The position numbers and the translations under genes were made by a program. Positions 1 through 64,000 of a stretch of 64,000 nt of DNA are shown here, in pieces. Source of the DNA: Gemmatimonadota bacterium. Its GTDB lineage: Bacteria > Gemmatimonadota > Gemmatimonadetes > Gemmatimonadales > Gemmatimonadaceae. Numbering within the stretch: the first letter of the stretch is position 1; every line of letters starts with the position of its first letter. The stretch spans positions 1-64,000 of the forward strand of contig JACPFW010000005.1 in assembly GCA_016182795.1 (NCBI GenBank). The letters are read 5' to 3'. Below the pieces are notes generated by a model that worked only from the letters and a program-made list of their open reading frames with translations, made no database searches and was not told the DNA's origin.

Positions 1-58
1 CGGCGTGCTCCTGCAGGACGGCGATGATCTGCTCGGTCGTGAAACGGGCCTTCTTCAT
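1..58 (-). CDS. IS3-family transposase OrfA, N-terminal 19 residues (cut by window edge)
   Basis: Reading leftward from an ATG at 58, the 19 visible residues begin MKKARFTTEQIIAVLQEH. This is the usual start of the small helix-turn-helix OrfA protein of IS3-family elements, which binds the element ends and is joined to OrfB by frameshifting to make transposase. A strong GGAGG ribosome binding site lies 6 bases upstream. Only the start is inside the window, so an intact OrfA/OrfB pair cannot be confirmed. The N-terminal sequence is characteristic, so the family call is fairly safe. Confidence 0.8.
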   Translation of the reverse strand, partial: MKKARFTTEQIIAVLQEHA

Positions 59-112
59 GGGGCCTCCGGTCGACGCTAAGGTCGACTCTGTGGGGCCCGA
101 TTGTCTAGCTCA
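59..112. mobile_element. Probable terminal segment of the IS3-type element
   Basis: The 54 bases between the transposase start and about position 112 read on the minus strand as TGAGCTAGACAATCGGGCCC followed by GTCGAC-rich sequence. IS3-family elements commonly begin with TG(A) and place OrfA 40-80 bases inside the end, so the outer boundary is probably near 110-112. The other end lies outside the window, so neither the terminal inverted repeat nor the target duplication can be verified. Confidence 0.45.
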
Positions 113-142
113 GTTTGGCGGGAATGGCGGGGGGACCCGCAG

Positions 143-164
143 ATCCTAGGTCCAAATCCTCAAT
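143..164. repeat. Intergenic repeat, GAGGATTTGGACC family, left copy
   Basis: A 22-base copy reading ATCCTAGGTCCAAATCCTCA(AT). Its reverse complement matches 1059-1080 at 21 of 22 positions, so the two copies form inverted repeats at the two ends of the deacetylase-like gene. The last bases overlap the ATG at 163. Confidence 0.75.
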
Positions 165-1059
165 GCATTTCTGGTCTTCCGCCCGTTTCCCCGTCCCGCT
201 CCCCGACGGCCACCGCTTTCCGATCGCCAAGTACGCACTGCTGCGTGACGCGATCCTTGGTGAGGGCATCGCCGCCGCTGCGCGGATGCACGAGCCGGCG
301 CCGATATCGCGCGACGAAGTGCTGCTGACCCACGACGCGGCATACCTCGAGCGTCTGGAGCGCGGCGCGATGCCCGTCGCCGAGCAGCGAAAGCTCGGCT
401 TTCCGTGGAGCGAGGCATTGGTCGAGCGGTCGCTGCGCGCGGCTGGCGGAACTCGCGAAGCGGCCGCGGCGGCGCTCGAGGACGGCGTGGCGATGAACCT
501 CGCCGGCGGCACGCATCACGCGTTCGCCACCCACGGCGAAGGGTACTGCGTCCTGAACGATGTCGTGATCGCCTGGCGCGCCCTGCGGCGCGCGCGGCGC
601 ATTGCTCGCGCCGCCGTCATTGACCTCGACGTGCACCAGGGCAACGGCACGCACGCGCTGGGCGCGGCCGACCCTGACCTCTACACGATGTCGATGCACG
701 GCCGGCGCAATTATCCATTCCACAAAGTTCACGGCCGCCTCGACGTTGAACTCGAGGACGGCACCGGTGACGACGTCTATCTCGATTTGCTGAGCGCCGC
801 GCTCCCCACCGCGCTGGCGGATTCGCGCCCTGACCTCGTCTTCTACCTCGCCGGCGCCGACCCGCACGAGGGCGACGCTCTCGGCCGGCTGGCGCTCACG
901 TTTGACGGGCTGAAGCGCCGCGACCGCCTGGTGCTTCAGGCATGCCGCGAGATTGGAGTGCCCGTCTGCATCGTGATTGCCGGTGGGTACGGCCGCGACA
1001 TCCGTGACACGGTGCAGGTGCATGTGAATACGGCGAGGATCGCGGCGGAACACGGCTGA
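163..1059 (+). CDS. Histone deacetylase superfamily (acetylpolyamine/acetoin-utilisation type) Zn hydrolase
   Basis: A 298-residue class I/II deacetylase-fold enzyme, expected to remove acetyl groups from lysine or polyamine substrates in the cytoplasm. Visible family features are GGTHHA with the catalytic His pair at 118-119, DLDVHQGNGT with zinc ligands D156 and H158, the third zinc ligand D233 in GADPHEGD, and GGYG at 274-277 holding the transition-state Tyr. The ATG at 163 gives the normal family N-terminus (HFWSSARFPVPLPDGHRFP). Upstream TTG (115) and ATG (124) codons in frame would only add repeat-derived residues. Start and stop codons both touch copies of an intergenic repeat in opposite orientation. 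The substrate cannot be read from sequence. Confidence 0.9.
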   Translation: MHFWSSARFPVPLPDGHRFPIAKYALLRDAILGEGIAAAARMHEPAPISRDEVLLTHDAAYLERLERGAMPVAEQRKLGFPWSEALVERSLRAAGGTREAAAAALEDGVAMNLAGGTHHAFATHGEGYCVLNDVVIAWRALRRARRIARAAVIDLDVHQGNGTHALGAADPDLYTMSMHGRRNYPFHKVHGRLDVELEDGTGDDVYLDLLSAALPTALADSRPDLVFYLAGADPHEGDALGRLALTFDGLKRRDRLVLQACREIGVPVCIVIAGGYGRDIRDTVQVHVNTARIAAEHG

Positions 1060-1190
1060 TTGAGGATTTGGACCGAGGATCCGGATTCCGGATGGCGACC
1101 CAGACTACGATTGGCGATTACCGGGTCCATCGCCAATCGCTATCCTCAATCGAAATCCCAAATCGCAATCCTCGGTCCAAATCCTAAGTC
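1059..1190. repeat. Nested palindromic intergenic repeat (GAGGATTTGGACC family)
   Basis: The spacer is almost wholly palindromic. Outer arms 1063-1080 and 1168-1185 are perfect 18-bp inverted repeats (AGGATTTGGACCGAGGAT). An inner hairpin pairs CGATTGGCGAT (1108-1118) with 1129-1139, 11 bp with a 10-base loop. The segment 1160-1178 matches 63746-63764 at 17 of 19 positions. It begins in the stop codon of the upstream gene and ends 2 bases before the next ATG, so any promoter for the following gene must lie within it. Confidence 0.8.
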
Positions 1191-1192
1191 GT

Positions 1193-2065
1193 ATGGAAGG
1201 CTTCACCTCCACCACGCCGGTTCCACTGTACTGGATCTCCCACGGTCCCACCGACGGCGAGCGGCTGCTCGTGCTCCACGGCGGCCCTGGTGCGCACCAC
1301 GACTATTTGCTGCCGCAGATGCTCGACCTCGCGCGCGACCGGGAGTGTCTGTTCTACGATCAGCGCGGCGGCGGACGTTCGCGCCACGATGACGATCGGG
1401 CAGTCATTACGTGGGAATCGCAGGTGCGCGACCTCGAGTGCGTGGTGCGCGAGTTCGCGCTCGAACCGCTGACCATTGTCGGCTATTCGTGGGGCGCCCT
1501 GTTGGCGCTGTTGTACAGCCTGCAGGCCGCGCACGGACACGCCTCGCCGCCGCCATCGCGGCTCGTTCTCATCGATCCCGCCCCGGTGTCGCGCCCGTGG
1601 CGCGCCGAGTTTGAGGCCGAGTTCGCGCGGCGCCAGCAGTCGGCCGCCGTCCAGGCGATGCGCGACGAACTGGCCGCGTCGGGGTTGCGCGGGTCGGACC
1701 CCGCGGCGTTTCGACAGCGCACGTTCGCGCTCAGTGTCGCCGGCTACTTCGCGCATCCTATCGCGGCGCGCGAGCTCACCCCGTTCCGCGTGACGGGGCG
1801 CGTGCAGCAGTCCATTTGGGAGTCACTCGGCGACTTCGACCTCACCGCCGCGCTCCGTGACGTCCATTGCCCCGCTCTCGTCGTCCATGGAAGGCAGGAT
1901 CCCATCCCGTACGAGTCCTCGGCGACGCTGGCCGGGGCCCTCGACGCTGAGCTGGTCGTACTGGATGACAGCGGTCACGTGCCGTATGTTGAGCAACCGG
2001 AGGCGCTGTTCCGCGCCGTCCGAGCTTTCCTCGATCGCACCCCGCCCCCGCGTCCGGCCGAATGA
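1193..2065 (+). CDS. Alpha/beta hydrolase, proline iminopeptidase-like
   Basis: A 290-residue alpha/beta hydrolase of the prolyl-aminopeptidase-like group. The oxyanion-hole motif HGGPGA is at 29-34, DQRGGGRS at 56-63, and the nucleophile elbow GYSWG at 97-101 places S99 as nucleophile. D236 (HGRQDP) and H262 (DSGHVPYVEQP) complete the triad. HGGPG and DQRG(G)G are typical of proline iminopeptidases, which cut N-terminal proline from peptides, but related hydrolases share them, so the substrate is uncertain. No signal peptide is visible, so it is probably cytoplasmic. Its stop overlaps the next start (ATGA), so the two are probably translationally coupled. Confidence 0.85.
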   Translation: MEGFTSTTPVPLYWISHGPTDGERLLVLHGGPGAHHDYLLPQMLDLARDRECLFYDQRGGGRSRHDDDRAVITWESQVRDLECVVREFALEPLTIVGYSWGALLALLYSLQAAHGHASPPPSRLVLIDPAPVSRPWRAEFEAEFARRQQSAAVQAMRDELAASGLRGSDPAAFRQRTFALSVAGYFAHPIAARELTPFRVTGRVQQSIWESLGDFDLTAALRDVHCPALVVHGRQDPIPYESSATLAGALDAELVVLDDSGHVPYVEQPEALFRAVRAFLDRTPPPRPAE

Positions 2066-2517
2066 GCGCTTACGACGAGATCTCCCAACCGTACGTCGCC
2101 ACCATCGAGACCGAGGGCAAGCGGTACACGGTGTCGGTGCGCATCACGTACGACGGCATCGAGTATGTCGGGCGCCTGTGGTTTGCCGACGAGTCGTGGG
2201 ACGACCTCGGCCTGCCGGACCGCGGCGCGCTGCCGGGGCGCACCAAGGACGAGGTGCTGGCGCTCGCCCGCCGCATCGGCCCTGACGAACTCGTCCGTCG
2301 CCACAAGCGGGCGCTCGCCGAAAAGCGCCGGTATCACGGCCTCCGCAAGGCGACCGACGAGATCCTCGCCAAGATTCGCTATCTCAATCAGGTGGCGATC
2401 TCGATGCGCGCCGGACTGCTCGACGTCGAGGGGGCGGCCCAGGAGATCGACCTCACGGAGAAGCAGCTCCACGCCCTCATCGACCGGCTGGCGATTCACG
2501 CGGGCATCGAGGAGTAG
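2062..2517 (+). CDS. Conserved-looking hypothetical protein, 151 aa
   Basis: I do not recognise this family. The 151-residue product is soluble and charged, with no signal peptide or membrane segment. Residues 1-60 look beta-rich (YVATIETEGKRYTVSVRITYDG) and residues 65-150 look like several amphipathic helices. Translation starts at an ATG overlapping the stop of the hydrolase gene (ATGA), and a strong terminator follows within 25 bases, so the two genes form a closed two-gene operon. GC-rich third positions and the coupling support a real gene. Confidence 0.75.
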   Translation: MSAYDEISQPYVATIETEGKRYTVSVRITYDGIEYVGRLWFADESWDDLGLPDRGALPGRTKDEVLALARRIGPDELVRRHKRALAEKRRYHGLRKATDEILAKIRYLNQVAISMRAGLLDVEGAAQEIDLTEKQLHALIDRLAIHAGIEE

Positions 2518-2539
2518 CCGCCACCTCGGCGTTCCATGG

Positions 2540-2569
2540 ACCCCGGCGGACCCCGCCGGGGTTATTTTT
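2540..2569 (+). terminator. Rho-independent terminator
   Basis: CCCCGGCGG (2541-2549), loop ACC, CCGCCGGGG (2553-2561), plus an A-T pair at the base, then TTATTTTT. This is a textbook intrinsic terminator closing the hydrolase/hypothetical operon, and it rules out the in-frame ATG at 2536 as the start of the next gene. Confidence 0.92.
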
Positions 2570-2577
2570 CAAGGTTC

Positions 2578-3321
2578 ATGCCCAATCCCTCCAAAAAGCC
2601 CACCGCCGCGAAAGCGCCCAAGGCGCCGAAAGCCGCTAAGGCACCTAAAGCGCGCGCATCCCGCTCCCGGCCGAAACGGCTCACCGGAGCGGTGCTCGCC
2701 GCGCACGCGCAGGAAATGGAGCGGCGGCTGGTGGCGCTCTACCCGGACGCGCACTGCGAACTCGACTTTCGGTCGCCGTTCGAACTCCTGTGCGCCACGA
2801 TCCTCTCGGCGCAGTGCACCGACAAGCGCGTCAACATGGTGACCCCCGAGCTGTTCCGGCGGTGGCCCAACGCGACGGCGCTCGCCGGTGCGGCGCAGGA
2901 GGACGTCGAGGGCGTCATCAAGAGCACGGGATTCTTTCGCAGCAAGGCCAAGTCGCTCGTCGGCATGGCGCAGGCGCTCGTCGCGTCGCACGCCGGCGAG
3001 GTGCCCGCCGAGATGGACGCCCTAACCGCGCTGCCCGGCGTGGGGCGCAAGACGGCCAACGTGCTCCTTGGCAATGCCTTCGAGCGCAACGAAGGCATTG
3101 TGGTCGACACCCACGTCGCTCGCCTCGCCGCCCGGCTCGGCTTCACGACGGAGACCGATCCCGTGCGCATCGAGCAGGCGCTGATGCCGTTGTTCAATCG
3201 CGACGGCTGGGCGCGCCTGTCGCATTTACTCATTTGGCACGGCCGCCGCGTCTGCGACGCGCGCAAGCCGCGCTGCGCCGAGTGCACGCTGGCCGATCGC
3301 TGTCCGTCGGCATCGCTCTGA
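2578..3321 (+). CDS. nth: Endonuclease III (DNA glycosylase/AP lyase)
   Basis: A 247-residue base-excision repair enzyme that removes oxidised pyrimidines and cuts the abasic site. The helix-hairpin-helix LPGVGRKTANVL is near residues 152-163, with catalytic K158 and D177 (VDTHVARLAARLG). The C-terminal [4Fe-4S] cluster loop is intact: C226-x6-C233-x2-C236-x5-C242. The first 35 residues are a Lys/Ala/Pro-rich tail absent from the E. coli enzyme. The start at 2578 was chosen because the ATG at 2536 lies inside the upstream terminator. The next gene follows after 23 bases. Confidence 0.96.
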   Translation: MPNPSKKPTAAKAPKAPKAAKAPKARASRSRPKRLTGAVLAAHAQEMERRLVALYPDAHCELDFRSPFELLCATILSAQCTDKRVNMVTPELFRRWPNATALAGAAQEDVEGVIKSTGFFRSKAKSLVGMAQALVASHAGEVPAEMDALTALPGVGRKTANVLLGNAFERNEGIVVDTHVARLAARLGFTTETDPVRIEQALMPLFNRDGWARLSHLLIWHGRRVCDARKPRCAECTLADRCPSASL

Positions 3322-3344
3322 TTACCTCCCTTCGCCTCCCTCTT

Positions 3345-3881
3345 GTGAACTTTCGATTCCTCGCCGTCGCGGCGCTGACCGCCGCCGCCTGTTCCAATCA
3401 CACGCCCACCCCGGCACCGGTCCCCGAGCCGGTGGTTGAGGCGCTTGCCGGCAGCGATCTCTGCTACCTGGTGCAGGAGGAGGCGGCCAAGCACCCCGAC
3501 CTCAACGTCGACCGCGCCCCCGATGTCGTGAAGTACGAACCCAAGCCGCTGCAGCCGCCGCGCGGCGGCTATCCGCGCAACGTCATCCGCCGCGACGGCA
3601 CCACCAAAGTGAAGGTTTCGGTGGTCGTCGACACGCTCGGCAAGGCCGACATGGCGACGTTCACGATTCTCGAGACCACCCATCCGTGGCTCGCCAGCAA
3701 TCTCAAGACGGCAATCCCCAAGTGGGAGTTCACGCCCGCGTACAAGAACGGCTGCCGCGTGGCTGGGTTGTGGGTCTTCACGGCCGCGCCCGGGCAGAAG
3801 CCCAAGGCCGCCCCGGCCGTGCGACGCCCGACGACGACGCGCAAGCCGACAACTTCGAAGCCCCCGGCCGCCAAGCCATAG
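3345..3881 (+). CDS. Lipoprotein with TonB C-terminal-like domain
   Basis: A 178-residue protein with a GTG start and a lipoprotein signal peptide ([14 protein letters not shown], lipid Cys at 16). Residues from about 80 to 145 ([28 protein letters not shown]...WEFTPA) match the TonB C-terminal pattern of a beta strand, a VDTLG turn, a helix, and a W/F-x-F-x-P-A strand. The tail is Pro/Lys/Thr-rich. True TonB proteins are anchored by a membrane helix, so this lipid-anchored form is more likely a TonB-domain relative of unknown role than the energy transducer. A second TonB-like protein is at 36624-37328. Confidence 0.75.
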
Positions 3882-3914
3882 CCCCCGCCTCCCGTCCCCC
3901 CTTAGCTTTAGGGA

Positions 3915-3969
3915 CTGTTGTTTCTCTGTTGTTTTTCTGTTGTTTCTCTGTTTTCTCTCCGTCTCTTCT
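3915..3969. repeat. Tandem 11-bp repeat (CTGTTGTTTCT orientation) in the leader of the cyclophilin gene
   Basis: Four units with exact 11-base spacing (3915, 3926, 3937, 3948), then a degenerate fifth, ending 9 bases before the ATG at 3979. The 22 bases at 3937-3958 are identical to 55208-55229, which also precede a start codon. The run is pyrimidine-rich on the sense strand. Confidence 0.85.
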
Positions 3970-3978
3970 GTGCCCCTT

Positions 3979-4437
3979 ATGAAAACCGCGACCTTTGAGA
4001 CTCCCCTCGGCACGATCGTCGCCGAACTGTTTGATGACGCCGCCCCCAAGACGGTGGAGAACTTCGAGAAGCTCGCCAACGACGGCTTCTATGACGGTCT
4101 GAAGTTCCACCGTGTGATCGCCGACTTCGTGGTGCAGGGCGGCTGCCCCAACTCGCGCGACCTCCCCAACGGCCATCCGCGCATCGGCACCGGCGGCCCG
4201 GGCTGGACCATCAAGTGCGAGACGGCGGGCAACCCGCACAAGCACACGGTGGGCGCACTTTCGATGGCGCACGCCGGCAAGGACACCGGAGGCAGCCAAT
4301 TTTTCATGGTGCTCAGCGAAGCCAACACGCGGCACCTGAACGGCGTGCACACCGTCTTTGGCCAGATCACCACCGGCCTCGATGTAATGCAGAAGATCAA
4401 GGCAAACGATGTCATGACCAAGGTGCGCGTCGCGTAG
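3979..4437 (+). CDS. Cyclophilin-type peptidyl-prolyl cis-trans isomerase
   Basis: A 152-residue single-domain cyclophilin that catalyses cis-trans isomerisation of prolyl bonds. Family hallmarks are [14 protein letters not shown] with the catalytic Arg at 45, [10 protein letters not shown], the [18 protein letters not shown] core, and [11 protein letters not shown]. There is no signal peptide, so it is predicted cytoplasmic. The ATG at 3979 gives the usual short N-terminus ([12 protein letters not shown]). The in-frame upstream start at 3940 would translate the pyrimidine-rich repeat and is unlikely. No Shine-Dalgarno sequence is visible, and the leader is the 11-bp repeat array. Confidence 0.95.
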
Positions 4438-4471
4438 CGCGGCGCCCGCCCCCCACCTGGAGAGGACATTC

Positions 4472-4630
4472 ATGAGCGTGAGTGCGTATCATCCTGAGGA
4501 TCGCAAGGCGGCCGTCACCGGCCTGATTGTTGGCGTCGTCGCCCTGCTCGTCGTCTGCTACAGCGTTGTAAAGTTGACGAACGCGAAGTACGGCGCGCAC
4601 ACGCCAGCCGCCGCCGAAGCGACCAAATAG
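4472..4630 (+). CDS. Small single-pass membrane protein, 52 aa
   Basis: A short gene with a good ribosome binding site (GGAGAGGA) before the ATG. The product has a charged N-terminus (SAYHPEDRK), one strong membrane helix at about residues 13-33 (AAVTGLIVGVVALLVVCYSVV), and a short Lys/Ala-rich tail. It ends 8 bases before the P-type ATPase start, whose ribosome binding site overlaps this stop, so the two are almost certainly co-transcribed. I do not recognise the family. A role as a small partner of the ATPase or of the cbb3 oxidase downstream is inference from position only. Confidence 0.7.
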   Translation: MSVSAYHPEDRKAAVTGLIVGVVALLVVCYSVVKLTNAKYGAHTPAAAEATK

Positions 4631-4638
4631 GAGTCGGC

Positions 4639-6513
4639 ATGACGCAGGTCGAGCGCCCCCCCGCCACGCCCGGTGAGGGGGCGTTTTCGTTCACCCGTGG
4701 AGCCACCTGGCTCCCCGCGCTCGCCGTGCTCGCTCTTGTCGTCGGTGGCATCGTACGCGTCGTCGACCCGGCGAACCCGTGGGTCTGGCGCGGCTGGATG
4801 CTCGTCCTTGTCGCCGCCGGCTTCCCCGTCGTTGTGCGCACGGTGCGCGGGCTGCTGCGCGGCAACTTTGCCGCCGACGTGGCCGCCACGCTGTCGATCA
4901 TCGGCGCCACCGCGCTCGGCCAGCCGATCGCCGGCCTGGTCATCGTCCTCATGCAGACCGGCGGTGAGTGGCTGGAGCGCTACGCCGAGGGGCGGGCATC
5001 GAACGCGGTGCGGGCCCTTGAAGAGGCCGCCCCGCGCACCGCGCACCGCACCCGAGCCGACGGCCGCGTGGACGACATCGGCGCGTCGGAAATCGTCGTC
5101 GGTGATCTGTTGCTCGTTCGCCCCGGGGAGATGCTCCCCGCCGATGGCGTCGTCGACAGCGGGCGCTCGCATCTGGACGTCTCGCGCCTCACCGGCGAGG
5201 CGCCGCCCGACCTGGTCCAGCCCGGCAGTGAGGTTCGCTCGGGCGCCGTGAATCTCGAGGGCGCCATCGTCGTGCGGGCGACGCGCCCGGCAAGCGAGTC
5301 GCTGTACGCACGCATCGTGGAACTGGTGCGCACCGCGCAGTCGGAGAAGTCGCCCATTCAGCGAATGGCCGACCGCTACGCGGTCTGGTTCACCCCGGCG
5401 ACCCTGCTTGTCTGCACCGTGGCATGGTTCCTCACGCACGATCCGCTGCGCGTGCTTGCCGTGCTCGTGGTCGCCACGCCCTGCCCTCTGCTCCTCGCCA
5501 CGCCGGTCGCGATCATCGGCGGCATCAACCGGGCGGCGCGCCACCAAGTGGTCGTGCGCAGCGGCGGCGCGCTCGAGCGGCTGGCGAGCGTCGATACGGC
5601 GGTGTTCGACAAGACCGGCACGCTCACCATCGGGCGCCCAGAAGTCGTGGCCGTCGATGCGCTCGAGGGATGGACGCCCGACGACGTGCTGCGATTTGCC
5701 GCTTCGGTGGAGCTTGGATCCGGCCATCATCTCGCGCGCAGCACGGTGGACGCGGCAATGCACCGCGGGATCACGCCGGCACCACCCTCCAACGTGGTGG
5801 ACTCGCCGGGAATGGGCGTCCGCGGCACGGTGGCGGGGCGCGATGTCGCCGTCGGCGCCGCCGCGTGGATGACGTCACTCTTTCCATCGCAGCGCGCGCA
5901 GATCGAGACGGCGCGCGGCGCCGGACTCCGCGGCGTCGTGGCGGTGGACGGGCAGATTGCCGGCGCCATTGAATACGCGGACCATGCCCGCGAGGGGCTG
6001 CACGGCTTCTTCGACCAGCTGCGCCGACTCGGCCTGCGCCATCTGGTGCTGCTCTCCGGCGATCACCAGGCCAATGTCGAAGGCATCGCCCGTGCAGTGG
6101 GCATTGACGATGCGCGCGGGGATCTCCTGCCGCAGGAAAAGGTCGAGGCCGTACGCGAGTTGATGCGGCAGGGTCGGCGCGTCGTGATGGTCGGCGACGG
6201 CACCAACGACGCCCCCGCGCTGAGCGCGGCCACCGCTGGCATTGCCCTGGCCGCCCACGGCGGCGGCATCGCCGCCGAAGCGGCGGACGCCGTGATTCTG
6301 TGCGACGACATCACGCGTGTCGCCGACGCCGTTCGCATCGGGCGACGCGCGGTGGGCATCGCGCGGCAGAGCATTGTGGTCGGGCTCGGCCTGAGCGGCG
6401 TCGCGATGGTCTTCGCCACGCTTGGGTACTTCTCGCCGACATCGGGCGCGATGATTCAGGAGGCCATCGACGTGGCGGTGATCCTGAACGCGGTGCGCGC
6501 GTCGACGGAGTGA
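4639..6513 (+). CDS. Heavy-metal P1B-type ATPase without metal-binding domain (TPCPL type)
   Basis: A 624-residue metal-transporting P-type ATPase. Motifs seen are TGEAPP (185-190), membrane metal-site motif TPCPL (280-284), phosphorylation motif DKTGTLT (D324) and GDGTNDAPAL (519 on). There is no N-terminal CxxC metal-binding domain. The usual HP dipeptide of the nucleotide-binding domain is HH here (SGHHLA, 361-366). The membrane motif is TPC rather than the CPC of copper pumps such as CcoI in this window, so the ion is probably not Cu+. TPC-type pumps have been linked to other transition metals, but the specificity is uncertain. It lies just upstream of the cbb3 cluster, separated by a possible terminator. 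Confidence 0.88.
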   Translation: MTQVERPPATPGEGAFSFTRGATWLPALAVLALVVGGIVRVVDPANPWVWRGWMLVLVAAGFPVVVRTVRGLLRGNFAADVAATLSIIGATALGQPIAGLVIVLMQTGGEWLERYAEGRASNAVRALEEAAPRTAHRTRADGRVDDIGASEIVVGDLLLVRPGEMLPADGVVDSGRSHLDVSRLTGEAPPDLVQPGSEVRSGAVNLEGAIVVRATRPASESLYARIVELVRTAQSEKSPIQRMADRYAVWFTPATLLVCTVAWFLTHDPLRVLAVLVVATPCPLLLATPVAIIGGINRAARHQVVVRSGGALERLASVDTAVFDKTGTLTIGRPEVVAVDALEGWTPDDVLRFAASVELGSGHHLARSTVDAAMHRGITPAPPSNVVDSPGMGVRGTVAGRDVAVGAAAWMTSLFPSQRAQIETARGAGLRGVVAVDGQIAGAIEYADHAREGLHGFFDQLRRLGLRHLVLLSGDHQANVEGIARAVGIDDARGDLLPQEKVEAVRELMRQGRRVVMVGDGTNDAPALSAATAGIALAAHGGGIAAEAADAVILCDDITRVADAVRIGRRAVGIARQSIVVGLGLSGVAMVFATLGYFSPTSGAMIQEAIDVAVILNAVRASTE

Positions 6514-6551
6514 CCGAAGCCGCAGGGCGAGGCCACCTCCCCATCCCCGCA

Positions 6552-6605
6552 CAATCGGTCGGCGGTTCCCCTACAGGCTGAGGGGACAGCGCCGATTGCC
6601 GGCTT
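6552..6605 (+). terminator. Terminator-like nested hairpin after the P-type ATPase
   Basis: CAATCGG (6552-6558) can pair with CCGATTG (6592-6598), enclosing TCCCCT (6567-6572) paired with AGGGGA (6581-6586). The run GGCTTTT follows. The stem is imperfect with a short T tract, so termination is plausible but may be partial. The remaining bases to 6692 must hold the ccoNO promoter. I saw no TTGAT-N4-ATCAA FNR-type site there. Confidence 0.4.
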
Positions 6606-6692
6606 TTGGCCCTCTATAGAAGTTGTCGCTTGCAAGGTGCGCCTCCAAACGAATGCGAGCGCGCGCGTCCTCCCCACCCCTTCGGAGCAGCG

Positions 6693-8858
6693 ATGAACGC
6701 TCGCCTCGACTCGTTCTCGTACGACGACGACATCGTACGGAAATTCCTGTGGGCCACGATGATCTGGGGCCTCGTCGGCTTCCTGATCGGCCTGATCATC
6801 GCCATTCAACTGCCGTGGCCGGGGTTCAATCTCGCCCCATACCTCACGTTTGGCCGACTGCGTCCGCTGCACACGAACGCCGTGATCTTTGCGTTCGCCG
6901 GTAACGCGTTCTTCACCGGCGCGTACTACTCGACCCAGCGGCTGTTGAAGGCCCGCATGTGGAGCGACGCGCTGAGCCGCTTCCACTTCTGGGGCTGGCA
7001 GGCGATCATCGTCGCCGCGGCCGTCACGCTGCCGCTGGGTCTGACGCAGTCCAAGGAATACGCCGAGCTCGAGTGGCCGATCGACATCGCCATCGCGGTG
7101 GTCTGGGTGGCGTTTGCCGTCAACTATTTCGTGACGCTGACCAAGCGCCGCGAGCGCCACATCTACGTCGCAATCTGGTTTTACATCGCGTCGATCATCA
7201 CCGTGGCGCTGCTGCACATCTTCAACAACCTCTCCGTCCCCGCCGGGGCGTTCAAGAGCTACAGTCTCTACGCCGGCGTGCAGGACGCCTTCATGCAGTG
7301 GTGGTACGGGCACAACGCCGTCGCGTTCTTCCTGACGACGCCGTTCCTCGGCCTGATGTACTACTTCATGCCCAAGGCGGCCGACCGGCCGGTCTTCAGC
7401 TACCGGTTGTCGATTCTGCACTTCTGGTCGCTGGTCTTCCTCTACATCTGGGCCGGCCCGCACCATCTGCACTACACGGCGCTCCCCGACTGGGCGTCGA
7501 CGCTGGGCATGCTCTTCTCGGTGATGCTGTGGATGCCGAGCTGGGGCGGCATGGTCAACGGCCTGCTGACGTTGCGCGGTGCCTGGCACAAGGTGACGGA
7601 AGATCCGATCCTCAAGTTCTTCGTCGTCGCCGTCACCGCGTACGGCATGTCCACGTTCGAGGGCCCGATGCTCTCGATCAAGAGCGTCAACGCGCTGGCG
7701 CACTACACCGACTGGATCATCGCCCACGTGCACACGGGCGCGCTGGGCTGGAACGGCTTCCTGACGTTCGGCATGATCTACTGGCTCGCGCCGCGGCTGT
7801 TCCAGACGGAGCTGTACAGCAAGAACCTCGTCAACCTGCATTTCTGGCTGGCGACCTTCGGCATTCTGCTCTACGTCGTCGCCATCTACTCGGCCGGCGC
7901 CACGCAGGGGCTGATGTGGCGCGCCTTCGACGAGACCGGCCGCCTGCAATATCCCGACTTCGTCGAGACGGTGATTCGGCTGATCCCGATGTACTGGGTC
8001 CGCGTGGTCGGCGGAACGCTCTACATCACGGGCGCGACCATCGGCTGCTACAACCTGTTCAAGACGTGGGCCAAGCGGCCGGCGACGTACGAGGTGCCGG
8101 TCGTGCAGGCCGCGCCGCTGAGCGCGAAGGACACCGATGAGCACGCGCCGGCCGTCGCCGGCGGTCTCCTCGCGCGGTTCACGCACATGGGATGGCATCG
8201 CAAGTGGGAAGGCATGCCGCTCTTCTTCTCGGTGATGACGGCCGTGGCCGTGATCATCGCGTCGCTGTTCGAGATCATCCCGACGTTCCTCATCAAGAGC
8301 AACGTGCCGACGATCGCGAGCGTCAAGCCGTACACGCCGCTCGAGCTGGCCGGCCGCAACATCTACCAGCGCGAAGGGTGCTTCAACTGCCACTCGCAGA
8401 TGATCCGCCCGCTGACGTACGAGACCGAGCGCTACGGCGACTACTCCAAGCCGGGCGAGTCGGTGTACGAGCATCCGTTCCTGTGGGGCTCGCGGCGCAT
8501 TGGTCCCGACCTCGCGCGCGAGGGCGGCAAGTTCCCGGACCTGTGGCACGTGCGGCACATGTACAACCCGCGCGAAGTCACGCAGAAGTCGATCATGCCG
8601 GCATACCCGCACCTCCAGAGCAACACCATCGACTTTGGGTCGATCCAGAAGTTGGTGGACGCCATGGCGATGATCGGCGTGCCGTACGGCGATGCGGTCA
8701 ACAAGGCGCCGGCGATGGCCAAGGCGCAGGCCGAGCAATTGGCGGCCGCGATTGAGGCGGCGGGCGGCCCCAAGGGGCTGGCCGACAAGGAAATCGTGGC
8801 GCTCACCGCGTATCTGCAGCGGCCCGGGCGCGACCTCAAGAACGCGGGAACCCAGTAA
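6693..8858 (+). CDS. ccoNO: cbb3 cytochrome oxidase, fused subunits I and II (CcoN-CcoO)
   Basis: A 721-residue fusion of the catalytic haem-copper subunit CcoN (about 1-460) and the monohaem cytochrome c subunit CcoO (about 495-721). CcoN ligands visible are H60 (RPLHTN), H207 (WWYGHNAV), H257/H258 (GPHHLHY) and H345/H347 (AHVHTGALG). CcoO has one haem-c site, CFNCH at 563-567, after its own membrane anchor, and IMPAYPH supplies the axial Met (635). The complex reduces oxygen with high affinity at the inner membrane. The ATG at 6693 follows TTCGGAGCAGCG and gives the normal CcoN start. The in-frame TTG at 6606 is less likely. The two subunits are usually separate genes. Confidence 0.95.
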
Positions 8859-9040
8859 TGCGCCTCTCCGACATCATGGGCGCCGCAAACCTCTCGGTGT
8901 ACGCCGAGCTCGCGATGATTCTGTTCCTCGCGGCGTTCGTGGTCATCATGATTGCCATCTTCGCCCCCGGCCGGAAGCACACGTATGACGCGGCCAGCCG
9001 GATGCCACTCGACGACGAACATCCACAGACGCCGCGCTGA
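8858..9040 (+). CDS. ccoQ: cbb3 oxidase small subunit CcoQ
   Basis: A 60-residue protein with a single membrane helix at about residues 14-36 (SVYAELAMILFLAAFVVIMIA) followed by FAPGRK and an acidic, proline-containing tail. This is the CcoQ/FixQ layout, a subunit thought to stabilise cbb3 oxidase. Its ATG shares a base with the ccoNO stop (TAATG), so the two are translationally coupled. The position between ccoO and ccoP is the classical one. Confidence 0.88.
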   Translation: MRLSDIMGAANLSVYAELAMILFLAAFVVIMIAIFAPGRKHTYDAASRMPLDDEHPQTPR

Positions 9041-9066
9041 CTCCAGCGCGGCGCATCGGAGCGCAT

Positions 9067-9675
9067 ATGGCTGACAACAAGCAGGATCATCTGCTCGAGC
9101 ACTCCTACGACGGCATCCAGGAGTACGACAATCCGCTGCCGACGTGGTGGAAGTGGGTCTTCTACGCCACGATCCTCGTCGTCCCCATCTACCTGTGGGA
9201 TCCGATGGGCATTGGCGTCGGCCCGGGCAAGGTGAAGGCGTACGAGGAGCAGATGGCGGCATTCAACGCCGCGCATCCCAAGTCGGCGGGGACGTACACC
9301 GACGACCAGCTCGTGGCGTTCGCCAAGGACCCGGCGAAGGTCGAAGCCGGCAAGGTGGTGTTCACCAGCTATTGCGCCGCCTGTCATCGTCCCGATGGCG
9401 GCGGCATGATTGGCCCCAACCTGACCGACGACTTCTGGATTCACGGCGGCAAGCCGACCGACATCATGAAGACGGTCGTGGACGGCGTGCTCGCCAAGGG
9501 CATGCCGAACTGGGGCAAGGTGCTCAAGCCCGACCAGATCGAAGGCGCGGTGGCGTACGTGCAGACCCTGCACGGCACCAACCCGCCGAATCCGAAGGAA
9601 CCGCAAGGCGTACAGGCGGGTGCCGATTCGGCCGCCGCTCCCGCAGCCGCCGCGACGACGCCGCCGGCCAAGTAG
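9067..9675 (+). CDS. ccoP: cbb3 oxidase subunit III, CcoP, with one haem c
   Basis: A 202-residue electron-entry subunit of cbb3 oxidase. The N-terminus has the FixP signature (HSYDGIQEYDNPLPTWW, 12-28) and a membrane helix at about 28-45. Only one haem-c site is present, CAACH at 103-107, with M146 (KGMPNWG) as probable axial ligand. Classical CcoP carries two haems c and is about 290-300 residues, so this is a shorter monohaem form. The C-terminus is an Ala/Pro-rich tail. The start follows GGCGCATCGGAGCGCAT. Confidence 0.93.
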   Translation: MADNKQDHLLEHSYDGIQEYDNPLPTWWKWVFYATILVVPIYLWDPMGIGVGPGKVKAYEEQMAAFNAAHPKSAGTYTDDQLVAFAKDPAKVEAGKVVFTSYCAACHRPDGGGMIGPNLTDDFWIHGGKPTDIMKTVVDGVLAKGMPNWGKVLKPDQIEGAVAYVQTLHGTNPPNPKEPQGVQAGADSAAAPAAAATTPPAK

Positions 9676-9684
9676 TTCCGCAAT

Positions 9685-9713
9685 CCGGGAGCGCGGGGCT
9701 TCCGCGCTCCCGG
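9685..9713 (+). terminator. Strong hairpin between ccoP and ccoG
   Basis: CCGGGAGCGCGG (9685-9696), loop GGCTT, CCGCGCTCCCGG (9702-9713): a perfect 12-bp stem. The following CCTCTTCGTC has no proper T tract. It may reduce read-through from the structural genes into the assembly genes or protect the 3' end of the ccoNOQP message. Confidence 0.55.
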
Positions 9714-9751
9714 CCTCTTCGTCCCCCTGAGTCACCGCGAGTTCTTTGCAT

Positions 9752-11176
9752 ATGGCTGCCCCGGCTGCACCGGGTCGTGTCCTCCCGACCCTGAACGAAG
9801 ACGGCACGCGCCGCTGGCTGCGCCCCAAACCGTCGTCCGGAGCCTGGTACTCCCGCCGCGTCGTGGTGGCGTGGCTGCTGATCTTCGTGTACATCGCCAT
9901 CCCGCACATCTACATCAACGGGAAGCCGGCGATGCTGCTCGACCTGCAGCGCCGCGAGTTCACCTTTGTCGGCACCACGTTCCTGCCGACCGACACGCTG
10001 TTGCTGATGCTGCTCGCCATCAGCGTTGTCATCGGCGTCTTCCTCGCGTCGGCGCTCGCCGGCCGCGTGTGGTGCGGCTGGGCGTGCCCGCAGACGGTGT
10101 ACATGGAGTTCGTCTATCGCCCCATCGAACGGCTCTTCGAGGGCGGCCCGCGCGGCTCGCTGCAGCTCGACCGCGAAATGAAGCACTTCCACCCGCGGCG
10201 GCTCGCCAAGCTCGCGGTCTATTTCGTGCTCAGCTCGTTCCTCGCGCACACCTTCCTCGCCTACTTCGTCGGCTGGGATCAGGTGATGCACTGGGCGTTC
10301 GGCAGCCCCAACGCGCATCCGGTGGGGTTCGCGATCGTCACGATGACGACCATCGCGATGCTGCTCGACTTCACGTACTTCCGCGAGCAGACCTGCATGG
10401 TGGCCTGCCCGTACGGCCGCTGGCAGTCGGCGCTGCTCGACAATGACTCGCTCATCGTCGCCTACGACTACAATCGCGGCGAGCCGCGCGGCAAGGGAAA
10501 AGACCGCACCGGCAAGGGCGATTGCGTCGACTGCCAGGCCTGCGTCACCACCTGCCCCACGGGCATCGACATTCGCAACGGTCTGCAGATGGAATGCATC
10601 CACTGCACGCAGTGCATGGACGCCTGCGACGCGGTGATGGACAAGGTGGGCAAGCCCAAGGGGCTCATTCGCTACTCGTCGCGCGCCGCGCTGGCGGGCA
10701 AGGGCAAACACTTCCTGCGCACGCGCACGGTGATGTACCCGGTGGCATTCGCGGTGGTCTTTGGCGCCTTCCTGTATCAGCTCACGCACAAGGACGCCGC
10801 CGACGTCACCCTGCTCGGGCCGGCCGGCGCGCCGTTCATGCTGGAGCCCAACGGCAACGTCGTCAACCAGTTCCGCGTGCGTGTCGCCAACCGCACGGGC
10901 ACCGATCACGCGTATCGCGTGGATGTCACGGGCGACGACGATATGAAGGTCATTGCGCCGCTCAGCCCGTTGACGGTCAAGCCGGGGCACACAGAGACCA
11001 TGCCGGTGTTCGTCACGCTGCCGGCGGACGACTTCGAAGAGGGCGTGAAGTCGGTGAAGGTAACGATCACCGACGGCGCCGCCTACACGGGTACGTTCGA
11101 GTATCGCCTCGCCGGACCGATGCACGACACCGATGACCGGCACGAGCGCCGCGATCGGGGCAAGGACCACAAGTGA
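9752..11176 (+). CDS. ccoG: cbb3 oxidase accessory protein CcoG (RdxA/FixG), 4Fe-4S membrane protein
   Basis: A 474-residue polyferredoxin-like membrane protein used in cbb3 biogenesis, where CcoG has been implicated in copper reduction. Several membrane helices precede CGWACPQTVYMEF and CMVACPYGRWQ. Two ferredoxin Cys clusters follow, GDCVDCQACVTTCPTG and MECIHCTQCMDACD. The C-terminal 130 residues form an Ig-like periplasmic domain. The ATG at 9752 was chosen. An in-frame TTG two codons upstream is less likely. The 3' end overlaps ccoH by four bases (GTGA). Confidence 0.94.
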   Translation: MAAPAAPGRVLPTLNEDGTRRWLRPKPSSGAWYSRRVVVAWLLIFVYIAIPHIYINGKPAMLLDLQRREFTFVGTTFLPTDTLLLMLLAISVVIGVFLASALAGRVWCGWACPQTVYMEFVYRPIERLFEGGPRGSLQLDREMKHFHPRRLAKLAVYFVLSSFLAHTFLAYFVGWDQVMHWAFGSPNAHPVGFAIVTMTTIAMLLDFTYFREQTCMVACPYGRWQSALLDNDSLIVAYDYNRGEPRGKGKDRTGKGDCVDCQACVTTCPTGIDIRNGLQMECIHCTQCMDACDAVMDKVGKPKGLIRYSSRAALAGKGKHFLRTRTVMYPVAFAVVFGAFLYQLTHKDAADVTLLGPAGAPFMLEPNGNVVNQFRVRVANRTGTDHAYRVDVTGDDDMKVIAPLSPLTVKPGHTETMPVFVTLPADDFEEGVKSVKVTITDGAAYTGTFEYRLAGPMHDTDDRHERRDRGKDHK

Positions 11177-11652
11177 AGCGCGGACTGCAGTGGCCCATTG
11201 GCGTCGCCGTCGTGCTCGGCCTGACGGTGCTGGCCAACATTTATGTCGCCGTGCGCGCCAACGATGACCCGTCGGTGCACATCGAGAGCGACTACTACCA
11301 GAAGGCGGTGCGCTTCGACGCCGACCAGGCGCTCCGCCGGCGCAGCGAACGGCTGGCCTGGCGCGTGACGCTGCAGGCCACGCGCACCTCGGCCACCGAC
11401 GGCACCGTCACGGCAGCGGTCGTTGACTCCACGGGCGCGCCGGTGCGCGGCGCCGTGGTGCGTATCGCGGCGCACGCGGTGGCGCGCAGCAACGACGTGT
11501 TCAACGTCACGGCGGTGGCCGTCGGCGATCAATACCTCGCGGCCGTGCCAATGAATCGCGGCGGCCTCTGGAACTTTGACGTCGAGGTCGTGCGTGGCGG
11601 CGACCGGTTCGTCACCACGCAGCGGCTCGACCTGCCGGCCACACCGCCATGA
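11173..11652 (+). CDS. ccoH: FixH/CcoH family cbb3 assembly protein
   Basis: A 159-residue protein with one N-terminal membrane helix (PIGVAVVLGLTVLANIYVAV, about 8-27), then the FixH signature DYYQKAVRFDADQALRR and a beta-rich periplasmic domain. FixH/CcoH binds assembling cbb3 oxidase and may help copper insertion. It starts with GTG overlapping the ccoG stop and ends in an ATGA overlap with the next gene, consistent with coupled translation across the assembly cluster. Confidence 0.88.
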   Translation: MKRGLQWPIGVAVVLGLTVLANIYVAVRANDDPSVHIESDYYQKAVRFDADQALRRRSERLAWRVTLQATRTSATDGTVTAAVVDSTGAPVRGAVVRIAAHAVARSNDVFNVTAVAVGDQYLAAVPMNRGGLWNFDVEVVRGGDRFVTTQRLDLPATPP

Positions 11653-12419
11653 TCACGCTCATCGGCGCCGTCTTCGTGGCGAGCCTGCTCGGCTCGGCGC
11701 ACTGCGCGGGGATGTGCACGCCGTTCGTCTGCTTCTACGCCGGCGCGGACACGCGCGCGAGCGGCTGGGGGCATCTCGCGTACAATGGCGGACGACTCGT
11801 CTCGTACCTGATCCTCGGCGCCATCGCCGGTGCGGTCGGCGCCGGCATCCAGCAGGTGGGCTACGGCGTGGGCGTCTCGCGCGCCGCGGCGTCCGTGGCC
11901 GGCATCCTCATGATCACCTGGGGCATCGTGCAGCTGCTCGTTGTGCGCGGCGTGAAGGTGCCCACTCCCACTCCGCTGGCCGGCGCGCAGCAGTGGATGG
12001 CCGCGCGCCTGCGCGATGTGAAGGACCTCGCCCCCACCGCCCGCGCGCTGACGGTGGGTCTGCTGACGACGCTGCTGCCGTGCGGCTGGCTCTACGCGTT
12101 CGTGATCACCGCCGCCGGTACGGGCGCGGTGCCCGACGCCATGCTCGTGATGGCCGTCTTCTGGGCGGGGACGCTGCCGATGATGGTCGCCATCGGCGTT
12201 GGCATTCGCCGGCTCGCCGGACCGCTTCGCGATCGCCTGCCCATCTTCAGCGCCATCGTGCTCGTGTTGATCGGGCTGTACTCGCTCTCTGGCGGCATTC
12301 AACGCGATCCGTCGAAGGTCGCGATGCGCGCGCGCATGATGATTCCCGCTGCGCTGCAGCCGGCGGGGCAGTCACCGACCGCCATGCCCAACCAGCCCCC
12401 CGTTGAACACCGCCACTGA
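11649..12419 (+). CDS. TauE/SafE (UreH-like) family membrane protein in the cbb3 assembly cluster
   Basis: A 256-residue protein with about six membrane helices. The first helix carries HCAGMC (H18, C19, M22, C23), the HC-x-GMC pattern of the UreH-like branch of the TauE/SafE family, which often sits beside copper ATPases and cbb3 genes. The His, Cys and Met residues suggest handling of a soft metal such as copper, but transport has not been shown for this branch. It overlaps ccoH upstream and ccoI downstream, so it is very likely part of the oxidase assembly operon. Confidence 0.85.
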   Translation: MITLIGAVFVASLLGSAHCAGMCTPFVCFYAGADTRASGWGHLAYNGGRLVSYLILGAIAGAVGAGIQQVGYGVGVSRAAASVAGILMITWGIVQLLVVRGVKVPTPTPLAGAQQWMAARLRDVKDLAPTARALTVGLLTTLLPCGWLYAFVITAAGTGAVPDAMLVMAVFWAGTLPMMVAIGVGIRRLAGPLRDRLPIFSAIVLVLIGLYSLSGGIQRDPSKVAMRARMMIPAALQPAGQSPTAMPNQPPVEHRH

Positions 12420-14904
12420 CGCGCGGGGCGCGCCGGCACCCGGCGTGGTGCCCTGCGCGCACTGCGGACTCGAGGTTCCCGCCGGACTCATCGAGGACGG
12501 CGCCGAGCGACAGTTCTGTTGCTCGGGGTGCCGCACGGCGTACGCCATTCTCCACGAGCACGGGCTCGGTCAGTACTACGCGTTCGGCGACAAGCGCGAC
12601 GCGCCCGTGCGGCCCACGGGAAAGAAGTACGAGGAGTTCGATCACGAGGCGTTCCACACGCTCTACGTGAAGCCGCTCAAGGGCGGACTCCTCACGACCG
12701 AGCTGTATCTCGAAGGGGTGCACTGCTCGTCGTGCGTCTGGCTGGTGGAGCGCGTGCCGCTGCTGCTGAGCGGCGTCGTGCGCGCCGAACTCGACGTGCG
12801 CCGTGCGCGGGCGCACCTCGAGTGGGATCCGTCGGCGGTGACGCTCTCCGCCATCGCCCAGCAGCTCGATGTGCTCGGGTATCCGCCGCATCCGTATCGA
12901 GGCGTTGCCGCCGAGGAGATGTGCCGCAAGGAAGACCGCGCGATGCTGATGCGCATCGGCATCTCGGGCGCGCTGGCCGGCAACATCATGCTGTTGGCGC
13001 TGGCGCAGTACGCGGGCTGGTTCACGGGCATTGAAGCGGAGTACGAGCGCTACTTCCGCATTATCTCGCTGGCGCTCACCGCGCCGTCACTCTTCGGACC
13101 GGGTTGGCTCTTCTTCCAGGGAGCGCTGGCGTCGGTGCGCACGCGCCGCCTGCATATCGACCTCCCCATCGCCATCGCGCTGCTGGCCGGCTTCACGCGC
13201 GGTGCAATCAACACCGTGAACGGAAGCGGCCCGATCTACTTCGATGCGGTCGGCACGCTGGTATTTCTGCTCCTGAGCGGGCGCTTCCTGCAGAATCGCG
13301 GACAGCGCGCGGCCGCCGACGCCGCCGAGTTGCTCGGCTCGCTCGCTCCCACGGCGGCGCGGGTGGTGGACGAGCAGGGTGAACGCCGCGTGCCCGTGGA
13401 AGCGCTGCTCCCAAGCATGGTGATGAGCGTGCGCGCCGGCGAGACCTTCGCCGCCGACGGTGACGTCACCGACGGCAAGTCGGCCGCCGATTGCTCCCTG
13501 TTGACCGGCGAGCCGCGTCCCGAGCCGGTGGACATCGGCACGCGCGTGTATGCGGGGACCGTGAACCTCACCGGACCACTGCGCGTGAAGATCACGCAGG
13601 CCGGCGAGATGTCGCGGCTCGGCGCGCTGCTGCGCCGCATGGAGGAGAGCGCCAAGCGCCGCGCGCCGGTGGTGCAGCTCGCCAATCGCATCGCCGGCTG
13701 GTTCGTGGCCGCCGTGCTCGTGCTCGCGGTCGTTACCTATCTGTACGGCCTGCGCCAGGATCCCGCGCGCGCGCTCGACAACGCCATTGCCCTGCTCGTG
13801 GTCACCTGCCCGTGCGCGCTTGGACTCGCCACGCCACTCGCCATCACGGTGGGAATCGGCCGTGCCGCCAAGACGGGCATTCTCATCAAGGGTGGCGATG
13901 CCATAGAAGCGCTCAACCACCCCGGCCTGCTGTTGCTCGACAAGACCGGCACCATCACCGAGGGGCGCCTGCGTCTCGTGCGCTGGGAGGGAAGCGACGC
14001 GGCCAAGCCGCTCGTCGCCGCCCTCGAGCGCGGGAGCAGTCACCCCATCGCCGTGGCGGTGCAGCAGGCGTGGCCGGTGGTCGAGGTGTTGGAAGCACAA
14101 GACATATCGCAAACCGCCGGCGGCGGGATTGAAGGGGTCGTAAACGGCCACCGCGTCGTCGTGGGTGCGCCAACGTTTGTCGCCCGCCAGACGGGCGCCG
14201 AAGATCACGCCCCCGAAGTACGCATCGACGCGTTCGCCGAGGAGGGGCTGACGCCCGTTTGGGTGGCGGTGGACGGGCAGATCGTGGCGCACGCCGGGTT
14301 CGGCGACCCGCTGCGCGCCGATGCGCGCGCGTCCATTGATCGCCTGCGCGCGCTCGGCTGGCGCGTGGCAATTCTCAGCGGAGATCACCCCGCCGTGGTG
14401 CGTGCCACGGCACAGCGGCTCGGCATTGAGTTGTCTGATGCCCACGGCGGGGCATCGCCCGAAGAGAAGCTGCGGCGCGTGGAAGAGGCGCGAACCCGCG
14501 GCACCGTGGTGATGGTCGGCGATGGCGTCAACGACGCCGCGGCCATCGCCGCCGCGACGGTAGGCGTTGGCGTGCACGGTGGCGCGGAGGCGTCGATGAG
14601 CGCGGCCGATGTGTATCTGTCGCGCCCCGGGCTTGGCCCGCTCGTGGAGCTCGTGCATGGGGCGCGGCGAACGATGCTCGTCATCCGCAACAACATTCTG
14701 TTTTCGATCGCCTACAACACGCTCGGTGCCTCGCTTGCGCTGATGGGCATTCTCGACCCGCTCATCGCGGCCGTGCTGATGCCGATGAGTTCGCTGAGCG
14801 TCGTGTACTCGAGTTGGCGCGGACGCACCTTCGAGGTACCCGTTGTGCGCCAGCGGACGGCGGAGCCATCATCCGGCATCCCACCGCTGGAGCCGTCCGC
14901 ATGA
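12403..14904 (+). CDS. ccoI: Copper P1B-type ATPase CcoI/FixI for cbb3 oxidase assembly
   Basis: An 833-residue copper pump that supplies copper for CuB of cbb3 oxidase. The N-terminus has a Cys-rich ATPase-associated module (C18-x2-C21, then CCSGC at 39-43), followed by an HMA domain with CSSC at 108-111. Membrane motif CPC is at 469-471, phosphorylated D513 is in DKTGTIT, and SSHPIA and GDGVNDAAAI follow. These are hallmarks of CcoI/FixI. The first start is a TTG at 12403 overlapping the previous gene by 17 bases. In-frame GTG codons at 12445 and 12448 are possible but less likely, since they would leave almost nothing before the first Cys pair. Confidence 0.93.
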   Translation: MNTATDARGAPAPGVVPCAHCGLEVPAGLIEDGAERQFCCSGCRTAYAILHEHGLGQYYAFGDKRDAPVRPTGKKYEEFDHEAFHTLYVKPLKGGLLTTELYLEGVHCSSCVWLVERVPLLLSGVVRAELDVRRARAHLEWDPSAVTLSAIAQQLDVLGYPPHPYRGVAAEEMCRKEDRAMLMRIGISGALAGNIMLLALAQYAGWFTGIEAEYERYFRIISLALTAPSLFGPGWLFFQGALASVRTRRLHIDLPIAIALLAGFTRGAINTVNGSGPIYFDAVGTLVFLLLSGRFLQNRGQRAAADAAELLGSLAPTAARVVDEQGERRVPVEALLPSMVMSVRAGETFAADGDVTDGKSAADCSLLTGEPRPEPVDIGTRVYAGTVNLTGPLRVKITQAGEMSRLGALLRRMEESAKRRAPVVQLANRIAGWFVAAVLVLAVVTYLYGLRQDPARALDNAIALLVVTCPCALGLATPLAITVGIGRAAKTGILIKGGDAIEALNHPGLLLLDKTGTITEGRLRLVRWEGSDAAKPLVAALERGSSHPIAVAVQQAWPVVEVLEAQDISQTAGGGIEGVVNGHRVVVGAPTFVARQTGAEDHAPEVRIDAFAEEGLTPVWVAVDGQIVAHAGFGDPLRADARASIDRLRALGWRVAILSGDHPAVVRATAQRLGIELSDAHGGASPEEKLRRVEEARTRGTVVMVGDGVNDAAAIAAATVGVGVHGGAEASMSAADVYLSRPGLGPLVELVHGARRTMLVIRNNILFSIAYNTLGASLALMGILDPLIAAVLMPMSSLSVVYSSWRGRTFEVPVVRQRTAEPSSGIPPLEPSA

Positions 14905-15086
14905 GCGTGATGTACCTGATCCTGCCGCTGGCGCTGATCGTGGTGCTCATCGCCGTCCTCGGCTTTGTCTGGGCCGCGCGGCGCGGACAGTTCGACGATC
15001 TCGACACCCCGCCGATGCGGGTGCTGCACGACGACGTGGACAAGCGGCCGGAGACGGACGGCGGGAAGACGCCCCCCACGAGCTGA
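14901..15086 (+). CDS. ccoS: cbb3 oxidase maturation protein CcoS
   Basis: A 61-residue single-helix protein (MYLILPLALIVVLIAVLGFVWA, about 4-25) followed by RRGQFDDLDTPPMRVL, the signature of CcoS, which is needed for cofactor insertion into cbb3 oxidase. The ATG overlaps the ccoI stop (ATGA). It closes the cco cluster and the next gene is convergent. Confidence 0.93.
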   Translation: MSVMYLILPLALIVVLIAVLGFVWAARRGQFDDLDTPPMRVLHDDVDKRPETDGGKTPPTS

Positions 15087-15152
15087 GGCCTGAGGGGCGC
15101 ACGTCACCACGGCGCGTCATGCTTCGAGGTACAACGCCCTCCGCCGCGCCGC

Positions 15153-15440
15153 TCACGCCCGGACATCACGAATCGACGGATCCCGGTCGAACTGCGCCGC
15201 GGCGTAGGAACAGAGCGGAATGATCTTGGTGCCGCTGGCGCGCGCCCACCGCACGACCTCATCAAGCAACAGGCGCGCCATGCCCTGTCCCCGCAGCGCA
15301 TGATCCACCTCGACGTGTTCGACGCTGACAAGCAGCGGATTCGTTCGACTGTACGTGAGCTCAGCGAGCCGGCGCCCCTGCTCCTCGATGAAGAACGCGT
15401 CCTCGCCGCCCGACTCGTGATGTTGAATGGTGTGTTCCAT
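15153..15440 (-). CDS. yjdJ: GNAT-like N-acetyltransferase, YjdJ family
   Basis: A 95-residue minimal acetyltransferase domain. The acetyl-CoA loop is seen in VDHALRGQGMARLLLDEVV, and the TKIIPLCSYAAAQFDRDP segment near the C-terminus is typical of the short YjdJ/GNAT_acetyltr_2 family, about 90-100 residues. The natural substrate is unknown. It lies 52 bases after the gene for the small iron-sulfur protein, the same pairing as yjdI-yjdJ in E. coli. Convergent with ccoS, with no clear terminator between. Confidence 0.88.
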   Translation of the reverse strand: MEHTIQHHESGGEDAFFIEEQGRRLAELTYSRTNPLLVSVEHVEVDHALRGQGMARLLLDEVVRWARASGTKIIPLCSYAAAQFDRDPSIRDVRA

Positions 15441-15492
15441 GGTTCCGGTGCAATCCGGTAGAGGTCACGCCACGCTCAGTCTCGTGTCGTCG

Positions 15493-15762
15493 CTAGCTCG
15501 CGCCGGCCGGCGGTTCCCGGCGCGCCGCATCGGGCGCGCTGGAGGCCGAGGGCCACCGCACCTGCAGGGCGCCGGAGGGACACCGCGCCACCTGGGCGAC
15601 GACGTCGGCCGCGGGCGCCGCGTAGGCGCGCACCCAGTCGCGACGACGAACGTCGAACACTTCCGGGAGACCGCGCACGCAGATGCCCGAGTGGATGCAG
15701 ATGTTCGGGTCAAACGTGACGATGATGTCGGTGGTTTCGTAGGTCTGCAGCCGCTTGCCCAT
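15493..15762 (-). CDS. yjdI: Small Fe-S cluster protein, YjdI family
   Basis: An 89-residue ferredoxin-like protein. Cys residues are C22 and C28 (ICIHSGIC), and C61 (ARCPSGAL). The C-x5-C...C-P spacing fits the single-cluster YjdI family. Only three cluster Cys are present, so the cluster is [3Fe-4S] or uses a non-Cys fourth ligand. A strong ribosome binding site (GGAGGAG) sits upstream. It is transcribed before yjdJ, and the paired genes suggest a joint but unknown role. The last 20 residues are an Ala/Pro/Ser-rich tail. Confidence 0.88.
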   Translation of the reverse strand: MGKRLQTYETTDIIVTFDPNICIHSGICVRGLPEVFDVRRRDWVRAYAAPAADVVAQVARCPSGALQVRWPSASSAPDAARREPPAGAS

Positions 15763-15891
15763 TGGAGCTCCTCCGTGGGGCGGCGTGCCGAGGCGACACG
15801 TCCGTCGTCGACCCGTGTCGCGTGGTCGCTGCCTCCCTGCCGCCGGCGCTGTTAACGCAAGCTAGACAGGGGGGCAGCCTCACGCCATTCG

Positions 15892-18800
15892 TCACGGCAC
15901 CGGCGGCGCGTTCCCCCCAATAACGTTCGGCACGTTCTTCGCCTTCAGCATCGCGTTGAAGGCGGAGAGGTCGCTGTTCAGCAGCGTCTCCAGAACGCCC
16001 ACGTTCGTGCGCACCAGCTCCTTCAGCAGCGCCTGCACCTCCACCTGCTGATTCGTCGGCCGGAAGTCGCCGCCGGCGAGACCGTTGGCGAGGTACGACA
16101 AGTTGGCCATCAGCGCCGCGGCAAAGCGCACGCCGTCCTGTCCGGTTCCGGTTTGGCGCAGGTCCGCCAGCGGCATCTCGGCGTCGGCCAGCTTCGTCTC
16201 CAGCACATCGGCCGCGCGCTGGACCTCGGCGTCCGTGGCCACGCGACGCAGGGCCTGCAGCTGGGCACGCACCTGTTCGGCGCGCGTCACGGCCGAGGAC
16301 CCCGTATTCAGGTCGGCGCGAATCGCCTCGAGCAGTCGCAGCTGCTCGGTGACCTCGGCGTCAGTCCCCGCCGTGTTCGGGTCCTTGCGCACTTCGAGCG
16401 TGCGCGTCTGTGTGGCGCCGCCCACCGCCAGCTTCACCGTGTACGTGCCCGGCGCGACAAGCAGCGACAGCGTCGATGTTCCCGGTGCCACGCGACCTTC
16501 CGGTCCCACGGCAATGTACGGTGCGTAGCGCGGGCTCGTGTACAGTCGCGTCTCTCTGCTTGGCTCGTCGCGCAGATCCCACGCCACACGGTTGATGCCC
16601 GCCTTGTTCGTGCCGCGCAGCGTGCGCACCGTGCGCCCTTGGGCGTCGACGATCGTGATCATCGGCGCCTTGTCGGCGGGCGCCTTGAGCCAGTAGCTGA
16701 TGCTCGCGCCGTATGCCGGGTCTTCCCCGGTGGTTGGATCATCATACGATGACGACGGCGCGGTGATGGTGCGGAACCGATACGCCGCGCGCGGCGCGAA
16801 CAGGTGCGACGCGCTGGTCATCACCTCGGGCGTCAGCTGCTGCAACGGCCCAATGTCGTCGAGAATGAAGAAGCCGCGGCCGTACGTGGAGATCACGAGG
16901 TCGTTGAAGTGTTCCTGCACCACGATGCCCGACACCGGCGCGTGCGGCAGGTCGGCCTGCAACGGCTGCCACAACTCGCCCGCGTCGTACGACACGTAGA
17001 TGCCGTTCTCCGTCCCCAGATAGAGCAGCCCGCGCCGCACCGGATCCTCGATGATGATCTTGGCGTAGCTCAGGTTGTCGCGCGGCAGGCCGGTGGTGAT
17101 CGCCTTCCACGTCTTGCCGTAATCCGCCGTCTTGTAGACGAACGGATCGCGGTTGTTCATCTGGTGGAAGTCGACGGCGATGTACGCCGTGGCGCCGTCG
17201 TACTTGGACGGCGCGATGCTGCGCACCGACCCCCAGACCGGCAGGTTCGGGATGTTGGCCGTCACGTTGGTCCACGTGGCGCCGGTGTCGCGCGACACGT
17301 GCACGAGGCCGTCGTTGGTGCCGGCCCAGATCAGGCCGCGCTCCTTCGCCGATTCGGCGATGGAGTAGACGACGCCCGCGTACTCGACGCCGATGTTGTC
17401 CGGCGTCAGCCCACCGGAGCTTCCCATCCGGCTGCGGTCGTTGAGCGTGAGGTCGGGACTGATTACCTGCCAGCTCTGCCCGCCGTCGCGCGTGCGGTGA
17501 ATATGCTGACTGCCCACATAGATCGTGTTGTGATCCCACGGTGAGATCTGCAGCGGCGAATCCCACACAAACCGGTACTTCACCCCGGCGGCCGGACCGT
17601 TGGACTGCTTGGGCCAGATCTCCACCGAGCGGAACTGCCGCCGGTTCTCCTCAAAGCGCACCACGATGCCGCCCACCATGCCTGACCCCGACGCGGTGGA
17701 CCAGACGATGTTCGCGTCCGTCGGGTCCGGCGTCGCCCATCCGCTTTCGCCGCCGCCGACCGCATGCCACTGGCCGCGCGCGATCCGTCCGTTCGGCAAG
17801 CGTCCGTTGCTCGGCCCGCGGTACGTCGGCTCGTCCTGCTTGTTCCCGAGCACGTTGTACGGAATCATGTTGTCCACGGTCACGTGGTACATCTGCGCGT
17901 TGGTCAGACGCTGGCGATACCACGTCTTGCCGCGGTTCTGCGAGATCGACAGCCCCTGGTCGTGGACGACGATCATCCGGTTCGCGTTCGTGGGATCGAT
18001 CCACATGTCATGATGGTCGCCGCCCGGCGCGGCGCCGCGTGGCACCACGTTTAGGGTGCGCCCGCCGTCGATTGTCCTCGAGAACGACGCCGTGAGGAAG
18101 TACGCCTCGTCCTCGTCGTCAGTGGCCACCGCCATGCGCGAGTAGTAGTGCGCGCGCCCCATCACGTTCCGGTCGCGGCTGATGAGCGTCCACTGCCGCC
18201 CACCGTCATTGCTCCGCCAGAGCTGTCCGTTCTCCGTCTCTTCGCCGTTCCACGGAATTCCGTCGCCGGTCTCGATCATCGCGTAGACGCGCTGCGGATT
18301 CGAGTTCGCAATCGCCACCGCCACCTTGCCCACGGGCTTCGTGGGAAGTCCGTTCCCCTTGAGCCGCGTCCACGTGGTGCCGCCGTCGCGGGAGACGAAC
18401 AGCCCGCCGCCCGGCCCGCCGCTCGTGCGGCCATACGTGTGGATCTCCATCTGCCACATCCCCGCAAACAGGATGCGCGGATTCGACGGATCCATCGCGA
18501 GGTCGGAGCACCCGGTGTTCTCATCGACGAACAGCACGCGCGTCCACGTGGCGCCGCCGTCAGTCGTGCGGTACACGCCGCGCTCCTGCTGCGGTCCGTA
18601 GGCGTGCCCCAGCGCACAGACGAGCGCCGTGTTGGGATCCTGCGGATGCACCACGAGGCGCGGAATGCGCGCCGTCTTTTCGAGCCCCATCAACTGCCAC
18701 GTTTCGCCCGCATCGGTGGACTTGTAGACGCCCTGTCCAACCGAGATGTGGCTGCGAATCTTGCCTTCGCCGGTCCCCACCCAGACGACGTTCTTGTCGG

Positions 18801-19134
18801 AGCGCGCGACGGCGATGGAACCGATCGACTGCACGATCTGCTTGTCGAACAGTGACCGCCAGTTGGTGCCGCCATCGGTGGTCTTCCATACGCCGCCCGA
18901 GGCGGCGCCCACGTAATACGTCAGCGGATCGCCGGGAATGCCGGCCGCCGCCGAGAAGCGGTTCCCTTCGGGACCGATGTTGCGCCAGTGCAGCCCGCTC
19001 CACGCGTCGGGTGATGGGGCGGCAGCGGGCGTCGGCGCCGGCGTGCGCTTGCCTTGCTGTGCGCCAATGGGCAACGAAAACGCCGCGAGCGCGAGAAGCG
19101 CCGCGGCGAAGCGAGAAATCATCCTATGTGACAT
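15892..19134 (-). CDS. Large secreted Asp-box (BNR/sortilin-like) beta-propeller protein
   Basis: About 1080 residues. The signal peptide (ISRFAAALLALAAFSLPIGAQ) directs export. At least ten Asp-box-type motifs are visible, such as TTDGGTNW, STDAGETW, TTDGGATW, SRDGGTTW, SNDGGRQW, TRDGGQSW and SRDTGATW. These are loops of VPS10/sortilin-like seven- to ten-bladed propellers also found in exo-acting glycosidases. The C-terminal 330 residues form another domain with a helical end. No catalytic residues can be assigned, so 'glycosyl hydrolase' would be a guess. The ATG at 19134 gives a clean signal peptide. The gene is divergent from the TetR operon with 213 bases between. Confidence 0.88.
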   Translation of the reverse strand: MSHRMISRFAAALLALAAFSLPIGAQQGKRTPAPTPAAAPSPDAWSGLHWRNIGPEGNRFSAAAGIPGDPLTYYVGAASGGVWKTTDGGTNWRSLFDKQIVQSIGSIAVARSDKNVVWVGTGEGKIRSHISVGQGVYKSTDAGETWQLMGLEKTARIPRLVVHPQDPNTALVCALGHAYGPQQERGVYRTTDGGATWTRVLFVDENTGCSDLAMDPSNPRILFAGMWQMEIHTYGRTSGGPGGGLFVSRDGGTTWTRLKGNGLPTKPVGKVAVAIANSNPQRVYAMIETGDGIPWNGEETENGQLWRSNDGGRQWTLISRDRNVMGRAHYYSRMAVATDDEDEAYFLTASFSRTIDGGRTLNVVPRGAAPGGDHHDMWIDPTNANRMIVVHDQGLSISQNRGKTWYRQRLTNAQMYHVTVDNMIPYNVLGNKQDEPTYRGPSNGRLPNGRIARGQWHAVGGGESGWATPDPTDANIVWSTASGSGMVGGIVVRFEENRRQFRSVEIWPKQSNGPAAGVKYRFVWDSPLQISPWDHNTIYVGSQHIHRTRDGGQSWQVISPDLTLNDRSRMGSSGGLTPDNIGVEYAGVVYSIAESAKERGLIWAGTNDGLVHVSRDTGATWTNVTANIPNLPVWGSVRSIAPSKYDGATAYIAVDFHQMNNRDPFVYKTADYGKTWKAITTGLPRDNLSYAKIIIEDPVRRGLLYLGTENGIYVSYDAGELWQPLQADLPHAPVSGIVVQEHFNDLVISTYGRGFFILDDIGPLQQLTPEVMTSASHLFAPRAAYRFRTITAPSSSYDDPTTGEDPAYGASISYWLKAPADKAPMITIVDAQGRTVRTLRGTNKAGINRVAWDLRDEPSRETRLYTSPRYAPYIAVGPEGRVAPGTSTLSLLVAPGTYTVKLAVGGATQTRTLEVRKDPNTAGTDAEVTEQLRLLEAIRADLNTGSSAVTRAEQVRAQLQALRRVATDAEVQRAADVLETKLADAEMPLADLRQTGTGQDGVRFAAALMANLSYLANGLAGGDFRPTNQQVEVQALLKELVRTNVGVLETLLNSDLSAFNAMLKAKNVPNVIGGNAPPVP

Positions 19135-19259
19135 GGCCGTTCCGGGCGAAGGTGACGCGGAGAATCTGCGCCCCACAGACAGGCGCGGTAAGACGCCCGC
19201 TCGACCTGCCCTCACCGTCCGGTCCAACAGCCAGTTGACACAGACGTCACCTTGAATAA

Positions 19260-19279
19260 CTTACTGACCAGTCAGTAAG
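19260..19279. promoter_or_regulatory. Palindromic TetR-type operator
   Basis: CTTACTGACCAGTCAGTAAG: two perfect 9-bp arms around CA. ACTGAC/GTCAGT half-sites of this spacing are typical of TetR/AcrR-family operators. It lies 69 bases before the tetR start and 126 bases from the divergent propeller gene, well placed for autorepression. Confidence 0.85.
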
Positions 19280-19301
19280 GCTGGGCCACGCGCCCAGCCT
19301 T
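19277..19301 (+). promoter_or_regulatory. Leader hairpin upstream of tetR
   Basis: AAGGCTGGGC (19277-19286), loop CACGC, GCCCAGCCTT (19292-19301): a perfect 10-bp stem followed by TTC. It touches the operator and could be a leader hairpin, an attenuator or a weak terminator. Confidence 0.5.
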
Positions 19302-19315
19302 TCGCATCCCCCGTT

Positions 19316-19331
19316 CTGACCCGCGGGTCAG
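19316..19331. promoter_or_regulatory. Second perfect palindrome before tetR
   Basis: CTGACCCGCGGGTCAG is a 16-bp perfect palindrome ending 16 bases before the tetR start. It shares the CTGAC/GTCAG outer ends with the main operator, so it may be a second operator half-related to it. Function is inferred only from symmetry and position. Confidence 0.5.
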
Positions 19332-19347
19332 TTGTCGAGGTTCCATC

Positions 19348-20004
19348 GTGACTGTCAGTCACCCCGCACACGATCCGCGCTGGCGTCGCCTTCCAGGTGA
19401 GCGTCCGCATCAACTCATCGACGCGGCACTCGATGTCTTTTCCGAGTGCGGCTACAACGCCGCCAAGCTCGAGGAGATCGCGCGGCGCGCCGGGGTCTCC
19501 AAGGGGACGATCTACCTCTACTTCGCCAGCAAGGAAGAGCTCTTCAAGGCCGTCGTCAACGATGCAATCGCGGCCCATCTTCGCCTCGCGCATCAGGGGC
19601 CCGCTCCGCGATCGGCGAGCGAGGGACTCGAACGCGCCCTGCGCGCCAACTGGGCGTTCTCCACGAATCCGAAATTCGACGGCTGGTTTCGAATCCTTAT
19701 CGCCGAGTTGCCCAAGCATCCGGATCTGCTGGCGTTCTACAACCGCGAGGTCATCGACCGCGCCTGGGAATTCGTCGAGCGGATCATCGCCGGTGGCGTC
19801 GCGTCGGGTGAGTTCCGCGCCGTCGAACCGCGCCTCGCCGTCGGACTCACCAACGCGCTGGTGGTCATGCACCGCCACTGGGTCGGCCCGAACTCGATTC
19901 GTCCCGAATACCGCGCGCGCGACCGCCAGCAGATCATCGACGCGATCGTCGACTTTGCCCTCGCCGGACTTCGCAATCCGGCGTACACCCCCCCGAACTC
20001 ATGA
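19348..20004 (+). CDS. TetR/AcrR family transcriptional regulator of the efflux operon
   Basis: A 218-residue repressor. The N-terminal helix-turn-helix is clear (residues about 20-65: IDAALDVFSECGYNAAKLEEIARRAGVSKGTIYLYFASKEELF). The C-terminal ligand-binding region is helical and unassigned. It starts with GTG and ends in an ATGA overlap with the tolC gene. The first position in an emrAB-tolC operon and the palindromic operator upstream indicate that it controls the operon and itself, released by a drug-like ligand. Confidence 0.92.
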   Translation: MTVSHPAHDPRWRRLPGERPHQLIDAALDVFSECGYNAAKLEEIARRAGVSKGTIYLYFASKEELFKAVVNDAIAAHLRLAHQGPAPRSASEGLERALRANWAFSTNPKFDGWFRILIAELPKHPDLLAFYNREVIDRAWEFVERIIAGGVASGEFRAVEPRLAVGLTNALVVMHRHWVGPNSIRPEYRARDRQQIIDAIVDFALAGLRNPAYTPPNS

Positions 20005-21338
20005 CGCCGCTCCGCTCTCTTTTCTCAGCTTCGTTGCTGCTGCTGCCGGCGGCGCTCGCCGCGCAGTCGCCCGTGACGCTCACCCTCGGCGGCGCGGCGC
20101 GCCTCGCCGCCGCGCAGAGCGGTGCGTCGTCGGTGGCGCGTACGCGCATCGACCAAGCCGACGCGCGGGTGCGGCAGGCGCGCTCGCTGCTCTACCCGAC
20201 GCTCACGGCGAGCGCCGGGGAGAACGAACGCAACCAGAACACGGCGACGTTCGGCTTCGCCTTCCGCGATCCGTCGGGCAAGCCGGTGTTCGACCCGAAC
20301 GGCCAGATCCTTCCCGCCGTGAAGGTGTTCGACTTCCGCGGCCGCGCGCAGGCGAATCTGGTGGACCTATCCGTCGCCGCCAAGCTGGGCACGGTGCGCC
20401 AACAGGTGCGCGTGGCGCAGGCTGAGGCGTCGGGCGCCGGCGACCAGTCGGCGGCGCTCGCCGCCGCGTCGTACGTGCGCGCCGTGCGCGCCGATGCCGT
20501 GCTCGCCGCGCGCACCGCCGATTCCACACTCGCCGCCGAACTCCTCACAATTGCCCGCGAACAGGTGCAGGCCGGCGTTGGCGTGGCACTCGACGTGACC
20601 CGCGCGCGCAGCCAGCTCTCGCAGGCGCACGCGCAGCTGATTGCCGCCCGCGCCGACCGCGACCGCGCGCGACTCGAACTGCGCCGCGTCACGGCCATCG
20701 ACCCGACCGCCCCGCTCGTGCTCAGCGACTCGCTGATGGCGCTGCCGGTGGATGACGCGCTCCCCACGGCCGACGCGGGCACCCGTCTTGCCCTCACCCG
20801 CCGCGCCGATATTCGCGCCGTCGCCGAACAGCAGCGTGCCGCTGAGCGCGCCGTGTCGGCCACGCGACTCGAGCGTCTGCCCACACTCGCCCTCTTTGGC
20901 GATCAGGGCGCGATCGGCGGCTCCACCGCGCACCTGCTGAATACGTACACGTGGGGCCTGCAGGTCTCGGTGCCGATCTTCGACGGTTTCCGCCGCGACG
21001 GACGCGTGCAGGAGCAGCGCGCGCAGGTGCGCGAAGTCGATGCCCGCCGCCGCGATCTCGAAGCACAGGCCGCCATCGACGTGCGCGCCGCGCTGCTTGA
21101 CCTCGCCACCGCGCGCGAGCTGATGCAGGCCGCCGAAGAACGGCTGTCGCTCGCGCAGCAGGAGCTCGACCAGGCGCGCGCGCGGTTCACCGCCGGCGTC
21201 AGCGGCAACGCCGACGTCATCGCCGCCTCGTTGGGCATCAACGCCGCCCGCACCCAGGTCATCGACGCGCGCGCGGCCTATCAGTCGGCCCGAGTCACGC
21301 TCGCGCGCGCCGAAGGCACCGTCACCGAACTGCCCTAG
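20001..21338 (+). CDS. TolC-family outer-membrane efflux protein
   Basis: A 445-residue outer-membrane channel protein with signal peptide (LFSASLLLLPAALAAQ). Two repeated TolC halves are visible as long coiled-coil stretches rich in Ala, Gln, Arg and Asp. The C-terminal part (GLQVSVPIFDGFRRDGRVQEQRAQVREVDARR) matches the family. It would form the exit duct for the EmrA-EmrB pump encoded just downstream. A second TolC-family gene is at 32269-33582. Confidence 0.92.
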   Translation: MTPLRSLFSASLLLLPAALAAQSPVTLTLGGAARLAAAQSGASSVARTRIDQADARVRQARSLLYPTLTASAGENERNQNTATFGFAFRDPSGKPVFDPNGQILPAVKVFDFRGRAQANLVDLSVAAKLGTVRQQVRVAQAEASGAGDQSAALAAASYVRAVRADAVLAARTADSTLAAELLTIAREQVQAGVGVALDVTRARSQLSQAHAQLIAARADRDRARLELRRVTAIDPTAPLVLSDSLMALPVDDALPTADAGTRLALTRRADIRAVAEQQRAAERAVSATRLERLPTLALFGDQGAIGGSTAHLLNTYTWGLQVSVPIFDGFRRDGRVQEQRAQVREVDARRRDLEAQAAIDVRAALLDLATARELMQAAEERLSLAQQELDQARARFTAGVSGNADVIAASLGINAARTQVIDARAAYQSARVTLARAEGTVTELP

Positions 21339-21372
21339 TGCATCGCCCCCCGACATCTCAATCACTCCTCGT

Positions 21373-22407
21373 ATGAAGAAGCCCCTGATTCCCATTGTTG
21401 CCGTCGCCGCGGTTGGCGTCCTCTTCTGGGTCACCAAGACGGTCCTCTACGGCCGCGCGCACGAAACCACCGACAACGCGCAGGTAGATGCCGCGATTGT
21501 CCCGGTGCTCGCTAAGGTCGGCGGCTTCGTGTCGCAGCTCGCGGTCGCCGAGAACCAGCCCGTCAAAGAGGGCGACCCGCTCGTGCGCATCGACTCGGCG
21601 GAGTACGCCGTGCGCGTCGCGCAGGCGCAGGCCGAGTATGACGCGGCGCTGGCGGTGGCCGGCGCGCGCGGCATTAGCGGCCAAGCCGATGCGCAGCTAC
21701 GCGGCGCCGAGAGCCAGCGACAGGTGATCGCGTCGCAGATCGACGCCGCGCGGGCGCAGGTGGCCAAGGCGACGGCCGATCTCGCGCGCGCCAAGGAGCT
21801 GGTCGACCGGCAGATCGTCAGCCGGCAGCAGCTCGATGCCGCGCAAAGCGCGTTCGATCAGGCGACGGCGAGCCTGCAGGCCGCCGAGCGGCAGGCGCGC
21901 TCGGCTGACGCGCAGTTCAGCGGCGCGCAGGCCGGTGCGCGGCTCGCGCAGGCGCGGCTCGCTGCCGCCCGCGCCGCGCTCGACAACGCCAAGCTGCAAC
22001 TCGCCTATACGGCCGTGAGCGCGCCGATCACGGGCACGGTCTCGCGCAAACAGGTTGAAGTCGGCCAGTTGGTGAGCGCCGGCCAGCCGCTGCTCACGCT
22101 GGTGGACACCGCGCACACGTGGGTCACGGCCAACTTCAAGGAGACGCAGCTCGCCGACATGCGCGTCGGTCAGGCGGTGGAACTCGAGGTCGATTCGTAC
22201 GAGGGGTGCAGCGCCAAGGGCAAAGTGGAGAGCATGGGCGCCGCCACCGGAGCGCGCTTTGCGCTGCTCCCGCCCGACAACGCGACCGGCAACTTCACCA
22301 AGGTGGTGCAGCGCATCCCCGTGCGCATTGCCGTCACCACCGGGTGCGGCGCCGACCGTCCCCTGCGTCCGGGCATGAGCGTGGTCGCGCACGTGAACGT
22401 GAAGTAG
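21373..22407 (+). CDS. emrA: HlyD/EmrA-type membrane fusion protein
   Basis: A 344-residue periplasmic adaptor. One N-terminal membrane helix (LIPIVAVAAVGVLFWVTKTVLY) is followed by HETTDNAQVDA, the EmrA signature. A split lipoyl domain (VSQLAVAENQPVKEGDPLVRID and APITGTVSRKQVEVGQLV) flanks a coiled coil (about 80-200) rich in Ala and Gln. The C-terminal beta-barrel has the WVTANFKETQLADMRVGQ motif. It links the EmrB pump to TolC. The genes are close (34 bases from tolC), so one operon is likely. Confidence 0.93.
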   Translation: MKKPLIPIVAVAAVGVLFWVTKTVLYGRAHETTDNAQVDAAIVPVLAKVGGFVSQLAVAENQPVKEGDPLVRIDSAEYAVRVAQAQAEYDAALAVAGARGISGQADAQLRGAESQRQVIASQIDAARAQVAKATADLARAKELVDRQIVSRQQLDAAQSAFDQATASLQAAERQARSADAQFSGAQAGARLAQARLAAARAALDNAKLQLAYTAVSAPITGTVSRKQVEVGQLVSAGQPLLTLVDTAHTWVTANFKETQLADMRVGQAVELEVDSYEGCSAKGKVESMGAATGARFALLPPDNATGNFTKVVQRIPVRIAVTTGCGADRPLRPGMSVVAHVNVK

Positions 22408-22426
22408 TCGCCCGACGCCGCGCCCT

Positions 22427-22454
22427 GCCATCCGCCATCCGCCATCCGCCATCC
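22427..22454. repeat. Tandem 7-bp repeat GCCATCC x4
   Basis: Four exact copies of GCCATCC in the 62-base spacer between emrA and emrB, ending 15 bases before the emrB start. No stem or ribosome binding site can be seen here. Copy number could vary by slippage and change the spacing between the coupled genes. Confidence 0.85.
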
Positions 22455-22469
22455 GCGATCTGCCGCAAC

Positions 22470-24035
22470 GTGACTCCGCCCCCAGCCGATAAGTACCGCC
22501 ACAAGTACCTCATCGCCGCCGCCGTCACCATGGCGGCGGTGCTCGAGCTCATCGACACGTCGATCGTGAACGTCGCGATTCCCCACATGATGGGAAATCT
22601 CGGCGCCACGCTCGACGAGATCTCGTGGGTCAGCGTCAGCTACATCGTGGCCAACGTGATCGTCATCCCGATGTCGAGCTGGCTGTCCGCCTACTTCGGG
22701 CGCAAGCGCTACCTCACGACGTCCATTCTGATCTTCGTCAGCGCGTCGTTCTTCTGCGGCGCGTCCACGACGCTCTGGCAGCTGGTCTTCTGGCGCGTCG
22801 TGCAGGGTGTCGGCGGCGGCGCACTGCTCTCAACCGCGCAGGCCACCCTGTGGGAGGCGTTCCCGCCGCACGAGGTGGCTATCGGGCAGGCGATGTTCGG
22901 CGTTGGCGTGATGGTCGGCCCCACGCTGGGCCCCACGGTGGGCGGCTACATCGTGGACAACTGGAACTGGCCCTGGATCTTCTACATCAACGTGCCGCTC
23001 GGCCTCGCGGCGGCGGTGATGGTCTGGTCGTACGTCACCGACTCCGAACATCAGGAGCGCGCCGAGAAGGTCGACTGGCTGGGCATTGTCCTGCTCACCG
23101 TGGCGGTCGGTTCGCTGCAGTGGCTGCTCGAACGCGGCGAGCGGTACGACTGGTTCGATTCGCGCTTCGTCACCACACTCGCGATCGTCTCGGCGGTCTC
23201 GTTTGCCTGGCTGATCTGGCATGAGCTGCACACCGACGAACCAATCATCGACTTCCACCTGCTGCGCAACCGCCAGCTCTCAACCGGCGTGATCATGGGC
23301 GCCGTGCTGGGCTTCGCGCTCTACGGGTCGATCTTCGTGCTCCCCGTCTTCCTGCAGGCGCTGCACGGCTTCACCGCCAACCAGACCGGGCTCGTGATTC
23401 TCCCCGGCGCGATGGCGTCGGCGTTCATGACGGCGACGATGGGGCGCCGCATGCGCATGGCCAGCGATGCGCGGCCCGTGCTGCTACTTGGCGCCTCGCT
23501 GTTCATGGTGTGCATGTGGAAGCTCGCCGGTCTCACGTACGACAGCGGACAGGGCGATCTGTTCTGGCCGCTGATCATTCGCGGCCTCGCGCTGGGCATG
23601 ATGTTCATTCCATTGAACAGCATCGCCCTCGCCGAACTCGAGCCGCGCGACCTCGCCTCCGGCACGGGGTTGTTCAACCTGACGCGCCAGCTGGGCGGCT
23701 CCATTGGCATCGCGGTGATGGCGACGTCGCTCAACCACATCACCAAGGCCAAGAAGGCGCTGCTCACCGATCACCTCGTGGCCACGGCCCCCGATGTGCA
23801 GGCGCGCGTCGACGGACTGACGCACGGACTGATGGCCAAAGGCGCCAGTCTGTCGGTGGCGCACCAGCAGGCGCTGGCCGTGATGGACCGATCAGTGGGC
23901 GTGCAGGCCAGCGTCCTCGCCTTCTCGCGTATTTACCTCATCAGCGGCTTCGTGCTGCTCAGCGCCATGCCGTTGATGCTGCTATGGCACAACGGCCGTC
24001 CGCGCGGCGTGGTCGTCAAGGACCTCGGTCACTAG
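22470..24035 (+). CDS. emrB: MFS drug transporter, DHA2 family (EmrB/QacA type, 14 TM)
   Basis: A 521-residue proton-driven multidrug exporter. Motif A-like sequence lies after TM2 (SAYFGRKRYL), motif C is seen in GVMVGPTLGPTVGGYIVDNWNWPWIFYINVPLG, and ELIDTSIVNVAIPHM in TM1 is diagnostic of DHA2 proteins. The GTG start gives the usual short cytoplasmic N-terminus (TPPPADKYRHKYL). A longer in-frame ORF runs through emrA and is a shadow. With TolC and EmrA it should form a tripartite pump controlled by the TetR protein. Confidence 0.94.
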   Translation: MTPPPADKYRHKYLIAAAVTMAAVLELIDTSIVNVAIPHMMGNLGATLDEISWVSVSYIVANVIVIPMSSWLSAYFGRKRYLTTSILIFVSASFFCGASTTLWQLVFWRVVQGVGGGALLSTAQATLWEAFPPHEVAIGQAMFGVGVMVGPTLGPTVGGYIVDNWNWPWIFYINVPLGLAAAVMVWSYVTDSEHQERAEKVDWLGIVLLTVAVGSLQWLLERGERYDWFDSRFVTTLAIVSAVSFAWLIWHELHTDEPIIDFHLLRNRQLSTGVIMGAVLGFALYGSIFVLPVFLQALHGFTANQTGLVILPGAMASAFMTATMGRRMRMASDARPVLLLGASLFMVCMWKLAGLTYDSGQGDLFWPLIIRGLALGMMFIPLNSIALAELEPRDLASGTGLFNLTRQLGGSIGIAVMATSLNHITKAKKALLTDHLVATAPDVQARVDGLTHGLMAKGASLSVAHQQALAVMDRSVGVQASVLAFSRIYLISGFVLLSAMPLMLLWHNGRPRGVVVKDLGH

Positions 24036-24124
24036 GCCAGCATCCGCCCCCCCTCGCGCGTTCCATCGCCGGCTGGCATTCTAGACCAGCTCGTGTTGAC
24101 CAGCACCATATGGGGGGAGCACCC

Positions 24125-24757
24125 GTGCAGCACAACCGAACACTCATGATCGTCGCGCTGGCCGCGCTGCCGACGCTCGCCGGCGCGCAGCGCGTGAATG
24201 TCCGCGGCGAGCGCGCTGGCGACATCGGCGGATGCGGCTTTCAGATGCCGCGCTCGTCGGACCTCGAGGACCACAGCCCGGTGGGGATCGTCCTCGACAA
24301 GAAGAAGCTCGCGCTGTCTGACAGCCAGGTGTCGGCCCTCAAGGACATCGCCAAGGCGCTCAAGGAGAAGAACGGCGCGTATCACCGTGGCTGGGATTCC
24401 GTGCGCGTGACCATGCGGTCGGCGGGCGGCGGCGCGTTTGGCGGCGGTGGCGGTGGACGCGGCGCATCGGAGGTGGGCGGCACGTCAGCCGTGGATCGCG
24501 AGGTGCTCGCGACGGCGCGCACCAATATGATGGGCCTGCGGCGCGCCGTCGGCGAGAACGACGAGTGGGCCCGCCTGGAAACGCTCAAGGTGCTCACCCC
24601 GGAGCAGCGGGCCAAGACCGAGGAGTACTGGAAAGACGACGCCGAGGACTTTGGACAGACCGTTCCGGGCGCGGGTGGCAGGCCGGGCGGTGGAGGAAGA
24701 CCGGGTGCCGGTGGACGGCCGGGTAGCGGCCCTCCGGGCGACCGCGGGCGTGGCTAA
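24125..24757 (+). CDS. Periplasmic LTxxQ-motif (Spy/CpxP-like) protein with Gly-rich tail
   Basis: A 210-residue protein starting with GTG behind a strong GGGGGGAG ribosome binding site. The signal peptide (TLMIVALAALPTLAGAQ) exports it. Two LTxxQ-type motifs lie in helical segments, LALSDSQ at about 62 and VLTPEQR at about 156, with a Gly-rich insert between (about 100-120) and a Gly/Arg/Pro tail. The motifs place it near the Spy/CpxP/ZraP group of periplasmic helical chaperones or sensors. It precedes the ECF sigma gene by 33 bases and may belong to the same unit. Function in this organism is inference. Confidence 0.7.
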   Translation: MQHNRTLMIVALAALPTLAGAQRVNVRGERAGDIGGCGFQMPRSSDLEDHSPVGIVLDKKKLALSDSQVSALKDIAKALKEKNGAYHRGWDSVRVTMRSAGGGAFGGGGGGRGASEVGGTSAVDREVLATARTNMMGLRRAVGENDEWARLETLKVLTPEQRAKTEEYWKDDAEDFGQTVPGAGGRPGGGGRPGAGGRPGSGPPGDRGRG

Positions 24758-24790
24758 CAGCCGCGCCGACTCGCGTGTTTGAGGAATAGG

Positions 24791-25369
24791 ATGCGAGAGC
24801 CCACCCGCGAGCCGGCCTCCGACGCAGACGAATCGGCGTTGGTCGCACGCGCACGGCGCGGCGACTCGGCGGCGTTTGATGCGCTCGTCCGTCGCCATCT
24901 CCCGTGTGCTCTCGCCGCCGCCGAACGATTGTTGGGGGACCGCTCCGATGCGGAAGACCTCGTGCAGGATGCCTTCCTGCGCGCGCTCGACCGCCTCCCG
25001 CTGCTCGATCCCGGTCGACCGTTTGGTCCGTGGTTCTTCACGCTCTTGCGCAATCTGGGCATCAATCAGTTGCGCGCCCGACGAGTACGGCACACCGAGC
25101 CAGAGCTGCCCGATGCCGTGTCGTCGGACGCCCTGCCGGATGAAGAGATGGTGCGAACGGAGGTGCGGGAGCGGTTCGATGCCGCATTGGCGGCGCTGAC
25201 GCCGCGGCAGCGGGAGATCGTGATGCTGTTCGAAGTGGATGGATGGAAGGGCGCCGAAATTGCGACGAAGCTCGGCCTGACGCCCGAAAACGTGCGGTGG
25301 CACCTGCACCAGGCCAAGAAGAGCCTGCGTGTCTCGCTGGCACCGTTGAGGGACGAGGGAACCGAATGA
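24791..25369 (+). CDS. ECF-type RNA polymerase sigma factor (module A)
   Basis: A 192-residue group IV sigma factor. Region 2 is seen around DAEDLVQDAFLRALDRL, which binds core polymerase and the -10 element. Region 4 (ALTPRQREIVMLFEVDGWKGAEIATKLGLTPENVRWHLHQAKKSLR) binds the -35 element. The ATG at 24791 follows GAGGAATAGG, a good ribosome binding site. A TTG four codons upstream is less likely. The stop overlaps the next start (ATGA), the usual layout for a sigma and its membrane-bound antagonist. Confidence 0.93.
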   Translation: MREPTREPASDADESALVARARRGDSAAFDALVRRHLPCALAAAERLLGDRSDAEDLVQDAFLRALDRLPLLDPGRPFGPWFFTLLRNLGINQLRARRVRHTEPELPDAVSSDALPDEEMVRTEVRERFDAALAALTPRQREIVMLFEVDGWKGAEIATKLGLTPENVRWHLHQAKKSLRVSLAPLRDEGTE

Positions 25370-25755
25370 CCGACGATCTGTTCAATCCAGCGGACGCGCG
25401 GCTTGCCGCCGATCCCGAGCGCGACCCGATGCTCGGCGAGTTGTTGCGTGCCGAGCGGCTGCGCGAGCGCATCGCGCTGGCCGTCCGTCGTCGCGGGATG
25501 CGACGCGTCGAGACGCCGTGGTACGGCTGGGTGGCGCGCTACGGCCGTGCCGCCGTGCCCATCGGCATCGCGGCGGCGCTTATTGCCGCCGTCATTCTCA
25601 ACCGCTCGGTGCGCTCCGACGCCGACTATGCGGCGCAGGCGGCCGCCACGGATCTGCGCGGCGCAGTGGCCGGAGGATCTGGCGCCGCGGTGACGGACGC
25701 CATGCTCGGCCCGGATTCCACGGAGTTCCTCATTGCCATGGCGGTCGAACGATGA
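25366..25755 (+). CDS. Single-pass membrane protein, probable anti-sigma (module A)
   Basis: A 129-residue protein with about 60 charged cytoplasmic residues, one membrane helix (AVPIGIAAALIAAVIL, about residues 62-77), and about 50 periplasmic residues ending AMLGPDSTEFLIAMAVER. There is no zinc-binding HxxxCxxC anti-sigma motif. Topology, size and the ATGA overlaps with the sigma gene before it and the LTxxQ gene after it resemble CnrY of CnrYXH. The periplasmic tail resembles that of the module B protein (SVLGPSNGGPTIAI). The role as anti-sigma is inferred. Confidence 0.65.
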   Translation: MTDDLFNPADARLAADPERDPMLGELLRAERLRERIALAVRRRGMRRVETPWYGWVARYGRAAVPIGIAAALIAAVILNRSVRSDADYAAQAAATDLRGAVAGGSGAAVTDAMLGPDSTEFLIAMAVER

Positions 25756-26252
25756 GCGACCAGACGTCCTTTAACGCCCCTGACGACTCGCCGCTCGCGC
25801 CGCCGGCTCGCTCGACTCGACTGCTCGCGGTGGGTGTGCTCGTGATCGTGGCGCTCGCCGGCGTACTCGGCGGTGTCGCGCTGGAGCGCACGGTGCTGCG
25901 CCCCCACGGCTGGGCACAGCGTACGAACTCCGGGCGCGGCGATCGCCGCGCCGCGCCGCGCCGACCGAGCGCCATGCTCCCCGCCGACCTCAAGCTCTCG
26001 GAAGAGCAGGCGGTGCGCATCGACACGCTGATCGAGCAGCAGATGCGCGGGTTCCGCGAGATCCGCAAGTCGACGCAGCCGGCCATCGACTCGCTGATGG
26101 CGCAGACCAAGCGCTCCATGGACAGCATCCTCACGCCGACCCAGCGCACGCAGCTCGATTCGATTCGCGCGCGGCGCGAGGCCGAGTTCAAGAAGCGCTA
26201 CCCCGGCGGCACGCCGAACCGCGGGTCTGGTGACTGGCCGCGCCGGCCGTGA
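25752..26252 (+). CDS. Membrane-anchored LTxxQ protein, CnrX/Spy-like sensor (module A)
   Basis: A 166-residue protein. One N-terminal membrane anchor (LLAVGVLVIVALAGVLGGVAL, about 24-44) is followed by an Arg-rich stretch and a helical hairpin with two LTxxQ-type motifs, LKLSEEQ (about 80) and ILTPTQR (about 127). This is the architecture of CnrX-like periplasmic sensors and Spy-like chaperones. The domain has no His or Cys, so classical metal sensing as in CnrX is unlikely. It is coupled to the anti-sigma gene and precedes the TonB-dependent receptor by 39 bases. Confidence 0.75.
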   Translation: MSDQTSFNAPDDSPLAPPARSTRLLAVGVLVIVALAGVLGGVALERTVLRPHGWAQRTNSGRGDRRAAPRRPSAMLPADLKLSEEQAVRIDTLIEQQMRGFREIRKSTQPAIDSLMAQTKRSMDSILTPTQRTQLDSIRARREAEFKKRYPGGTPNRGSGDWPRRP

Positions 26253-26291
26253 GCTGACTCGCGCCGACCGCCCCTCGACGCGTTTGCCCTG

Positions 26292-29200
26292 ATGCGCCTT
26301 CGCACTGCCGCGTTGTGCCTCCTCCTGCTGATTGCGCCGCGCCTCGCGCCGGCGCAGGTGGGGAGCACCACCGACATCATCACCGGAACGGTGCGCAACG
26401 CCGACGATCGCCCCGTCGCCAACGCGCGCATCGAGGTGATGTCGGTGGAGACTGGCATCACGCGCATGCGCACCACCAACGAGAAGGGGCAGTACACCCT
26501 GCTCTTCCCCGACGGCGGCGGCCAGTACTCCGTGACCGCGCGCGCCATCGGCCTGCTCCCCGCAACCGTCAGCCTCATTCGCCTGGCCGACGAAGACCGG
26601 CTCGTCGTCGACTTTCGCCTTTCCCCCACGGTTCTTAGCACCGTGACGGTGAGCGCGCGACAGACACCGCGCTCCAACGAGAATCAGGCGACACCAGGCA
26701 GCACCGAGCGCGCGCTCACCGGCGAGCAGCTGCTGCGCCTGCCAATCGACGCCTCCGACCCCAATGCGATCGCCGCCCTGTCGCCGGGCGTCGTCGGCAT
26801 GCTCGGCACCGACTCCACGGCGGCCGGCTTTTCCGTGGCTGGCCAGCGCGCCGACCAGAACCTGGTGACGCTCGACGGCCTGACCTTTGGCGGCGCCATT
26901 CCCGCCGAGGCCGTGCGCAACACGCGGGTAATCACGAGCACCTTTGACATCGCGCGCGGCCAGTTCACCGGCGGCCAGGTGGCCTCGACGACGCGCGGCG
27001 GCACCAATGACATCTCCGGGAGTGTCGCGTACGCGCTGCGCGATCCCAGTCTCGAGTTTGCCACCGGCGATGAGGCGACCTCGTTCAGCGGCGCGTATAC
27101 CCAGCATCAACTGAGCGGCGGGGTCGGCGGCGCGCTGGTGAAGAACAAGACGTTCTGGTTTGCCAGCATGCAGGTGCGCCGGCGGCTCGACGCGCTGCAG
27201 TCGCTGCTCGGCGCGGGCACACAGACGCTGGAAGCGTTGAACGTGCAGCCCGACTCGGCGGCGCGTTTCCTGTCGCTGCTCACGCGGTACGGTCTTCCGC
27301 TCCACAACTCGCTCGTGCCCGACGACCGCACCAACGACAACCTCACCGGCATCGTGCGCCTCGACCAGCAGCTCTCCGAGGGGCACTCGCTGTCGGTGCG
27401 CGGCAACGTGTCAGGGACGCTGCTCGACGGCTTTCGCAGTTCTGCGCAGAGCGTGCCGACGCACGCCGGCGAACAAAAGCAGGGGGGCGCCGGCGGATTG
27501 ATTTCGATGTCATCCGTCGTTGGGCAGTTCCTGAACGAGTTCAAGGGGTCGTACAACGTCGATTCGCGCGGCGCCAACCCGTACCTGCGCCTCCCCGAGG
27601 GGCGCGTGCTGGTGGGCAGCACCCTGTCGAACGGCCAGGTCGCCATCACTGGCCTCGACTTCGGCGGCAATGGTGCGCTTCCCAATGACAGCCGCACCAG
27701 CCAGACGGAACTGACCGACGAACTGTCGTGGCTCTCCGGCGGCGGCAAGCATCGCTGGAAGCTGGGCGGACTGATCAATCGCTCCGGCTTTCGGACGACG
27801 GCCGGCTCCAACCGGTCGGGGAACTTCCAGTTTCTCTCGCTCGCCGATCTCGACGCCAATCGTCCCAGTCAGTTCAGCCGGTCGTTCGCCCCCGCCCAGC
27901 GCACGGGCGGCGCGGTCACGGCCGCCGTGTACTTCGGCGATATCTGGCGTCCCAATCGCACGTTCCAGCTGACGTACGGCGCGCGCGGCGAAGGCAGCGC
28001 GATTGACGGACAACCCCGCTTCAATCCGGACGTCGCCGCCAAGTTTGGCCTGCGCACCGATCGCATTCCCACCGACATGCGCATCAGTCCGCGCATCGGC
28101 TTCACGCTCACGCTCGGCCTGCCGCCCGACACGGGGCGGCGCGGCAATCGCAACGCCGCGGCTGCGGGAGCCGGGGCGGAAAGCGGTCGCCGAGGCGGCG
28201 GTGGTGCGCCGGGCGGCGCAGTGGGAGGCGGCGCGCCGGGCGGTGGACGACCCGGTGGCGGCGGTCTGGCCGGTTTGTTGGGCAGCGTGGCGCGCAATGC
28301 GCCCGCGCCCCAGATCCCTCAGCCGTGGATCGTGCGCGGCGGCCTCGGTGACTTCCGCGGCCGCGCCCCGACGCAGCTCTTCTCGTCGGCGCTCGACGCT
28401 ACCGGACTGCCCGGCGCCGAAACGCAGCTCGTGTGTGTCGGCGGCGCGGTGCCGACCCCAGATTGGGCGTCATACCTGCATGACTTCGGCTCCATCCCCA
28501 CCGTCTGCGCCGACGGCTCCGGGCCGTCGGTGCCGCTGAGCCGCACGCGGCCCAACGTCACCGCGTTCGATCCGGACTTCCAGACGCCACGCTCCGTTCG
28601 CGGATCGCTCGGCGTGAGCAAGCGGTTCCGGCAGCGGTACAATGCCAGTGTCGATGCGTCGTATTCACTTGGCACCAGCCTGTACGGCGTGTCCGACCTG
28701 AATCTCGTTGAGACGCCGCAATTCACGCTCGCCCGCGAGGGCAACCGCCCCGTCTTCGTGCCGGCGTCGACCATCGTGCCGCACTCGGGCGTTACCACGC
28801 TGGCCGCGTCGCGGGTGCATCCCGAGTACGGCTACGTCTTCAAGGTGGCGTCGCCGCTCGCGTCGCACACGACGCAGGTGACCGCGTCGCTCAATGGCAA
28901 CTCGTTCCGTCAGCTGGTGTGGAACGTGTCATACACGTTCACGCGCTCCACCGACCAGTCGAGCTTCTCCGGCGGCAGCGCGGCCGGCGGCTTCTCGTCA
29001 CCGACGACCAACGGCGATCCAAACATCATTCGCGTGACAACCAGCGATCTCGAGCGCCGGCATGGCCTCACCGGGTCGCTCACCTGGCTCGCGCGTCCGT
29101 GGCTCGACATCACCAGCATCCTGCGCCTGCAGTCCGGATCGCCGTACACGCCGCGCGTCGGCGGCGATATCAACGGCGACGGCTCGCGCAATGATCGCGC

Positions 29201-30107
29201 GTACATCTTTGATCCGGCCACCTCCACCGACACCGCGCTCGCGGCCGGCATGTCGCGTCTGCTGGCCACCGCGCCCGGCGCCGCGCGCGACTGCCTGCGC
29301 GCCCAACTCGGACGCATTGCCGACCGCAACAGCTGCCGCACCGCGTGGGCCACCTCGCTCGACCTCCAGCTCAACCTGCGTCCGCAGCTCGGCCCCACCA
29401 TTGGCCGCCGACTGCAGTTGCAGGTGGGGCTTGTCAATCCGTTGGCCGGTCTCGATCAGTTGGCGCACGGCACCGACCACCTGCGCGGATGGGGGCAGCC
29501 GACGTTCGCCGACAACACGCTGCTGTACGTGCGCGGCTTCGATCCGTCGGCGAAGGCGTTCCGGTACGTCGTCAACGAACGCTTCGGCAGCAATGCCCTC
29601 GCGCGGTCCGCGCTGCGCAATCCGTTCCAGATCTCGCTCACCGCGCGCCTGCAGGTCGGTGTCGACCGCCAGCGGCAGCTGCTCGAGCGGATGCTCCGCG
29701 CCGGCGCAACCAATCGCCCGGGGCTCGATGTGCGCGCCATGGTCCGGCGTCTTGCGCCCAACCCGATCGTGCCGCTCCGCGACCTCAAGACCGAGCTGAA
29801 GCTCACCGCCGCCCAGTTGAAGTCGCTCGCAGCGATCGGCGATTCGCTCGACAGCAAGACTGCCGCGCTCACCAAGCGACTCGAAGCACAGGTGGCGGCC
29901 GAGGCGAAATCGGGCGGGGATCTGCAGACGCTGTTCCCCAAGCTGCAGCCGCTGCTGCAGGAAGCGCGCAACAATTATGTGGACGCCACCAAGTCCATTC
30001 AGTCGGTGCTGACCGCCGAGCAGTGGGCGGAAGTTCCGGAATCGGTGAAGAATCCAACGCTGCGTCCCGCGGGTGCCGGCGCCGGCCAAGGTCGTCGCAC
30101 CCCGTAA
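26292..30107 (+). CDS. TonB-dependent outer-membrane receptor with C-terminal LTxxQ domain
   Basis: A 1271-residue protein. Signal peptide is followed by a carboxypeptidase-regulatory-like domain (about 25-110), a plug (FSVAGQRADQNLVTLDGLTFGG) and a long beta-barrel region of the Oar-like type. A Gly/Arg-rich insert of about 50 residues lies near 616-665. The barrel normally ends the protein. Here about 110 more residues follow (about 1165-1271) with two LTxxQ-type motifs, LKLTAAQ (about 1171) and VLTAEQW (about 1240), predicted helical. That tail resembles the separate LTxxQ proteins encoded just upstream. The substrate is unknown; related receptors import or export siderophores, peptides or glycans. 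Confidence 0.87.
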   Translation: MRLRTAALCLLLLIAPRLAPAQVGSTTDIITGTVRNADDRPVANARIEVMSVETGITRMRTTNEKGQYTLLFPDGGGQYSVTARAIGLLPATVSLIRLADEDRLVVDFRLSPTVLSTVTVSARQTPRSNENQATPGSTERALTGEQLLRLPIDASDPNAIAALSPGVVGMLGTDSTAAGFSVAGQRADQNLVTLDGLTFGGAIPAEAVRNTRVITSTFDIARGQFTGGQVASTTRGGTNDISGSVAYALRDPSLEFATGDEATSFSGAYTQHQLSGGVGGALVKNKTFWFASMQVRRRLDALQSLLGAGTQTLEALNVQPDSAARFLSLLTRYGLPLHNSLVPDDRTNDNLTGIVRLDQQLSEGHSLSVRGNVSGTLLDGFRSSAQSVPTHAGEQKQGGAGGLISMSSVVGQFLNEFKGSYNVDSRGANPYLRLPEGRVLVGSTLSNGQVAITGLDFGGNGALPNDSRTSQTELTDELSWLSGGGKHRWKLGGLINRSGFRTTAGSNRSGNFQFLSLADLDANRPSQFSRSFAPAQRTGGAVTAAVYFGDIWRPNRTFQLTYGARGEGSAIDGQPRFNPDVAAKFGLRTDRIPTDMRISPRIGFTLTLGLPPDTGRRGNRNAAAAGAGAESGRRGGGGAPGGAVGGGAPGGGRPGGGGLAGLLGSVARNAPAPQIPQPWIVRGGLGDFRGRAPTQLFSSALDATGLPGAETQLVCVGGAVPTPDWASYLHDFGSIPTVCADGSGPSVPLSRTRPNVTAFDPDFQTPRSVRGSLGVSKRFRQRYNASVDASYSLGTSLYGVSDLNLVETPQFTLAREGNRPVFVPASTIVPHSGVTTLAASRVHPEYGYVFKVASPLASHTTQVTASLNGNSFRQLVWNVSYTFTRSTDQSSFSGGSAAGGFSSPTTNGDPNIIRVTTSDLERRHGLTGSLTWLARPWLDITSILRLQSGSPYTPRVGGDINGDGSRNDRAYIFDPATSTDTALAAGMSRLLATAPGAARDCLRAQLGRIADRNSCRTAWATSLDLQLNLRPQLGPTIGRRLQLQVGLVNPLAGLDQLAHGTDHLRGWGQPTFADNTLLYVRGFDPSAKAFRYVVNERFGSNALARSALRNPFQISLTARLQVGVDRQRQLLERMLRAGATNRPGLDVRAMVRRLAPNPIVPLRDLKTELKLTAAQLKSLAAIGDSLDSKTAALTKRLEAQVAAEAKSGGDLQTLFPKLQPLLQEARNNYVDATKSIQSVLTAEQWAEVPESVKNPTLRPAGAGAGQGRRTP

Positions 30108-30231
30108 GGCCGCAGGCGTCGTCCGGGACCCGCCGCGCGCGCCGAAGCGACCGGCCCGTATCGACCTTTCGGCGGCCAACACGGTAATTTGCGCTTTCTC
30201 GCCCCTCCTCCCTCGTCTCTCGCCTTCATCC

Positions 30232-30813
30232 ATGCCACTCGACCGCACCGCCGCCTGGAACCTCGTCTGCGAATGGACGCAGAGTGAGTCGCTGCGCAAG
30301 CACATGCTCGCCGTCGAGACGGCGATGCGCGCCTATGCCCGCAAGATGGGCGCCGACGAAGAGGCGTGGGGCCTCGCCGGCCTGCTGCACGACTTCGACT
30401 ACGAACGTTTCCCCAACGATGCGCACTCCGCCACCGACGAGCATCCGTCGCACGGGGTGCGGCACTTGCGCGGTCTCGGCGTTTCGGAGGAGATCTGCGA
30501 CGCCATTCTCGGGCACGCCGATTACACGCACACGCCGCGCGAGAGCCCGATGGCCAAGGCGTTGTTCGCGGTGGACGAACTCTGCGGCCTGATCACGGCC
30601 GCCACCTACGTGCGCCCGAGCAAGAGCATTCTTGATCTTGAGGCATCGTCGGTGCGGAAGAAGATGAAGGACAAGGGATTCGCCCGCGGCGTCTCGCGCG
30701 AAGACATCACGCACGGCGCCGAGCAGCTCGGCGTCGACCTCGAGACCCACATCGCCTTCGTCGTTGATGCCCTCAAGGCGAATGCCGCCCCGCTCGGACT
30801 GGCGGGCGTGTAG
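30232..30813 (+). CDS. HD-domain protein (putative metal-dependent phosphohydrolase)
   Basis: A 193-residue protein. The HD signature is complete: H in LRKHMLAVE, HD in GLLHDFDYE, H in HADYTHT, and a later D. The pattern DEHPSHGVRHLRGLGVSEEICDAILGHADYTHTPR is typical of small HD proteins of unknown substrate that often act on nucleotides. The ATG follows a pyrimidine-rich leader with no Shine-Dalgarno. It separates ECF modules A and B and has no evident functional link to them. Confidence 0.85.
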   Translation: MPLDRTAAWNLVCEWTQSESLRKHMLAVETAMRAYARKMGADEEAWGLAGLLHDFDYERFPNDAHSATDEHPSHGVRHLRGLGVSEEICDAILGHADYTHTPRESPMAKALFAVDELCGLITAATYVRPSKSILDLEASSVRKKMKDKGFARGVSREDITHGAEQLGVDLETHIAFVVDALKANAAPLGLAGV

Positions 30814-30830
30814 GAGTGGCGCCGATGCCT

Positions 30831-30859
30831 CAACGTTTCCCCGTGATGGTACGTCTCAT
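30831..30859 (+). promoter_or_regulatory. Probable ECF-type promoter of the module B sigma gene
   Basis: CAACGTTT (-35-like, 30831-30838) and CGTCTCAT (-10-like, 30852-30859), with 17 bases between CAAC and CGTC. AAC and CGTC are the core elements of many ECF-dependent promoters. It lies 26 bases before the sigma start, so the sigma factor probably activates its own operon. Confidence 0.65.
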
Positions 30860-30884
30860 AGGGTGCACCCCGTGACGAGACGCA

Positions 30885-31496
30885 ATGACCGCAATTGCCC
30901 TTGGTCCGGCGCCCGTTGCGCTCCCCGGCCGCATCCGCCGACGCGTGACGGCGCCTGACCGCCCGGACGACGAGAAGGCGCTCGTGCTCTCCGCCCAGCG
31001 CGGCGAGCTCGAAGCCTTTTCGGAACTGGTCCGCCGCCATCAGCGGCGGGCCTACGCCGTGGCGCGCGCCATTGTCACCACGCACGAGGATGCCGAGGAT
31101 GCCGTGCAGGACGCGTTCCTGCACGCCTACCGGGCGTTGCATCGGTTCCTGCCCGACCAGGCGTTTGGCGCCTGGCTGCACCGCATCGTCGCCAACGCGT
31201 CGCTCGACATCACCCGACGCCGCAAGGTGCGTGATGCCGACGACCTGCCGGAAACCATCGCGTCCCCCTTCCGCGATCCGGCCGAAAGCGATGAGCTGCG
31301 CACGCGCTTGCGCGTCGCGCTCGCCCAACTCCCCGAGCGCCAGCGCTCGGTGATCGTGCTGCACGATGTCGAAGGGTTCAAACATTCCGAGATCGGCACA
31401 CTGCTCGGCATACCCGAGGGGACGGCGCGCTCCGACCTGCACTACGCGCGGTCGGCGCTGCGACGCCTCCTCGATCAGCTGCGGAGTTCATCATGA
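30885..31496 (+). CDS. ECF-type RNA polymerase sigma factor (module B)
   Basis: A 203-residue group IV sigma factor. Region 2 is seen around HEDAEDAVQDAFLHAYRALHRF with AFGAWLHRIVANASLDITRRR. Region 4 is seen in ALAQLPERQRSVIVLHDVEGFKHSEIGTLLGIPEGTARSDLHYARSALRRLL. The first 30 residues are a basic extension. It overlaps the next gene by an ATGA and is preceded by an ECF-like promoter. Its order (sigma, one-helix protein, LTxxQ protein) matches module A. Confidence 0.93.
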   Translation: MTAIALGPAPVALPGRIRRRVTAPDRPDDEKALVLSAQRGELEAFSELVRRHQRRAYAVARAIVTTHEDAEDAVQDAFLHAYRALHRFLPDQAFGAWLHRIVANASLDITRRRKVRDADDLPETIASPFRDPAESDELRTRLRVALAQLPERQRSVIVLHDVEGFKHSEIGTLLGIPEGTARSDLHYARSALRRLLDQLRSSS

Positions 31497-31867
31497 CCAA
31501 CGACCACACCCCTCTGCGCCTTGTGCCCGACGACGCCGATCTGACCCGCGCCCTGCGTCAGCTGTACGCGGCACCCGACGCCCCGTTCTACTGGAGCGGG
31601 CTCGAGCGCCGCATCATGGACCGGATCACCAACGGCGATGCGCTCGACGCCTGGTGGACGGTTCCAACGCCCTGGGTGCGCATCGGCCTCATCGCCGCCG
31701 GCTTCGCACTCATTGTGGCGGGCTCGCTTGTCCTGCGCTCCAGCGCCGAACAGCGCCAGATGGCCTATGAATCGGTGCTCGGGCCCTCCAACGGCGGCCC
31801 GACGATCGCTATCCGCGACGCCCAGACCGAACGGCAGGCCACTCTCAACTACATCAACGGGCGGTAG
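31493..31867 (+). CDS. Single-pass membrane protein, probable anti-sigma (module B)
   Basis: A 124-residue protein. About 65 cytoplasmic residues (PDDADLTRALRQLYAAPDAPFYWSGLERRIMDRI) are followed by one membrane helix (VRIGLIAAGFALIVAGSLVL, about 62-81) and a short periplasmic tail with SVLGPSNGGP. No zinc anti-sigma motif is present. The position after the sigma gene with overlapping codons, and the resemblance in layout and tail to 25366-25755, support a CnrY-like antagonist. This remains inference. Confidence 0.65.
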   Translation: MTNDHTPLRLVPDDADLTRALRQLYAAPDAPFYWSGLERRIMDRITNGDALDAWWTVPTPWVRIGLIAAGFALIVAGSLVLRSSAEQRQMAYESVLGPSNGGPTIAIRDAQTERQATLNYINGR

Positions 31868-31899
31868 CCCCACGGCTCCGCCCCCCTGGGGCGTATCCC

Positions 31900-32265
31900 A
31901 TGACGCGAACCAAAGGACTTGCACTGGCGTTCTACCTCGGTGCGGCCATCGCCGGCGTCGCTATCGGCGTCGCCGTCGATCGCCTGCTGCATGCGGCACC
32001 CGCCACACGGGTGACAGCCATCGAGATGCGCGACCGCTTCGCCAAAGAGCTCAAACTCAGCGACGCCCAGCGTGCCACCGTGGACAGCATCCTCGACGCT
32101 CGCTTCCGCGCCGAGTCGGTGGTCGTCTCGCCCATCCGGCCGCAGCTCGACTCGGTCCGGGCCGAGGCTCGGGGGCGAATTTCGGCGCTCCTCACGCCCG
32201 AACAGCTTCGCGTGTATGAACAGATGCAGCGGGACCAGAAGTCCCGCGCGCAGGAGAAGAAATAG
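31900..32265 (+). CDS. Membrane-anchored LTxxQ protein, CnrX/Spy-like sensor (module B)
   Basis: A 121-residue protein with an N-terminal membrane anchor (GLALAFYLGAAIAGVAIGVAV, about 6-26) and a helical hairpin carrying LKLSDAQ (51-57) and LLTPEQL (98-104 region). It aligns well with the module A protein across both motifs (LKLS..Q...D, P..DS, LTP.Q). No His or Cys lies in the motif region, so metal ligands of the CnrX kind are missing. It is followed after 3 bases by the tolC-like gene, so sensor and exporter genes form one operon. Confidence 0.78.
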   Translation: MTRTKGLALAFYLGAAIAGVAIGVAVDRLLHAAPATRVTAIEMRDRFAKELKLSDAQRATVDSILDARFRAESVVVSPIRPQLDSVRAEARGRISALLTPEQLRVYEQMQRDQKSRAQEKK

Positions 32266-32268
32266 GAC

Positions 32269-33582
32269 ATGACTCGGTTTTCCTTGCTCTGCCTCGCGGT
32301 GCCGTTCGCCCTCGTCGCCCAGCAGCCGGCGTCGCCGGCGGGCAGTGGGGCGCGCCCCATCGCGCTCGACGAAGCCGTACGCGAGGCTCAGCGCAATGCG
32401 CCGGCCGCTGTCTCGGCGCGCAACACGCTACGCACCACGACCGCGGCGGTGCGTACGGCGAAGGCACAGTACCTGCCGTCGCTTTCGATCAACGGGTCGG
32501 GATCACGGCAGGGCGGCGAGACCTTCTTCCAGGGCAAGCTCGTTCCATATAGCGGCGTGCCGTGGTCGTTCTCGCGCGGCCTGTCCACCAACCTCGAACT
32601 GTTTGATGGTGGCCGCCGCTGGTACAACCTCAAGGCGGCGCAGGCCAACGTCGATGCCGCCGACGCCGGCGAGACCTCGCAGCGCTTCAACCTCGCCCTG
32701 CAGGTGAAGCAGCAGTACTTCGCCGTGCTCGCCGCCCGCGAAAGCGAGTCCGCCGCCAACCGCCAGCTCGAGCAGGCGCAGGAACAGCTTAAGTCGTCCA
32801 CCGCCAAGGTGAAGGCCGGCATCGCCACCAAGAGCGACTCGCTGCGCTCCGCCATTCAGGTGGGCAATGCCCGCCTCGCCCAGCTCACGGCGCAGAACAA
32901 CCTGCGCGTCGCCAATGCCGCGCTCACGCGCCTCGTCGGCGCGTCCGATGTCGTCACCGCGACGCCGGCCGACACCGCCGAGATGGGACGCATCGTGCTC
33001 GACAGCGCACAGCTCACGGCGCTCGCCATGGATGGACCCACGGTGCGCCAGGCTGAGGCCAATCTGTACGCCGCCCAGTCTGCCAAGAAGGCGGCCAAGA
33101 CGCCGTACATGCCCACCATCACGTCATCGTACAGTCTCAGCGGCAACAACACCTCCGAGACATTCGACTGGGGGAGCGGGCGCATTCCCAAGCAGAACAG
33201 CCTCCGCTTCTCGCTCAACTTCCCGCTCTTCAATAACCTGAGCCGCGAAGAGAACGTCACGCGCACCACGGTGGCCGAGGAAAACGCGGTCGCCTCGCTG
33301 CGCGACGCCAAGCTTGCCCAGCAGCAGTCGCTCGTGCAGTACCTTGGCGCGTTCCGCACCGCCGAGGAGCGCGTGACCATTCAGTTGGCCACCGTCGCCG
33401 CCGCCGAGGAAGACCTGCGCGTGCAGCAGCAGCGCTACGCGCTCGGCGCGTCGGTGCTGCTCGATCTCCTCACCTCGCAGACCACGCTCGACCAGGCCCG
33501 CGCCGCGCTGATCCAGGCGCGCTACGACGCCCGCATCGCCAAGGCGCAGGTTGAGGCCCTCGTCGGCCGCGACCTCAAGTGA
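32269..33582 (+). CDS. TolC-family outer-membrane efflux protein (module B)
   Basis: A 437-residue outer-membrane channel with signal peptide (FSLLCLAVPFALVAQ). Paired TolC repeats are visible, e.g. IALDEAVREAQRNAPAAVSARNTLR at the N-terminus and NLSREENVTRTTVAEENAVASLRDAKLAQQ in the second half, with a C-terminal YALGASVLLDLLTSQTTLDQARAALIQARYD. It should be the exit duct for the MacA/MacB-like proteins encoded next. Its stop overlaps the GTG at 33579. Confidence 0.92.
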   Translation: MTRFSLLCLAVPFALVAQQPASPAGSGARPIALDEAVREAQRNAPAAVSARNTLRTTTAAVRTAKAQYLPSLSINGSGSRQGGETFFQGKLVPYSGVPWSFSRGLSTNLELFDGGRRWYNLKAAQANVDAADAGETSQRFNLALQVKQQYFAVLAARESESAANRQLEQAQEQLKSSTAKVKAGIATKSDSLRSAIQVGNARLAQLTAQNNLRVANAALTRLVGASDVVTATPADTAEMGRIVLDSAQLTALAMDGPTVRQAEANLYAAQSAKKAAKTPYMPTITSSYSLSGNNTSETFDWGSGRIPKQNSLRFSLNFPLFNNLSREENVTRTTVAEENAVASLRDAKLAQQQSLVQYLGAFRTAEERVTIQLATVAAAEEDLRVQQQRYALGASVLLDLLTSQTTLDQARAALIQARYDARIAKAQVEALVGRDLK

Positions 33583-33617
33583 CCAGTCCCCGACCGACGC
33601 CCCATTCGGAGCATCTC

Positions 33618-35387
33618 GTGAACCGCCGATTCCTCTTCGCGCTCGCCGCCCTGCTGACCGTCGCCGCCTGCGGCAAGAAGGCCGAAAAGCCGGTCGCCAT
33701 TCAGACCGCGCCGGTCACGCGCCGCGACATCGTCGTCGACGCCACGGCCACCGCGACCATCGAGCCCATCAACATCGTCGAGGTCAAGTCCAAGACCGCG
33801 TCGGGCCAGATCACCAAGATGACCGTCGAGGTCGGCTCGTACGTGAAGCCCGGCGACCTCATCGTCCAGATCGACACCCGCGACCTCACCAACGCCGCCA
33901 ACCAGGCGCAGGCCGACTTTGAGGCCGCCCAGGCGAAGCTGACGACGTCAACGGCGCAGAAGAAGCGCTCCGATGACTTGTTCAAGCAGCGCATCATCAC
34001 GGCGACGGAAAACGAAACCGCCAACCTCGATTTCGCCAACGCGCAGGCCAGCTTCGTGCGCGCCAAGACGTCGCTCGACCTCGCCCAGCAGCGCCTCGAG
34101 GATGCCACCGTTCGCGCGCCCGTCGAAGGCACCGTCATCGACAAGACCGTCTCGCTCGGCCAGGTCATCCAGGCCGGCACGTCGTCGGTGGGCGGCGGTT
34201 CGACCATCCTCAAGATGGCCGACCTCTCCCGCGTCCGCGCGCGCGCCCTCGTCAACGAGACCGATATCGGCCAGATCGTCGCCGGCCAGGAAGCAACGGT
34301 CACGGTTGACGCCTTCCCCGACCATCCGTTCCACGGCAAGGTCGAGAAGGTCGAGCCGCAGGCCGTCGTGCAGCAGAACGTCACGATGTTCCCCGTGCTG
34401 ATCTCGCTCTCCAACGAGGAAGGCCTGCTCAAGCCGGGCATGAACGGCGAGGCCTCCGTGCTCGTCGATCGCCGCACGAGCGTGCTGGCCATCCCCAATG
34501 ACGCCGTGCGCAGCATGCGCGAAGTCCAGAACATCGCCCCGCTGCTCAACCTGAATCCCGACAGCGTCAGCGCGCAGCTGCGCGCCAACATGGGCGCGAT
34601 GTTCCGTGGCAATGGTGGCAATGGCGGGGCGCCGAACGGCGCGCGCAACGGCAACCGCGGCGGCCAGGCCGGGCGCATGCAGACCAGCAATGGCGAAGTC
34701 GACCTGCTGCCGCAGGGCTTCGGCGGGCAGGGTGGCGGCGGCTTCCAGCGCGTCGAAGTCACCGACGCCGACTGCAAGAAGGTGAGCGACGCGCTCAAGA
34801 AGCAGCCGGCCGTGGCCAAGGAGCTCCAGGCGCTGCGCCAACAGATGCTCAGCCCCGACGCTGATCGCCGTGCGCTGTTCCCCAAGATGCAGGAGCTTTA
34901 CGGCAAGCTCGGCGTTGACTCGCGCATTGCGGGTGCATGCCAGCGGCGCGAGAGCGGCAACGGCGCCAACGGCGGCATGGGTAGCATGAACGGCGGCGCG
35001 CAGAGCGGCCGCACCGGCGGCCCGCAGGCGGGTGGTTCGGCCAGCCGCGGCGATCAGGCCGGACGCGCGGTCGAAGTGCCGCAGGCGCCGGGCCTCCGCG
35101 CGCGTTCGCGCAGCGGCCTCGTCTTTGTGCAAAAGGCCGACTCCACGTGGGAGCCGCGGATGGTGCGCCTCGGCGTCGCCAACTTCGACTACACCGAAGT
35201 GCTCGACGGCCTCAAGGAAGGTGAGCGTGTGGCGCTGCTGTCGGCGGCCGCCATGCAGGCCCAGCGCCAGGCGGCTACTGACCGCGCCCGTCAGATGATG
35301 GGCGGCGGCAGCCCGCTCGGCGGCACCGGCGGCGCCGGCGGCGGCCGCGGTGGCGCCGCGGCGGCGCCCGCGCGTCCGAGGAACTAA
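33618..35387 (+). CDS. MacA-like periplasmic adaptor (RND/HlyD type) with extra helical insert
   Basis: A 589-residue lipoprotein adaptor. The GTG at 33618 follows CGGAG and gives a lipoprotein signal (FLFALAALLTVAAC). The GTG at 33579 would only add an unlikely N-terminal tail. Lipoyl, coiled-coil and beta-barrel domains fill residues about 30-300. An insert of about 150 residues interrupts the C-terminal membrane-proximal region: a Gly/Asn-rich linker, a helical piece (about 380-445; DADCKKVSDALKKQ...LFPKMQELYGKLG) and another Gly-rich linker. The LFPKMQ part resembles LFPKLQ in the receptor tail. MacA proteins are normally near 370 residues. Confidence 0.87.
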   Translation: MNRRFLFALAALLTVAACGKKAEKPVAIQTAPVTRRDIVVDATATATIEPINIVEVKSKTASGQITKMTVEVGSYVKPGDLIVQIDTRDLTNAANQAQADFEAAQAKLTTSTAQKKRSDDLFKQRIITATENETANLDFANAQASFVRAKTSLDLAQQRLEDATVRAPVEGTVIDKTVSLGQVIQAGTSSVGGGSTILKMADLSRVRARALVNETDIGQIVAGQEATVTVDAFPDHPFHGKVEKVEPQAVVQQNVTMFPVLISLSNEEGLLKPGMNGEASVLVDRRTSVLAIPNDAVRSMREVQNIAPLLNLNPDSVSAQLRANMGAMFRGNGGNGGAPNGARNGNRGGQAGRMQTSNGEVDLLPQGFGGQGGGGFQRVEVTDADCKKVSDALKKQPAVAKELQALRQQMLSPDADRRALFPKMQELYGKLGVDSRIAGACQRRESGNGANGGMGSMNGGAQSGRTGGPQAGGSASRGDQAGRAVEVPQAPGLRARSRSGLVFVQKADSTWEPRMVRLGVANFDYTEVLDGLKEGERVALLSAAAMQAQRQAATDRARQMMGGGSPLGGTGGAGGGRGGAAAAPARPRN

Positions 35388-35389
35388 GG

Positions 35390-36613
35390 ATGCTGTTCGG
35401 TGAAACCATCATGGTGGCGCTCGGCGCGCTCAAGGCCAACAAGCTGCGCTCCCTGCTCACCATGCTCGGCATCGTCATCGGCGTCGCGGCCGTCATTGCG
35501 GTCGTGGCCCTCGGCCGCGGCGCGCAGAAGGCCGTGAACGACCGCATTGCCGCGCTCGGCACCACCCTGCTCACCGTCAGCCCCGGCCAGGCCTTTGGCA
35601 TGGGCGGCGTGCGCACCGGCTTCGGCAGCGCGCGACTGACGCTCGAGGATGCCAAGGCGCTCGAGAACAACGGCACCAAGATTCTCGCCGTGCAGCCCGA
35701 GATGAGCGGCAATCTGCAGGTGCAGTTCCTCAACAAGAACACCAACACGCAGATCGTCGGCGTGTCGTCGAACTTTCCGCAGGTGCGCAACTACGAGCTC
35801 GCCGCCGGACGGTTCTTCACGACGTCCGAGGACAACTCGCGCCAGCGGCTCGCCATCGCCGGCCCGACCGTCGTCGAGAACCTCGGGCTGCAAACGCCCG
35901 ATGCCCTCATCGGTGAAACGGTGCGCATTCGCGGCATCCAGTTCACGATCATCGGCGTGTACAAGTCCAAGGGGCAGGCGTCGCCGTTCAACAACCCCGA
36001 TGACCAGGTCCTGATTCCCATCACGACGGCGCGGTACCGCGTGCTCGGTCAGAACCGCGTGCGTTCCATCAGCGTGCTCTCGCCGTCGGAAGACGACATT
36101 CCCGAGACGATGGCCGAGGTGCAGAAGATCCTGCGCCGCGAGCACCGCCTCCGCGCCGGCAAGGAAGACGATTTCAACATCCGTTCGCAGGCCGACTTCC
36201 TGAACACGCTCGGCGAGACCACGCAGGTCTTCTCGTTGCTGCTCGCCGGCATCGCCACGGTGTCGCTCGTCGTCGGCGGCATCGGCATCATGAACATCAT
36301 GCTCGTGTCGGTGACGGAACGCACGCGCGAGATCGGCATCCGCAAGGCGCTGGGCGCGACCAAGTGGAACATCATGTTCCAGTTCCTCATCGAGGCCATC
36401 GTGCTCTGCCTCGTCGGCGGCGCCATTGGCATTCTCGTCGGCACGGGAGGCGCCGCGGCGTTCACCAAGCTGATGGGCTGGACCACCGAGGTCGGCTCCA
36501 CCGCCGTGGCGCTCGCGTTTGGCTTCTCGGCCGGCGTGGGCGTCGTGTTCGGCGTCTATCCGGCGCGGCGCGCGGCCACGATGGATCCCATCGTCGCACT
36601 GCGCTACGAGTAG
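35390..36613 (+). CDS. MacB-like ABC transporter permease (FtsX family)
   Basis: A 407-residue membrane protein with the MacB periplasmic core domain between TM1 (LRSLLTMLGIVIGVAAVIAVVALGRGAQ) and three C-terminal helices containing the FtsX pattern (VGGIGIMNIMLVSVTERTREIGIRKALGATKWNIMFQFLIEAI). E. coli MacB has its ATPase domain fused at the N-terminus. Here it is missing and no separate ATPase gene is found nearby, so an ATPase must be encoded elsewhere. It exports an unknown substrate with the adaptor and TolC above. Convergent with the TonB-like gene, whose 3' end carries a GC hairpin. Confidence 0.9.
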   Translation: MLFGETIMVALGALKANKLRSLLTMLGIVIGVAAVIAVVALGRGAQKAVNDRIAALGTTLLTVSPGQAFGMGGVRTGFGSARLTLEDAKALENNGTKILAVQPEMSGNLQVQFLNKNTNTQIVGVSSNFPQVRNYELAAGRFFTTSEDNSRQRLAIAGPTVVENLGLQTPDALIGETVRIRGIQFTIIGVYKSKGQASPFNNPDDQVLIPITTARYRVLGQNRVRSISVLSPSEDDIPETMAEVQKILRREHRLRAGKEDDFNIRSQADFLNTLGETTQVFSLLLAGIATVSLVVGGIGIMNIMLVSVTERTREIGIRKALGATKWNIMFQFLIEAIVLCLVGGAIGILVGTGGAAAFTKLMGWTTEVGSTAVALAFGFSAGVGVVFGVYPARRAATMDPIVALRYE

Positions 36614-36623
36614 CGCGACGCCG

Positions 36624-37328
36624 TCAAGGGCGGCGCGGCGTGTCCGCGCCGCCGCGCCGGACGTTGAACCTGAACGGCAGTTCCACCATCTGCCGCACTT
36701 TCCGCGGCCCCACGGTTGCCGGGTGGAACTTCATCCGCGGCAGCGCCTCGCGCACCGCGGCGGCGAACAGCGAGTGGTTGGTCTCAACCACACGGAAGGT
36801 CGCGAGGTCGGCGAGTCCGGTGGAGTCGACGACGAATCGCACCACGGCCATGCCTTCGATCCCCTGCTTCTCCAGCAGCTGCGGGTAGGCCGGCACCGCA
36901 CTCGTCGGGTCGCGCACGGCGGCGGTATCGACGTCCTGCAGCGTGAACGCATTCTGCGCCGCGGCGGCTTGCTCAATCGGTTCCGGCGCCGCGTTGTCCA
37001 GCAGCTGTGGCTCCGACGCGCCCACCTGCTCGCGGTTCTCGGTGTAGACGTCGGGGGCAGCGGGAACCGGCAGGCCACCGCGCATCGCCGACCAACTCGC
37101 TTGTGCCTCCGCGCCCGCGCCTCCCGGTCGATCCGGTGGGAGCAGATACCGCAGCGCCGATTCGATGATCGATTCCGTGGTTGGCGGCGCCGGTTGCAGC
37201 AGCGTCTTGCCCGGGCCCGCGATCAACGCGAGCGCCAGCGCAGCGTGCACGACGACGCTCACGCCGGCGCCCAGTGGCAGGCGCTCCGAACTGCGGGGAG
37301 GATGCTGCAGCAAGTCGAACACGAGCAC
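36624..37328 (-). CDS. TonB-like energy transducer protein
   Basis: A 234-residue protein. A single N-terminal membrane helix (GAGVSVVVHAALALALIAGPG, about 20-40) is followed by a Pro/Ala-rich periplasmic spacer and a TonB-type C-terminal domain (about 145-225: YPQLLEKQGIEGMAVVRFVVDSTGLADLATFRVVETNHSLFAAAVREALPRMKFHPA). This fits a true TonB, which links proton-motive force to receptors such as 26292-30107. No exbB/exbD genes are in the window. The start is a GTG. It is divergent from the PadR regulator with 177 bases between. Confidence 0.83.
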   Translation of the reverse strand: MLVFDLLQHPPRSSERLPLGAGVSVVVHAALALALIAGPGKTLLQPAPPTTESIIESALRYLLPPDRPGGAGAEAQASWSAMRGGLPVPAAPDVYTENREQVGASEPQLLDNAAPEPIEQAAAAQNAFTLQDVDTAAVRDPTSAVPAYPQLLEKQGIEGMAVVRFVVDSTGLADLATFRVVETNHSLFAAAVREALPRMKFHPATVGPRKVRQMVELPFRFNVRRGGADTPRRP

Positions 37329-37454
37329 TCCGGGGGACGACGGACCGTTTGGCCGACCCGCATATGGTATGGCATCGGACGGGGCCGGTACAGTTCCCTA
37401 CGCGCCTCGCCGCCCCGCCGGTTCCGCGGCGATTGGGATGCTTGACTCGCTTCT

Positions 37455-37496
37455 TATTTCGATATATCTTAGCTATATCTTAGCACTATCGAAATA
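37455..37496. promoter_or_regulatory. AT-rich operator/promoter region of padR
   Basis: TATTTCGATA (37455-37464) is repeated inverted as TATCGAAATA (37487-37496), with two direct copies of TATATCTTAG between. This AT-rich island in GC-rich DNA lies 9 bases before the PadR start, over the expected promoter, and is a likely autoregulatory PadR site. Confidence 0.7.
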
Positions 37497-37505
37497 GGAG
37501 AGGAT

Positions 37506-38099
37506 ATGTCGTTTTACGACCGATGTGACCGTCGCGGCGCCGGACGGGGCTGGAGCGGGATCGACGCCGAGTTCTCCAATTTTATTGGGCGCATGAGTGG
37601 CGGCTTCCGTGGCGGAGCGTTCCGTGGCGGCCGCTTCTTTGGCCACGGCGACCTCAAGTTGGTGATCCTCTCCCTGCTCGAAGAGCGGCCGCGCCACGGC
37701 TACGACATCATCAAGGCGGTCGAGGAGCGCTCGGGGGGCATGTATCAGCCCAGCGCGGGGACGGTCTATCCCACGCTGACGCTGCTCGAGGAGATGGGCT
37801 TCGCCCGTTCGACGCCCGATGACGGCGGAAAGCGGGTCTACGAGATCACGGATGCCGGCCGCCAGCACCTGGCCGACAACCGGACGACCGTCGACGACAT
37901 CTTCTCGCGCATCAAGCGCACCGGCGCCGGGCTCACCAGCGACGCCATGCAGGAGATGAACCGGGCCTTCGGGCGGTTGGCGCGGGCCACCTACTCCCAG
38001 GCCTCGCATCGGCTTGACGACCACGAGTTTTTGCGCGGGGTGGCCAAGGCGCTGGACGACGCGGCTGCGGCGATCAACGCGTTGGCGACAGGCCGGTAG
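37506..38099 (+). CDS. PadR family transcriptional regulator
   Basis: A 197-residue regulator. The PadR winged helix is clear at about 48-120 (FGHGDLKLVILSLLEERPRHGYDIIKAVEE and PSAGTVYPTLTLLEEMGF). The N-terminal 45 residues are Gly/Arg/Phe-rich, common in this subgroup. The C-terminal half is helical and probably mediates dimerisation. Start at 37506 follows GGAGAGGAT. It probably represses its own promoter. Other targets are unknown, though the divergent TonB-like gene is an obvious candidate. Confidence 0.93.
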   Translation: MSFYDRCDRRGAGRGWSGIDAEFSNFIGRMSGGFRGGAFRGGRFFGHGDLKLVILSLLEERPRHGYDIIKAVEERSGGMYQPSAGTVYPTLTLLEEMGFARSTPDDGGKRVYEITDAGRQHLADNRTTVDDIFSRIKRTGAGLTSDAMQEMNRAFGRLARATYSQASHRLDDHEFLRGVAKALDDAAAAINALATGR

Positions 38100-38139
38100 G
38101 CTCTTGGTGGCTGGACGCCGCCAAAGACCGCCATATGTT

Positions 38140-38172
38140 ACAACGGGTCGCGCATCGTGCGCGGCCCGTTGT
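38140..38172 (+). terminator. 15-bp hairpin between padR and kup
   Basis: ACAACGGGTCGCGCA (38140-38154), loop TCG, TGCGCGGCCCGTTGT (38158-38172), one T-G wobble. No T tract follows, so it may end padR transcription inefficiently, or may lie in the kup leader. It contains the upstream in-frame GTG (38157), which argues against that start for kup. Confidence 0.5.
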
Positions 38173-38237
38173 GCTTGGGGCGGCGGTCGCAGGCCCCAGA
38201 ATACCCAGATATCCCAGGGGCATCGCCCCGCGAACAT

Positions 38238-40271
38238 ATGCCGGCTGATTCAAGCAGCCCCACCCCGTCGCCGGATCCCTCCGGGCCTCCAGCGGCGCCG
38301 ACGTCCGCTCAAGCGGGCGCATCGCCAAACAACTTCACGGCGGAGCATGTGGTGCCCTCGCACGAGCGGCATCACGTGGAGGAGCGTCCGGTCGGCAAGC
38401 GGCTCGCCGTCCTCACCCTCGCCGCGCTCGGTGTCGTCTATGGCGACATTGGCACGAGCCCGCTGTACGCCCTGCGCGAGTGCTTCAAGCCTGGCTACGC
38501 ACTGACCCCCGAGCCGGACAACATCTACGGCGTGGCGTCGCTGATCTTCTGGGCACTGATGCTCGTCGTGACGGTCAAGTACGTCACGTTCGTGATGCGC
38601 GCCGACAACCGCGGCGAAGGCGGTGTGCTCGCGCTCCTCTCGCTGATCGTCAGCAAGAAGACCGACCGCCGTCGCGGCCGCGCCTTCCTGATTGCGCTCG
38701 GGTTGTTCGGCGCGGCCCTGCTCTATGGCGACGGCGCCATCACCCCGGCCATCTCGGTGCTTTCGGCGATGGAGGGGCTCGAGATCGTCTCGCCGCGGAT
38801 GACGGCGGCGGTGGTGCCGCTGACGGTCGGTATTCTCATTGGCCTCTTCCTGCTGCAGAAACGCGGCACCGCGGCGGTAGGGGCGTTGTTCGGGCCGATC
38901 ACGCTGACGTGGTTCGTGACCATCGGCGCGCTCGGACTGCACGAAGTGTGGGTCGAGCCCGAGATTCTGCTCGCCGTGAATCCGTGGTATGCGCTCAACC
39001 TGTTCCTGACGCAGAGCCACATGGCGATCATCGTCGTTGGCTACGTCGTGCTGGCGGTCACCGGCGCCGAAGCGCTGTACGCCGACATGGGCCATTTCGG
39101 CCGCCGTCCCATCCGCGTGGCATGGCTCTGGATCGTCCTCCCGTGCCTCACGCTCAATTACTTCGGGCAGGGCGCGCTGCTGCTGCGCGACCCCACCGCC
39201 GTCGAGAATCCGTTCTATCTTCTCGCGCCGCGCGTGATCCTGTATCCGCTGATCGCGCTCGCCACGACGGCGGCGGTCATCGCCTCACAGGCCATGATCT
39301 CCGGGGCGTTCTCCATCACCCAGCAGTGTGTGCAGCTGGGTTACTCGCCGCGCGTGACCATCAAGCACACCTCGGCCAAGACCGAGGGGCAGATTTACAT
39401 CCCCGAGGTCAACTGGGGGCTGATGGTCGGCTGCCTGGTGATTGTGCTCACGTTCCGCGGCTCGTCTGATCTGAGCGCGGCGTACGGCATTGCCGTCACG
39501 GGCACGATGCTCGCGACGTCGGTGCTCTTTGGCGTCGTGACCGCCGCGCGCTGGAACTGGCCGCGCTGGCAGGTGGCCCTGCTGGTGGGCGGTTTCGTGC
39601 TGATGGACCTGGCGCTCTTCGGCTCCAACCTCGCCAAGCTTCGGCACGGCGGCTGGGTGCCGGTGGCCATTGCGATCGCGATCTTCATTGGCATGACCAC
39701 GTGGAAGCGCGGACGCGACATTCTGCGCGAGCGGCTCAAGGAAATCACGATGCCGCTCGACGCGTTCCTCAAGAGCCTCTCGTCGGGCAAGATCCTGCGC
39801 GTGCCGGGCACGGCGGTGTTCATGACCTCCGAGGCGGCCGGCGCGCCGGTGGTGCTGTTCCACCACCTCAAGCACAACAAGGTGCTGCACGAGCAGGTCA
39901 TCCTGCTGTCGATCCAGACCGCCACTGTGCCCGAGGTGCCGCATCAGGAGCGGATGCGGCTCGAGTACCTCGAACACGGCTTCGTGCGCGTGTCGGCGGT
40001 GTACGGTTTCATGGAGACGCCCAACGTCACGGAGCTCCTTGGCTTGCTGCGGGAGCGCGGCGTGAAGGCCAAGCCCATGGAGACGAGCTACTATCTGGGC
40101 AGAGAGCAGCTCATTCCGCGCCAGAAGGCGTGGAAGGAAGGCGGCATGACCATGAGCATCTGGCGCAAGAGGCTCTTTGCCTTCATGGCCAAGAACGCGG
40201 TGTCGGCCGCGGCGTTCTTCCAGTTGCCGCCGAACCGCGTAGTGGAGCTGGGGACGCAGATCGAGTTCTAG
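38238..40271 (+). CDS. kup: Kup-type potassium uptake protein
   Basis: A 677-residue K+/H+ symporter. GDIGTSPLYALRECF in TM1 and EGGVLALLSLI are classical Kup motifs, and about twelve membrane helices are followed by a 150-residue cytoplasmic tail (VPGTAVFMTSEAAGAPVVLFHHLKHNKVLHEQVILLSI). The ATG at 38238 leaves about 65 Pro/Ser-rich residues before TM1; an in-frame GTG at 38157 lies in the hairpin. No Shine-Dalgarno is seen. No ydaO-like c-di-AMP riboswitch could be recognised in the 138-base leader. It is the only uptake-type K+ transporter seen here, beside a K+ channel at 50946. Confidence 0.95.
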   Translation: MPADSSSPTPSPDPSGPPAAPTSAQAGASPNNFTAEHVVPSHERHHVEERPVGKRLAVLTLAALGVVYGDIGTSPLYALRECFKPGYALTPEPDNIYGVASLIFWALMLVVTVKYVTFVMRADNRGEGGVLALLSLIVSKKTDRRRGRAFLIALGLFGAALLYGDGAITPAISVLSAMEGLEIVSPRMTAAVVPLTVGILIGLFLLQKRGTAAVGALFGPITLTWFVTIGALGLHEVWVEPEILLAVNPWYALNLFLTQSHMAIIVVGYVVLAVTGAEALYADMGHFGRRPIRVAWLWIVLPCLTLNYFGQGALLLRDPTAVENPFYLLAPRVILYPLIALATTAAVIASQAMISGAFSITQQCVQLGYSPRVTIKHTSAKTEGQIYIPEVNWGLMVGCLVIVLTFRGSSDLSAAYGIAVTGTMLATSVLFGVVTAARWNWPRWQVALLVGGFVLMDLALFGSNLAKLRHGGWVPVAIAIAIFIGMTTWKRGRDILRERLKEITMPLDAFLKSLSSGKILRVPGTAVFMTSEAAGAPVVLFHHLKHNKVLHEQVILLSIQTATVPEVPHQERMRLEYLEHGFVRVSAVYGFMETPNVTELLGLLRERGVKAKPMETSYYLGREQLIPRQKAWKEGGMTMSIWRKRLFAFMAKNAVSAAAFFQLPPNRVVELGTQIEF

Positions 40272-40288
40272 CGCATTGGCTGGTGGGG

Positions 40289-40329
40289 CCGAGAGCGGAC
40301 GCGCAGGGTAGCCCTGCCCCCGCTCTCGG
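40289..40329 (+). terminator. Nested hairpin after kup
   Basis: CCGAGAGCGG (40289-40298) pairs with CCGCTCTCGG (40320-40329), enclosing GCAGGG/CCCTGC. The 10-bp outer stem is perfect but no T tract follows. It sits 18 bases after the kup stop, so termination is the likely role. Confidence 0.6.
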
Positions 40330-40366
40330 TGCAATTTCGGGGACTTCTTTTCCTCCCCGAGTCCCT

Positions 40367-43204
40367 ATGCGCCGCCTCCTCCACGCCGCCTTCGCCGCAC
40401 TTCTCGCGCTGCCGCTTCTCGCCGGCCCGCTCGCCGCCCAGCGCACACCCGTCGACTCCCTGCGCGACGACGCCAAGTTCTCGTTCTACGCCAAGGGACC
40501 GTACCGCGCCGCGGTGCCCAAGCCCGACGATATGCTGGGCTACGGCATCGGCACCTGGCACACGCAGTACGCGGCGCAGGAGCGCGTGCTGCTGGCCATT
40601 GCCGACGCGGCCAAGGATCGCGTGCGAGTGGAGGAGATCGGGCGCACCAGCGAAAAGCGCACGATGCGCATCTATGTGGTGTCGTCGCCCGAGAACATCG
40701 CCCGGCTCGACCAGATCCGCGCCGATCTCGACCGCATTGCCGACCCGCGCGGCGCCACTGCCGCCGAACTCGACGCCGTGACCGCGCGCACGCCGGCGGT
40801 CGTCTGGTTCAGCGGTTCGGTGCACGGCGACGAAGTGCCGGGCTTCGAGGCGTCCATGGCCTTGCTCTATCACTTCGCGGCCACCGAGGATCCCAAGACG
40901 CTCGCGCTCCTGAAGGACGCGATCGTCATCATCAATCCGTCGTCCAACCCTGACGGCCACGAGCGGTTCTCAGTCTGGTCCAACTCCATCGCCGTCGGCA
41001 GCCCCGAGCGCATGGCGCTTGAGCAGCAGCGCGGCCAGCCGTGGACGATCAGCGGACGCTACAATCACTACCGGTTCGACATGAACCGCGATCTCATCGC
41101 CACCACCCAGCAGGAAGTGCGCAACATCGTCGGCGGCATGCTGCGCTGGCACCCGATGGTCACCGCCGACCTGCACGGCTACACCGCGCAGTTCTACATG
41201 GCGCCGGCGTCGCGCCCCATCAACACCAACATCAGCGGCTGGCCCAACAAGTGGAACGAAGCCGTCGGCGCCGGCAACGCGCGCGCCTTCGACGAGTTCG
41301 GCTGGCTGTACTATGTGCGCGACCAGTTCGACCTCTATTACCCGGGCTACTACGACACGTGGCCGTCGCTCACCGGCGCCACCGGCGCCACGTACGAGAC
41401 CGACGGCGGCCCCGCGCTGCTCAAGCGGCGCGAGGACGGCACCCTGCTCTCCCTGCGCGACGGCATCGCCAAGCACTACACGGCGTCCATCGCCACGTTC
41501 GAGACCACGGCGTCGCGCGCCAGGGAACGCGTCAAGGACTATCTCGCCTTCCGGCAGTCGACGGTGGCCGACGGCAAGGGACAGTCGTTCAAGCGCGTGG
41601 TCTTCGCGCCGGGAAGCGATCCGGCGCGCGCCGGCGAACTGGCCTCCGCGCTCCTGCGCGCCGGCGTTGAAGTGCACCGGCTGTCGCAGCCGCTCACGAG
41701 CACGCGGGCGCACGCCTACGCCGATGACGCGGTGGGCACGCGCACGTTCCCCGTCGGCTCGTTGGTGGTCGACATGGCCCAGCCGCAGGGACGGCTCGCC
41801 AAGGCGGTGCTCGAACCCGACCCGGCGCTCGATCCGGTCTTCGCCAAGAACCAGCTCGACTATTTCCGCCGCAACATCAACCGCGGCAAGAACGGCGACG
41901 GCGAAGGTTATGAGTTCTACGACATCACTGCGTGGGCGCTCCCCGTGGCCTTCGGCGTCGAGTCGTGGTGGACCGAAGACGCCGCGCCGCTGACCGGCGA
42001 CAAGCTCGCGCTTCCCGCCGAACCGGCGGCGCGCATCAACGGCGAGGTGCTGCCGTTCGCGGTGCGCGGCGGCATCGTCGCCGGCGCCGGCGCCAAGTCG
42101 GCGTACCTGTGGCGCAACGACCGCGCTGGCGCGTCGCGCCTCGCCGCCCAGCTGCTGCAGGACGGGTACAAGCTGGCCATCGCCAGCCAGCCCATCCAGA
42201 CGGGCAGCGTGGACTGGCCGCGCGGCACGTGGGTGGCGCGCGTCTCGCGCAACGATGCCACGCTCGCCGCGCGCATCGACGCGCTGGCCAAGCCAGCCGG
42301 CGTCGAGGTCACGGGCGTCAACACGGCATTCCCCGAGACGGCGCAGTATGGCACGGGCTCGGGGAGCACCGTCGCCGTGCAGGAACCGAAGATCGCTGTC
42401 GTCGCCGACCAGGGCATCGGACTCGGCGCGTTCGGCGCCATCTGGTGGAGCCTCGAACAGCGCTACGGCATCAAGTTCACGCCGGTCGCGCTCTCGTCGC
42501 TCAACGGCGACCTGTCGGCGTTTTCCGTGATCGTCATTCCCGACGGCGGCGTGAACTCACTGGGCAAGGGCGCGGCGCTCAAGACGTGGATCGAGCGCGG
42601 CGGCACGCTGATCACGATGGGGCGTGCGACGTCGTGGGCGGCGCGTGAGGAAACGGGGCTCAGCACCGCGCGCATTCTGTCGGCTGATGACAAGGACGCG
42701 CCAAAGGCCGACGCCAAGAAGGACGACAGCGCCGCCGACAAGAAAGATTCCGCCGCGCCAAAGGAAGCCGCCGCTCCCAAGGCCGCCGCGGTCGCCACCG
42801 GCGCCGATTCCCTGCTCGCCGTGAAGAGCCCGTCGGCCAACCCTAACGCGCCGCAGCCAATTCCCGGCGCGCACTTCGACGCGACCTTCGACATGACGCA
42901 CTGGCTCACGCTCGGCGTGGAGAAGCAGCGCGCGACCGTGCTGATGGAGGGCGACGCCTTCCTGAAGCTGTCCAAGGAGGGATCCAACGTCGCCGTCTTC
43001 CCGACGACCGGTCCGCTGAAGCGCGCCGGATTCACCTTCCCCGACAACTCCGAGCGCCTGCTCAAGGGGACGGCGCTGATCGTCGAGGAGCGCGTCGGGC
43101 GCGGCCACGTGGTGATGTTCGCCAACGACCCGATGTTCCGCGGCTGGTGGCGGGCGCTGGATCGGGTGGTGATGAATGCGGTGCTACTCGGCCCCTCATT
43201 CTGA
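40367..43204 (+). CDS. Secreted M14-family zinc metallocarboxypeptidase with C-terminal GATase-like region
   Basis: A 945-residue protein with signal peptide (LLHAAFAALLALPLLAGPLAAQ). The M14 catalytic domain spans about 30-400. Zinc ligands are in SVHGDE (His, Glu) and DLHGY (His), substrate-binding NRD is in DMNRD, and the catalytic Glu is in ATFETTAS. Residues about 400-780 contain Rossmann-like stretches (KIAVVADQGIGLGAFGAIWW). A Lys/Ala/Asp-rich linker follows near 785-815 before the last domain. It probably acts on peptides or peptidoglycan outside the cytoplasm, but specificity is not readable. The leader has no clear ribosome binding site. Confidence 0.88.
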   Translation: MRRLLHAAFAALLALPLLAGPLAAQRTPVDSLRDDAKFSFYAKGPYRAAVPKPDDMLGYGIGTWHTQYAAQERVLLAIADAAKDRVRVEEIGRTSEKRTMRIYVVSSPENIARLDQIRADLDRIADPRGATAAELDAVTARTPAVVWFSGSVHGDEVPGFEASMALLYHFAATEDPKTLALLKDAIVIINPSSNPDGHERFSVWSNSIAVGSPERMALEQQRGQPWTISGRYNHYRFDMNRDLIATTQQEVRNIVGGMLRWHPMVTADLHGYTAQFYMAPASRPINTNISGWPNKWNEAVGAGNARAFDEFGWLYYVRDQFDLYYPGYYDTWPSLTGATGATYETDGGPALLKRREDGTLLSLRDGIAKHYTASIATFETTASRARERVKDYLAFRQSTVADGKGQSFKRVVFAPGSDPARAGELASALLRAGVEVHRLSQPLTSTRAHAYADDAVGTRTFPVGSLVVDMAQPQGRLAKAVLEPDPALDPVFAKNQLDYFRRNINRGKNGDGEGYEFYDITAWALPVAFGVESWWTEDAAPLTGDKLALPAEPAARINGEVLPFAVRGGIVAGAGAKSAYLWRNDRAGASRLAAQLLQDGYKLAIASQPIQTGSVDWPRGTWVARVSRNDATLAARIDALAKPAGVEVTGVNTAFPETAQYGTGSGSTVAVQEPKIAVVADQGIGLGAFGAIWWSLEQRYGIKFTPVALSSLNGDLSAFSVIVIPDGGVNSLGKGAALKTWIERGGTLITMGRATSWAAREETGLSTARILSADDKDAPKADAKKDDSAADKKDSAAPKEAAAPKAAAVATGADSLLAVKSPSANPNAPQPIPGAHFDATFDMTHWLTLGVEKQRATVLMEGDAFLKLSKEGSNVAVFPTTGPLKRAGFTFPDNSERLLKGTALIVEERVGRGHVVMFANDPMFRGWWRALDRVVMNAVLLGPSF

Positions 43205-43211
43205 GGGGCAG

Positions 43212-43277
43212 AGAAACAACAGAGAGACAACAGAGAGACAACAGAGAAACAACAGAGAAACAACAGACAAACAACAG
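43212..43277. repeat. Tandem 11-bp repeat (AGAAACAACAG orientation), six units
   Basis: Six units starting at 43212, 43223, 43234, 43245, 43256 and 43267, variation limited to positions 2-5 of the unit. It begins 8 bases after the peptidase stop and abuts a terminator hairpin. The same unit occurs at 55087-55130 and, inverted, at 3915-3969 and 55186-55229. Confidence 0.9.
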
Positions 43278-43279
43278 AG

Positions 43280-43303
43280 GGGCGCGGCCGCTTGGCCGCG
43301 CCC
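43280..43303. terminator. Terminator between convergent peptidase and PDZ genes
   Basis: GGGCGCGGCC (43280-43289), loop GCTT, GGCCGCGCCC (43294-43303), followed by TTCTGG. A perfect 10-bp GC stem between two convergent genes could act in both directions; T tracts are weak. Confidence 0.7.
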
Positions 43304-43334
43304 TTCTGGCATCTGCGCAGCGTCCGCGAATTAC

Positions 43335-44516
43335 CTAGATGCGCACGACGCGTGCGGTGCGCAGCCTGACGCGCGTCGCCTCCAGCGACCGCCGTGTCTC
43401 TTGGAGCGCTCGCTGCGTCTGCTCGCGCACCCGCGGAAGTTCCGCCTTCATCGTCCGCTCAATTTCGGCGCGCATCTTCGGCATCTCCGTTTGCATCACC
43501 CGCTGCAGCTCGCGGCGCGCAGCGTCGACCTGTAACTGTACCTGCACCTCCGCCTCATCGCCGTCGATGGTGCGGTAGCGCAGCAGCGGCACGCGCGGCG
43601 CCGCCGGCGCCCGTGGCACCGACGGAACGGTGAAGCTCATGGACGGCATCGGCGGCATCGGCGGCATTGGCGCCATCGCCGCATCGGGCGAACGGAAGAA
43701 CGTGAACGCCCCCCCGCTCCCCTTCTTGAGCGCTGACGCTTTGACGGTCGTCACCTTTACCGCGCGCGTCCGACCGCCCGACACGACCGTCAGTTCCACG
43801 ACGTCGCCGGCCTTGGCCTTCGCGACCTCGCGGCTCAGCCGGTTCAACCGCGAACTGGCCACCCACGCGTCCTCGAGGTCGTCCTTCGACAGCTTCAACG
43901 ACACTCCGTTGATCGCCGCGATCCGGTCGCCTTCGATGATGCCCGCCTTCTCCGCCGGTCCGTCCTCGGTGACGGAGTTCACGAACACGCCGGCCGTGTC
44001 GCGCTTGCTGCCGGTCAGGCCAAAGCCAAGCCCAATCGCCGCGCGCTCCTCGCGCTCCACGGCCCTGGCCGGCTTGTACAGGTCGTCGGCGGCCACGGTC
44101 TTCAGCTTGTACGACTTGCTCGCGCCGTCGTGCCAAACCTGCAGCGCCACCTCGTCACCGGCCTTCGCCTTGCCCAGTTCACGCGTGAGACGGCGCTGCA
44201 TGATGCCGCCCATCTCGTCGTCCCCCGCATCCTCTCGACTAACGCGCAGCGAGACGCCATTGATGGCCTGAATGCGGTCGCCCTCGCTGAGCCCGGCCTT
44301 CTCCGCTGGGCCGCCTTCGGTCACCGAGGCGATGAGCACGCCGAGGGTGTCGCGCTTGCTGCCGGACGACGTGGAGACGCCGATCATCGCGCGGTCGCCG
44401 GCGGCGACGGCCTGACGATCGGTGTTGGTGAAGACTCGCACCTGCTGCGCCGCGAGCGGGGCGCTGCCGGACGCAGCCAGCAGAAGAGTGCCAAGTACAA
44501 GCAGGGTGCGGCGCAT
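43335..44516 (-). CDS. Secreted protein with two PDZ domains and a C-terminal coiled coil
   Basis: A 393-residue protein. After the signal peptide (TLLVLGTLLLAASGSAPLAAQ) come two PDZ domains that resemble each other (about 40-145: IGVSTSSGSKRDTLGVLIASVTEGGPAEKAGLSEGDRIQAINGVSL; about 150-260: IGLGFGLTGSKRDTAGVFVNSVTEDGPAEKAGIIEGDRIAAINGVSL). They are probably an internal duplication. A Met/Pro run follows near 290, and the last 90 residues are Arg/Glu-rich and coiled coil. There is no HtrA protease domain. The ATG at 44516 gives a clean signal. It is probably a periplasmic adaptor binding exposed C-termini. Its partner is unknown. Confidence 0.85.
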   Translation of the reverse strand: MRRTLLVLGTLLLAASGSAPLAAQQVRVFTNTDRQAVAAGDRAMIGVSTSSGSKRDTLGVLIASVTEGGPAEKAGLSEGDRIQAINGVSLRVSREDAGDDEMGGIMQRRLTRELGKAKAGDEVALQVWHDGASKSYKLKTVAADDLYKPARAVEREERAAIGLGFGLTGSKRDTAGVFVNSVTEDGPAEKAGIIEGDRIAAINGVSLKLSKDDLEDAWVASSRLNRLSREVAKAKAGDVVELTVVSGGRTRAVKVTTVKASALKKGSGGAFTFFRSPDAAMAPMPPMPPMPSMSFTVPSVPRAPAAPRVPLLRYRTIDGDEAEVQVQLQVDAARRELQRVMQTEMPKMRAEIERTMKAELPRVREQTQRALQETRRSLEATRVRLRTARVVRI

Positions 44517-44753
44517 TGGGGCCTCGAATTGGGACAGGGTCTGTGGGTCTCGTTCACCCATATGGTCACCCGCACCGCCGGCAGGGTTTCCTGCGCCACG
44601 CGGCCGGCGGCCGGCGGTGCCCCCCTGCCGATCCCCGTTTGCGGTGAATTGTCCGACAGCGCCGTCGATTTTTGCTGACTGCGCCTCCTCTGAGCAGGGC
44701 TGACCTTTCGGTGGCGCCATTCGCCGCTTCGACCGACCCTCCGGAGAGTTCAC

Positions 44754-45851
<1,098 letters not shown>

Positions 45852-45854
45852 CGG

Positions 45855-45967
45855 AAAGCAGAAGGTAGATGGTTGGAGGTAGATGGTAGAAAGCAAACGG
45901 CCGACAGCGTGTGAGTACGCGGTCGGCCGTGCAGTATCTACCATCTACTTTCTACCACCTACCATCT
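45855..45967. repeat. Palindromic intergenic repeat (GGTAGATGGTAGAAAG family)
   Basis: The spacer between convergent cysK and leuS contains GGTAGATGG twice on the left and CCATCTAC/CTACCACCTACCATC on the right, forming long imperfect inverted arms of about 35 bases around an inner hairpin at 45897-45930. The family is distinct from the others in this window but has the same layout. Confidence 0.8.
45897..45930. terminator. Bidirectional hairpin between cysK and leuS
   Basis: ACGGCCGAC (45897-45905) pairs with GTCGGCCGT (45922-45930), and GCGT/ACGC extends the stem inside across one mismatch. It lies midway between two convergent stops and is flanked by the repeat arms, so it probably ends both transcripts. 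Confidence 0.7.
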
Positions 45968-48464
45968 ATACAACAATATTCAGCAATCTCCCCGGCACAA
46001 AGATCACCTTCTTCGCCGGCCCGGTCAGAAACTTCGCGATCCCGGCGTCCGCCTGCGCGGCGGCCACCGCCGCGTCTTGCGTCACGTCGCGCGCCACGCT
46101 CACCTTGCCGCGCGTTTTGCCGTTCACCTGCACCACCAGCTCAAACGCGTCGTCGCGCGAGAGCGCCTCGTCGAACGCCGGCCAGCCGGCGTCAAACACG
46201 CTCCCCGCATGGCCGAGCATCTCCCACAGCTCCTCGGCGATGTGCGGCGCAAACGGCGCGACGAGCTGCACCAGCGGCTCCACTTCCGCCACGTGCGGCA
46301 CGCGCTCACCGCGGCGCAACGTGTTCATGTACTCCATCATCGCCGCGATCGCCGTGTTGTAGCTCAACGCCGGGATGTCGCCGCCCACCTTCTTGATGGT
46401 CTGGTGCAGCTTGCGCATCACGTCGGCATCGGGCGCGCCGCCCCGGTTGGCGTCGCGTACGCTCGCGAACAGACGGTCGAGGAAGCGCCGCACCCCGCTG
46501 ATCGACTGATCGCGGAAGTCGCCCCCCTCCTCAAACGGCCCAATGAACATCAGGTAGGTGCGCACGGTGTCGGCGCCCCACTGATCCATATAGGCGTCGG
46601 GGTTCACCACGTTGCCGCGCGACTTCGACATCTTGGCGCCGTCGCGGATGATCATGCCGTGGGCGCGGAACTTCTTGAACGGCTCCTCGCTCGGCACCAG
46701 CCCGGCGTCGAACATCACCATGTTGATGAATCGCGCATACAGCAGGTGCAGCACCGCGTGTTCGTTTCCGCCGATATACGCCGACACCGGCAGCCACTGC
46801 TTGGTGATGGCCGCGTCAAACGGCACCGCGTCGTTGGGCACGCTCGGATAGCGCAGGAAATACCACGCGCTGTCGAGGAACGTGTCGCTCACATCGGTCT
46901 CGCGGCGCGCGGGCTTCCCGCACGTCGGACACGGCACGTGATAGAACGCCTCGTGCCGCGCCAGTGGCCCGACGCCGGAATCATCCGGCTTGTAGTCGGG
47001 GACGTTCGGCAGGCGCACCGGCAGGTCCTTCTCCGGCACCGGCACGGTGCCGCACGCGTCGCAGTAGATGATGGGGATCGGCGGACCCCAGTATCGCTGC
47101 CGCGACACGCACCAGTCGCGCAAACGATACGTGGTCACCGACTTGCCCGCGCCGCGCTCCGTCAGCCACGCCGTCACCTGGCGCTTGGCGTCGGGCACGG
47201 CCACACCGTCAAACTGCTCGCTGTTCACCAGCCGCCCGTCGGCGTCGTCGGTGTACGCCGCGTCGAGCGGCGTGTGGGCATCCTGCTCCGGCCCGGCGAC
47301 GACGCGCACAATCGGCAGGCCGAACTTCTGCGCAAACTCAAAGTCGCGCTCGTCGTGCCCGGGCACAGCCATGATCGCGCCGGTGCCGTACCCCATCAGC
47401 ACATAGTCGGCAATCCAGACGGGAATCATCTCGCCCGTCGCCGGATTCACCGCGTACGCGCCGGTGAACACGCCGGTCTTCTCCTTGTTCACCTGACGGC
47501 TCACGAGGTCCTGCTTGCGCGCCTGCTCGCGATACGCCTCCACCGCCGCGCGCTGATCGCCGGTCGTCAGCCGCTCCACCGCCGGATGCTCGGGGGCGAG
47601 CACGAGGTACGTCGCGCCAAAGATCGTATCCGGGCGCGTCGTGAAGACGTTGATCACTGTCGAGCCGCTCGTGATCTCCTGCGACACCATCACGCCGGCG
47701 CTGCCGGCGTCGGTCAGCGGATCGAGCACGCGGAACCGCAGCTCGGCCCCCTCGCTCCGCCCCAGCCAGTTGCGCTGCGCCGTGCGCGTGCTCTCCGACC
47801 AGTCAATCCAGTCCAGGTTGTTCAGCAGCCGTTCGGCATACTCGGTGATGCGGAAGAACCACTGCTCCAGCGCGCGCTGCTCCACCGGCGTGCCGCACCG
47901 CTCGCACGCGCCGTTGATCACCTGCTCGTTGGCCAGCACCGTCTTGCACGACGGGCACCAGTTGACCGCCGCCTGTTTCTTGTAGGCCAACCCGCGCTCG
48001 TAAAGCTTCAGGAAGACCCACTGCGTCCACTTGTAGTACGCCGGATCGGTGGTATCCACCGACCGGCGCCAGTCGACCATCAGCCCCGCACGGTCGAGCT
48101 GGCGGCGGAAGTTCGCGACGTTGCGCGGAATCAGCTCCATCGGGTGCACGCCCATCTTGAGCGCGAAGTTCTCCGAGTGGATGCCGAACGCGTCGTATCC
48201 GAGCGGCTCGAGCACCGTGTGCCCCTGCAGCCGCTGAAAGCGCCCGTGAATGTCGTTCCCCGTAAATGCGTACAGGTTGCCGATGTGAAGCCCTTCCGCC
48301 GACGGATAGGGGAACATCATCAGCTGGTAGTACGGGCGCGCGCCGTTGAGGTCGGTCGCGTGCGTGCCGCGCTCCGCCCACCGGGCGCGCCATTTGGCTT
48401 CCACGGCAGTCGGGTCGTAGCCGACGGGCTCCTCGGAGCCGGACGGCGGATGGGGAACGGTCAT
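45966..48464 (-). CDS. leuS: Leucyl-tRNA synthetase
   Basis: An 832-residue class I synthetase. The HIGH-like motif is HIGN at 60-63 and KMSKS is at 611-615 (KMSKSRGNVVNPD). The CP1 editing domain contains TTRPDTIFGATYLVLAPEHP and GTGAIMAVPGHDERD, needed to clear mischarged tRNA. Zinc-binding Cys pairs are seen in WCPSCKTV...CERCGTP and YCDACG...CPTCGK. The ATG at 48464 gives a family-like N-terminus (VPHPPSGSEEPVGYDPTAVEAKWR). It is read after the ClC gene in the same direction with 126 bases between. Confidence 0.97.
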   Translation of the reverse strand: MTVPHPPSGSEEPVGYDPTAVEAKWRARWAERGTHATDLNGARPYYQLMMFPYPSAEGLHIGNLYAFTGNDIHGRFQRLQGHTVLEPLGYDAFGIHSENFALKMGVHPMELIPRNVANFRRQLDRAGLMVDWRRSVDTTDPAYYKWTQWVFLKLYERGLAYKKQAAVNWCPSCKTVLANEQVINGACERCGTPVEQRALEQWFFRITEYAERLLNNLDWIDWSESTRTAQRNWLGRSEGAELRFRVLDPLTDAGSAGVMVSQEITSGSTVINVFTTRPDTIFGATYLVLAPEHPAVERLTTGDQRAAVEAYREQARKQDLVSRQVNKEKTGVFTGAYAVNPATGEMIPVWIADYVLMGYGTGAIMAVPGHDERDFEFAQKFGLPIVRVVAGPEQDAHTPLDAAYTDDADGRLVNSEQFDGVAVPDAKRQVTAWLTERGAGKSVTTYRLRDWCVSRQRYWGPPIPIIYCDACGTVPVPEKDLPVRLPNVPDYKPDDSGVGPLARHEAFYHVPCPTCGKPARRETDVSDTFLDSAWYFLRYPSVPNDAVPFDAAITKQWLPVSAYIGGNEHAVLHLLYARFINMVMFDAGLVPSEEPFKKFRAHGMIIRDGAKMSKSRGNVVNPDAYMDQWGADTVRTYLMFIGPFEEGGDFRDQSISGVRRFLDRLFASVRDANRGGAPDADVMRKLHQTIKKVGGDIPALSYNTAIAAMMEYMNTLRRGERVPHVAEVEPLVQLVAPFAPHIAEELWEMLGHAGSVFDAGWPAFDEALSRDDAFELVVQVNGKTRGKVSVARDVTQDAAVAAAQADAGIAKFLTGPAKKVIFVPGRLLNIVV

Positions 48465-48590
48465 CGGGGTGGTGGCTGGAAGGGACGACGGCCCGCCGGG
48501 TTCCGGCGCTTGGGCGCGGCCGCGGGCGTGCGGGGAATCTAGTCCGCCCCGGGCGGCATTCAAAGCGCGGCGCCCGCGCTCGCCCGCTCC

Positions 48591-50369
48591 TCAGCGCAGC
48601 GCGCCGAGCGGCAGCCGGCGCAACCGCACTCGGCGATGAGCCTCGTCGAGCCGCGTCGCGTGCGCGTCCAGCAGATCGCTGCGGCTGATGATCCCCACCA
48701 CCCGGTCGGGCGCCTCGCGCGTCACCACGGGCAGGCGCCCCGCCCCCGTCCGAACCATTCGATCGGCCGCGTCGCGCAGCGTCTCGTCCTCAAACGCCAC
48801 CTCGTCCGCGCCATGCGCCAGCGCGCCCACGCGCGTCGCTCCATCCAACGAGAGGTCGAGCAGTTCACGGCGCAGCACGACGCCCTGCAGGCGTCCCTCG
48901 TCGTCGAGCACCGGAAAGCCCTGCGGGCCATCTGGCGTCTGGACGAGCGCGGCCCGCGCGTCGTCCAGGCGCGTCGACGCGGCGAGCGTGCGCACATCGC
49001 GCACACACGCCTCGCGCACGCTCACGCGCATGAGGTGGTCCAAGCTGTATTCGGTGCGCACCTCGATGCCGCGACGCGCCAACTTCTCCGTCATGATTGA
49101 CGTGCGGCGCAACAGCAGCGCCACCAGATAGGCCGCCGAGCACCCGGCCAATAGGGGCAGCAACCCCACCGGCTGCCGGGTCGTCTCGAACGCAAAGACG
49201 ACCGACGCGAGCACCGCGTGCGAGCAGCCGGCAAAGACCGCCGCCATCCCCACGAGCGCCGCCACGCGCGGCTCGACGCCAAGCGCCGGCACCCACCGCG
49301 CCGCCGCCGCGCCAATCAGCCCGCCCAACCCGCTTCCCACCGTGAATAACGGCGCCAGCGTTCCGCCGCTCGTGCCGCTCCCCAGGTACGCCACCCACGC
49401 GATGAACTTGAGCGCCACCAGTACGGCAAGCGCGATGCCCACCGTCTTGCCGTCGAGCGCGGCAACGATGTTGGAGTAGCCAATGCCGAGCACGCGCGGC
49501 TCGAGAAGTCCGCACGCCCCCACCACCATCGCGCCGATCAGCGGCCAGTACATCCACGGGATCGGCAGGCGTTCAAAGAGGTCTTCCACCGCGTACGTCA
49601 CCGTGGTGATGCCCGCGGCCAGCGCGCCCATCAGCGCGCCAAGCAGGGCATAGCCCGCCAGCGCCGCCTCTCCGGGCGCCGCAAACGGCGCGGCGGCAAA
49701 GACCGGCGCGCTTCCCTTGAACGCAACTCGCATGGCCGCCGCCGTCACCGCCGCCATTGCCACGGGCACGAGCGATCTCGCCCGATACTCGAACAGCAGC
49801 AGTTCCACGGCCAGCAGCACCGCCGAGAGCGGCGTGCCGAACGTCGCCGCCATGCCCGCCGCCGCGCCGGCGGCAAGGAGTGTTTTACGCTCGTCGGCGC
49901 TGACGTGGACATACTGCCCGGCAATCGACCCCAGCGCGCCGCCGGTCGCGATGATCGGTCCCTCGGCCCCAAATGGACCGCCCGTGCCGATCGCGATCGC
50001 CGCCGAGAGCGGTTTCAGCACCATCACCCGCGCCAGAATGCGGCTCTCGCCGAAGAGCACGCGCTCCATCACCTCGGGAATGCCGTGCCCGCGAATAGCG
50101 CGCGAACCAAAGCGCGCCATCACCCCAACCGCCGCCGCGCCAAGCATCGGCACGAGCAGCAGCGCGACGCCGCGCGGCACATCCATGGGCTCGGTGTGCG
50201 CCACGGACCAGCGCGCGTGGAACGCCAGGTTCGTGACCCCGTAGATGAGGCGTTCGAGGAACTGCGCCGCGAAGGCGGCACCGATGCCCACCAGCACGGC
50301 AAGCAGGGTGAGCGCCACCGCGCGCTCATCGAGCGCGCCCTCGCCCGATGCGCGCGCCTCAGCGGCCAC
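48591..50369 (-). CDS. ClC-family chloride channel/transporter with C-terminal CBS pair
   Basis: A 592-residue protein. ClC motifs are GHGIPEV (94-100), GAEGPIIATGG with gating Glu at 136, and GTSGGTLAPLF. Glu at the position of the internal proton Glu (AVELLLFEYRA) suggests a Cl-/H+ exchanger. The C-terminal 160 residues carry two CBS domains, often regulated by adenine nucleotides. It starts with a GTG inside the end of the marR gene (11-base overlap), so the two are co-expressed and the regulator may respond to the transported ion or to pH. Confidence 0.93.
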   Translation of the reverse strand: MAAEARASGEGALDERAVALTLLAVLVGIGAAFAAQFLERLIYGVTNLAFHARWSVAHTEPMDVPRGVALLLVPMLGAAAVGVMARFGSRAIRGHGIPEVMERVLFGESRILARVMVLKPLSAAIAIGTGGPFGAEGPIIATGGALGSIAGQYVHVSADERKTLLAAGAAAGMAATFGTPLSAVLLAVELLLFEYRARSLVPVAMAAVTAAAMRVAFKGSAPVFAAAPFAAPGEAALAGYALLGALMGALAAGITTVTYAVEDLFERLPIPWMYWPLIGAMVVGACGLLEPRVLGIGYSNIVAALDGKTVGIALAVLVALKFIAWVAYLGSGTSGGTLAPLFTVGSGLGGLIGAAAARWVPALGVEPRVAALVGMAAVFAGCSHAVLASVVFAFETTRQPVGLLPLLAGCSAAYLVALLLRRTSIMTEKLARRGIEVRTEYSLDHLMRVSVREACVRDVRTLAASTRLDDARAALVQTPDGPQGFPVLDDEGRLQGVVLRRELLDLSLDGATRVGALAHGADEVAFEDETLRDAADRMVRTGAGRLPVVTREAPDRVVGIISRSDLLDAHATRLDEAHRRVRLRRLPLGALR

Positions 50370-50862
50370 GCGTCGCCCGGCGCGGCGCCGGCTCCGAGAA
50401 CATCGTGGGCGGCACCGCCGCGAGTCCCGCCGTGGTGACGACCCGCTCGAGGAGGCGCGAGAGCGCGCGCTGGTCGGCGGCGGGGAGGGCCCGCACGGCG
50501 GCGAGCACGGTTTCCTGCGGCGCGGGCGGGGCGTGACGGGCCACGAGCGCGCCGCGCCGCGTCAGCGTCAGCACCGCCCGACGCGCATCGGTGGGATCGG
50601 CGCGGCGGCGCAGCAGCCGCGCGCGCACGAGCCGCCGCACCACGACGCTGACGGTGCTGGGATCGGCGAGCGTGGCGCGGGCGATGTCGCCGAGCGCGCA
50701 CCCCGGCGCCGCCGTGACCTGGCGCAGCACGAGGAGCTGCGCGCCGGTGACGCCATACGGGCGGTCGACCACCCGCGACGCCGCCTGCAGGGCATGCACC
50801 AGCCGGCGGAGCGCGTCGAGTGCACGCGTGGCCGACTGGCCGCGTTTTAGTTTGATATCCAT
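50359..50862 (-). CDS. MarR family transcriptional regulator
   Basis: A 167-residue regulator with the MarR winged helix at about 25-110 (VTGAQLLVLRQVTAAPGCALGDIARATLADPSTVSVVVRRLVRARLLRRRADPTDARRAVLTLTRRG). The wing DPTDARR is typical. The ATG at 50862 is preferred; a TTG at 50880 would add six residues. A palindrome overlaps the start codon, pointing to autorepression. It overlaps and probably controls the ClC gene. Confidence 0.92.
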   Translation of the reverse strand: MDIKLKRGQSATRALDALRRLVHALQAASRVVDRPYGVTGAQLLVLRQVTAAPGCALGDIARATLADPSTVSVVVRRLVRARLLRRRADPTDARRAVLTLTRRGALVARHAPPAPQETVLAAVRALPAADQRALSRLLERVVTTAGLAAVPPTMFSEPAPRRATRGR

Positions 50863-50876
50863 ATATCTACAAACTA
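50848..50876. promoter_or_regulatory. Palindromic MarR operator over the marR start
   Basis: TAGTTTG (50848-50854) and CAAACTA (50870-50876) are perfect inverted arms, with ATATCCATATAT between. The AT-rich element covers the marR start codon, so bound MarR would block its own transcription and that of the ClC gene. Confidence 0.75.
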
Positions 50877-50945
50877 GCAACGCGCACCGGCGCCGCGAAC
50901 CCCTGAACGATCACCCCCCGTGCGTCCGCGCCCCGCGGGGCACGG

Positions 50946-51995
50946 TCAGCGCGGCGCGACCCCCGCCTCCTGCAGCCGGCCGACCGACGCCGGGTCGCCC
51001 ATCACAATGAGATAGCAGCCGCCGTTCACCGCGGTCGCCGCTGGCGGATTGAACACGTACGCGCCGTCGCGGGCGCGCAGGGCGAGCAGCAGCAGCCCGG
51101 TACCGTATTTGTGCAGGCGCAGGCTCTCCACTCGCGTGGCGTCGAGCGCGCTCCCCTGCTCCACCAGCACTTCCTCGATGCGCAGATTGCGATTCTCGTC
51201 GCGCAGCATCTGATCGAGGAAGCTCACCACACTTGGCCGCAGCAGCTCACTGGCCATGCGCATGCCGCCAATGCGCCCGGGCGAGACGGCCGCGTCGGCG
51301 CCGCTCTGCTTCAGCCGCGCCGCCGAGCGTTCGTCCGACGCGCGGGCCACAATGCGCGCCTTGGGCGCCATCTGGCGCGTCAGCACGGTGGTCACCAGCG
51401 CGACCTTGTCATCGTCGGTGCAGACCACGACGCCCGACGACCGCGTGACCCCCGCCGATGTGAGCACCTCATCGTCGGTGCAGTCGCCCACCAGCACCGG
51501 CACCCCGGGGAACAGCCGCTCGAAGACTGCCGCCCGTTCGGCGTTTCCCTCGATGGCCACGACGGGACGCTCGGTCGATGTCAGCTCACGCACCACCGCC
51601 GTGCCCGTTTGCCCCGCGCCGCACACAATCGTGTGCCCGCGCATCGCGTCGATCCGCTTCTGCATCCGTCGCCTCCGAAATCCGGCCGTCAGGTCGCCCT
51701 CGACGACATACGCCGTGAGCATCGAGCCCGTCATCACCACCGCCGTCGCCCCGAACAGAAGCAGCAGGATCGTGAAGATCATCGCCGCCGGATGCTGGGT
51801 GATGTCGATGACTTCGCGATACCCGGTCGTCGTCAGGGTAATCGTCGTCATGTACAGCGCGTCAAGCCACGAGTGCTGCGCGCCGCCGATCCACTTGTAA
51901 CCGAGAATGCCAACCAGGTACGTGGCGAACAGCACCGCGATCGGCGTCAGGATGCGCCGGCCGAGGGTGTTCAGTTCGTCACGCCAGTCGGCCAT
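50946..51995 (-). CDS. Two-TM potassium channel with RCK (TrkA-N/TrkA-C) domain
   Basis: A 349-residue K+ channel subunit. TM1 (ILTPIAVLFATYLVGILGYKW), a pore helix with filter TTTGYR (55-60), and TM2 (IFTILLLLFGATAVVMTGSMLTAYVV) are followed by an RCK domain. The nucleotide loop GAGQTG is at 126-131, and a TrkA-C-like domain ends the protein. The filter reads TTGYR-E rather than the common TVGYG, a variant seen in bacterial RCK channels. The ATG is 1 base after the asparaginase stop on this strand, so one operon is likely. K+ release would balance Kup uptake. Confidence 0.9.
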   Translation of the reverse strand: MADWRDELNTLGRRILTPIAVLFATYLVGILGYKWIGGAQHSWLDALYMTTITLTTTGYREVIDITQHPAAMIFTILLLLFGATAVVMTGSMLTAYVVEGDLTAGFRRRRMQKRIDAMRGHTIVCGAGQTGTAVVRELTSTERPVVAIEGNAERAAVFERLFPGVPVLVGDCTDDEVLTSAGVTRSSGVVVCTDDDKVALVTTVLTRQMAPKARIVARASDERSAARLKQSGADAAVSPGRIGGMRMASELLRPSVVSFLDQMLRDENRNLRIEEVLVEQGSALDATRVESLRLHKYGTGLLLLALRARDGAYVFNPPAATAVNGGCYLIVMGDPASVGRLQEAGVAPR

Positions 51996-51996
51996 C

Positions 51997-53064
51997 TCAG
52001 CGGGGGCGGTCGGCGGTCTTGAAGAGATAGGCGCACGGCTCAAGCCGCGGGCCCCGCTCGTCGCACACCGCAAACGACGCCCCCTCGTACATCGTCGCCG
52101 CGCCGTAGCGGCCGTCCTTGGCCACGGCATACACCTGAATGTCGTAGCGCGGCCGCCCCCGCTGGTCGAGCAGGCGCGGCTCGGTCACGTGCACCATGCG
52201 CTCGAGCGTCTTCAGCGCCGCCTGCTCGGGCGTCGCGCCGTTGCGCATGAACTCGACGGTCAGGAAGCCGCCGCACGCCTTGATGTTGATCTCGCCCAGC
52301 CCGGTGCTCCCCGCGGCGCCGACATCATTGTCGGTGTACTGGCCGGCGCCGTGGATCGGCGAGTCGCCCAGTCGCCCGTCGAGCTTCCACGCCAACCCGC
52401 TGGTCGTCGTCACCGAACTCACGTCGCCCGCCGCGTTGACGGCGTTCATGTTGATCGTGCCGTGCGTCCAATTGATCTTCACATCGTCGTCGTGGTCGAG
52501 CCAGTTGTCGTTCTTGCTGAGCCGCGACTTCCAGCGCAGCCAATCCTGACGGCTCTTCTCGGTGAGCAGGTTCTGCGTCCTGAACCCCAGCGCGACGGCA
52601 AACTTTCTGGCGCCGGGGCCGACGAGCAGCACGTGCGTGGTGTAGTCCATCACCGCCTTGGCCACCAGCGACGGCGTCGCGATGTCCTCCAGGCAGCCCA
52701 CCGCTCCCGCGCGGCGCGAGGGGCCGTGCATGCAGCTCGCGTCGAGCTGCACCACCCCTTCTTCGTTGGGCAGGCCACCCAGCCCCACCGACTGGTCATC
52801 GGGGTCGAGCTCGACGAGGTTCACACCGGCGATGATCGCGTCAAGCGGGTCGATGCCGCCGCGGATGCGGTCGTAGGCCACCTTCACGCCGTTGATGCCG
52901 TTGGCGCTCGACACCACGCAGGGGCGCCCGCGAAAGTTGGGCATCGTTCCAACGGGGCTGCCCATGACGTCGCGCTCGTATTCCTCCGCCGAGAGGGCGC
53001 GCGGCAAGAAGCCAAGAGCGGAAAGCAGGGCGGATTTCTCGAGGAAGGCGCGGCGGTCAATCAT
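51997..53064 (-). CDS. Glycosylasparaginase (N4-(beta-N-acetylglucosaminyl)-L-asparaginase family), Tat-exported
   Basis: A 355-residue Ntn hydrolase. VGLGGLPNEEGVVQLDAS (about 94-111) and WTHGTINMNAVN with the autocatalytic Thr at 203 identify the AGA family. The protein is made as a precursor that cuts itself before T203. The N-terminus DRRAFLEKSALLSALGFLP is a twin-arginine-type signal, so it acts outside the cytoplasm. It may release aspartate from glycosylated asparagine or beta-aspartyl peptides. An aspartase gene is divergent next door, which would further use aspartate; this link is inference. Confidence 0.92.
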   Translation of the reverse strand: MIDRRAFLEKSALLSALGFLPRALSAEEYERDVMGSPVGTMPNFRGRPCVVSSANGINGVKVAYDRIRGGIDPLDAIIAGVNLVELDPDDQSVGLGGLPNEEGVVQLDASCMHGPSRRAGAVGCLEDIATPSLVAKAVMDYTTHVLLVGPGARKFAVALGFRTQNLLTEKSRQDWLRWKSRLSKNDNWLDHDDDVKINWTHGTINMNAVNAAGDVSSVTTTSGLAWKLDGRLGDSPIHGAGQYTDNDVGAAGSTGLGEINIKACGGFLTVEFMRNGATPEQAALKTLERMVHVTEPRLLDQRGRPRYDIQVYAVAKDGRYGAATMYEGASFAVCDERGPRLEPCAYLFKTADRPR

Positions 53065-53235
53065 CAGTTCACTCGGCGGTGGGGACGGTCGCGAGAATTT
53101 GTCGTGGGTGGTGGCCGACGGATAGGGAGCGCGCCCTGTCCCAGCCCGTTCCCACGCTCCAGAATTAGGGGATCGCGCGCCACCGTTGGGCCGCGCCATT
53201 CCATATCAGGTCCGACCTTTCGATCCCCTGGATCC

Positions 53236-55080
53236 ATGCCAATACACGCTGCCCTGCAGGGCGTCCCGTTCTTCGCCGGCTTCGATCGCGCACTTATCGA
53301 TCAGTTGGCGTCCGCTGCCCGCTCAGCCACCTACGAAGCGGCCGAACACCTATTCGTCGAAGGCAGTCCGCGCACCTTCTTTGCCGTCATTCGGTCCGGA
53401 TCGGTTGCCATCGATAAGTCGCATGGTGGCAGCACCGTGCGCCTTGCCACGCTGGGCGCCGGCGAGGTGGTGGGCGAGGGCATTCTGCTCGACACCTCGC
53501 CGCACGGCACCACCGGCGTGGCGCTCGAGCGCACGGAAGTCGTGCTCTTCGCACAGGACGCGCTGGCGCCCGTGCTCACCGCGGTGCCGGCGCTGCACGC
53601 CGCCCTGCTGTCCAAAGCCGCGCGCTCCATTGCCCAGCGCCTGCACGTCACCAGCGCGACGCTCGTGGGGCGCGGCACCACCGCGGGCTACTTTGGCGGC
53701 GGCACCCGTCGGGAGCACGACCTGCTCGGCGAGCGCGACATTCCCGCCGACGCCCTGTACGGCGTGCAAACGCTGCGCGCCCTCGAGAACTTTCCCCTCA
53801 CCGGCATCCCGCTGCGCGAGTATCCGGCGCTCGTCGTCGCCCTCGCGCAGGTGAAGGAGGCCGCCGCGCTCGCCAACAACGACCTCGGCTTGCTCAACCC
53901 GCAGGTCACCGGGGCCATCGTGCGCGCCGCGCGCGAGGTGCAGAACGGCCGCCATCACGAGCATTTCGTGGTCGACATGATTCAGGGCGGGGCCGGCACC
54001 TCGACCAACATGAACGCCAACGAGGTTATCGCCAATCGCGCGCTCGAGCTGCTGGGGCATGCGCACGGCGCGTACGACCACTGCCATCCCAACAACCACG
54101 TCAACATGTCGCAAAGCACCAACGACGTGTATCCGACGGCGGTGAAGCTCGCGTTGCACGCCAGCATCTCTGGGCTGCGCGACGCGATGGGCGAACTCGT
54201 CGACGCGTTCCTCAGCAAGGGGGAGGAGTTCAGGGAATTGGTGAAGATGGGGCGCACTCAGCTCCAGGATGCCGTGCCGATGACGCTCGGCCAGGAGTTT
54301 GCGGCGTTCGGGCATACGATCGCCGAGGACATTGACCGACTGGGCGAGGCGCAGGCGTTGATTCGCGAGATGAACATGGGGGCGACGGCGATTGGCACGC
54401 GCATCAACGCCCCCGCCGGATATCCTGAGGCCGTTCGGGTGCACTTGAGCACCGTCACCGGGCTGCCGCTGATCACCGCGCCCGATTTGGTGGAGGCGAC
54501 GTCCGACACCGGCTCGTTCGTGCAGCTGTCGGGAGTGCTCAAGCGCTGCGCGGTGAAGCTGAGCAAGGTCTGCAACGACCTGCGCCTGCTGTCGTCGGGG
54601 CCGCGCACCGGGTTGGGCGAGATCAACCTACCGCCGATGCAGCCCGGCTCAAGCATCATGCCCGGCAAGGTGAACCCCGTGATCCCCGAGGCGGTCAATC
54701 AGGTCTGCTTCGACGTGGTCGGCGGCGACGTGACGGTGACGATGGCGGCCGAGGGCGGCCAGCTGCAGCTCAACGTATTCGAGCCCATCATCGCCTTCCG
54801 TCTGTTGCACAACATCCGGACGCTCACCGCCGCCGTGCGGATGCTCCGCACCAAGTGCGTGGAGGGGATCACCGCCAACCCCGACCGTCTGCGCGAGTTC
54901 GTGCAGAAGAGCGTCGGCATCGTCACGGCGCTCGTGCCGGTGATCGGCTACGAGGCGTGCACCGCGGTGGCCAAGGACGCGCTGACGACCGGCCGCGGCG
55001 TGTACGAGCTGGTACTCGAACGCGGGTTGCTGACGCGCGAGCAGCTGGATACGGCGCTGGATCCGCGCAGAATGGTCTAA
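53236..55080 (+). CDS. aspA: Aspartate ammonia-lyase with N-terminal cyclic-nucleotide-binding-like domain
   Basis: A 614-residue fusion. Residues about 10-145 fold like a CRP-type cNMP domain (LFVEGSPRTFFAVIRSGSVAIDK, GAGEVVGEGILLDTSPHGTTGVAL). Residues about 155-614 are aspartase: GGAGTSTNMNANEV, SQSTNDVYPTAVK, GRTQLQDAVPMTLGQE and the catalytic loop GSSIMPGKVNP (471-481). It deaminates aspartate to fumarate. Aspartases are normally about 470 residues. In the cNMP domain the Arg of the phosphate-binding cassette is replaced (SPHGTTG instead of the usual R-A/S), so it may sense another ligand or only help assembly. The ATG at 53236 has no clear Shine-Dalgarno. Confidence 0.92.
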   Translation: MPIHAALQGVPFFAGFDRALIDQLASAARSATYEAAEHLFVEGSPRTFFAVIRSGSVAIDKSHGGSTVRLATLGAGEVVGEGILLDTSPHGTTGVALERTEVVLFAQDALAPVLTAVPALHAALLSKAARSIAQRLHVTSATLVGRGTTAGYFGGGTRREHDLLGERDIPADALYGVQTLRALENFPLTGIPLREYPALVVALAQVKEAAALANNDLGLLNPQVTGAIVRAAREVQNGRHHEHFVVDMIQGGAGTSTNMNANEVIANRALELLGHAHGAYDHCHPNNHVNMSQSTNDVYPTAVKLALHASISGLRDAMGELVDAFLSKGEEFRELVKMGRTQLQDAVPMTLGQEFAAFGHTIAEDIDRLGEAQALIREMNMGATAIGTRINAPAGYPEAVRVHLSTVTGLPLITAPDLVEATSDTGSFVQLSGVLKRCAVKLSKVCNDLRLLSSGPRTGLGEINLPPMQPGSSIMPGKVNPVIPEAVNQVCFDVVGGDVTVTMAAEGGQLQLNVFEPIIAFRLLHNIRTLTAAVRMLRTKCVEGITANPDRLREFVQKSVGIVTALVPVIGYEACTAVAKDALTTGRGVYELVLERGLLTREQLDTALDPRRMV

Positions 55081-55086
55081 CCACAG

Positions 55087-55130
55087 AGAAACAACAGAGA
55101 GACAACAGACAAACAACAGAAAGACAACAG
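55087..55130. repeat. Tandem 11-bp repeat (AGAAACAACAG), four units, left arm
   Basis: Units start at 55087, 55098, 55109 and 55120, beginning 7 bases after the aspartase stop. Together with 55186-55229 it forms 44-base inverted arms around a 55-base centre that includes CCTAC/GTAGG pairing. Confidence 0.9.
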
Positions 55131-55185
55131 ACGCCTACGGAAGAGGCACAGGGGACGCGGAACTGTGCTATACTGAGTGTAGGTA

Positions 55186-55229
55186 CTGTTGTCTCTCTGT
55201 TTCTTCTCTGTTGTTTCTCTGTTTTCTCT
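55186..55229. repeat. Tandem 11-bp repeat (CTGTTGTTTCT), four units, right arm and leader
   Basis: Units start at 55186, 55197, 55208 and 55219. It ends 9 bases before the next ATG, as at the cyclophilin gene. The last two units are identical to 3937-3958. Confidence 0.9.
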
Positions 55230-55238
55230 CTGCTCCTC

Positions 55239-55613
55239 ATGGCTTCTACTAAGCTCGATGGCGCCGGCGCGCAGAAGATGAAGACGCTTGAAGAAGCGCT
55301 CATGTCGATGGCCCAGATCCATAGCATGGTCGAGCGGACCGCGATGGAGATGAAGAACGGCAAGCCGATGGGCGTCTTCCCGATGCAGCTCAAGCGCACG
55401 GCCGCCCCACTCGTCGGACAGCTCAAGGGCCAGTTCGGCATGATCGCCGACCAAGTGTCGGCGATGCTCCTCATCGGCGGCCGCGGCGGCGGCGATCAGG
55501 TGAAGCTGCGCTCGTATCGCGAGGCCGTCGCCAATATCCGCCAACTCATCGACTTCGCCCAGAAGAAGGTGAAGGTCGAGCACGCGGTGGATATCACGCT
55601 CGCGCCTGAGTAA
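55239..55613 (+). CDS. Hypothetical helical protein, 124 aa
   Basis: I do not recognise the family. The 124 residues are soluble, mostly helical, Met- and Lys-rich (KMKTLEEALMSMAQIHSMVERTAMEMKNGKPMGVFPMQLKRTAAPLVGQLKGQFGMIADQVSAMLL), with GGRGGGD near 88 and a C-terminal helix. No signal peptide is present. The leader is the 11-bp repeat array, with no Shine-Dalgarno. The next genes encode the caa3 oxidase after 174 bases with a weak hairpin between, so a functional link is doubtful. Confidence 0.75.
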   Translation: MASTKLDGAGAQKMKTLEEALMSMAQIHSMVERTAMEMKNGKPMGVFPMQLKRTAAPLVGQLKGQFGMIADQVSAMLLIGGRGGGDQVKLRSYREAVANIRQLIDFAQKKVKVEHAVDITLAPE

Positions 55614-55632
55614 TCGGCGCCGAGTCAACGGA

Positions 55633-55650
55633 CGAGCCGTTCGTGGCTCG
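55633..55650 (+). terminator. Weak terminator-like hairpin before coxB
   Basis: CGAGCC (55633-55638), loop GTTCGT, GGCTCG (55645-55650), then ATTTG. Six base pairs and a short T run, 20 bases after the stop of the small protein gene. The rest of the spacer to 55787 should hold the cox promoter; no motif was recognised. Confidence 0.4.
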
Positions 55651-55787
55651 ATTTGCCGTGTAGGTAGTTGCCTTACTTGCGCGTGCTTGAATCGCCTGAC
55701 GTGACCGAGTAACTTTCGGCGGTTTTTCCGCACATCGGTGTCCGAGTCTGCCGGGCATCGCGCCCCTCACCCCAAAATTCACCGCTG

Positions 55788-57101
55788 ATGCCCAAGCTGC
55801 ATCTGCGCCGGGTCTTCCCGGTCGCCGTTCTCGCGCTTGCCCTCGTGGCACTCGCCGCGTGTGGTGGAGACTATCCTAACTCCACGTTCAGCAAGAACAC
55901 CGAGCTCAACGAAGGGGCGGTCTTCCTCTGGGACCGCATGATGCTCCTCGGCACGATCGTCTTCATCGTCGTCGAGACCCTGCTGGTCTACACGATCTTC
56001 AAGTTCCGCCGGCGTGAGGGCGGCCCCGCTCCGCGGCAGATCCAGGGCAACGCGGCGCTCGAGATCACATGGACCGCCATCCCCGCGCTGATTCTTGTCT
56101 TCATCACGGTCCCCACGGTCCGCACGATTTTCGAGAACCAGCGCAAGGCGCCCGCCGAGTCGCTGCAGGTCGAGGTCATCGGCCACCAGTGGTGGTGGGA
56201 ATTCCGCTATCCGCAGTACGGCATCGTCACCGCCAACGAGCTGTACCTGCCGGTGGGCAAGACGGTCAACTTCTCGCTGCGCACCAAGGACGTGCTCCAC
56301 TCGTTCTGGATTCCCCAGCTCGGCGGCAAGCGCGACCTGATCGCCAACAAGGTGAACCACATCTGGTTCACCCCCAAGCCGGAAATGGACGAGACCGCGC
56401 TCAACGGTGCCTGCGTCGAGTACTGCGGCGCGAGCCACGCGAACATGCGTTTCCGCACGTTCACCGTGACTCCCGCCGATTTCGAGAAGTGGGCCGCCCA
56501 CCAGAAGACGGTGGCGCTCGGCTCACCAGCCGCGGCCGCCGCCATGGCCGCCGCTGACTCAGCAGCCAAGCAGCCCCCCATCAAGACCGCGTCACTTATC
56601 CCTGCCTCTTCCCCTGCACCACACTCTGCCTCTTCCTCGTCCCCCGAGGTTTGGGTATTTCCGGCAGAGAAGATGTCCGACTTCAACTGGCCCAAGACGC
56701 CGCTCCCGGCCACCCAGTTCGATGAATCGCTGCTCGCCGCCGGAGATGCCGCTGCCGGGCGTGCGCTGCTGACCAACCCGGCGAACCTCGGCAAGGCGCC
56801 GTGCCTCACCTGCCATGTCATCAAGGGTGAGACCAACTACGCCAGCGACGACAACGCCAAGGGGCCGAACCTTACGCACGTCGGTTCGCGCCACACGTTC
56901 GCCGCCGGCCTGTACCGCCTCGACGCCAAGACCCTCGCGCTCTGGATCAAGAATGCGCCGGCCATGAAGCCGGGGTCGCAGATGCCCACGTTCGGCGCCG
57001 GTGAGTACAACCCGGCCATCAAGGCCGCCGTCCCCGCGGCCGCCGGACTCGACGACAAGCAGATCGCCGACATCGTCGCGTATCTGCGTTCCCTCAAGTA
57101 G
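55788..57101 (+). CDS. coxB: caa3-type cytochrome c oxidase subunit II with fused cytochrome c
   Basis: A 437-residue lipoprotein (lipid Cys at 25 in LVALAACGG). Two membrane helices (about 47-70 and 92-112) are followed by a CuA domain with H171, C209, E211, C213, H217 and M220. A linker (about 240-300) joins a C-terminal cytochrome c domain with CLTCH at 339-343 and Met in KPGSQMPTF. The fused haem c makes this a caa3-type enzyme. Linker residues 272-285 (PASSPAPHSASSSS) are encoded by a copy of an intergenic repeat. It is the first gene of the coxB-A-C-F operon. Confidence 0.96.
   Translation: MPKLHLRRVFPVAVLALALVALAACGGDYPNSTFSKNTELNEGAVFLWDRMMLLGTIVFIVVETLLVYTIFKFRRREGGPAPRQIQGNAALEITWTAIPALILVFITVPTVRTIFENQRKAPAESLQVEVIGHQWWWEFRYPQYGIVTANELYLPVGKTVNFSLRTKDVLHSFWIPQLGGKRDLIANKVNHIWFTPKPEMDETALNGACVEYCGASHANMRFRTFTVTPADFEKWAAHQKTVALGSPAAAAAMAAADSAAKQPPIKTASLIPASSPAPHSASSSSPEVWVFPAEKMSDFNWPKTPLPATQFDESLLAAGDAAAGRALLTNPANLGKAPCLTCHVIKGETNYASDDNAKGPNLTHVGSRHTFAAGLYRLDAKTLALWIKNAPAMKPGSQMPTFGAGEYNPAIKAAVPAAAGLDDKQIADIVAYLRSLK
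56601..56640. repeat. Coding copy of the GCACCACACTCTGCC repeat inside coxB
   Basis: CTGCACCACACTCTGCCTCTTCC here is identical over 23 bases to the repeat at 60713-60735, and the wider 35 bases differ at two positions. It is read as the Ser/Ala/Pro linker of CoxB. No frameshift results. Confidence 0.85.
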
Positions 57102-57119
57102 CCCCGGAGAACCGCACCC

Positions 57120-59036
57120 ATGGCATCTCTCGCCGCCAGTCCGACACACGCGTCCGCCGCGTCGACGTCGGAGCAGACCGGCCTCTGGAGCTGGCTGACC
57201 ACCGTCGACCACAAGCGGATCGGCATGCTGTACCTCTACACCGCCCTGTTCTACCTGCTGGTGGGCGGGCTTGAGGCGCTGGTCCTCCGCACCCAGTTGG
57301 CCAAGCCGAACATGGGTCTCATTTCCGCCGAGACCTATAATCAGGTGTTCACCATGCACGGCACCACGATGATCTTCCTCGTGGTGATGCCGCTCTCCGC
57401 GGCCTTCTTCAACTATCTCATCCCGCTGCAGATCGGCGCGCGTGACGTGGCCTTCCCGCGCCTCAACGCCTTCTCGTACTGGGTCTACGCCCTCGGCGGC
57501 CTGTTCATCACGCTCCCGATCTTCTTTGGGGTCGCGCCGAACGGCGGCTGGTTCGGTTACGCGCCGCTCTCGGGCCCGACGTACGGCGGCGGATTCAACA
57601 TGGACTTCTGGGTCCTCGGCCTGCAGATCCTTGGCATCTCGTCGCTGGCCGCGGCCTTCAACTTCATCACCACGATCATCAACCTGCGCGCCCCCGGCAT
57701 GACGCTGATGCGCATGCCGATGTTCACGTGGATGTCGTTTGTGGTGCAGTTCATGGTGGTGCTCGCCTTCCCCGTCGTCACGGCGGCGCTGTTCTTCCTG
57801 CAGTTCGACCGCTTCTTCGGCACGCACTTCTATGAAGTGGCCGCCGGCGGCGATCCGCTGCTCTGGCAGCACCTGTTCTGGGTGTTCGGCCATCCCGAGG
57901 TGTACATCCTTATCCTCCCCGCCTTCGGCCTCGTGTCGGAGGTGCTCCCCACCCACAGCCGCAAGCCGCTGTTTGGCTACAACGTGATGGCCTACTCCGG
58001 CATCATGATCGGCTTCCTCGGCTTCGGCGTGTGGGCGCACCACATGTTCGCGGTCGGCATGGGGCCGGTGGCCGACTCGATCTTCTCGGTGGCGACGATG
58101 CTCATCGGCATCCCCACCGGCGTGAAGATCTTCAACTGGATCGCGACGATGTACGGCGGCTCGCTCCGCTTCCCGGTGTCGATGAAGTTCGCCATCGGAC
58201 TGGTCGCGATGTTCACGATCGGCGGCATCTCCGGCGTGATGCACGCCTCTCCGCCGTCGGACCTGCAGCAGACCGACACGTACTTCGTCGTCGCGCACTT
58301 CCACTACGTGCTCTACGGCGGCGCGATGCTCGGCATCTTCGCCGGCCTCTACCACTACTTCCCCAAGATCACCGGGCGCTTCATGAGCGAGCGCCTCGGC
58401 GAGTGGCATTTCTGGCTGAACTTCATCGGGCTCAACCTCACGTTCTTCCCGATGCATTTCAGCGGCATGCTCGGCATGCCCCGTCGCATCTATACGTACG
58501 ACGCCGGCCAGGGGTGGGATCTGTTCAACCTGATGTCGACGAGCGGCACGTACATGCTGCTGATCGCCGGCCTGATCTTCGCCTACAACTTCTTCACGAG
58601 CCGTCGGAACGGCGCGCTGGCGAGCAATGATCCATGGGGCGCGCCGACGCTCGAGTGGTCGATCCCGTCGCCGCCGCCGGAGTACAACTTCGCGCAGATC
58701 CCCGAAGTCACGTCGCGCTATCCGATGTGGGACCTCAAGGCCCCCGATCGCATGGCCGGCATCAAGCACACGCACGCCGACGCCGCCGTCATCGCCGAGG
58801 CGCATGCCGTGCCGGTGCACGAAGAGACCGAGCGCCGGACGGCGCAGGAACTCGGCATCCCGATGCCGTTCCCGACCATCAAGCCGTTCATGGTGGCGCT
58901 CGGCATCGTCATTCTGTTCAGCGGCCTCATCGTGATGCACGCCGGCAACTTCCCGCTGGCGATGGCGACGATGCTAGGCGGCGCCGCGTTCATGGTGGGC
59001 TCGCTTTATGCGTGGCTCACGAGCCCCCTCGAGTAA
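57120..59036 (+). CDS. coxA: Cytochrome c oxidase subunit I (haem-copper, A-type)
   Basis: A 638-residue catalytic subunit with at least twelve membrane helices. Haem a ligand H80 (MHGTTMIF), CuB ligands H258 (GHPEVYILILPAFG), H307/H308 (AHHMF), and haem ligands H393/H395 (AHFHYVLYGG) are present. The Glu in GHPEV (260) marks the A1 proton-channel type. The C-terminal 110 residues extend beyond the common core. It reduces oxygen to water and pumps protons. 18 bases follow coxB. Confidence 0.97.
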   Translation: MASLAASPTHASAASTSEQTGLWSWLTTVDHKRIGMLYLYTALFYLLVGGLEALVLRTQLAKPNMGLISAETYNQVFTMHGTTMIFLVVMPLSAAFFNYLIPLQIGARDVAFPRLNAFSYWVYALGGLFITLPIFFGVAPNGGWFGYAPLSGPTYGGGFNMDFWVLGLQILGISSLAAAFNFITTIINLRAPGMTLMRMPMFTWMSFVVQFMVVLAFPVVTAALFFLQFDRFFGTHFYEVAAGGDPLLWQHLFWVFGHPEVYILILPAFGLVSEVLPTHSRKPLFGYNVMAYSGIMIGFLGFGVWAHHMFAVGMGPVADSIFSVATMLIGIPTGVKIFNWIATMYGGSLRFPVSMKFAIGLVAMFTIGGISGVMHASPPSDLQQTDTYFVVAHFHYVLYGGAMLGIFAGLYHYFPKITGRFMSERLGEWHFWLNFIGLNLTFFPMHFSGMLGMPRRIYTYDAGQGWDLFNLMSTSGTYMLLIAGLIFAYNFFTSRRNGALASNDPWGAPTLEWSIPSPPPEYNFAQIPEVTSRYPMWDLKAPDRMAGIKHTHADAAVIAEAHAVPVHEETERRTAQELGIPMPFPTIKPFMVALGIVILFSGLIVMHAGNFPLAMATMLGGAAFMVGSLYAWLTSPLE

Positions 59037-59045
59037 CCGGAGACC

Positions 59046-59720
59046 GTGACCGTGTCCACTGCTGCCACCGCCGGCGCCCACGAGGCGCACGAGCACACCC
59101 ACTACACGACCACCGGACTTCACCACCGGAAGATCGCGATGTGGGCCTTCATCGGGTCGGAGTGCATGCTCTTCGGCTCGCTCATCACCACGTATCTCGT
59201 CTACAAGGGCCGGTCGGTCGCCGGGCCGTTCCCGCACGAGGCGTGGACGTCGCCCGACGGCAAGGCGTTCCCGGCAATCCTCGACATCCCCGTGACCTCG
59301 GCGTCGACGTTCGTGCTGCTGATGTCGTCGCTGTTCATGGTGCTGGCGCTCGCCGCCGTCGAGAACAAGGGCAAGCCCGGCTATGAGGGACGGCTCGGGT
59401 CGTCCAAGTTCTGGCTCGCCGCCACGGCGGCGGCCGGCGCGACCTTCCTCGGCTTCCAGGCGTTCGAGTTCACATCATTCGTGCACCACGGCCTGACGAT
59501 CAAGACCAACCTGTTCGGTTCGTCGTTCTTCACGCTGACCGGCTTCCACGGCGCGCACGTCGCCGTGGGCGTGCTGTGGCTGATGACGATGCTGTTTATC
59601 GACATCAAGCGCGGACTCGGGCCGAAGGACGCGCTCAACGTCGACATCATGGCCCTGTACTGGCACTTCGTCGACGTCGTCTGGATCGCGATCTTCACCC
59701 TCGTCTACCTCATCAAGTAG
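59046..59720 (+). CDS. coxC: Cytochrome c oxidase subunit III
   Basis: A 224-residue subunit with about five membrane helices. GFHGAHVAVGVLWLMTMLFIDIKRG and LYWHFVDVVWIAIFTLVYLIK at the C-terminus are subunit III hallmarks. The His-rich N-terminus (HEAHEHTHYTTTGLHHRKIAMW) is common in caa3 relatives. The first start is a GTG; another GTG lies two codons later. It is 9 bases after coxA. Confidence 0.95.
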   Translation: MTVSTAATAGAHEAHEHTHYTTTGLHHRKIAMWAFIGSECMLFGSLITTYLVYKGRSVAGPFPHEAWTSPDGKAFPAILDIPVTSASTFVLLMSSLFMVLALAAVENKGKPGYEGRLGSSKFWLAATAAAGATFLGFQAFEFTSFVHHGLTIKTNLFGSSFFTLTGFHGAHVAVGVLWLMTMLFIDIKRGLGPKDALNVDIMALYWHFVDVVWIAIFTLVYLIK

Positions 59721-59732
59721 GGGCCGCCGACC

Positions 59733-60044
59733 ATGTCCAACGACCGCGCCCACGCCGACCACACGCACGAGCATCCCACCTGGAAGCAGTACAAGTGGGT
59801 GGCGCTCTGGCTCTTCGTCATCACGGTGATCGAAGTGTGGGCCTATTACATCCCGTCGTTCGTCGCCAGCAAGGCGTTCGTGCCCGCGCTGCTGATCATG
59901 TCGGCGGTCAAGTTCACGGTGGTGGTGATGTTCTACATGCACCTCAAGTACGACCACCAGATCTTCCGACGACTCTTCGGCGGACCGCTGCTCATTGCGG
60001 GCGCGACAGTGGTGGCGTTCTTGTTCTTGTTTGGGAAGCTGTAA
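59733..60044 (+). CDS. coxF: Cytochrome c oxidase subunit IV (bacterial, CoxF/CtaF-like)
   Basis: A 103-residue protein with three membrane helices. HEHPTWKQYKWVALWLFVITVIEVWAYY and KFTVVVMFYMHLKYD match the prokaryotic subunit IV family, which supports assembly and stability of caa3/aa3 oxidases. 12 bases follow coxC, and a strong terminator follows, so this is the end of the operon. Confidence 0.93.
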   Translation: MSNDRAHADHTHEHPTWKQYKWVALWLFVITVIEVWAYYIPSFVASKAFVPALLIMSAVKFTVVVMFYMHLKYDHQIFRRLFGGPLLIAGATVVAFLFLFGKL

Positions 60045-60052
60045 GAAGCAAG

Positions 60053-60082
60053 ACCGGGCGGCCCGATGGGCCGCCCGGTTTT
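60053..60082 (+). terminator. Rho-independent terminator of the cox operon
   Basis: ACCGGGCGGCCC (60053-60064), loop GAT, GGGCCGCCCGGT (60068-60079), then TTT. A perfect 12-bp stem closes the coxBACF transcript. Confidence 0.92.
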
Positions 60083-60103
60083 GCATTGGGGAAAGAGGAG
60101 GAT

Positions 60104-60181
60104 GCAGGGTGTGGTGCAGGGTGCAGAGGCAGGGTGTGGTGCAGGGTGCAGAGGCAGAGTGTGGTGCAGGGAAAGGCAGAG
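60104..60181. repeat. Tandem 25-bp repeat (GCAGGGTGTGGTGCAG orientation), three units
   Basis: Units at 60104, 60129 and 60154, the third slightly longer (28 bases). It lies directly after the cox terminator and 52 bases before the four-helix-bundle gene. The opposite orientation appears at 60688-60735 behind that gene. Confidence 0.9.
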
Positions 60182-60233
60182 GGGTGCATTGGAATGGTGA
60201 TGCGAGTCCATGTCTCTCGCGTAGGATGGGCGC

Positions 60234-60671
60234 ATGGACACCATCGTTTCGGATGCGCTCGCCGCGTGGGCGACCTCCTTTTCAGCGGAAGAGACCTCGG
60301 ATCCGCTGTGGAACCTGCTCGCCTACCGTGTCGCGCGGTGCCTGGTTGATCACGCGCAGGGCGACGGCGTGCTCCTCGCGAGGAACGTTGACCCCCGGAC
60401 AGTGTCGCAGCTGACGCGCGCCATCGGATCGATTGGTGCAAATGTTGCAGAAGGCTACGGCCGGCGCTCAGGGGCCGATCGCTCGCGCTTCTATGGCTAC
60501 GCGCTCGGGTCCACGCGTGAGGCCATGCTTTGGTATCGCAGCGTCGCCTGGAGTCTTGACGAGAGCACGCTGACCGTCCGCATGGCCTTTCTGACGCAAG
60601 AAAGGCGACTGTTGCTCGGCATGCTCAAATCCGTTCAGCGCCAAGGAACTCCCTCGTTCGAGTCAGGCTAA
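60234..60671 (+). CDS. Four-helix-bundle protein (S23/23S rRNA intervening-sequence protein superfamily)
   Basis: A 145-residue helical protein. LLAYRVARCLVDHAQGD, the core SQLTRAIGSIGANVAEGYGRRSGADRSRFYGYALGSTREAMLWY and a C-terminal helix match the S23/IVP superfamily, which includes proteins of rRNA intervening sequences and the Avd accessory protein of diversity-generating retroelements. No reverse transcriptase or rRNA lies in the window. The gene is bracketed by inverted arrays of a 24-25-bp repeat, with no recognisable ribosome binding site. Its function here is unknown. Confidence 0.85.
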   Translation: MDTIVSDALAAWATSFSAEETSDPLWNLLAYRVARCLVDHAQGDGVLLARNVDPRTVSQLTRAIGSIGANVAEGYGRRSGADRSRFYGYALGSTREAMLWYRSVAWSLDESTLTVRMAFLTQERRLLLGMLKSVQRQGTPSFESG

Positions 60672-60687
60672 CCGACTCCTCCCTTTC

Positions 60688-60735
60688 TCTGCACCACACC
60701 CTGCCCCTTCCTCTGCACCACACTCTGCCTCTTCC
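60688..60735. repeat. Tandem 24-bp repeat (GCACCACACTCTGCC orientation), two units
   Basis: Units 60688-60711 and 60712-60735, inverted relative to 60104-60181. It lies between the four-helix-bundle gene and the acyltransferase gene. Confidence 0.88.
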
Positions 60736-60791
60736 CCTCAGTCTGTAGTTCGGGCCACATTGTTAGATCCCCACGGAAAGGCCCGTATCGT

Positions 60792-61931
60792 ATGAAGCAG
60801 AGCGAACGCCTCGTCAGCCTCGATGTCTTCCGCGGCCTGACCGTCGCCGGCATGCTCCTGGTGAACAACCCCGGGACGTGGGGGGCCATCTACCCGCCGC
60901 TCGAGCACGCCTCGTGGCACGGGTGGACACCAACCGATCTGATCTTTCCGTTCTTCCTGTTCATCGTCGGCGTCACCACGCATCTCTCGCTTTCGGCCCG
61001 CCGCGCCAAGGGCGACAGCGACGCCGTGCTGCGCCGCCAGGTGCTGCGTCGCGGCGTGCTCATCGTGCTCATCGGATGGGGGCTCTCGGCGTTCCCCTAC
61101 TATCCGTTGGAGCGAATCACCGAGCTGCGCATTCCCGGCGTCCTCCCCCGCATTGGGGTGGTCTACCTGATCGCTGGCCAGCTGACGCTCAATGCCTCGG
61201 TCAAGCAGGTGGTCGGCATGCTCGCCATTCTGCTCTATGGCTACTGGTTCGCCATGACTCTGCTCCCGGTCCCCGGAGGCTGCGAGGTCGGGGCGCTGTG
61301 TCTCGACGATCCGTCCCGCACGCTGGCGGCGTGGTGGGACCGGGCCCTGCTCGACGGCCACCTGTGGAAGTCGTCCAAGACGTGGGACCCCGAAGGGCCG
61401 CTGTCAACGATTCCGGCTATTGGGACGTCGATGCTGGGTGTGCTGTGCGGCCGCTGGATCGCCCAAAAGGAGCGTCCGCTGCTGGAGCGTCTCACGGCGA
61501 TGTTCGCGGTTGGTTCGCTCCTGATGATGCTGGGGCTGATGTGGCATTGGTCGTTCCCAATCAACAAGGGGCTCTGGACCAGCTCCTATGTCATTTTTAC
61601 TGCCGGAATGGCGGCTGTGGCCATCGCGACCATCACGTGGATCATCGACGTGCAGCGTGTTACGTGGTGGACCCGTCCGCTCGTCATATATGGTGTCAAC
61701 CCGATCGTGGCGTTTGTGGGATCGGGACTGATGGCCAGGATCATCTACTCGCTCTGGAAAGTCGACGTCGACGGCAAGCAGGTCGCGGTGCAGTCCGTGG
61801 TGTATAAATCGGTGTTCGCCTCGTGGCTCGCCCCGCAGAACGCTTCGCTCGCCTTCGCCATCTGCTTTGTGCTGTTCTGGTATGCGATTCTCGCCGTGTT
61901 CTACCGTAAGAACTGGATCTTGAAGGTGTGA
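60792..61931 (+). CDS. HGSNAT/NagX-like membrane acyltransferase
   Basis: A 379-residue protein with about ten membrane helices. RLVSLDVFRGLTVAGMLLVNNPGTW at the N-terminus and HASWHGWTPTDLIFPFFLFIVGVT match the heparan-alpha-glucosaminide N-acetyltransferase-like family (NagX/DUF5009), with the conserved His in HGWTPTD. The C-terminal VIYGVNPIVAFVGSGLMARII is also typical. It may move acetyl groups across the membrane to sugars. The acceptor is unknown. It is followed 57 bases later by dacB, and a role in wall or glycan metabolism is inferred only from this. Confidence 0.88.
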   Translation: MKQSERLVSLDVFRGLTVAGMLLVNNPGTWGAIYPPLEHASWHGWTPTDLIFPFFLFIVGVTTHLSLSARRAKGDSDAVLRRQVLRRGVLIVLIGWGLSAFPYYPLERITELRIPGVLPRIGVVYLIAGQLTLNASVKQVVGMLAILLYGYWFAMTLLPVPGGCEVGALCLDDPSRTLAAWWDRALLDGHLWKSSKTWDPEGPLSTIPAIGTSMLGVLCGRWIAQKERPLLERLTAMFAVGSLLMMLGLMWHWSFPINKGLWTSSYVIFTAGMAAVAIATITWIIDVQRVTWWTRPLVIYGVNPIVAFVGSGLMARIIYSLWKVDVDGKQVAVQSVVYKSVFASWLAPQNASLAFAICFVLFWYAILAVFYRKNWILKV

Positions 61932-61937
61932 CGCGCG

Positions 61938-61962
61938 GGGCGGCCGCCCCGTGCGGCCGCCC
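61938..61962 (+). terminator. GC hairpin between the acyltransferase and dacB
   Basis: GGGCGGCCGC (61938-61947), loop CCCGT, GCGGCCGCCC (61953-61962), followed by TCCCC. A perfect 10-bp stem without a T tract, so termination is uncertain. Confidence 0.5.
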
Positions 61963-61988
61963 TCCCCCTGTCGCGAGCCAACGCCTCG

Positions 61989-63614
61989 ATGCCCTCCCTG
62001 CTTTCCTCCCGTGGTGTCCGCCAGTGGGTCGCCGTCGCCGTGCTGCTGGCGGTGGCCGCGCCATTATCGCCCGCCCAAGCGAATCCGGCCGTGGCATCGG
62101 TCCGGGCACTGGCGCCGCAGACTGGCGGCACCAACAAACGGCGGACGGCAACGAAGCGCCGCGCGGCGGCCAAGCCCTCGGCGACCAAGGTGCGCTCCGT
62201 CGCCAAGAAGCGTGCGCCGGCGCCGGCACCGCTCAAGTACACGGCGCCGCGCGGCAGTTCGCAGCTGGCCCTCGACCTCTCGGCGATCCTCTCCCGTTCG
62301 ACGCGCAGCGGCTCGTGGGGCGTGGCTGTTGTGTCGCTCGAAAGCGGTGACACCCTCTTCACGCGCAATGCCGACCGGCAGCTGCTGCCGGCCAGCACCA
62401 TGAAGCTCTACACCTCCGCCGTCGCGCTCGAGCGGTTCGGCGCCGACTACCGGTTCGTAACCGAGGTCCTGCGCGAGGGCGCGCTGGGCAGCGATGGCAC
62501 CCTGCGCGGCAACCTCGTCCTCCGCGGCGCCGGTGATCCGTCGTTCAGTCGCCGTTTCACGGATGAGACCTCGGGCGAGACGCCGATGGCCACCATCGCG
62601 CGTCTCGTCGCGCAGGCCGGCGTGCGGCGCGTCTCGGGCGACATCATCGGCGACGCGTCGGCATTCGAAGACCGCGCCGTGCCCGAGGGATGGCGGTCGC
62701 GCTACCTCGGCGCATCGTACGCGGCGCGCGTCTCGGCGCTGTCCTACAACGAGAACCTGCTGCGGGTGACCGTCAAGCCGGCCGGCAAGTCGGCGGCGAT
62801 CACCTTCGAGCCCGCACTCTCGGGCATCCCCGTCATCAACTCCGTGCGTGTCGTCGCCGGTCGCGGCGCGCGGGTGAGCGTGATTCAGCGCGAAGGCAGC
62901 CTCGAAGTGCGCGGCACCGTTGGCGCCGCGGGTTCGGGACGGAGTGTGCAGGTGGTCGCCGAACATCCGGCGCTCATCACCACCGCCGCGTTTCGCGCGG
63001 CGCTGGAAGCGCAGGGCATCGACGTCGGCGGCGGCGCGCGGCTGGCCCGCGCCGCCAGCGGGGCGCCGCGTGTCACGATGCTCCCCTCCGCGCCGCTCGG
63101 CGAGCTGGTGCTGACCATGAACGGCGAGTCGAACAACCATTTCGCCGAACTGCTGTTCCGCAACGCCGCGCGCAGCGCCGGAGTGGTGGGATCCGCCGAC
63201 AACGCCAACATCCTGCTCCGCCGCTTCCTGTGGGAGAAGGCGCGGGTGCAGCCCACGGACATCTACGCAGCCGACGGCTCGGGCCTGTCCACCGCCGACC
63301 GCGTGACGCCGCGCTCCATGGTGCAGCTGCTCGACTACGCCTCGCGCGCGCCGTGGCGCAACGTGCTGGAGCAGTCGCTGCCGGTGGCCGGCCGCACCGA
63401 GACGCTCCGCCGTCGCATGAAGTACACGCCGGCCATGGGCAACCTGCACGCCAAGACGGGCACCACCAACGATGTCGCCTCGCTCGGCGGGTATGTCACC
63501 GCCCGCGACGGCGAACGCCTCGCTTTCTCGTTCATCTACAACGGCAGGGACCGCTGGCGCGCCAAGGAAGCGATGGACGCGATGGGCGCGACGCTGGCGA
63601 ACTACCAACGATAA
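61989..63614 (+). CDS. dacB: D-alanyl-D-alanine carboxypeptidase/endopeptidase (PBP4, family S13)
   Basis: A 541-residue periplasmic penicillin-binding protein that trims peptidoglycan peptides. Signal peptide (WVAVAVLLAVAAPLSPAQA) is followed by a Lys/Arg/Ala-rich linker (about 45-80) that is not typical of the family. Active-site motifs are S136-T-M-K139 (PASTMKLYT), SNN at 381-383 (GESNNHFAELL) and KTG at 489-491 (HAKTGTTND). The insertion between SxxK and SxN is present, as in PBP4. The start ATG at 61989 has no clear Shine-Dalgarno. Confidence 0.94.
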   Translation: MPSLLSSRGVRQWVAVAVLLAVAAPLSPAQANPAVASVRALAPQTGGTNKRRTATKRRAAAKPSATKVRSVAKKRAPAPAPLKYTAPRGSSQLALDLSAILSRSTRSGSWGVAVVSLESGDTLFTRNADRQLLPASTMKLYTSAVALERFGADYRFVTEVLREGALGSDGTLRGNLVLRGAGDPSFSRRFTDETSGETPMATIARLVAQAGVRRVSGDIIGDASAFEDRAVPEGWRSRYLGASYAARVSALSYNENLLRVTVKPAGKSAAITFEPALSGIPVINSVRVVAGRGARVSVIQREGSLEVRGTVGAAGSGRSVQVVAEHPALITTAAFRAALEAQGIDVGGGARLARAASGAPRVTMLPSAPLGELVLTMNGESNNHFAELLFRNAARSAGVVGSADNANILLRRFLWEKARVQPTDIYAADGSGLSTADRVTPRSMVQLLDYASRAPWRNVLEQSLPVAGRTETLRRRMKYTPAMGNLHAKTGTTNDVASLGGYVTARDGERLAFSFIYNGRDRWRAKEAMDAMGATLANYQR

Positions 63615-63774
63615 CAGCGATTGAGGATGTGGACTTAGGATTGCGATTTGGGAGTCCGACAAAGGATGCCGATTTGCGATTGAGCCCCGGTGCCATGTGC
63701 GGCGCCGGGGCTCAATCGTTCATCGCTATCCTGAATCGAACTCGTAAATCGCAATCCTAAGTCCCAGTCCCCAA
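63615..63774. repeat. Nested palindromic intergenic repeat (GAGGATTTGGACC family)
   Basis: Outer arms 63632-63649 and 63746-63763 are perfect 18-bp inverted repeats (GACTTAGGATTGCGATTT). The inner hairpin is listed separately. The segment AAATCGCAATCCT-AGTCC is shared with 1160-1178. The element fills the space between the dacB stop and the convergent gene. Confidence 0.82.
63677..63718. terminator. Hairpin at the centre of the palindromic repeat after dacB
   Basis: CGATTGAGCCCCGG (63677-63690) pairs perfectly with CCGGGGCTCAATCG (63705-63718). A 14-bp stem between convergent genes can terminate both, although T tracts are short (GTT on the plus strand). Confidence 0.65.
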
Positions 63775-64000
63775 TCAGTAGTCAATCTCGAACATATCCA
63801 CGATCTGCCGCGTCCGCGTGTCGATCACGAGCACGGTATTGCCGTAGATGCGGCGCTCCATGTACCACGGCAACTCGCCGAGCTCGATCTCCAGTTCGTA
63901 CGGCAGCACGCTGAGCTGGCCGTAGACGGCGAACGAGAGCGAGAGTCCGGGTCGGAAGACGTACCGGATGCCGCCATACGTCGGGCCGTAGTAGCCGTAC
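63775..64000 (-). CDS. 3' end of a gene of unknown function (74 residues, cut by window edge)
   Basis: Reading leftward from the edge, the last 74 residues are open to a TGA at 63775-63777. They include YGYYGPTYGGIRYVFRPG, then ELEIELGELPWYMERRIYGN and a charged, beta-rich end (TVLVIDTRTRQIVDMFEIDY). The Tyr/Gly-rich start recalls surface or exported proteins with low-complexity regions, but no family is recognised and the N-terminus is missing. Codon use is like the neighbours, so a real gene is likely. Confidence 0.7.
   Translation of the reverse strand, partial: YGYYGPTYGGIRYVFRPGLSLSFAVYGQLSVLPYELEIELGELPWYMERRIYGNTVLVIDTRTRQIVDMFEIDY

Follow-up and report, generated by a model that had tools for sequence, protein, structure and literature searches.

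A putative envelope-sensing ECF sigma factor module with LTxxQ proteins and a neighboring LTXXQ-tailed outer-membrane barrel in Gemmatimonadota

Introduction

LTxxQ proteins are known mainly as chaperones or metal sensors. Spy and CpxP are periplasmic LTxxQ chaperones of the Cpx response, and CnrX, whose metal site uses His ligands, is the sensor of the CnrYXH system for Ni/Co resistance on plasmid pMOL28 of Cupriavidus metallidurans. In that system, the packed genes for a short anti-sigma factor and a periplasmic sensor, each with one transmembrane (TM) helix, and for an ECF sigma factor follow the order Y-X-H and precede CnrCBA. Signaling from the outer membrane to a sigma factor is known mainly through receptors with an STN domain, and systems such as PupI/PupR/PupB, Fox, and FecIRA combine an outer-membrane receptor with a one-TM regulator and an ECF sigma factor. 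According to PMC7186176, the periplasmic STN subdomain of PupR is structurally homologous to the PupB signaling domain.

The window, i.e., the whole 64,000-nucleotide stretch of Gemmatimonadota DNA analyzed here, carries a locus (module A) that combines an ECF sigma factor with LTxxQ proteins and adjoins the gene of an outer-membrane barrel.

Genes of module A

The original prediction described an ECF sigma factor, a one-helix membrane protein, and a membrane-anchored LTxxQ protein, joined by ATGA overlaps (24791-26252) and preceded by the gene of a soluble LTxxQ protein (24125-26252 in all). These genes and overlaps were confirmed. ECF sigma factor A (24791..25369, + strand, 192 aa) contains Sigma70_r2 (E 2e-16) and r4_2 (E 7e-16) in Pfam and scores 110.6 bits against TIGR02937 (cut-off 42.9). 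It starts with the ATG at 24791, and its stop at 25367-25369 forms an ATGA overlap with the next ATG at 25366; the stop of that second gene at 25753-25755 overlaps the sensor ATG at 25752 in the same manner. Two features go beyond the original prediction, namely an LTXXQ domain that ends the barrel encoded at 26292-30107, and an ECF-type promoter-like element at 24754-24782 before the sigma gene. No terminator-like site was found on the + strand between 23900 and 32400.

The product of 25366..25755 (+ strand) is a putative anti-sigma factor with an N-terminal region of ~55-60 aa, one TM helix predicted from about residue 60, and a further ~45-50 aa. Its structure model is helical and poor, with low confidence (pTM 0.24). 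The Pfam scan matched no family in this protein, FecR-type domains included, and no anti-sigma family in any of the 11 members scanned. PMC7406223 gives the share of ASDI-associated ECFs in Gemmatimonadetes as ~79%.

The sensor (25752..26252, + strand) consists, by profiles and structure model, of a TM helix (residues 20-48), a linker, and two helices, 84-126 and 129-149, which begin at LSxxQ and LTxxQ. Its Pfam scores of 21.4 bits for LTXXQ (PF07813, cut-off 24.3) and 18.2 bits for Metal_resist (cut-off 29.2) both lie below cut-off. These weak matches are backed by the relatives, since LTXXQ is matched by 21 of the 25 aligned sensors and Metal_resist by 9 of them at E 0.01. In a comparison of the sensor profile with solved structures, Spy is nearest (3oeo, E 7e-6) and CpxP follows weakly (0.21). 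In the sensor model, the block of residues 81-150 has pLDDT 82-95, and the whole-model pTM is 0.38; a Foldseek search of this model against the PDB gave no match. The hairpin has neither His nor Cys, the sole His of the protein being residue 52 in the linker, and no column of the 25-row sensor alignment reaches 20% His/Cys. Judged by these residues, a CnrX-type metal site in the window sensor is unlikely, as had been predicted, and CnrX-type metal sensing was rejected for module A. Among 77 hairpins of the wider family, 32 have no His or Cys, 18 have one, and 27 have two or more, so that some members may still bind metal.

The secreted-looking LTxxQ protein (24125..24757, + strand) has a Gly-rich tail and 203-210 aa, depending on whether the GTG at 24125 or the ATG at 24146 picked by the gene caller is taken as start. 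It scores 24.0 bits for PF07813, just under the cut-off of 24.3. The gene is intact in two of the seven genus members compared (the window and G090). Half of it is missing in G128/L165 and G032/L164, a remnant persists in G052, and it is absent from G254 and L166. From these sequences, the gene is decaying within the genus. Because it is intact in so few members, the protein is not a core part and was dropped as such; we regard it as accessory. Across 81 trios, a secreted-looking LTxxQ gene recurs immediately upstream on the same strand in 10 cases and divergently in 2.

The outer-membrane barrel

The barrel gene (26292..30107, + strand, 1271 aa) begins 39 nt past the sensor gene and encodes CarboxypepD_reg and OMP_b-brl_4 regions (PF25183 133 bits, PF13620 61 bits). 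Residues 1157-1259 (29760..30068, + strand) form a C-terminal LTXXQ domain, which exceeds the PF07813 cut-off of 24.3 with 24.8 bits in the whole protein and 32.1 bits as a domain alone. LTXXQ is matched by all eight aligned barrel tails, and a further match of the tail is Spy (3o39, E 0.04). The tail is predicted to be periplasmic. At E up to 1, the barrel matched CarboxypepD_reg, CarbopepD_reg_2, Big_1, a weak Plug, OMP_b-brl_4, and LTXXQ in Pfam, with no STN; neither STN nor FecR was matched in any module A protein. In relatives, among the matches listed, OMP_b-brl_4 occurs mostly in frames of ~960-1190 aa, and the tailed ones are mostly >1200 aa.

ECF-type promoter-like motifs

A putative autoregulatory promoter of ECF type, CTAAC-N16-GTGTTTGA, lies at 24754..24782 (+ strand), and its -35 part contains the stop codon of the gene for the secreted protein. 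CTAAC and GTGTYTGA are kept in all seven aligned genus members, two of them without the secreted gene, and the element is the only exact TAACN15-18GTGTYTGA of its genome. At the level of sequence, an ECF-type promoter-like element is present before the sigma gene of module A.

Similar motifs were counted in relatives after removal of near-identical sigmas (88 to 79) and barrels. Upstream regions shorter than 150 nt were also left out, which affected one trio as well as L069 and further barrels whose starts lie at contig edges. The ECF-type motif, which was derived from part of the same upstream regions, precedes 29 of 78 trio sigmas; shuffled sequences gave a mean of 1.2 and at most 4, and the reverse strand gave 1. 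Tailed barrels with no adjoining trio have the motif in 16 of 52 cases, or 16 of 50 without two barrels of L278 that proved trio-linked, against 13 of 489 other genes, the rows of these counts being related to one another. Barrels without a tail, a strand-corrected control from which six rows were dropped (upstream too short or tailed), have it in 4 of 43. This control may be 3 of 42, as the N terminus of barrel L327, cut by a contig end, resembles those of tailed barrels. Among a further 19 unlinked tailed barrels, the motif was found in 4, a lower share than 16 of 52. The second tailed barrel of the same genome as the window (L003) has no motif.

Distribution and linkage in Gemmatimonadota

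The trio is widespread. Of the 249 Gemmatimonadota genomes sampled, 233 have a match to the sensor, and these represent 107 of the 112 genera. In all, 81 dereplicated trios were seen, and trios occur in eight of the ten sampled families (f1, f2, f4-f9). The gap between sigma and the next gene, counted in 79 dereplicated trios, is -4 in 45 and -8 in 10. Tail-domain matches are present in 137 of 248 genomes. A tailed barrel adjoins 9 of the 81 trios and lies one gene further in 2 more (L140, L344); such neighbors occur in four genera and three arrangements, and the sigma and barrel trees place them in three separate lineages. There is no trio alongside 70 of the 82 tailed barrels examined and no tailed barrel alongside 70 of the 81 trios, and therefore the two are not obligate partners. 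Some of these unlinked loci are cut off by contig ends, and the linked share is inflated by the loci of the genus and of g16, which were found by sensor search.

Eight genus members were covered by both searches, with G476-G478 left out of the trio check. Six of them (G000, G032, G052, G090, G128, and G254) have the trio-A sensor together with the barrel-A tail. G094 and G146 have neither, but absence is uncertain there because the assemblies are 91-93% complete. L166/G275 also has both. The original prediction had treated a link to the neighboring outer-membrane protein as conjecture. This link is better supported than was assumed, by the shared LTXXQ domain, co-presence and co-absence in the genus, re-association across lineages, and motifs before unlinked tailed barrels; the functional contact is still what we infer.

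An occurrence of barrel tails outside Gemmatimonadota was rejected on a search of six single genomes of other phyla, which gave no match, and of the phylum to which the Acidobacteriaceae record L222 belongs. There, 4 of 199 genomes had a match with E 1e-4 or better; three of these matches lie in frames of 180, 211, and 256 aa, and the fourth, in a frame of 749 aa, falls in a secreted-looking LTxxQ gene that has a trio next to it.

A second trio, module B, also lies on the + strand of the window. An ECF-type promoter-like sequence, CAACGTTT...CGTCT (30831..30856), precedes genes for an ECF sigma factor (30885..31496), a one-TM putative anti-sigma factor (31493..31867), and a membrane-anchored LTxxQ sensor (31900..32265; LTXXQ 18.4 bits, below cut-off). 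A TolC-like protein, an HlyD-type adaptor, and a MacB-like permease follow (32299..36613, + strand). RND pumps come after the trios of some relatives, recognized by profile in L077 and L084 and by gene sizes only in L120. The pump of L084 scores as multidrug, and that of L077 reaches 604 bits as multidrug versus 509 bits as CusA/CzcA.

Proposed mechanism and alternative explanations

Module A is probably an ECF module that senses the envelope, regulates itself, and also directs the synthesis of its barrel. In the resting state, the protein encoded at 25366 would bind sigma A and, by its one TM helix, keep it at the inner membrane. The LTxxQ hairpin of the sensor, anchored beside the anti-sigma factor, would read a protein-level state of the periplasm, not a metal of the CnrX type, and would set the anti-sigma factor. 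Upon a signal, sigma A would be released and would transcribe from the element at 24754, yielding more sigma, anti-sigma, and sensor and, on what may be the same transcript, more barrel. The C-terminal LTXXQ domain of the barrel would hang in the periplasm within reach of the sensor, and the two may touch.

The same arrangement with another signal would be an envelope-stress module of the Cpx/Spy kind, which is a real, though lesser, possibility. Here the sensor, the secreted protein, and the barrel tail would act as LTxxQ chaperones or as brakes that can be titrated. Unfolded envelope proteins would titrate them away and so release the sigma factor, and the tail would merely aid folding or spacing of the barrel. 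The likeness of sensor and tail to Spy, the weaker one of the sensor to CpxP, and the secreted-looking genes upstream of ten trios are in line with this. However, in five of seven genus members the trio and barrel are retained and the secreted protein is missing or disrupted, and the trio in the window is followed by the gene of one particular barrel and not by genes for proteases or chaperones. A more specific form of the autoregulated module makes the barrel a receptor-transducer, whose tail pairs with the sensor hairpin and passes receptor occupancy or assembly to the anti-sigma factor, as STN does in PupB/PupR. Such cell-surface signaling on LTxxQ is conceivable but rather unlikely. It would account for homologous domains on an outer-membrane protein and an inner-membrane regulator, for which PupR/PupB is a precedent (PMC7186176), for linkage in three lineages plus a fourth genus, for the pattern of joint presence and absence in the genus, and for the motifs on unlinked tailed barrels. 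On the other hand, most of the trios and tailed barrels examined do not stand side by side, and STN and FecR are missing from the Pfam matches of module A.

The 70 unlinked tailed barrels would fit mere chance neighbors, i.e., a trio and a tailed barrel adjacent in the genus with no functional link, but this is improbable in view of the recurrence in four genera, three lineages, and three arrangements and of the motif on unlinked barrels. Least probable is a true CnrYXH-type module that senses a Ni/Co-like cation and uses the barrel to take up a role as metal-complex receptor. The same kinds of parts, the RND pumps behind some relatives, and the 27 hairpins with two or more His/Cys point that way, whereas the window hairpin has no His or Cys, no alignment column reaches 20% His/Cys, no pump gene lies directly behind module A, and the pump of L084 scores as multidrug and that of L077 higher as multidrug than as CusA/CzcA.

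Significance

It is a speculative and rather doubtful proposal that cell-surface signaling arose in a second form in Gemmatimonadota, in which a C-terminal LTxxQ domain on barrels pairs with an inner-membrane LTxxQ hairpin and controls an ECF sigma factor. The partners would share a locus in module A and would act at a distance where tailed barrels are unlinked; ECF-type promoter-like motifs precede many of these barrels. If true, the LTxxQ fold would gain a third, testable role, and there would be a way to study how the envelope is regulated in a phylum that has received little attention and that carries the sensor in nearly every genome sampled. Among the papers searched, none combines Gemmatimonas with TonB-dependent receptor and sigma factor, or Gemmatimonad with CpxP and TonB, and the titles of the 12 listed of 683 papers show no such LTxxQ/ECF/barrel module. 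One paper, a Pseudomonas transcriptome study, combines LTXXQ, TonB-dependent, and sigma factor. The claim of novelty is limited to these searches.

Comparison with known systems

The putative anti-sigma factor resembles class I/II anti-sigma domains (ASDI; CnrY) in its short N-terminal region ahead of one TM helix and differs in matching no Pfam anti-sigma family, as do all 11 members scanned. Over its first ~1130 residues, the barrel has the domain order of CarboxypepD_reg/OMP_b-brl_4 barrels, which we take to be Oar-like, and differs from them by its additional C-terminal LTXXQ domain. Spy and CpxP share the LTXXQ family and, by the structure model, the helical hairpin with the sensor and are its nearest solved relatives by sequence profile. 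In contrast, the module A sensor has a membrane anchor and is encoded alongside an ECF sigma factor, and the barrel tail forms part of an outer-membrane protein.

The likeness to CnrYXH in the original prediction holds for the layout, i.e., an ECF sigma factor, a short one-helix putative anti-sigma factor, and a one-TM periplasmic LTxxQ sensor in packed genes, and efflux-type genes adjoin module B and some relatives. Kinship of the sensor with CnrX and of the 25366 protein with CnrY was not detected by hhalign, which gave probabilities of 0.8% and 0.5% (single-sequence targets). The trio sigma profile aligns to CnrH (hhalign E 8e-25), as expected of ECF sigmas generally. Membership in CnrYXH is not established, because the gene order differs (sigma, anti-sigma, sensor, and then an outer-membrane barrel), metal ligands are not conserved in the trio sensors, and this kinship is undetected.

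Cell-surface signaling systems (PupI/PupR/PupB, Fox, FecIRA) share with module A an ECF sigma factor, a one-TM regulator, and a receptor-like outer-membrane barrel, and in both, the barrel has an extra domain with a homolog in the regulator at the inner membrane. In contrast to these systems, the regulator of module A is split into an anti-sigma factor and a separate sensor with no FecR domain matched, and where their receptor has an N-terminal STN domain, the barrel of module A has a C-terminal LTXXQ domain.

Genes of module A and the tailed barrel

The window is part of contig C40, from an assembly of 3.13 Mb. The gene positions and overlaps first stated for module A proved exact on re-checking: the sigma factor (24791-25369), named by Pfam, is followed by the one-helix putative anti-sigma factor (25366-25755), which the Pfam search placed in no family, and by the membrane-anchored LTxxQ sensor (25752-26252). 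These three genes are termed a trio, and a secreted LTxxQ gene (24125-24757) precedes them. Regarding the LTxxQ homology originally predicted for the sensor and the secreted protein, both are LTXXQ-like, with scores just below the Pfam cut-offs. Of 25 aligned sensors, 21 reach LTXXQ at E 0.01. AlphaFold models the sensor as a membrane helix (20-48), then a linker and a short helix (72-80), both of low confidence, and finally confident helices at 84-126 and 129-149, each starting at one of the two LTxxQ motifs. Among the seven genus members compared, only the window and one other genome (G090) retain an intact secreted gene; one half is lost in two genomes, a remnant is left in one, and it is absent from two. 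Directly upstream of module A, positions 19348-24035 hold genes for TetR, a TolC-like protein (called from the place and size of its gene), an EmrA-like adaptor, and an EmrB-like transporter.

The next gene after the sensor (26292-30107) encodes an outer-membrane barrel with CarboxypepD_reg and OMP_b-brl_4, and carries its own C-terminal LTXXQ domain, which scores above the Pfam cut-off. This LTXXQ tail is the most interesting part of the locus. It should hang in the periplasm because it comes after the last barrel segment. Among solved structures, the tail profile best matches a designed protein (E 0.00024), followed by the VirG-like protein 5ihf (0.0018) and Spy (0.04).

The same genome has a second tailed barrel (L003, contig C3, 5603-9355), with no trio nearby and no motif of the type described below upstream. 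It is followed by a secreted-looking gene of 442-450 aa without a Pfam or NCBIfam match, and many unlinked tailed barrels are followed by a gene of about 400-540 aa. One 1360-aa frame (L279, G208:C90) contains two tail-domain matches, perhaps a doubled LTXXQ tail on one barrel. In genus g3 (L141, L142, L291), a sigma-like gene of 285 aa that has no LTxxQ neighbour lies behind the tailed barrel, with four genes in between.

Module B and efflux neighbours

Module B (30885-36613) contains the second trio of the window (30885-32265), ahead of genes for a TolC-like protein, an HlyD-type adaptor, and a MacB-like permease. Many trios in relatives are likewise followed by genes sized like TolC, adaptor, and permease, as judged by size, and several of these have a CAACG...CGTAT-like motif. 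Trios also stand ahead of RND pumps, in L077 and L084 by profile and in L120 by gene sizes.

Promoter-like elements

The element CTAAC-N16-GTGTTTGA (24754-24782) lies immediately ahead of the sigma A start. Its core is kept in all seven aligned genus members, two of which lack the secreted gene, and TAACN15-18GTGTYTGA occurs once in the genome. A motif, [CT]AAC-N14..18-CGTNT, is found upstream of 29 of 78 trios (shuffled sequences gave 1.2 on average and 4 at most, and the reverse strand gave 1), a count that is partly circular because the motif was derived from those upstream regions; inside sigma genes it occurs in 0 of 79. Tailed barrels without a neighbouring trio provide an independent test. 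The motif precedes 16 of 52 of them (two of the 52, both L278 and without the motif, turned out to be linked), compared with 13 of 489 other genes from the same loci with an upstream gap of at least 60 nt (Fisher p 1.4e-10) and 4 of 43 barrels without a tail (p 0.012), these p-values being too small because the rows share kinship. It also precedes 4 of 19 further unlinked barrels.

Among linked barrels of the genus, six of seven have no motif of their own, which would fit read-through from the sigma promoter, and a simple scan of the plus strand found no terminator-like site between that promoter and the barrel. Module A is probably an ECF module that regulates itself and counts the barrel among its genes. 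Ahead of the secreted LTxxQ gene, a second stretch (24060-24130), CTCGCGCGTT ... GGCATTNTAG, is alike in several genus members and is perhaps that gene's own promoter; one alignment covered it poorly.

Linkage of trio and barrel

Eight genus members were present in both searches. In six of them an A-type tail (E 8e-43 or better) accompanies an A-type sensor (E 7e-46 or better), and the assemblies of the other two, G094 and G146 (91-93% complete), contain neither; the genome of L166 has both. Elsewhere, the barrel stands ahead of the trio in g16 (L069, L088), and g15 (L140) shows a divergent arrangement that includes a secreted-looking LTxxQ gene. In g64 (L344, G264), two convergent tailed barrels 45 nt apart are followed by a secreted-looking LTxxQ gene and then by a trio; a few kb further, L344 has a second sigma and then another LTxxQ gene.

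The linked cases need three changes on the sigma tree, from which L344 is absent, and three on the barrel tree, a quick tree with SH-aLRT only on which the L344 barrels stand as L278, labelled unlinked; these changes are forced by starred branches. A single ancient linkage followed by losses may also account for the linked cases. Over several locus sets, a trio is the direct neighbour of a tailed barrel, or stands one gene away, for 12 of 82 tailed barrels, a share biased upward by the genus and g16 loci, which were found via the sensor, and some of the other 70 are cut by contig ends. A secreted-looking LTxxQ gene lies immediately upstream of the trio on the same strand in 10 of 81 trios and divergently in 2 of 81; by rough arithmetic from seven LTXXQ-like matches among ~3000 genes in the window's own genome, the number expected is well below one.

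Distribution of trio and tail

The conservation of the trio across related genomes raised in the original prediction was borne out, with trios seen in families f1, f2, and f4-f9. At E 0.001, the sensor profile, built from a 25-row alignment, matches 233 of 249 Gemmatimonadota genomes and 107 of 112 genera; the six matching genomes of the phylum's other class (family f10) give weak scores (E 6e-13 to 9e-6). The overlap between sigma and the next gene is 4 nt in 45 and 8 nt in 10 of 79 dereplicated trios. In L286 (G320, from the phylum of the Acidobacteriaceae record L222), a secreted-looking LTxxQ gene stands directly ahead of a trio of sigma, one-TM gene, and LTxxQ sensor, which extends the trio past Gemmatimonadota. 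A record titled Candidatus Kuenenia stuttgartiensis (CALQGY020000075.1; L169/L290) has the same trio as G246:C75 of the window's family, and its title looks mislabelled.

A search with the barrel-tail profile at E 1e-4 gives matches in 137 of 248 genomes, from 64 of 112 genera; within the order, at E 0.001, 118 of 151 genomes match. Both counts set a ceiling on the number of tailed barrels, because some weak matches may come from secreted LTxxQ proteins. Among the matches listed, most end frames longer than 1200 aa. Among 199 genomes of the phylum of the Acidobacteriota record, the profile has four weak matches, none demonstrated within a barrel; G320 is one of the four matching genomes.

Comparison with known systems

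The design of a CnrYXH-like module was correctly predicted, and descent from CnrYXH is unproven. The sigma profile of the trio matches CnrH; comparison by hhalign with the single pMOL28 sequences of CnrX and CnrY gave no kinship for the sensor or the putative anti-sigma factor, respectively. PMC4598750 describes CnrX as acting through CnrY. Among solved structures, the sensor profile best matches the chaperone Spy (E 7e-6), with CpxP at 0.21, and Foldseek with the sensor model returned no match. Direct LTxxQ-to-LTxxQ signalling between the two membranes is possible, though less likely than not. Membership of module A in cell-surface signalling of the PupI/PupR/PupB or FecIRA type was rejected because the defining STN and FecR features are missing from the Pfam results. 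The two share a logic of homologous domains on both membranes; in module A the domain is a different one and sits at the opposite end of the receptor.
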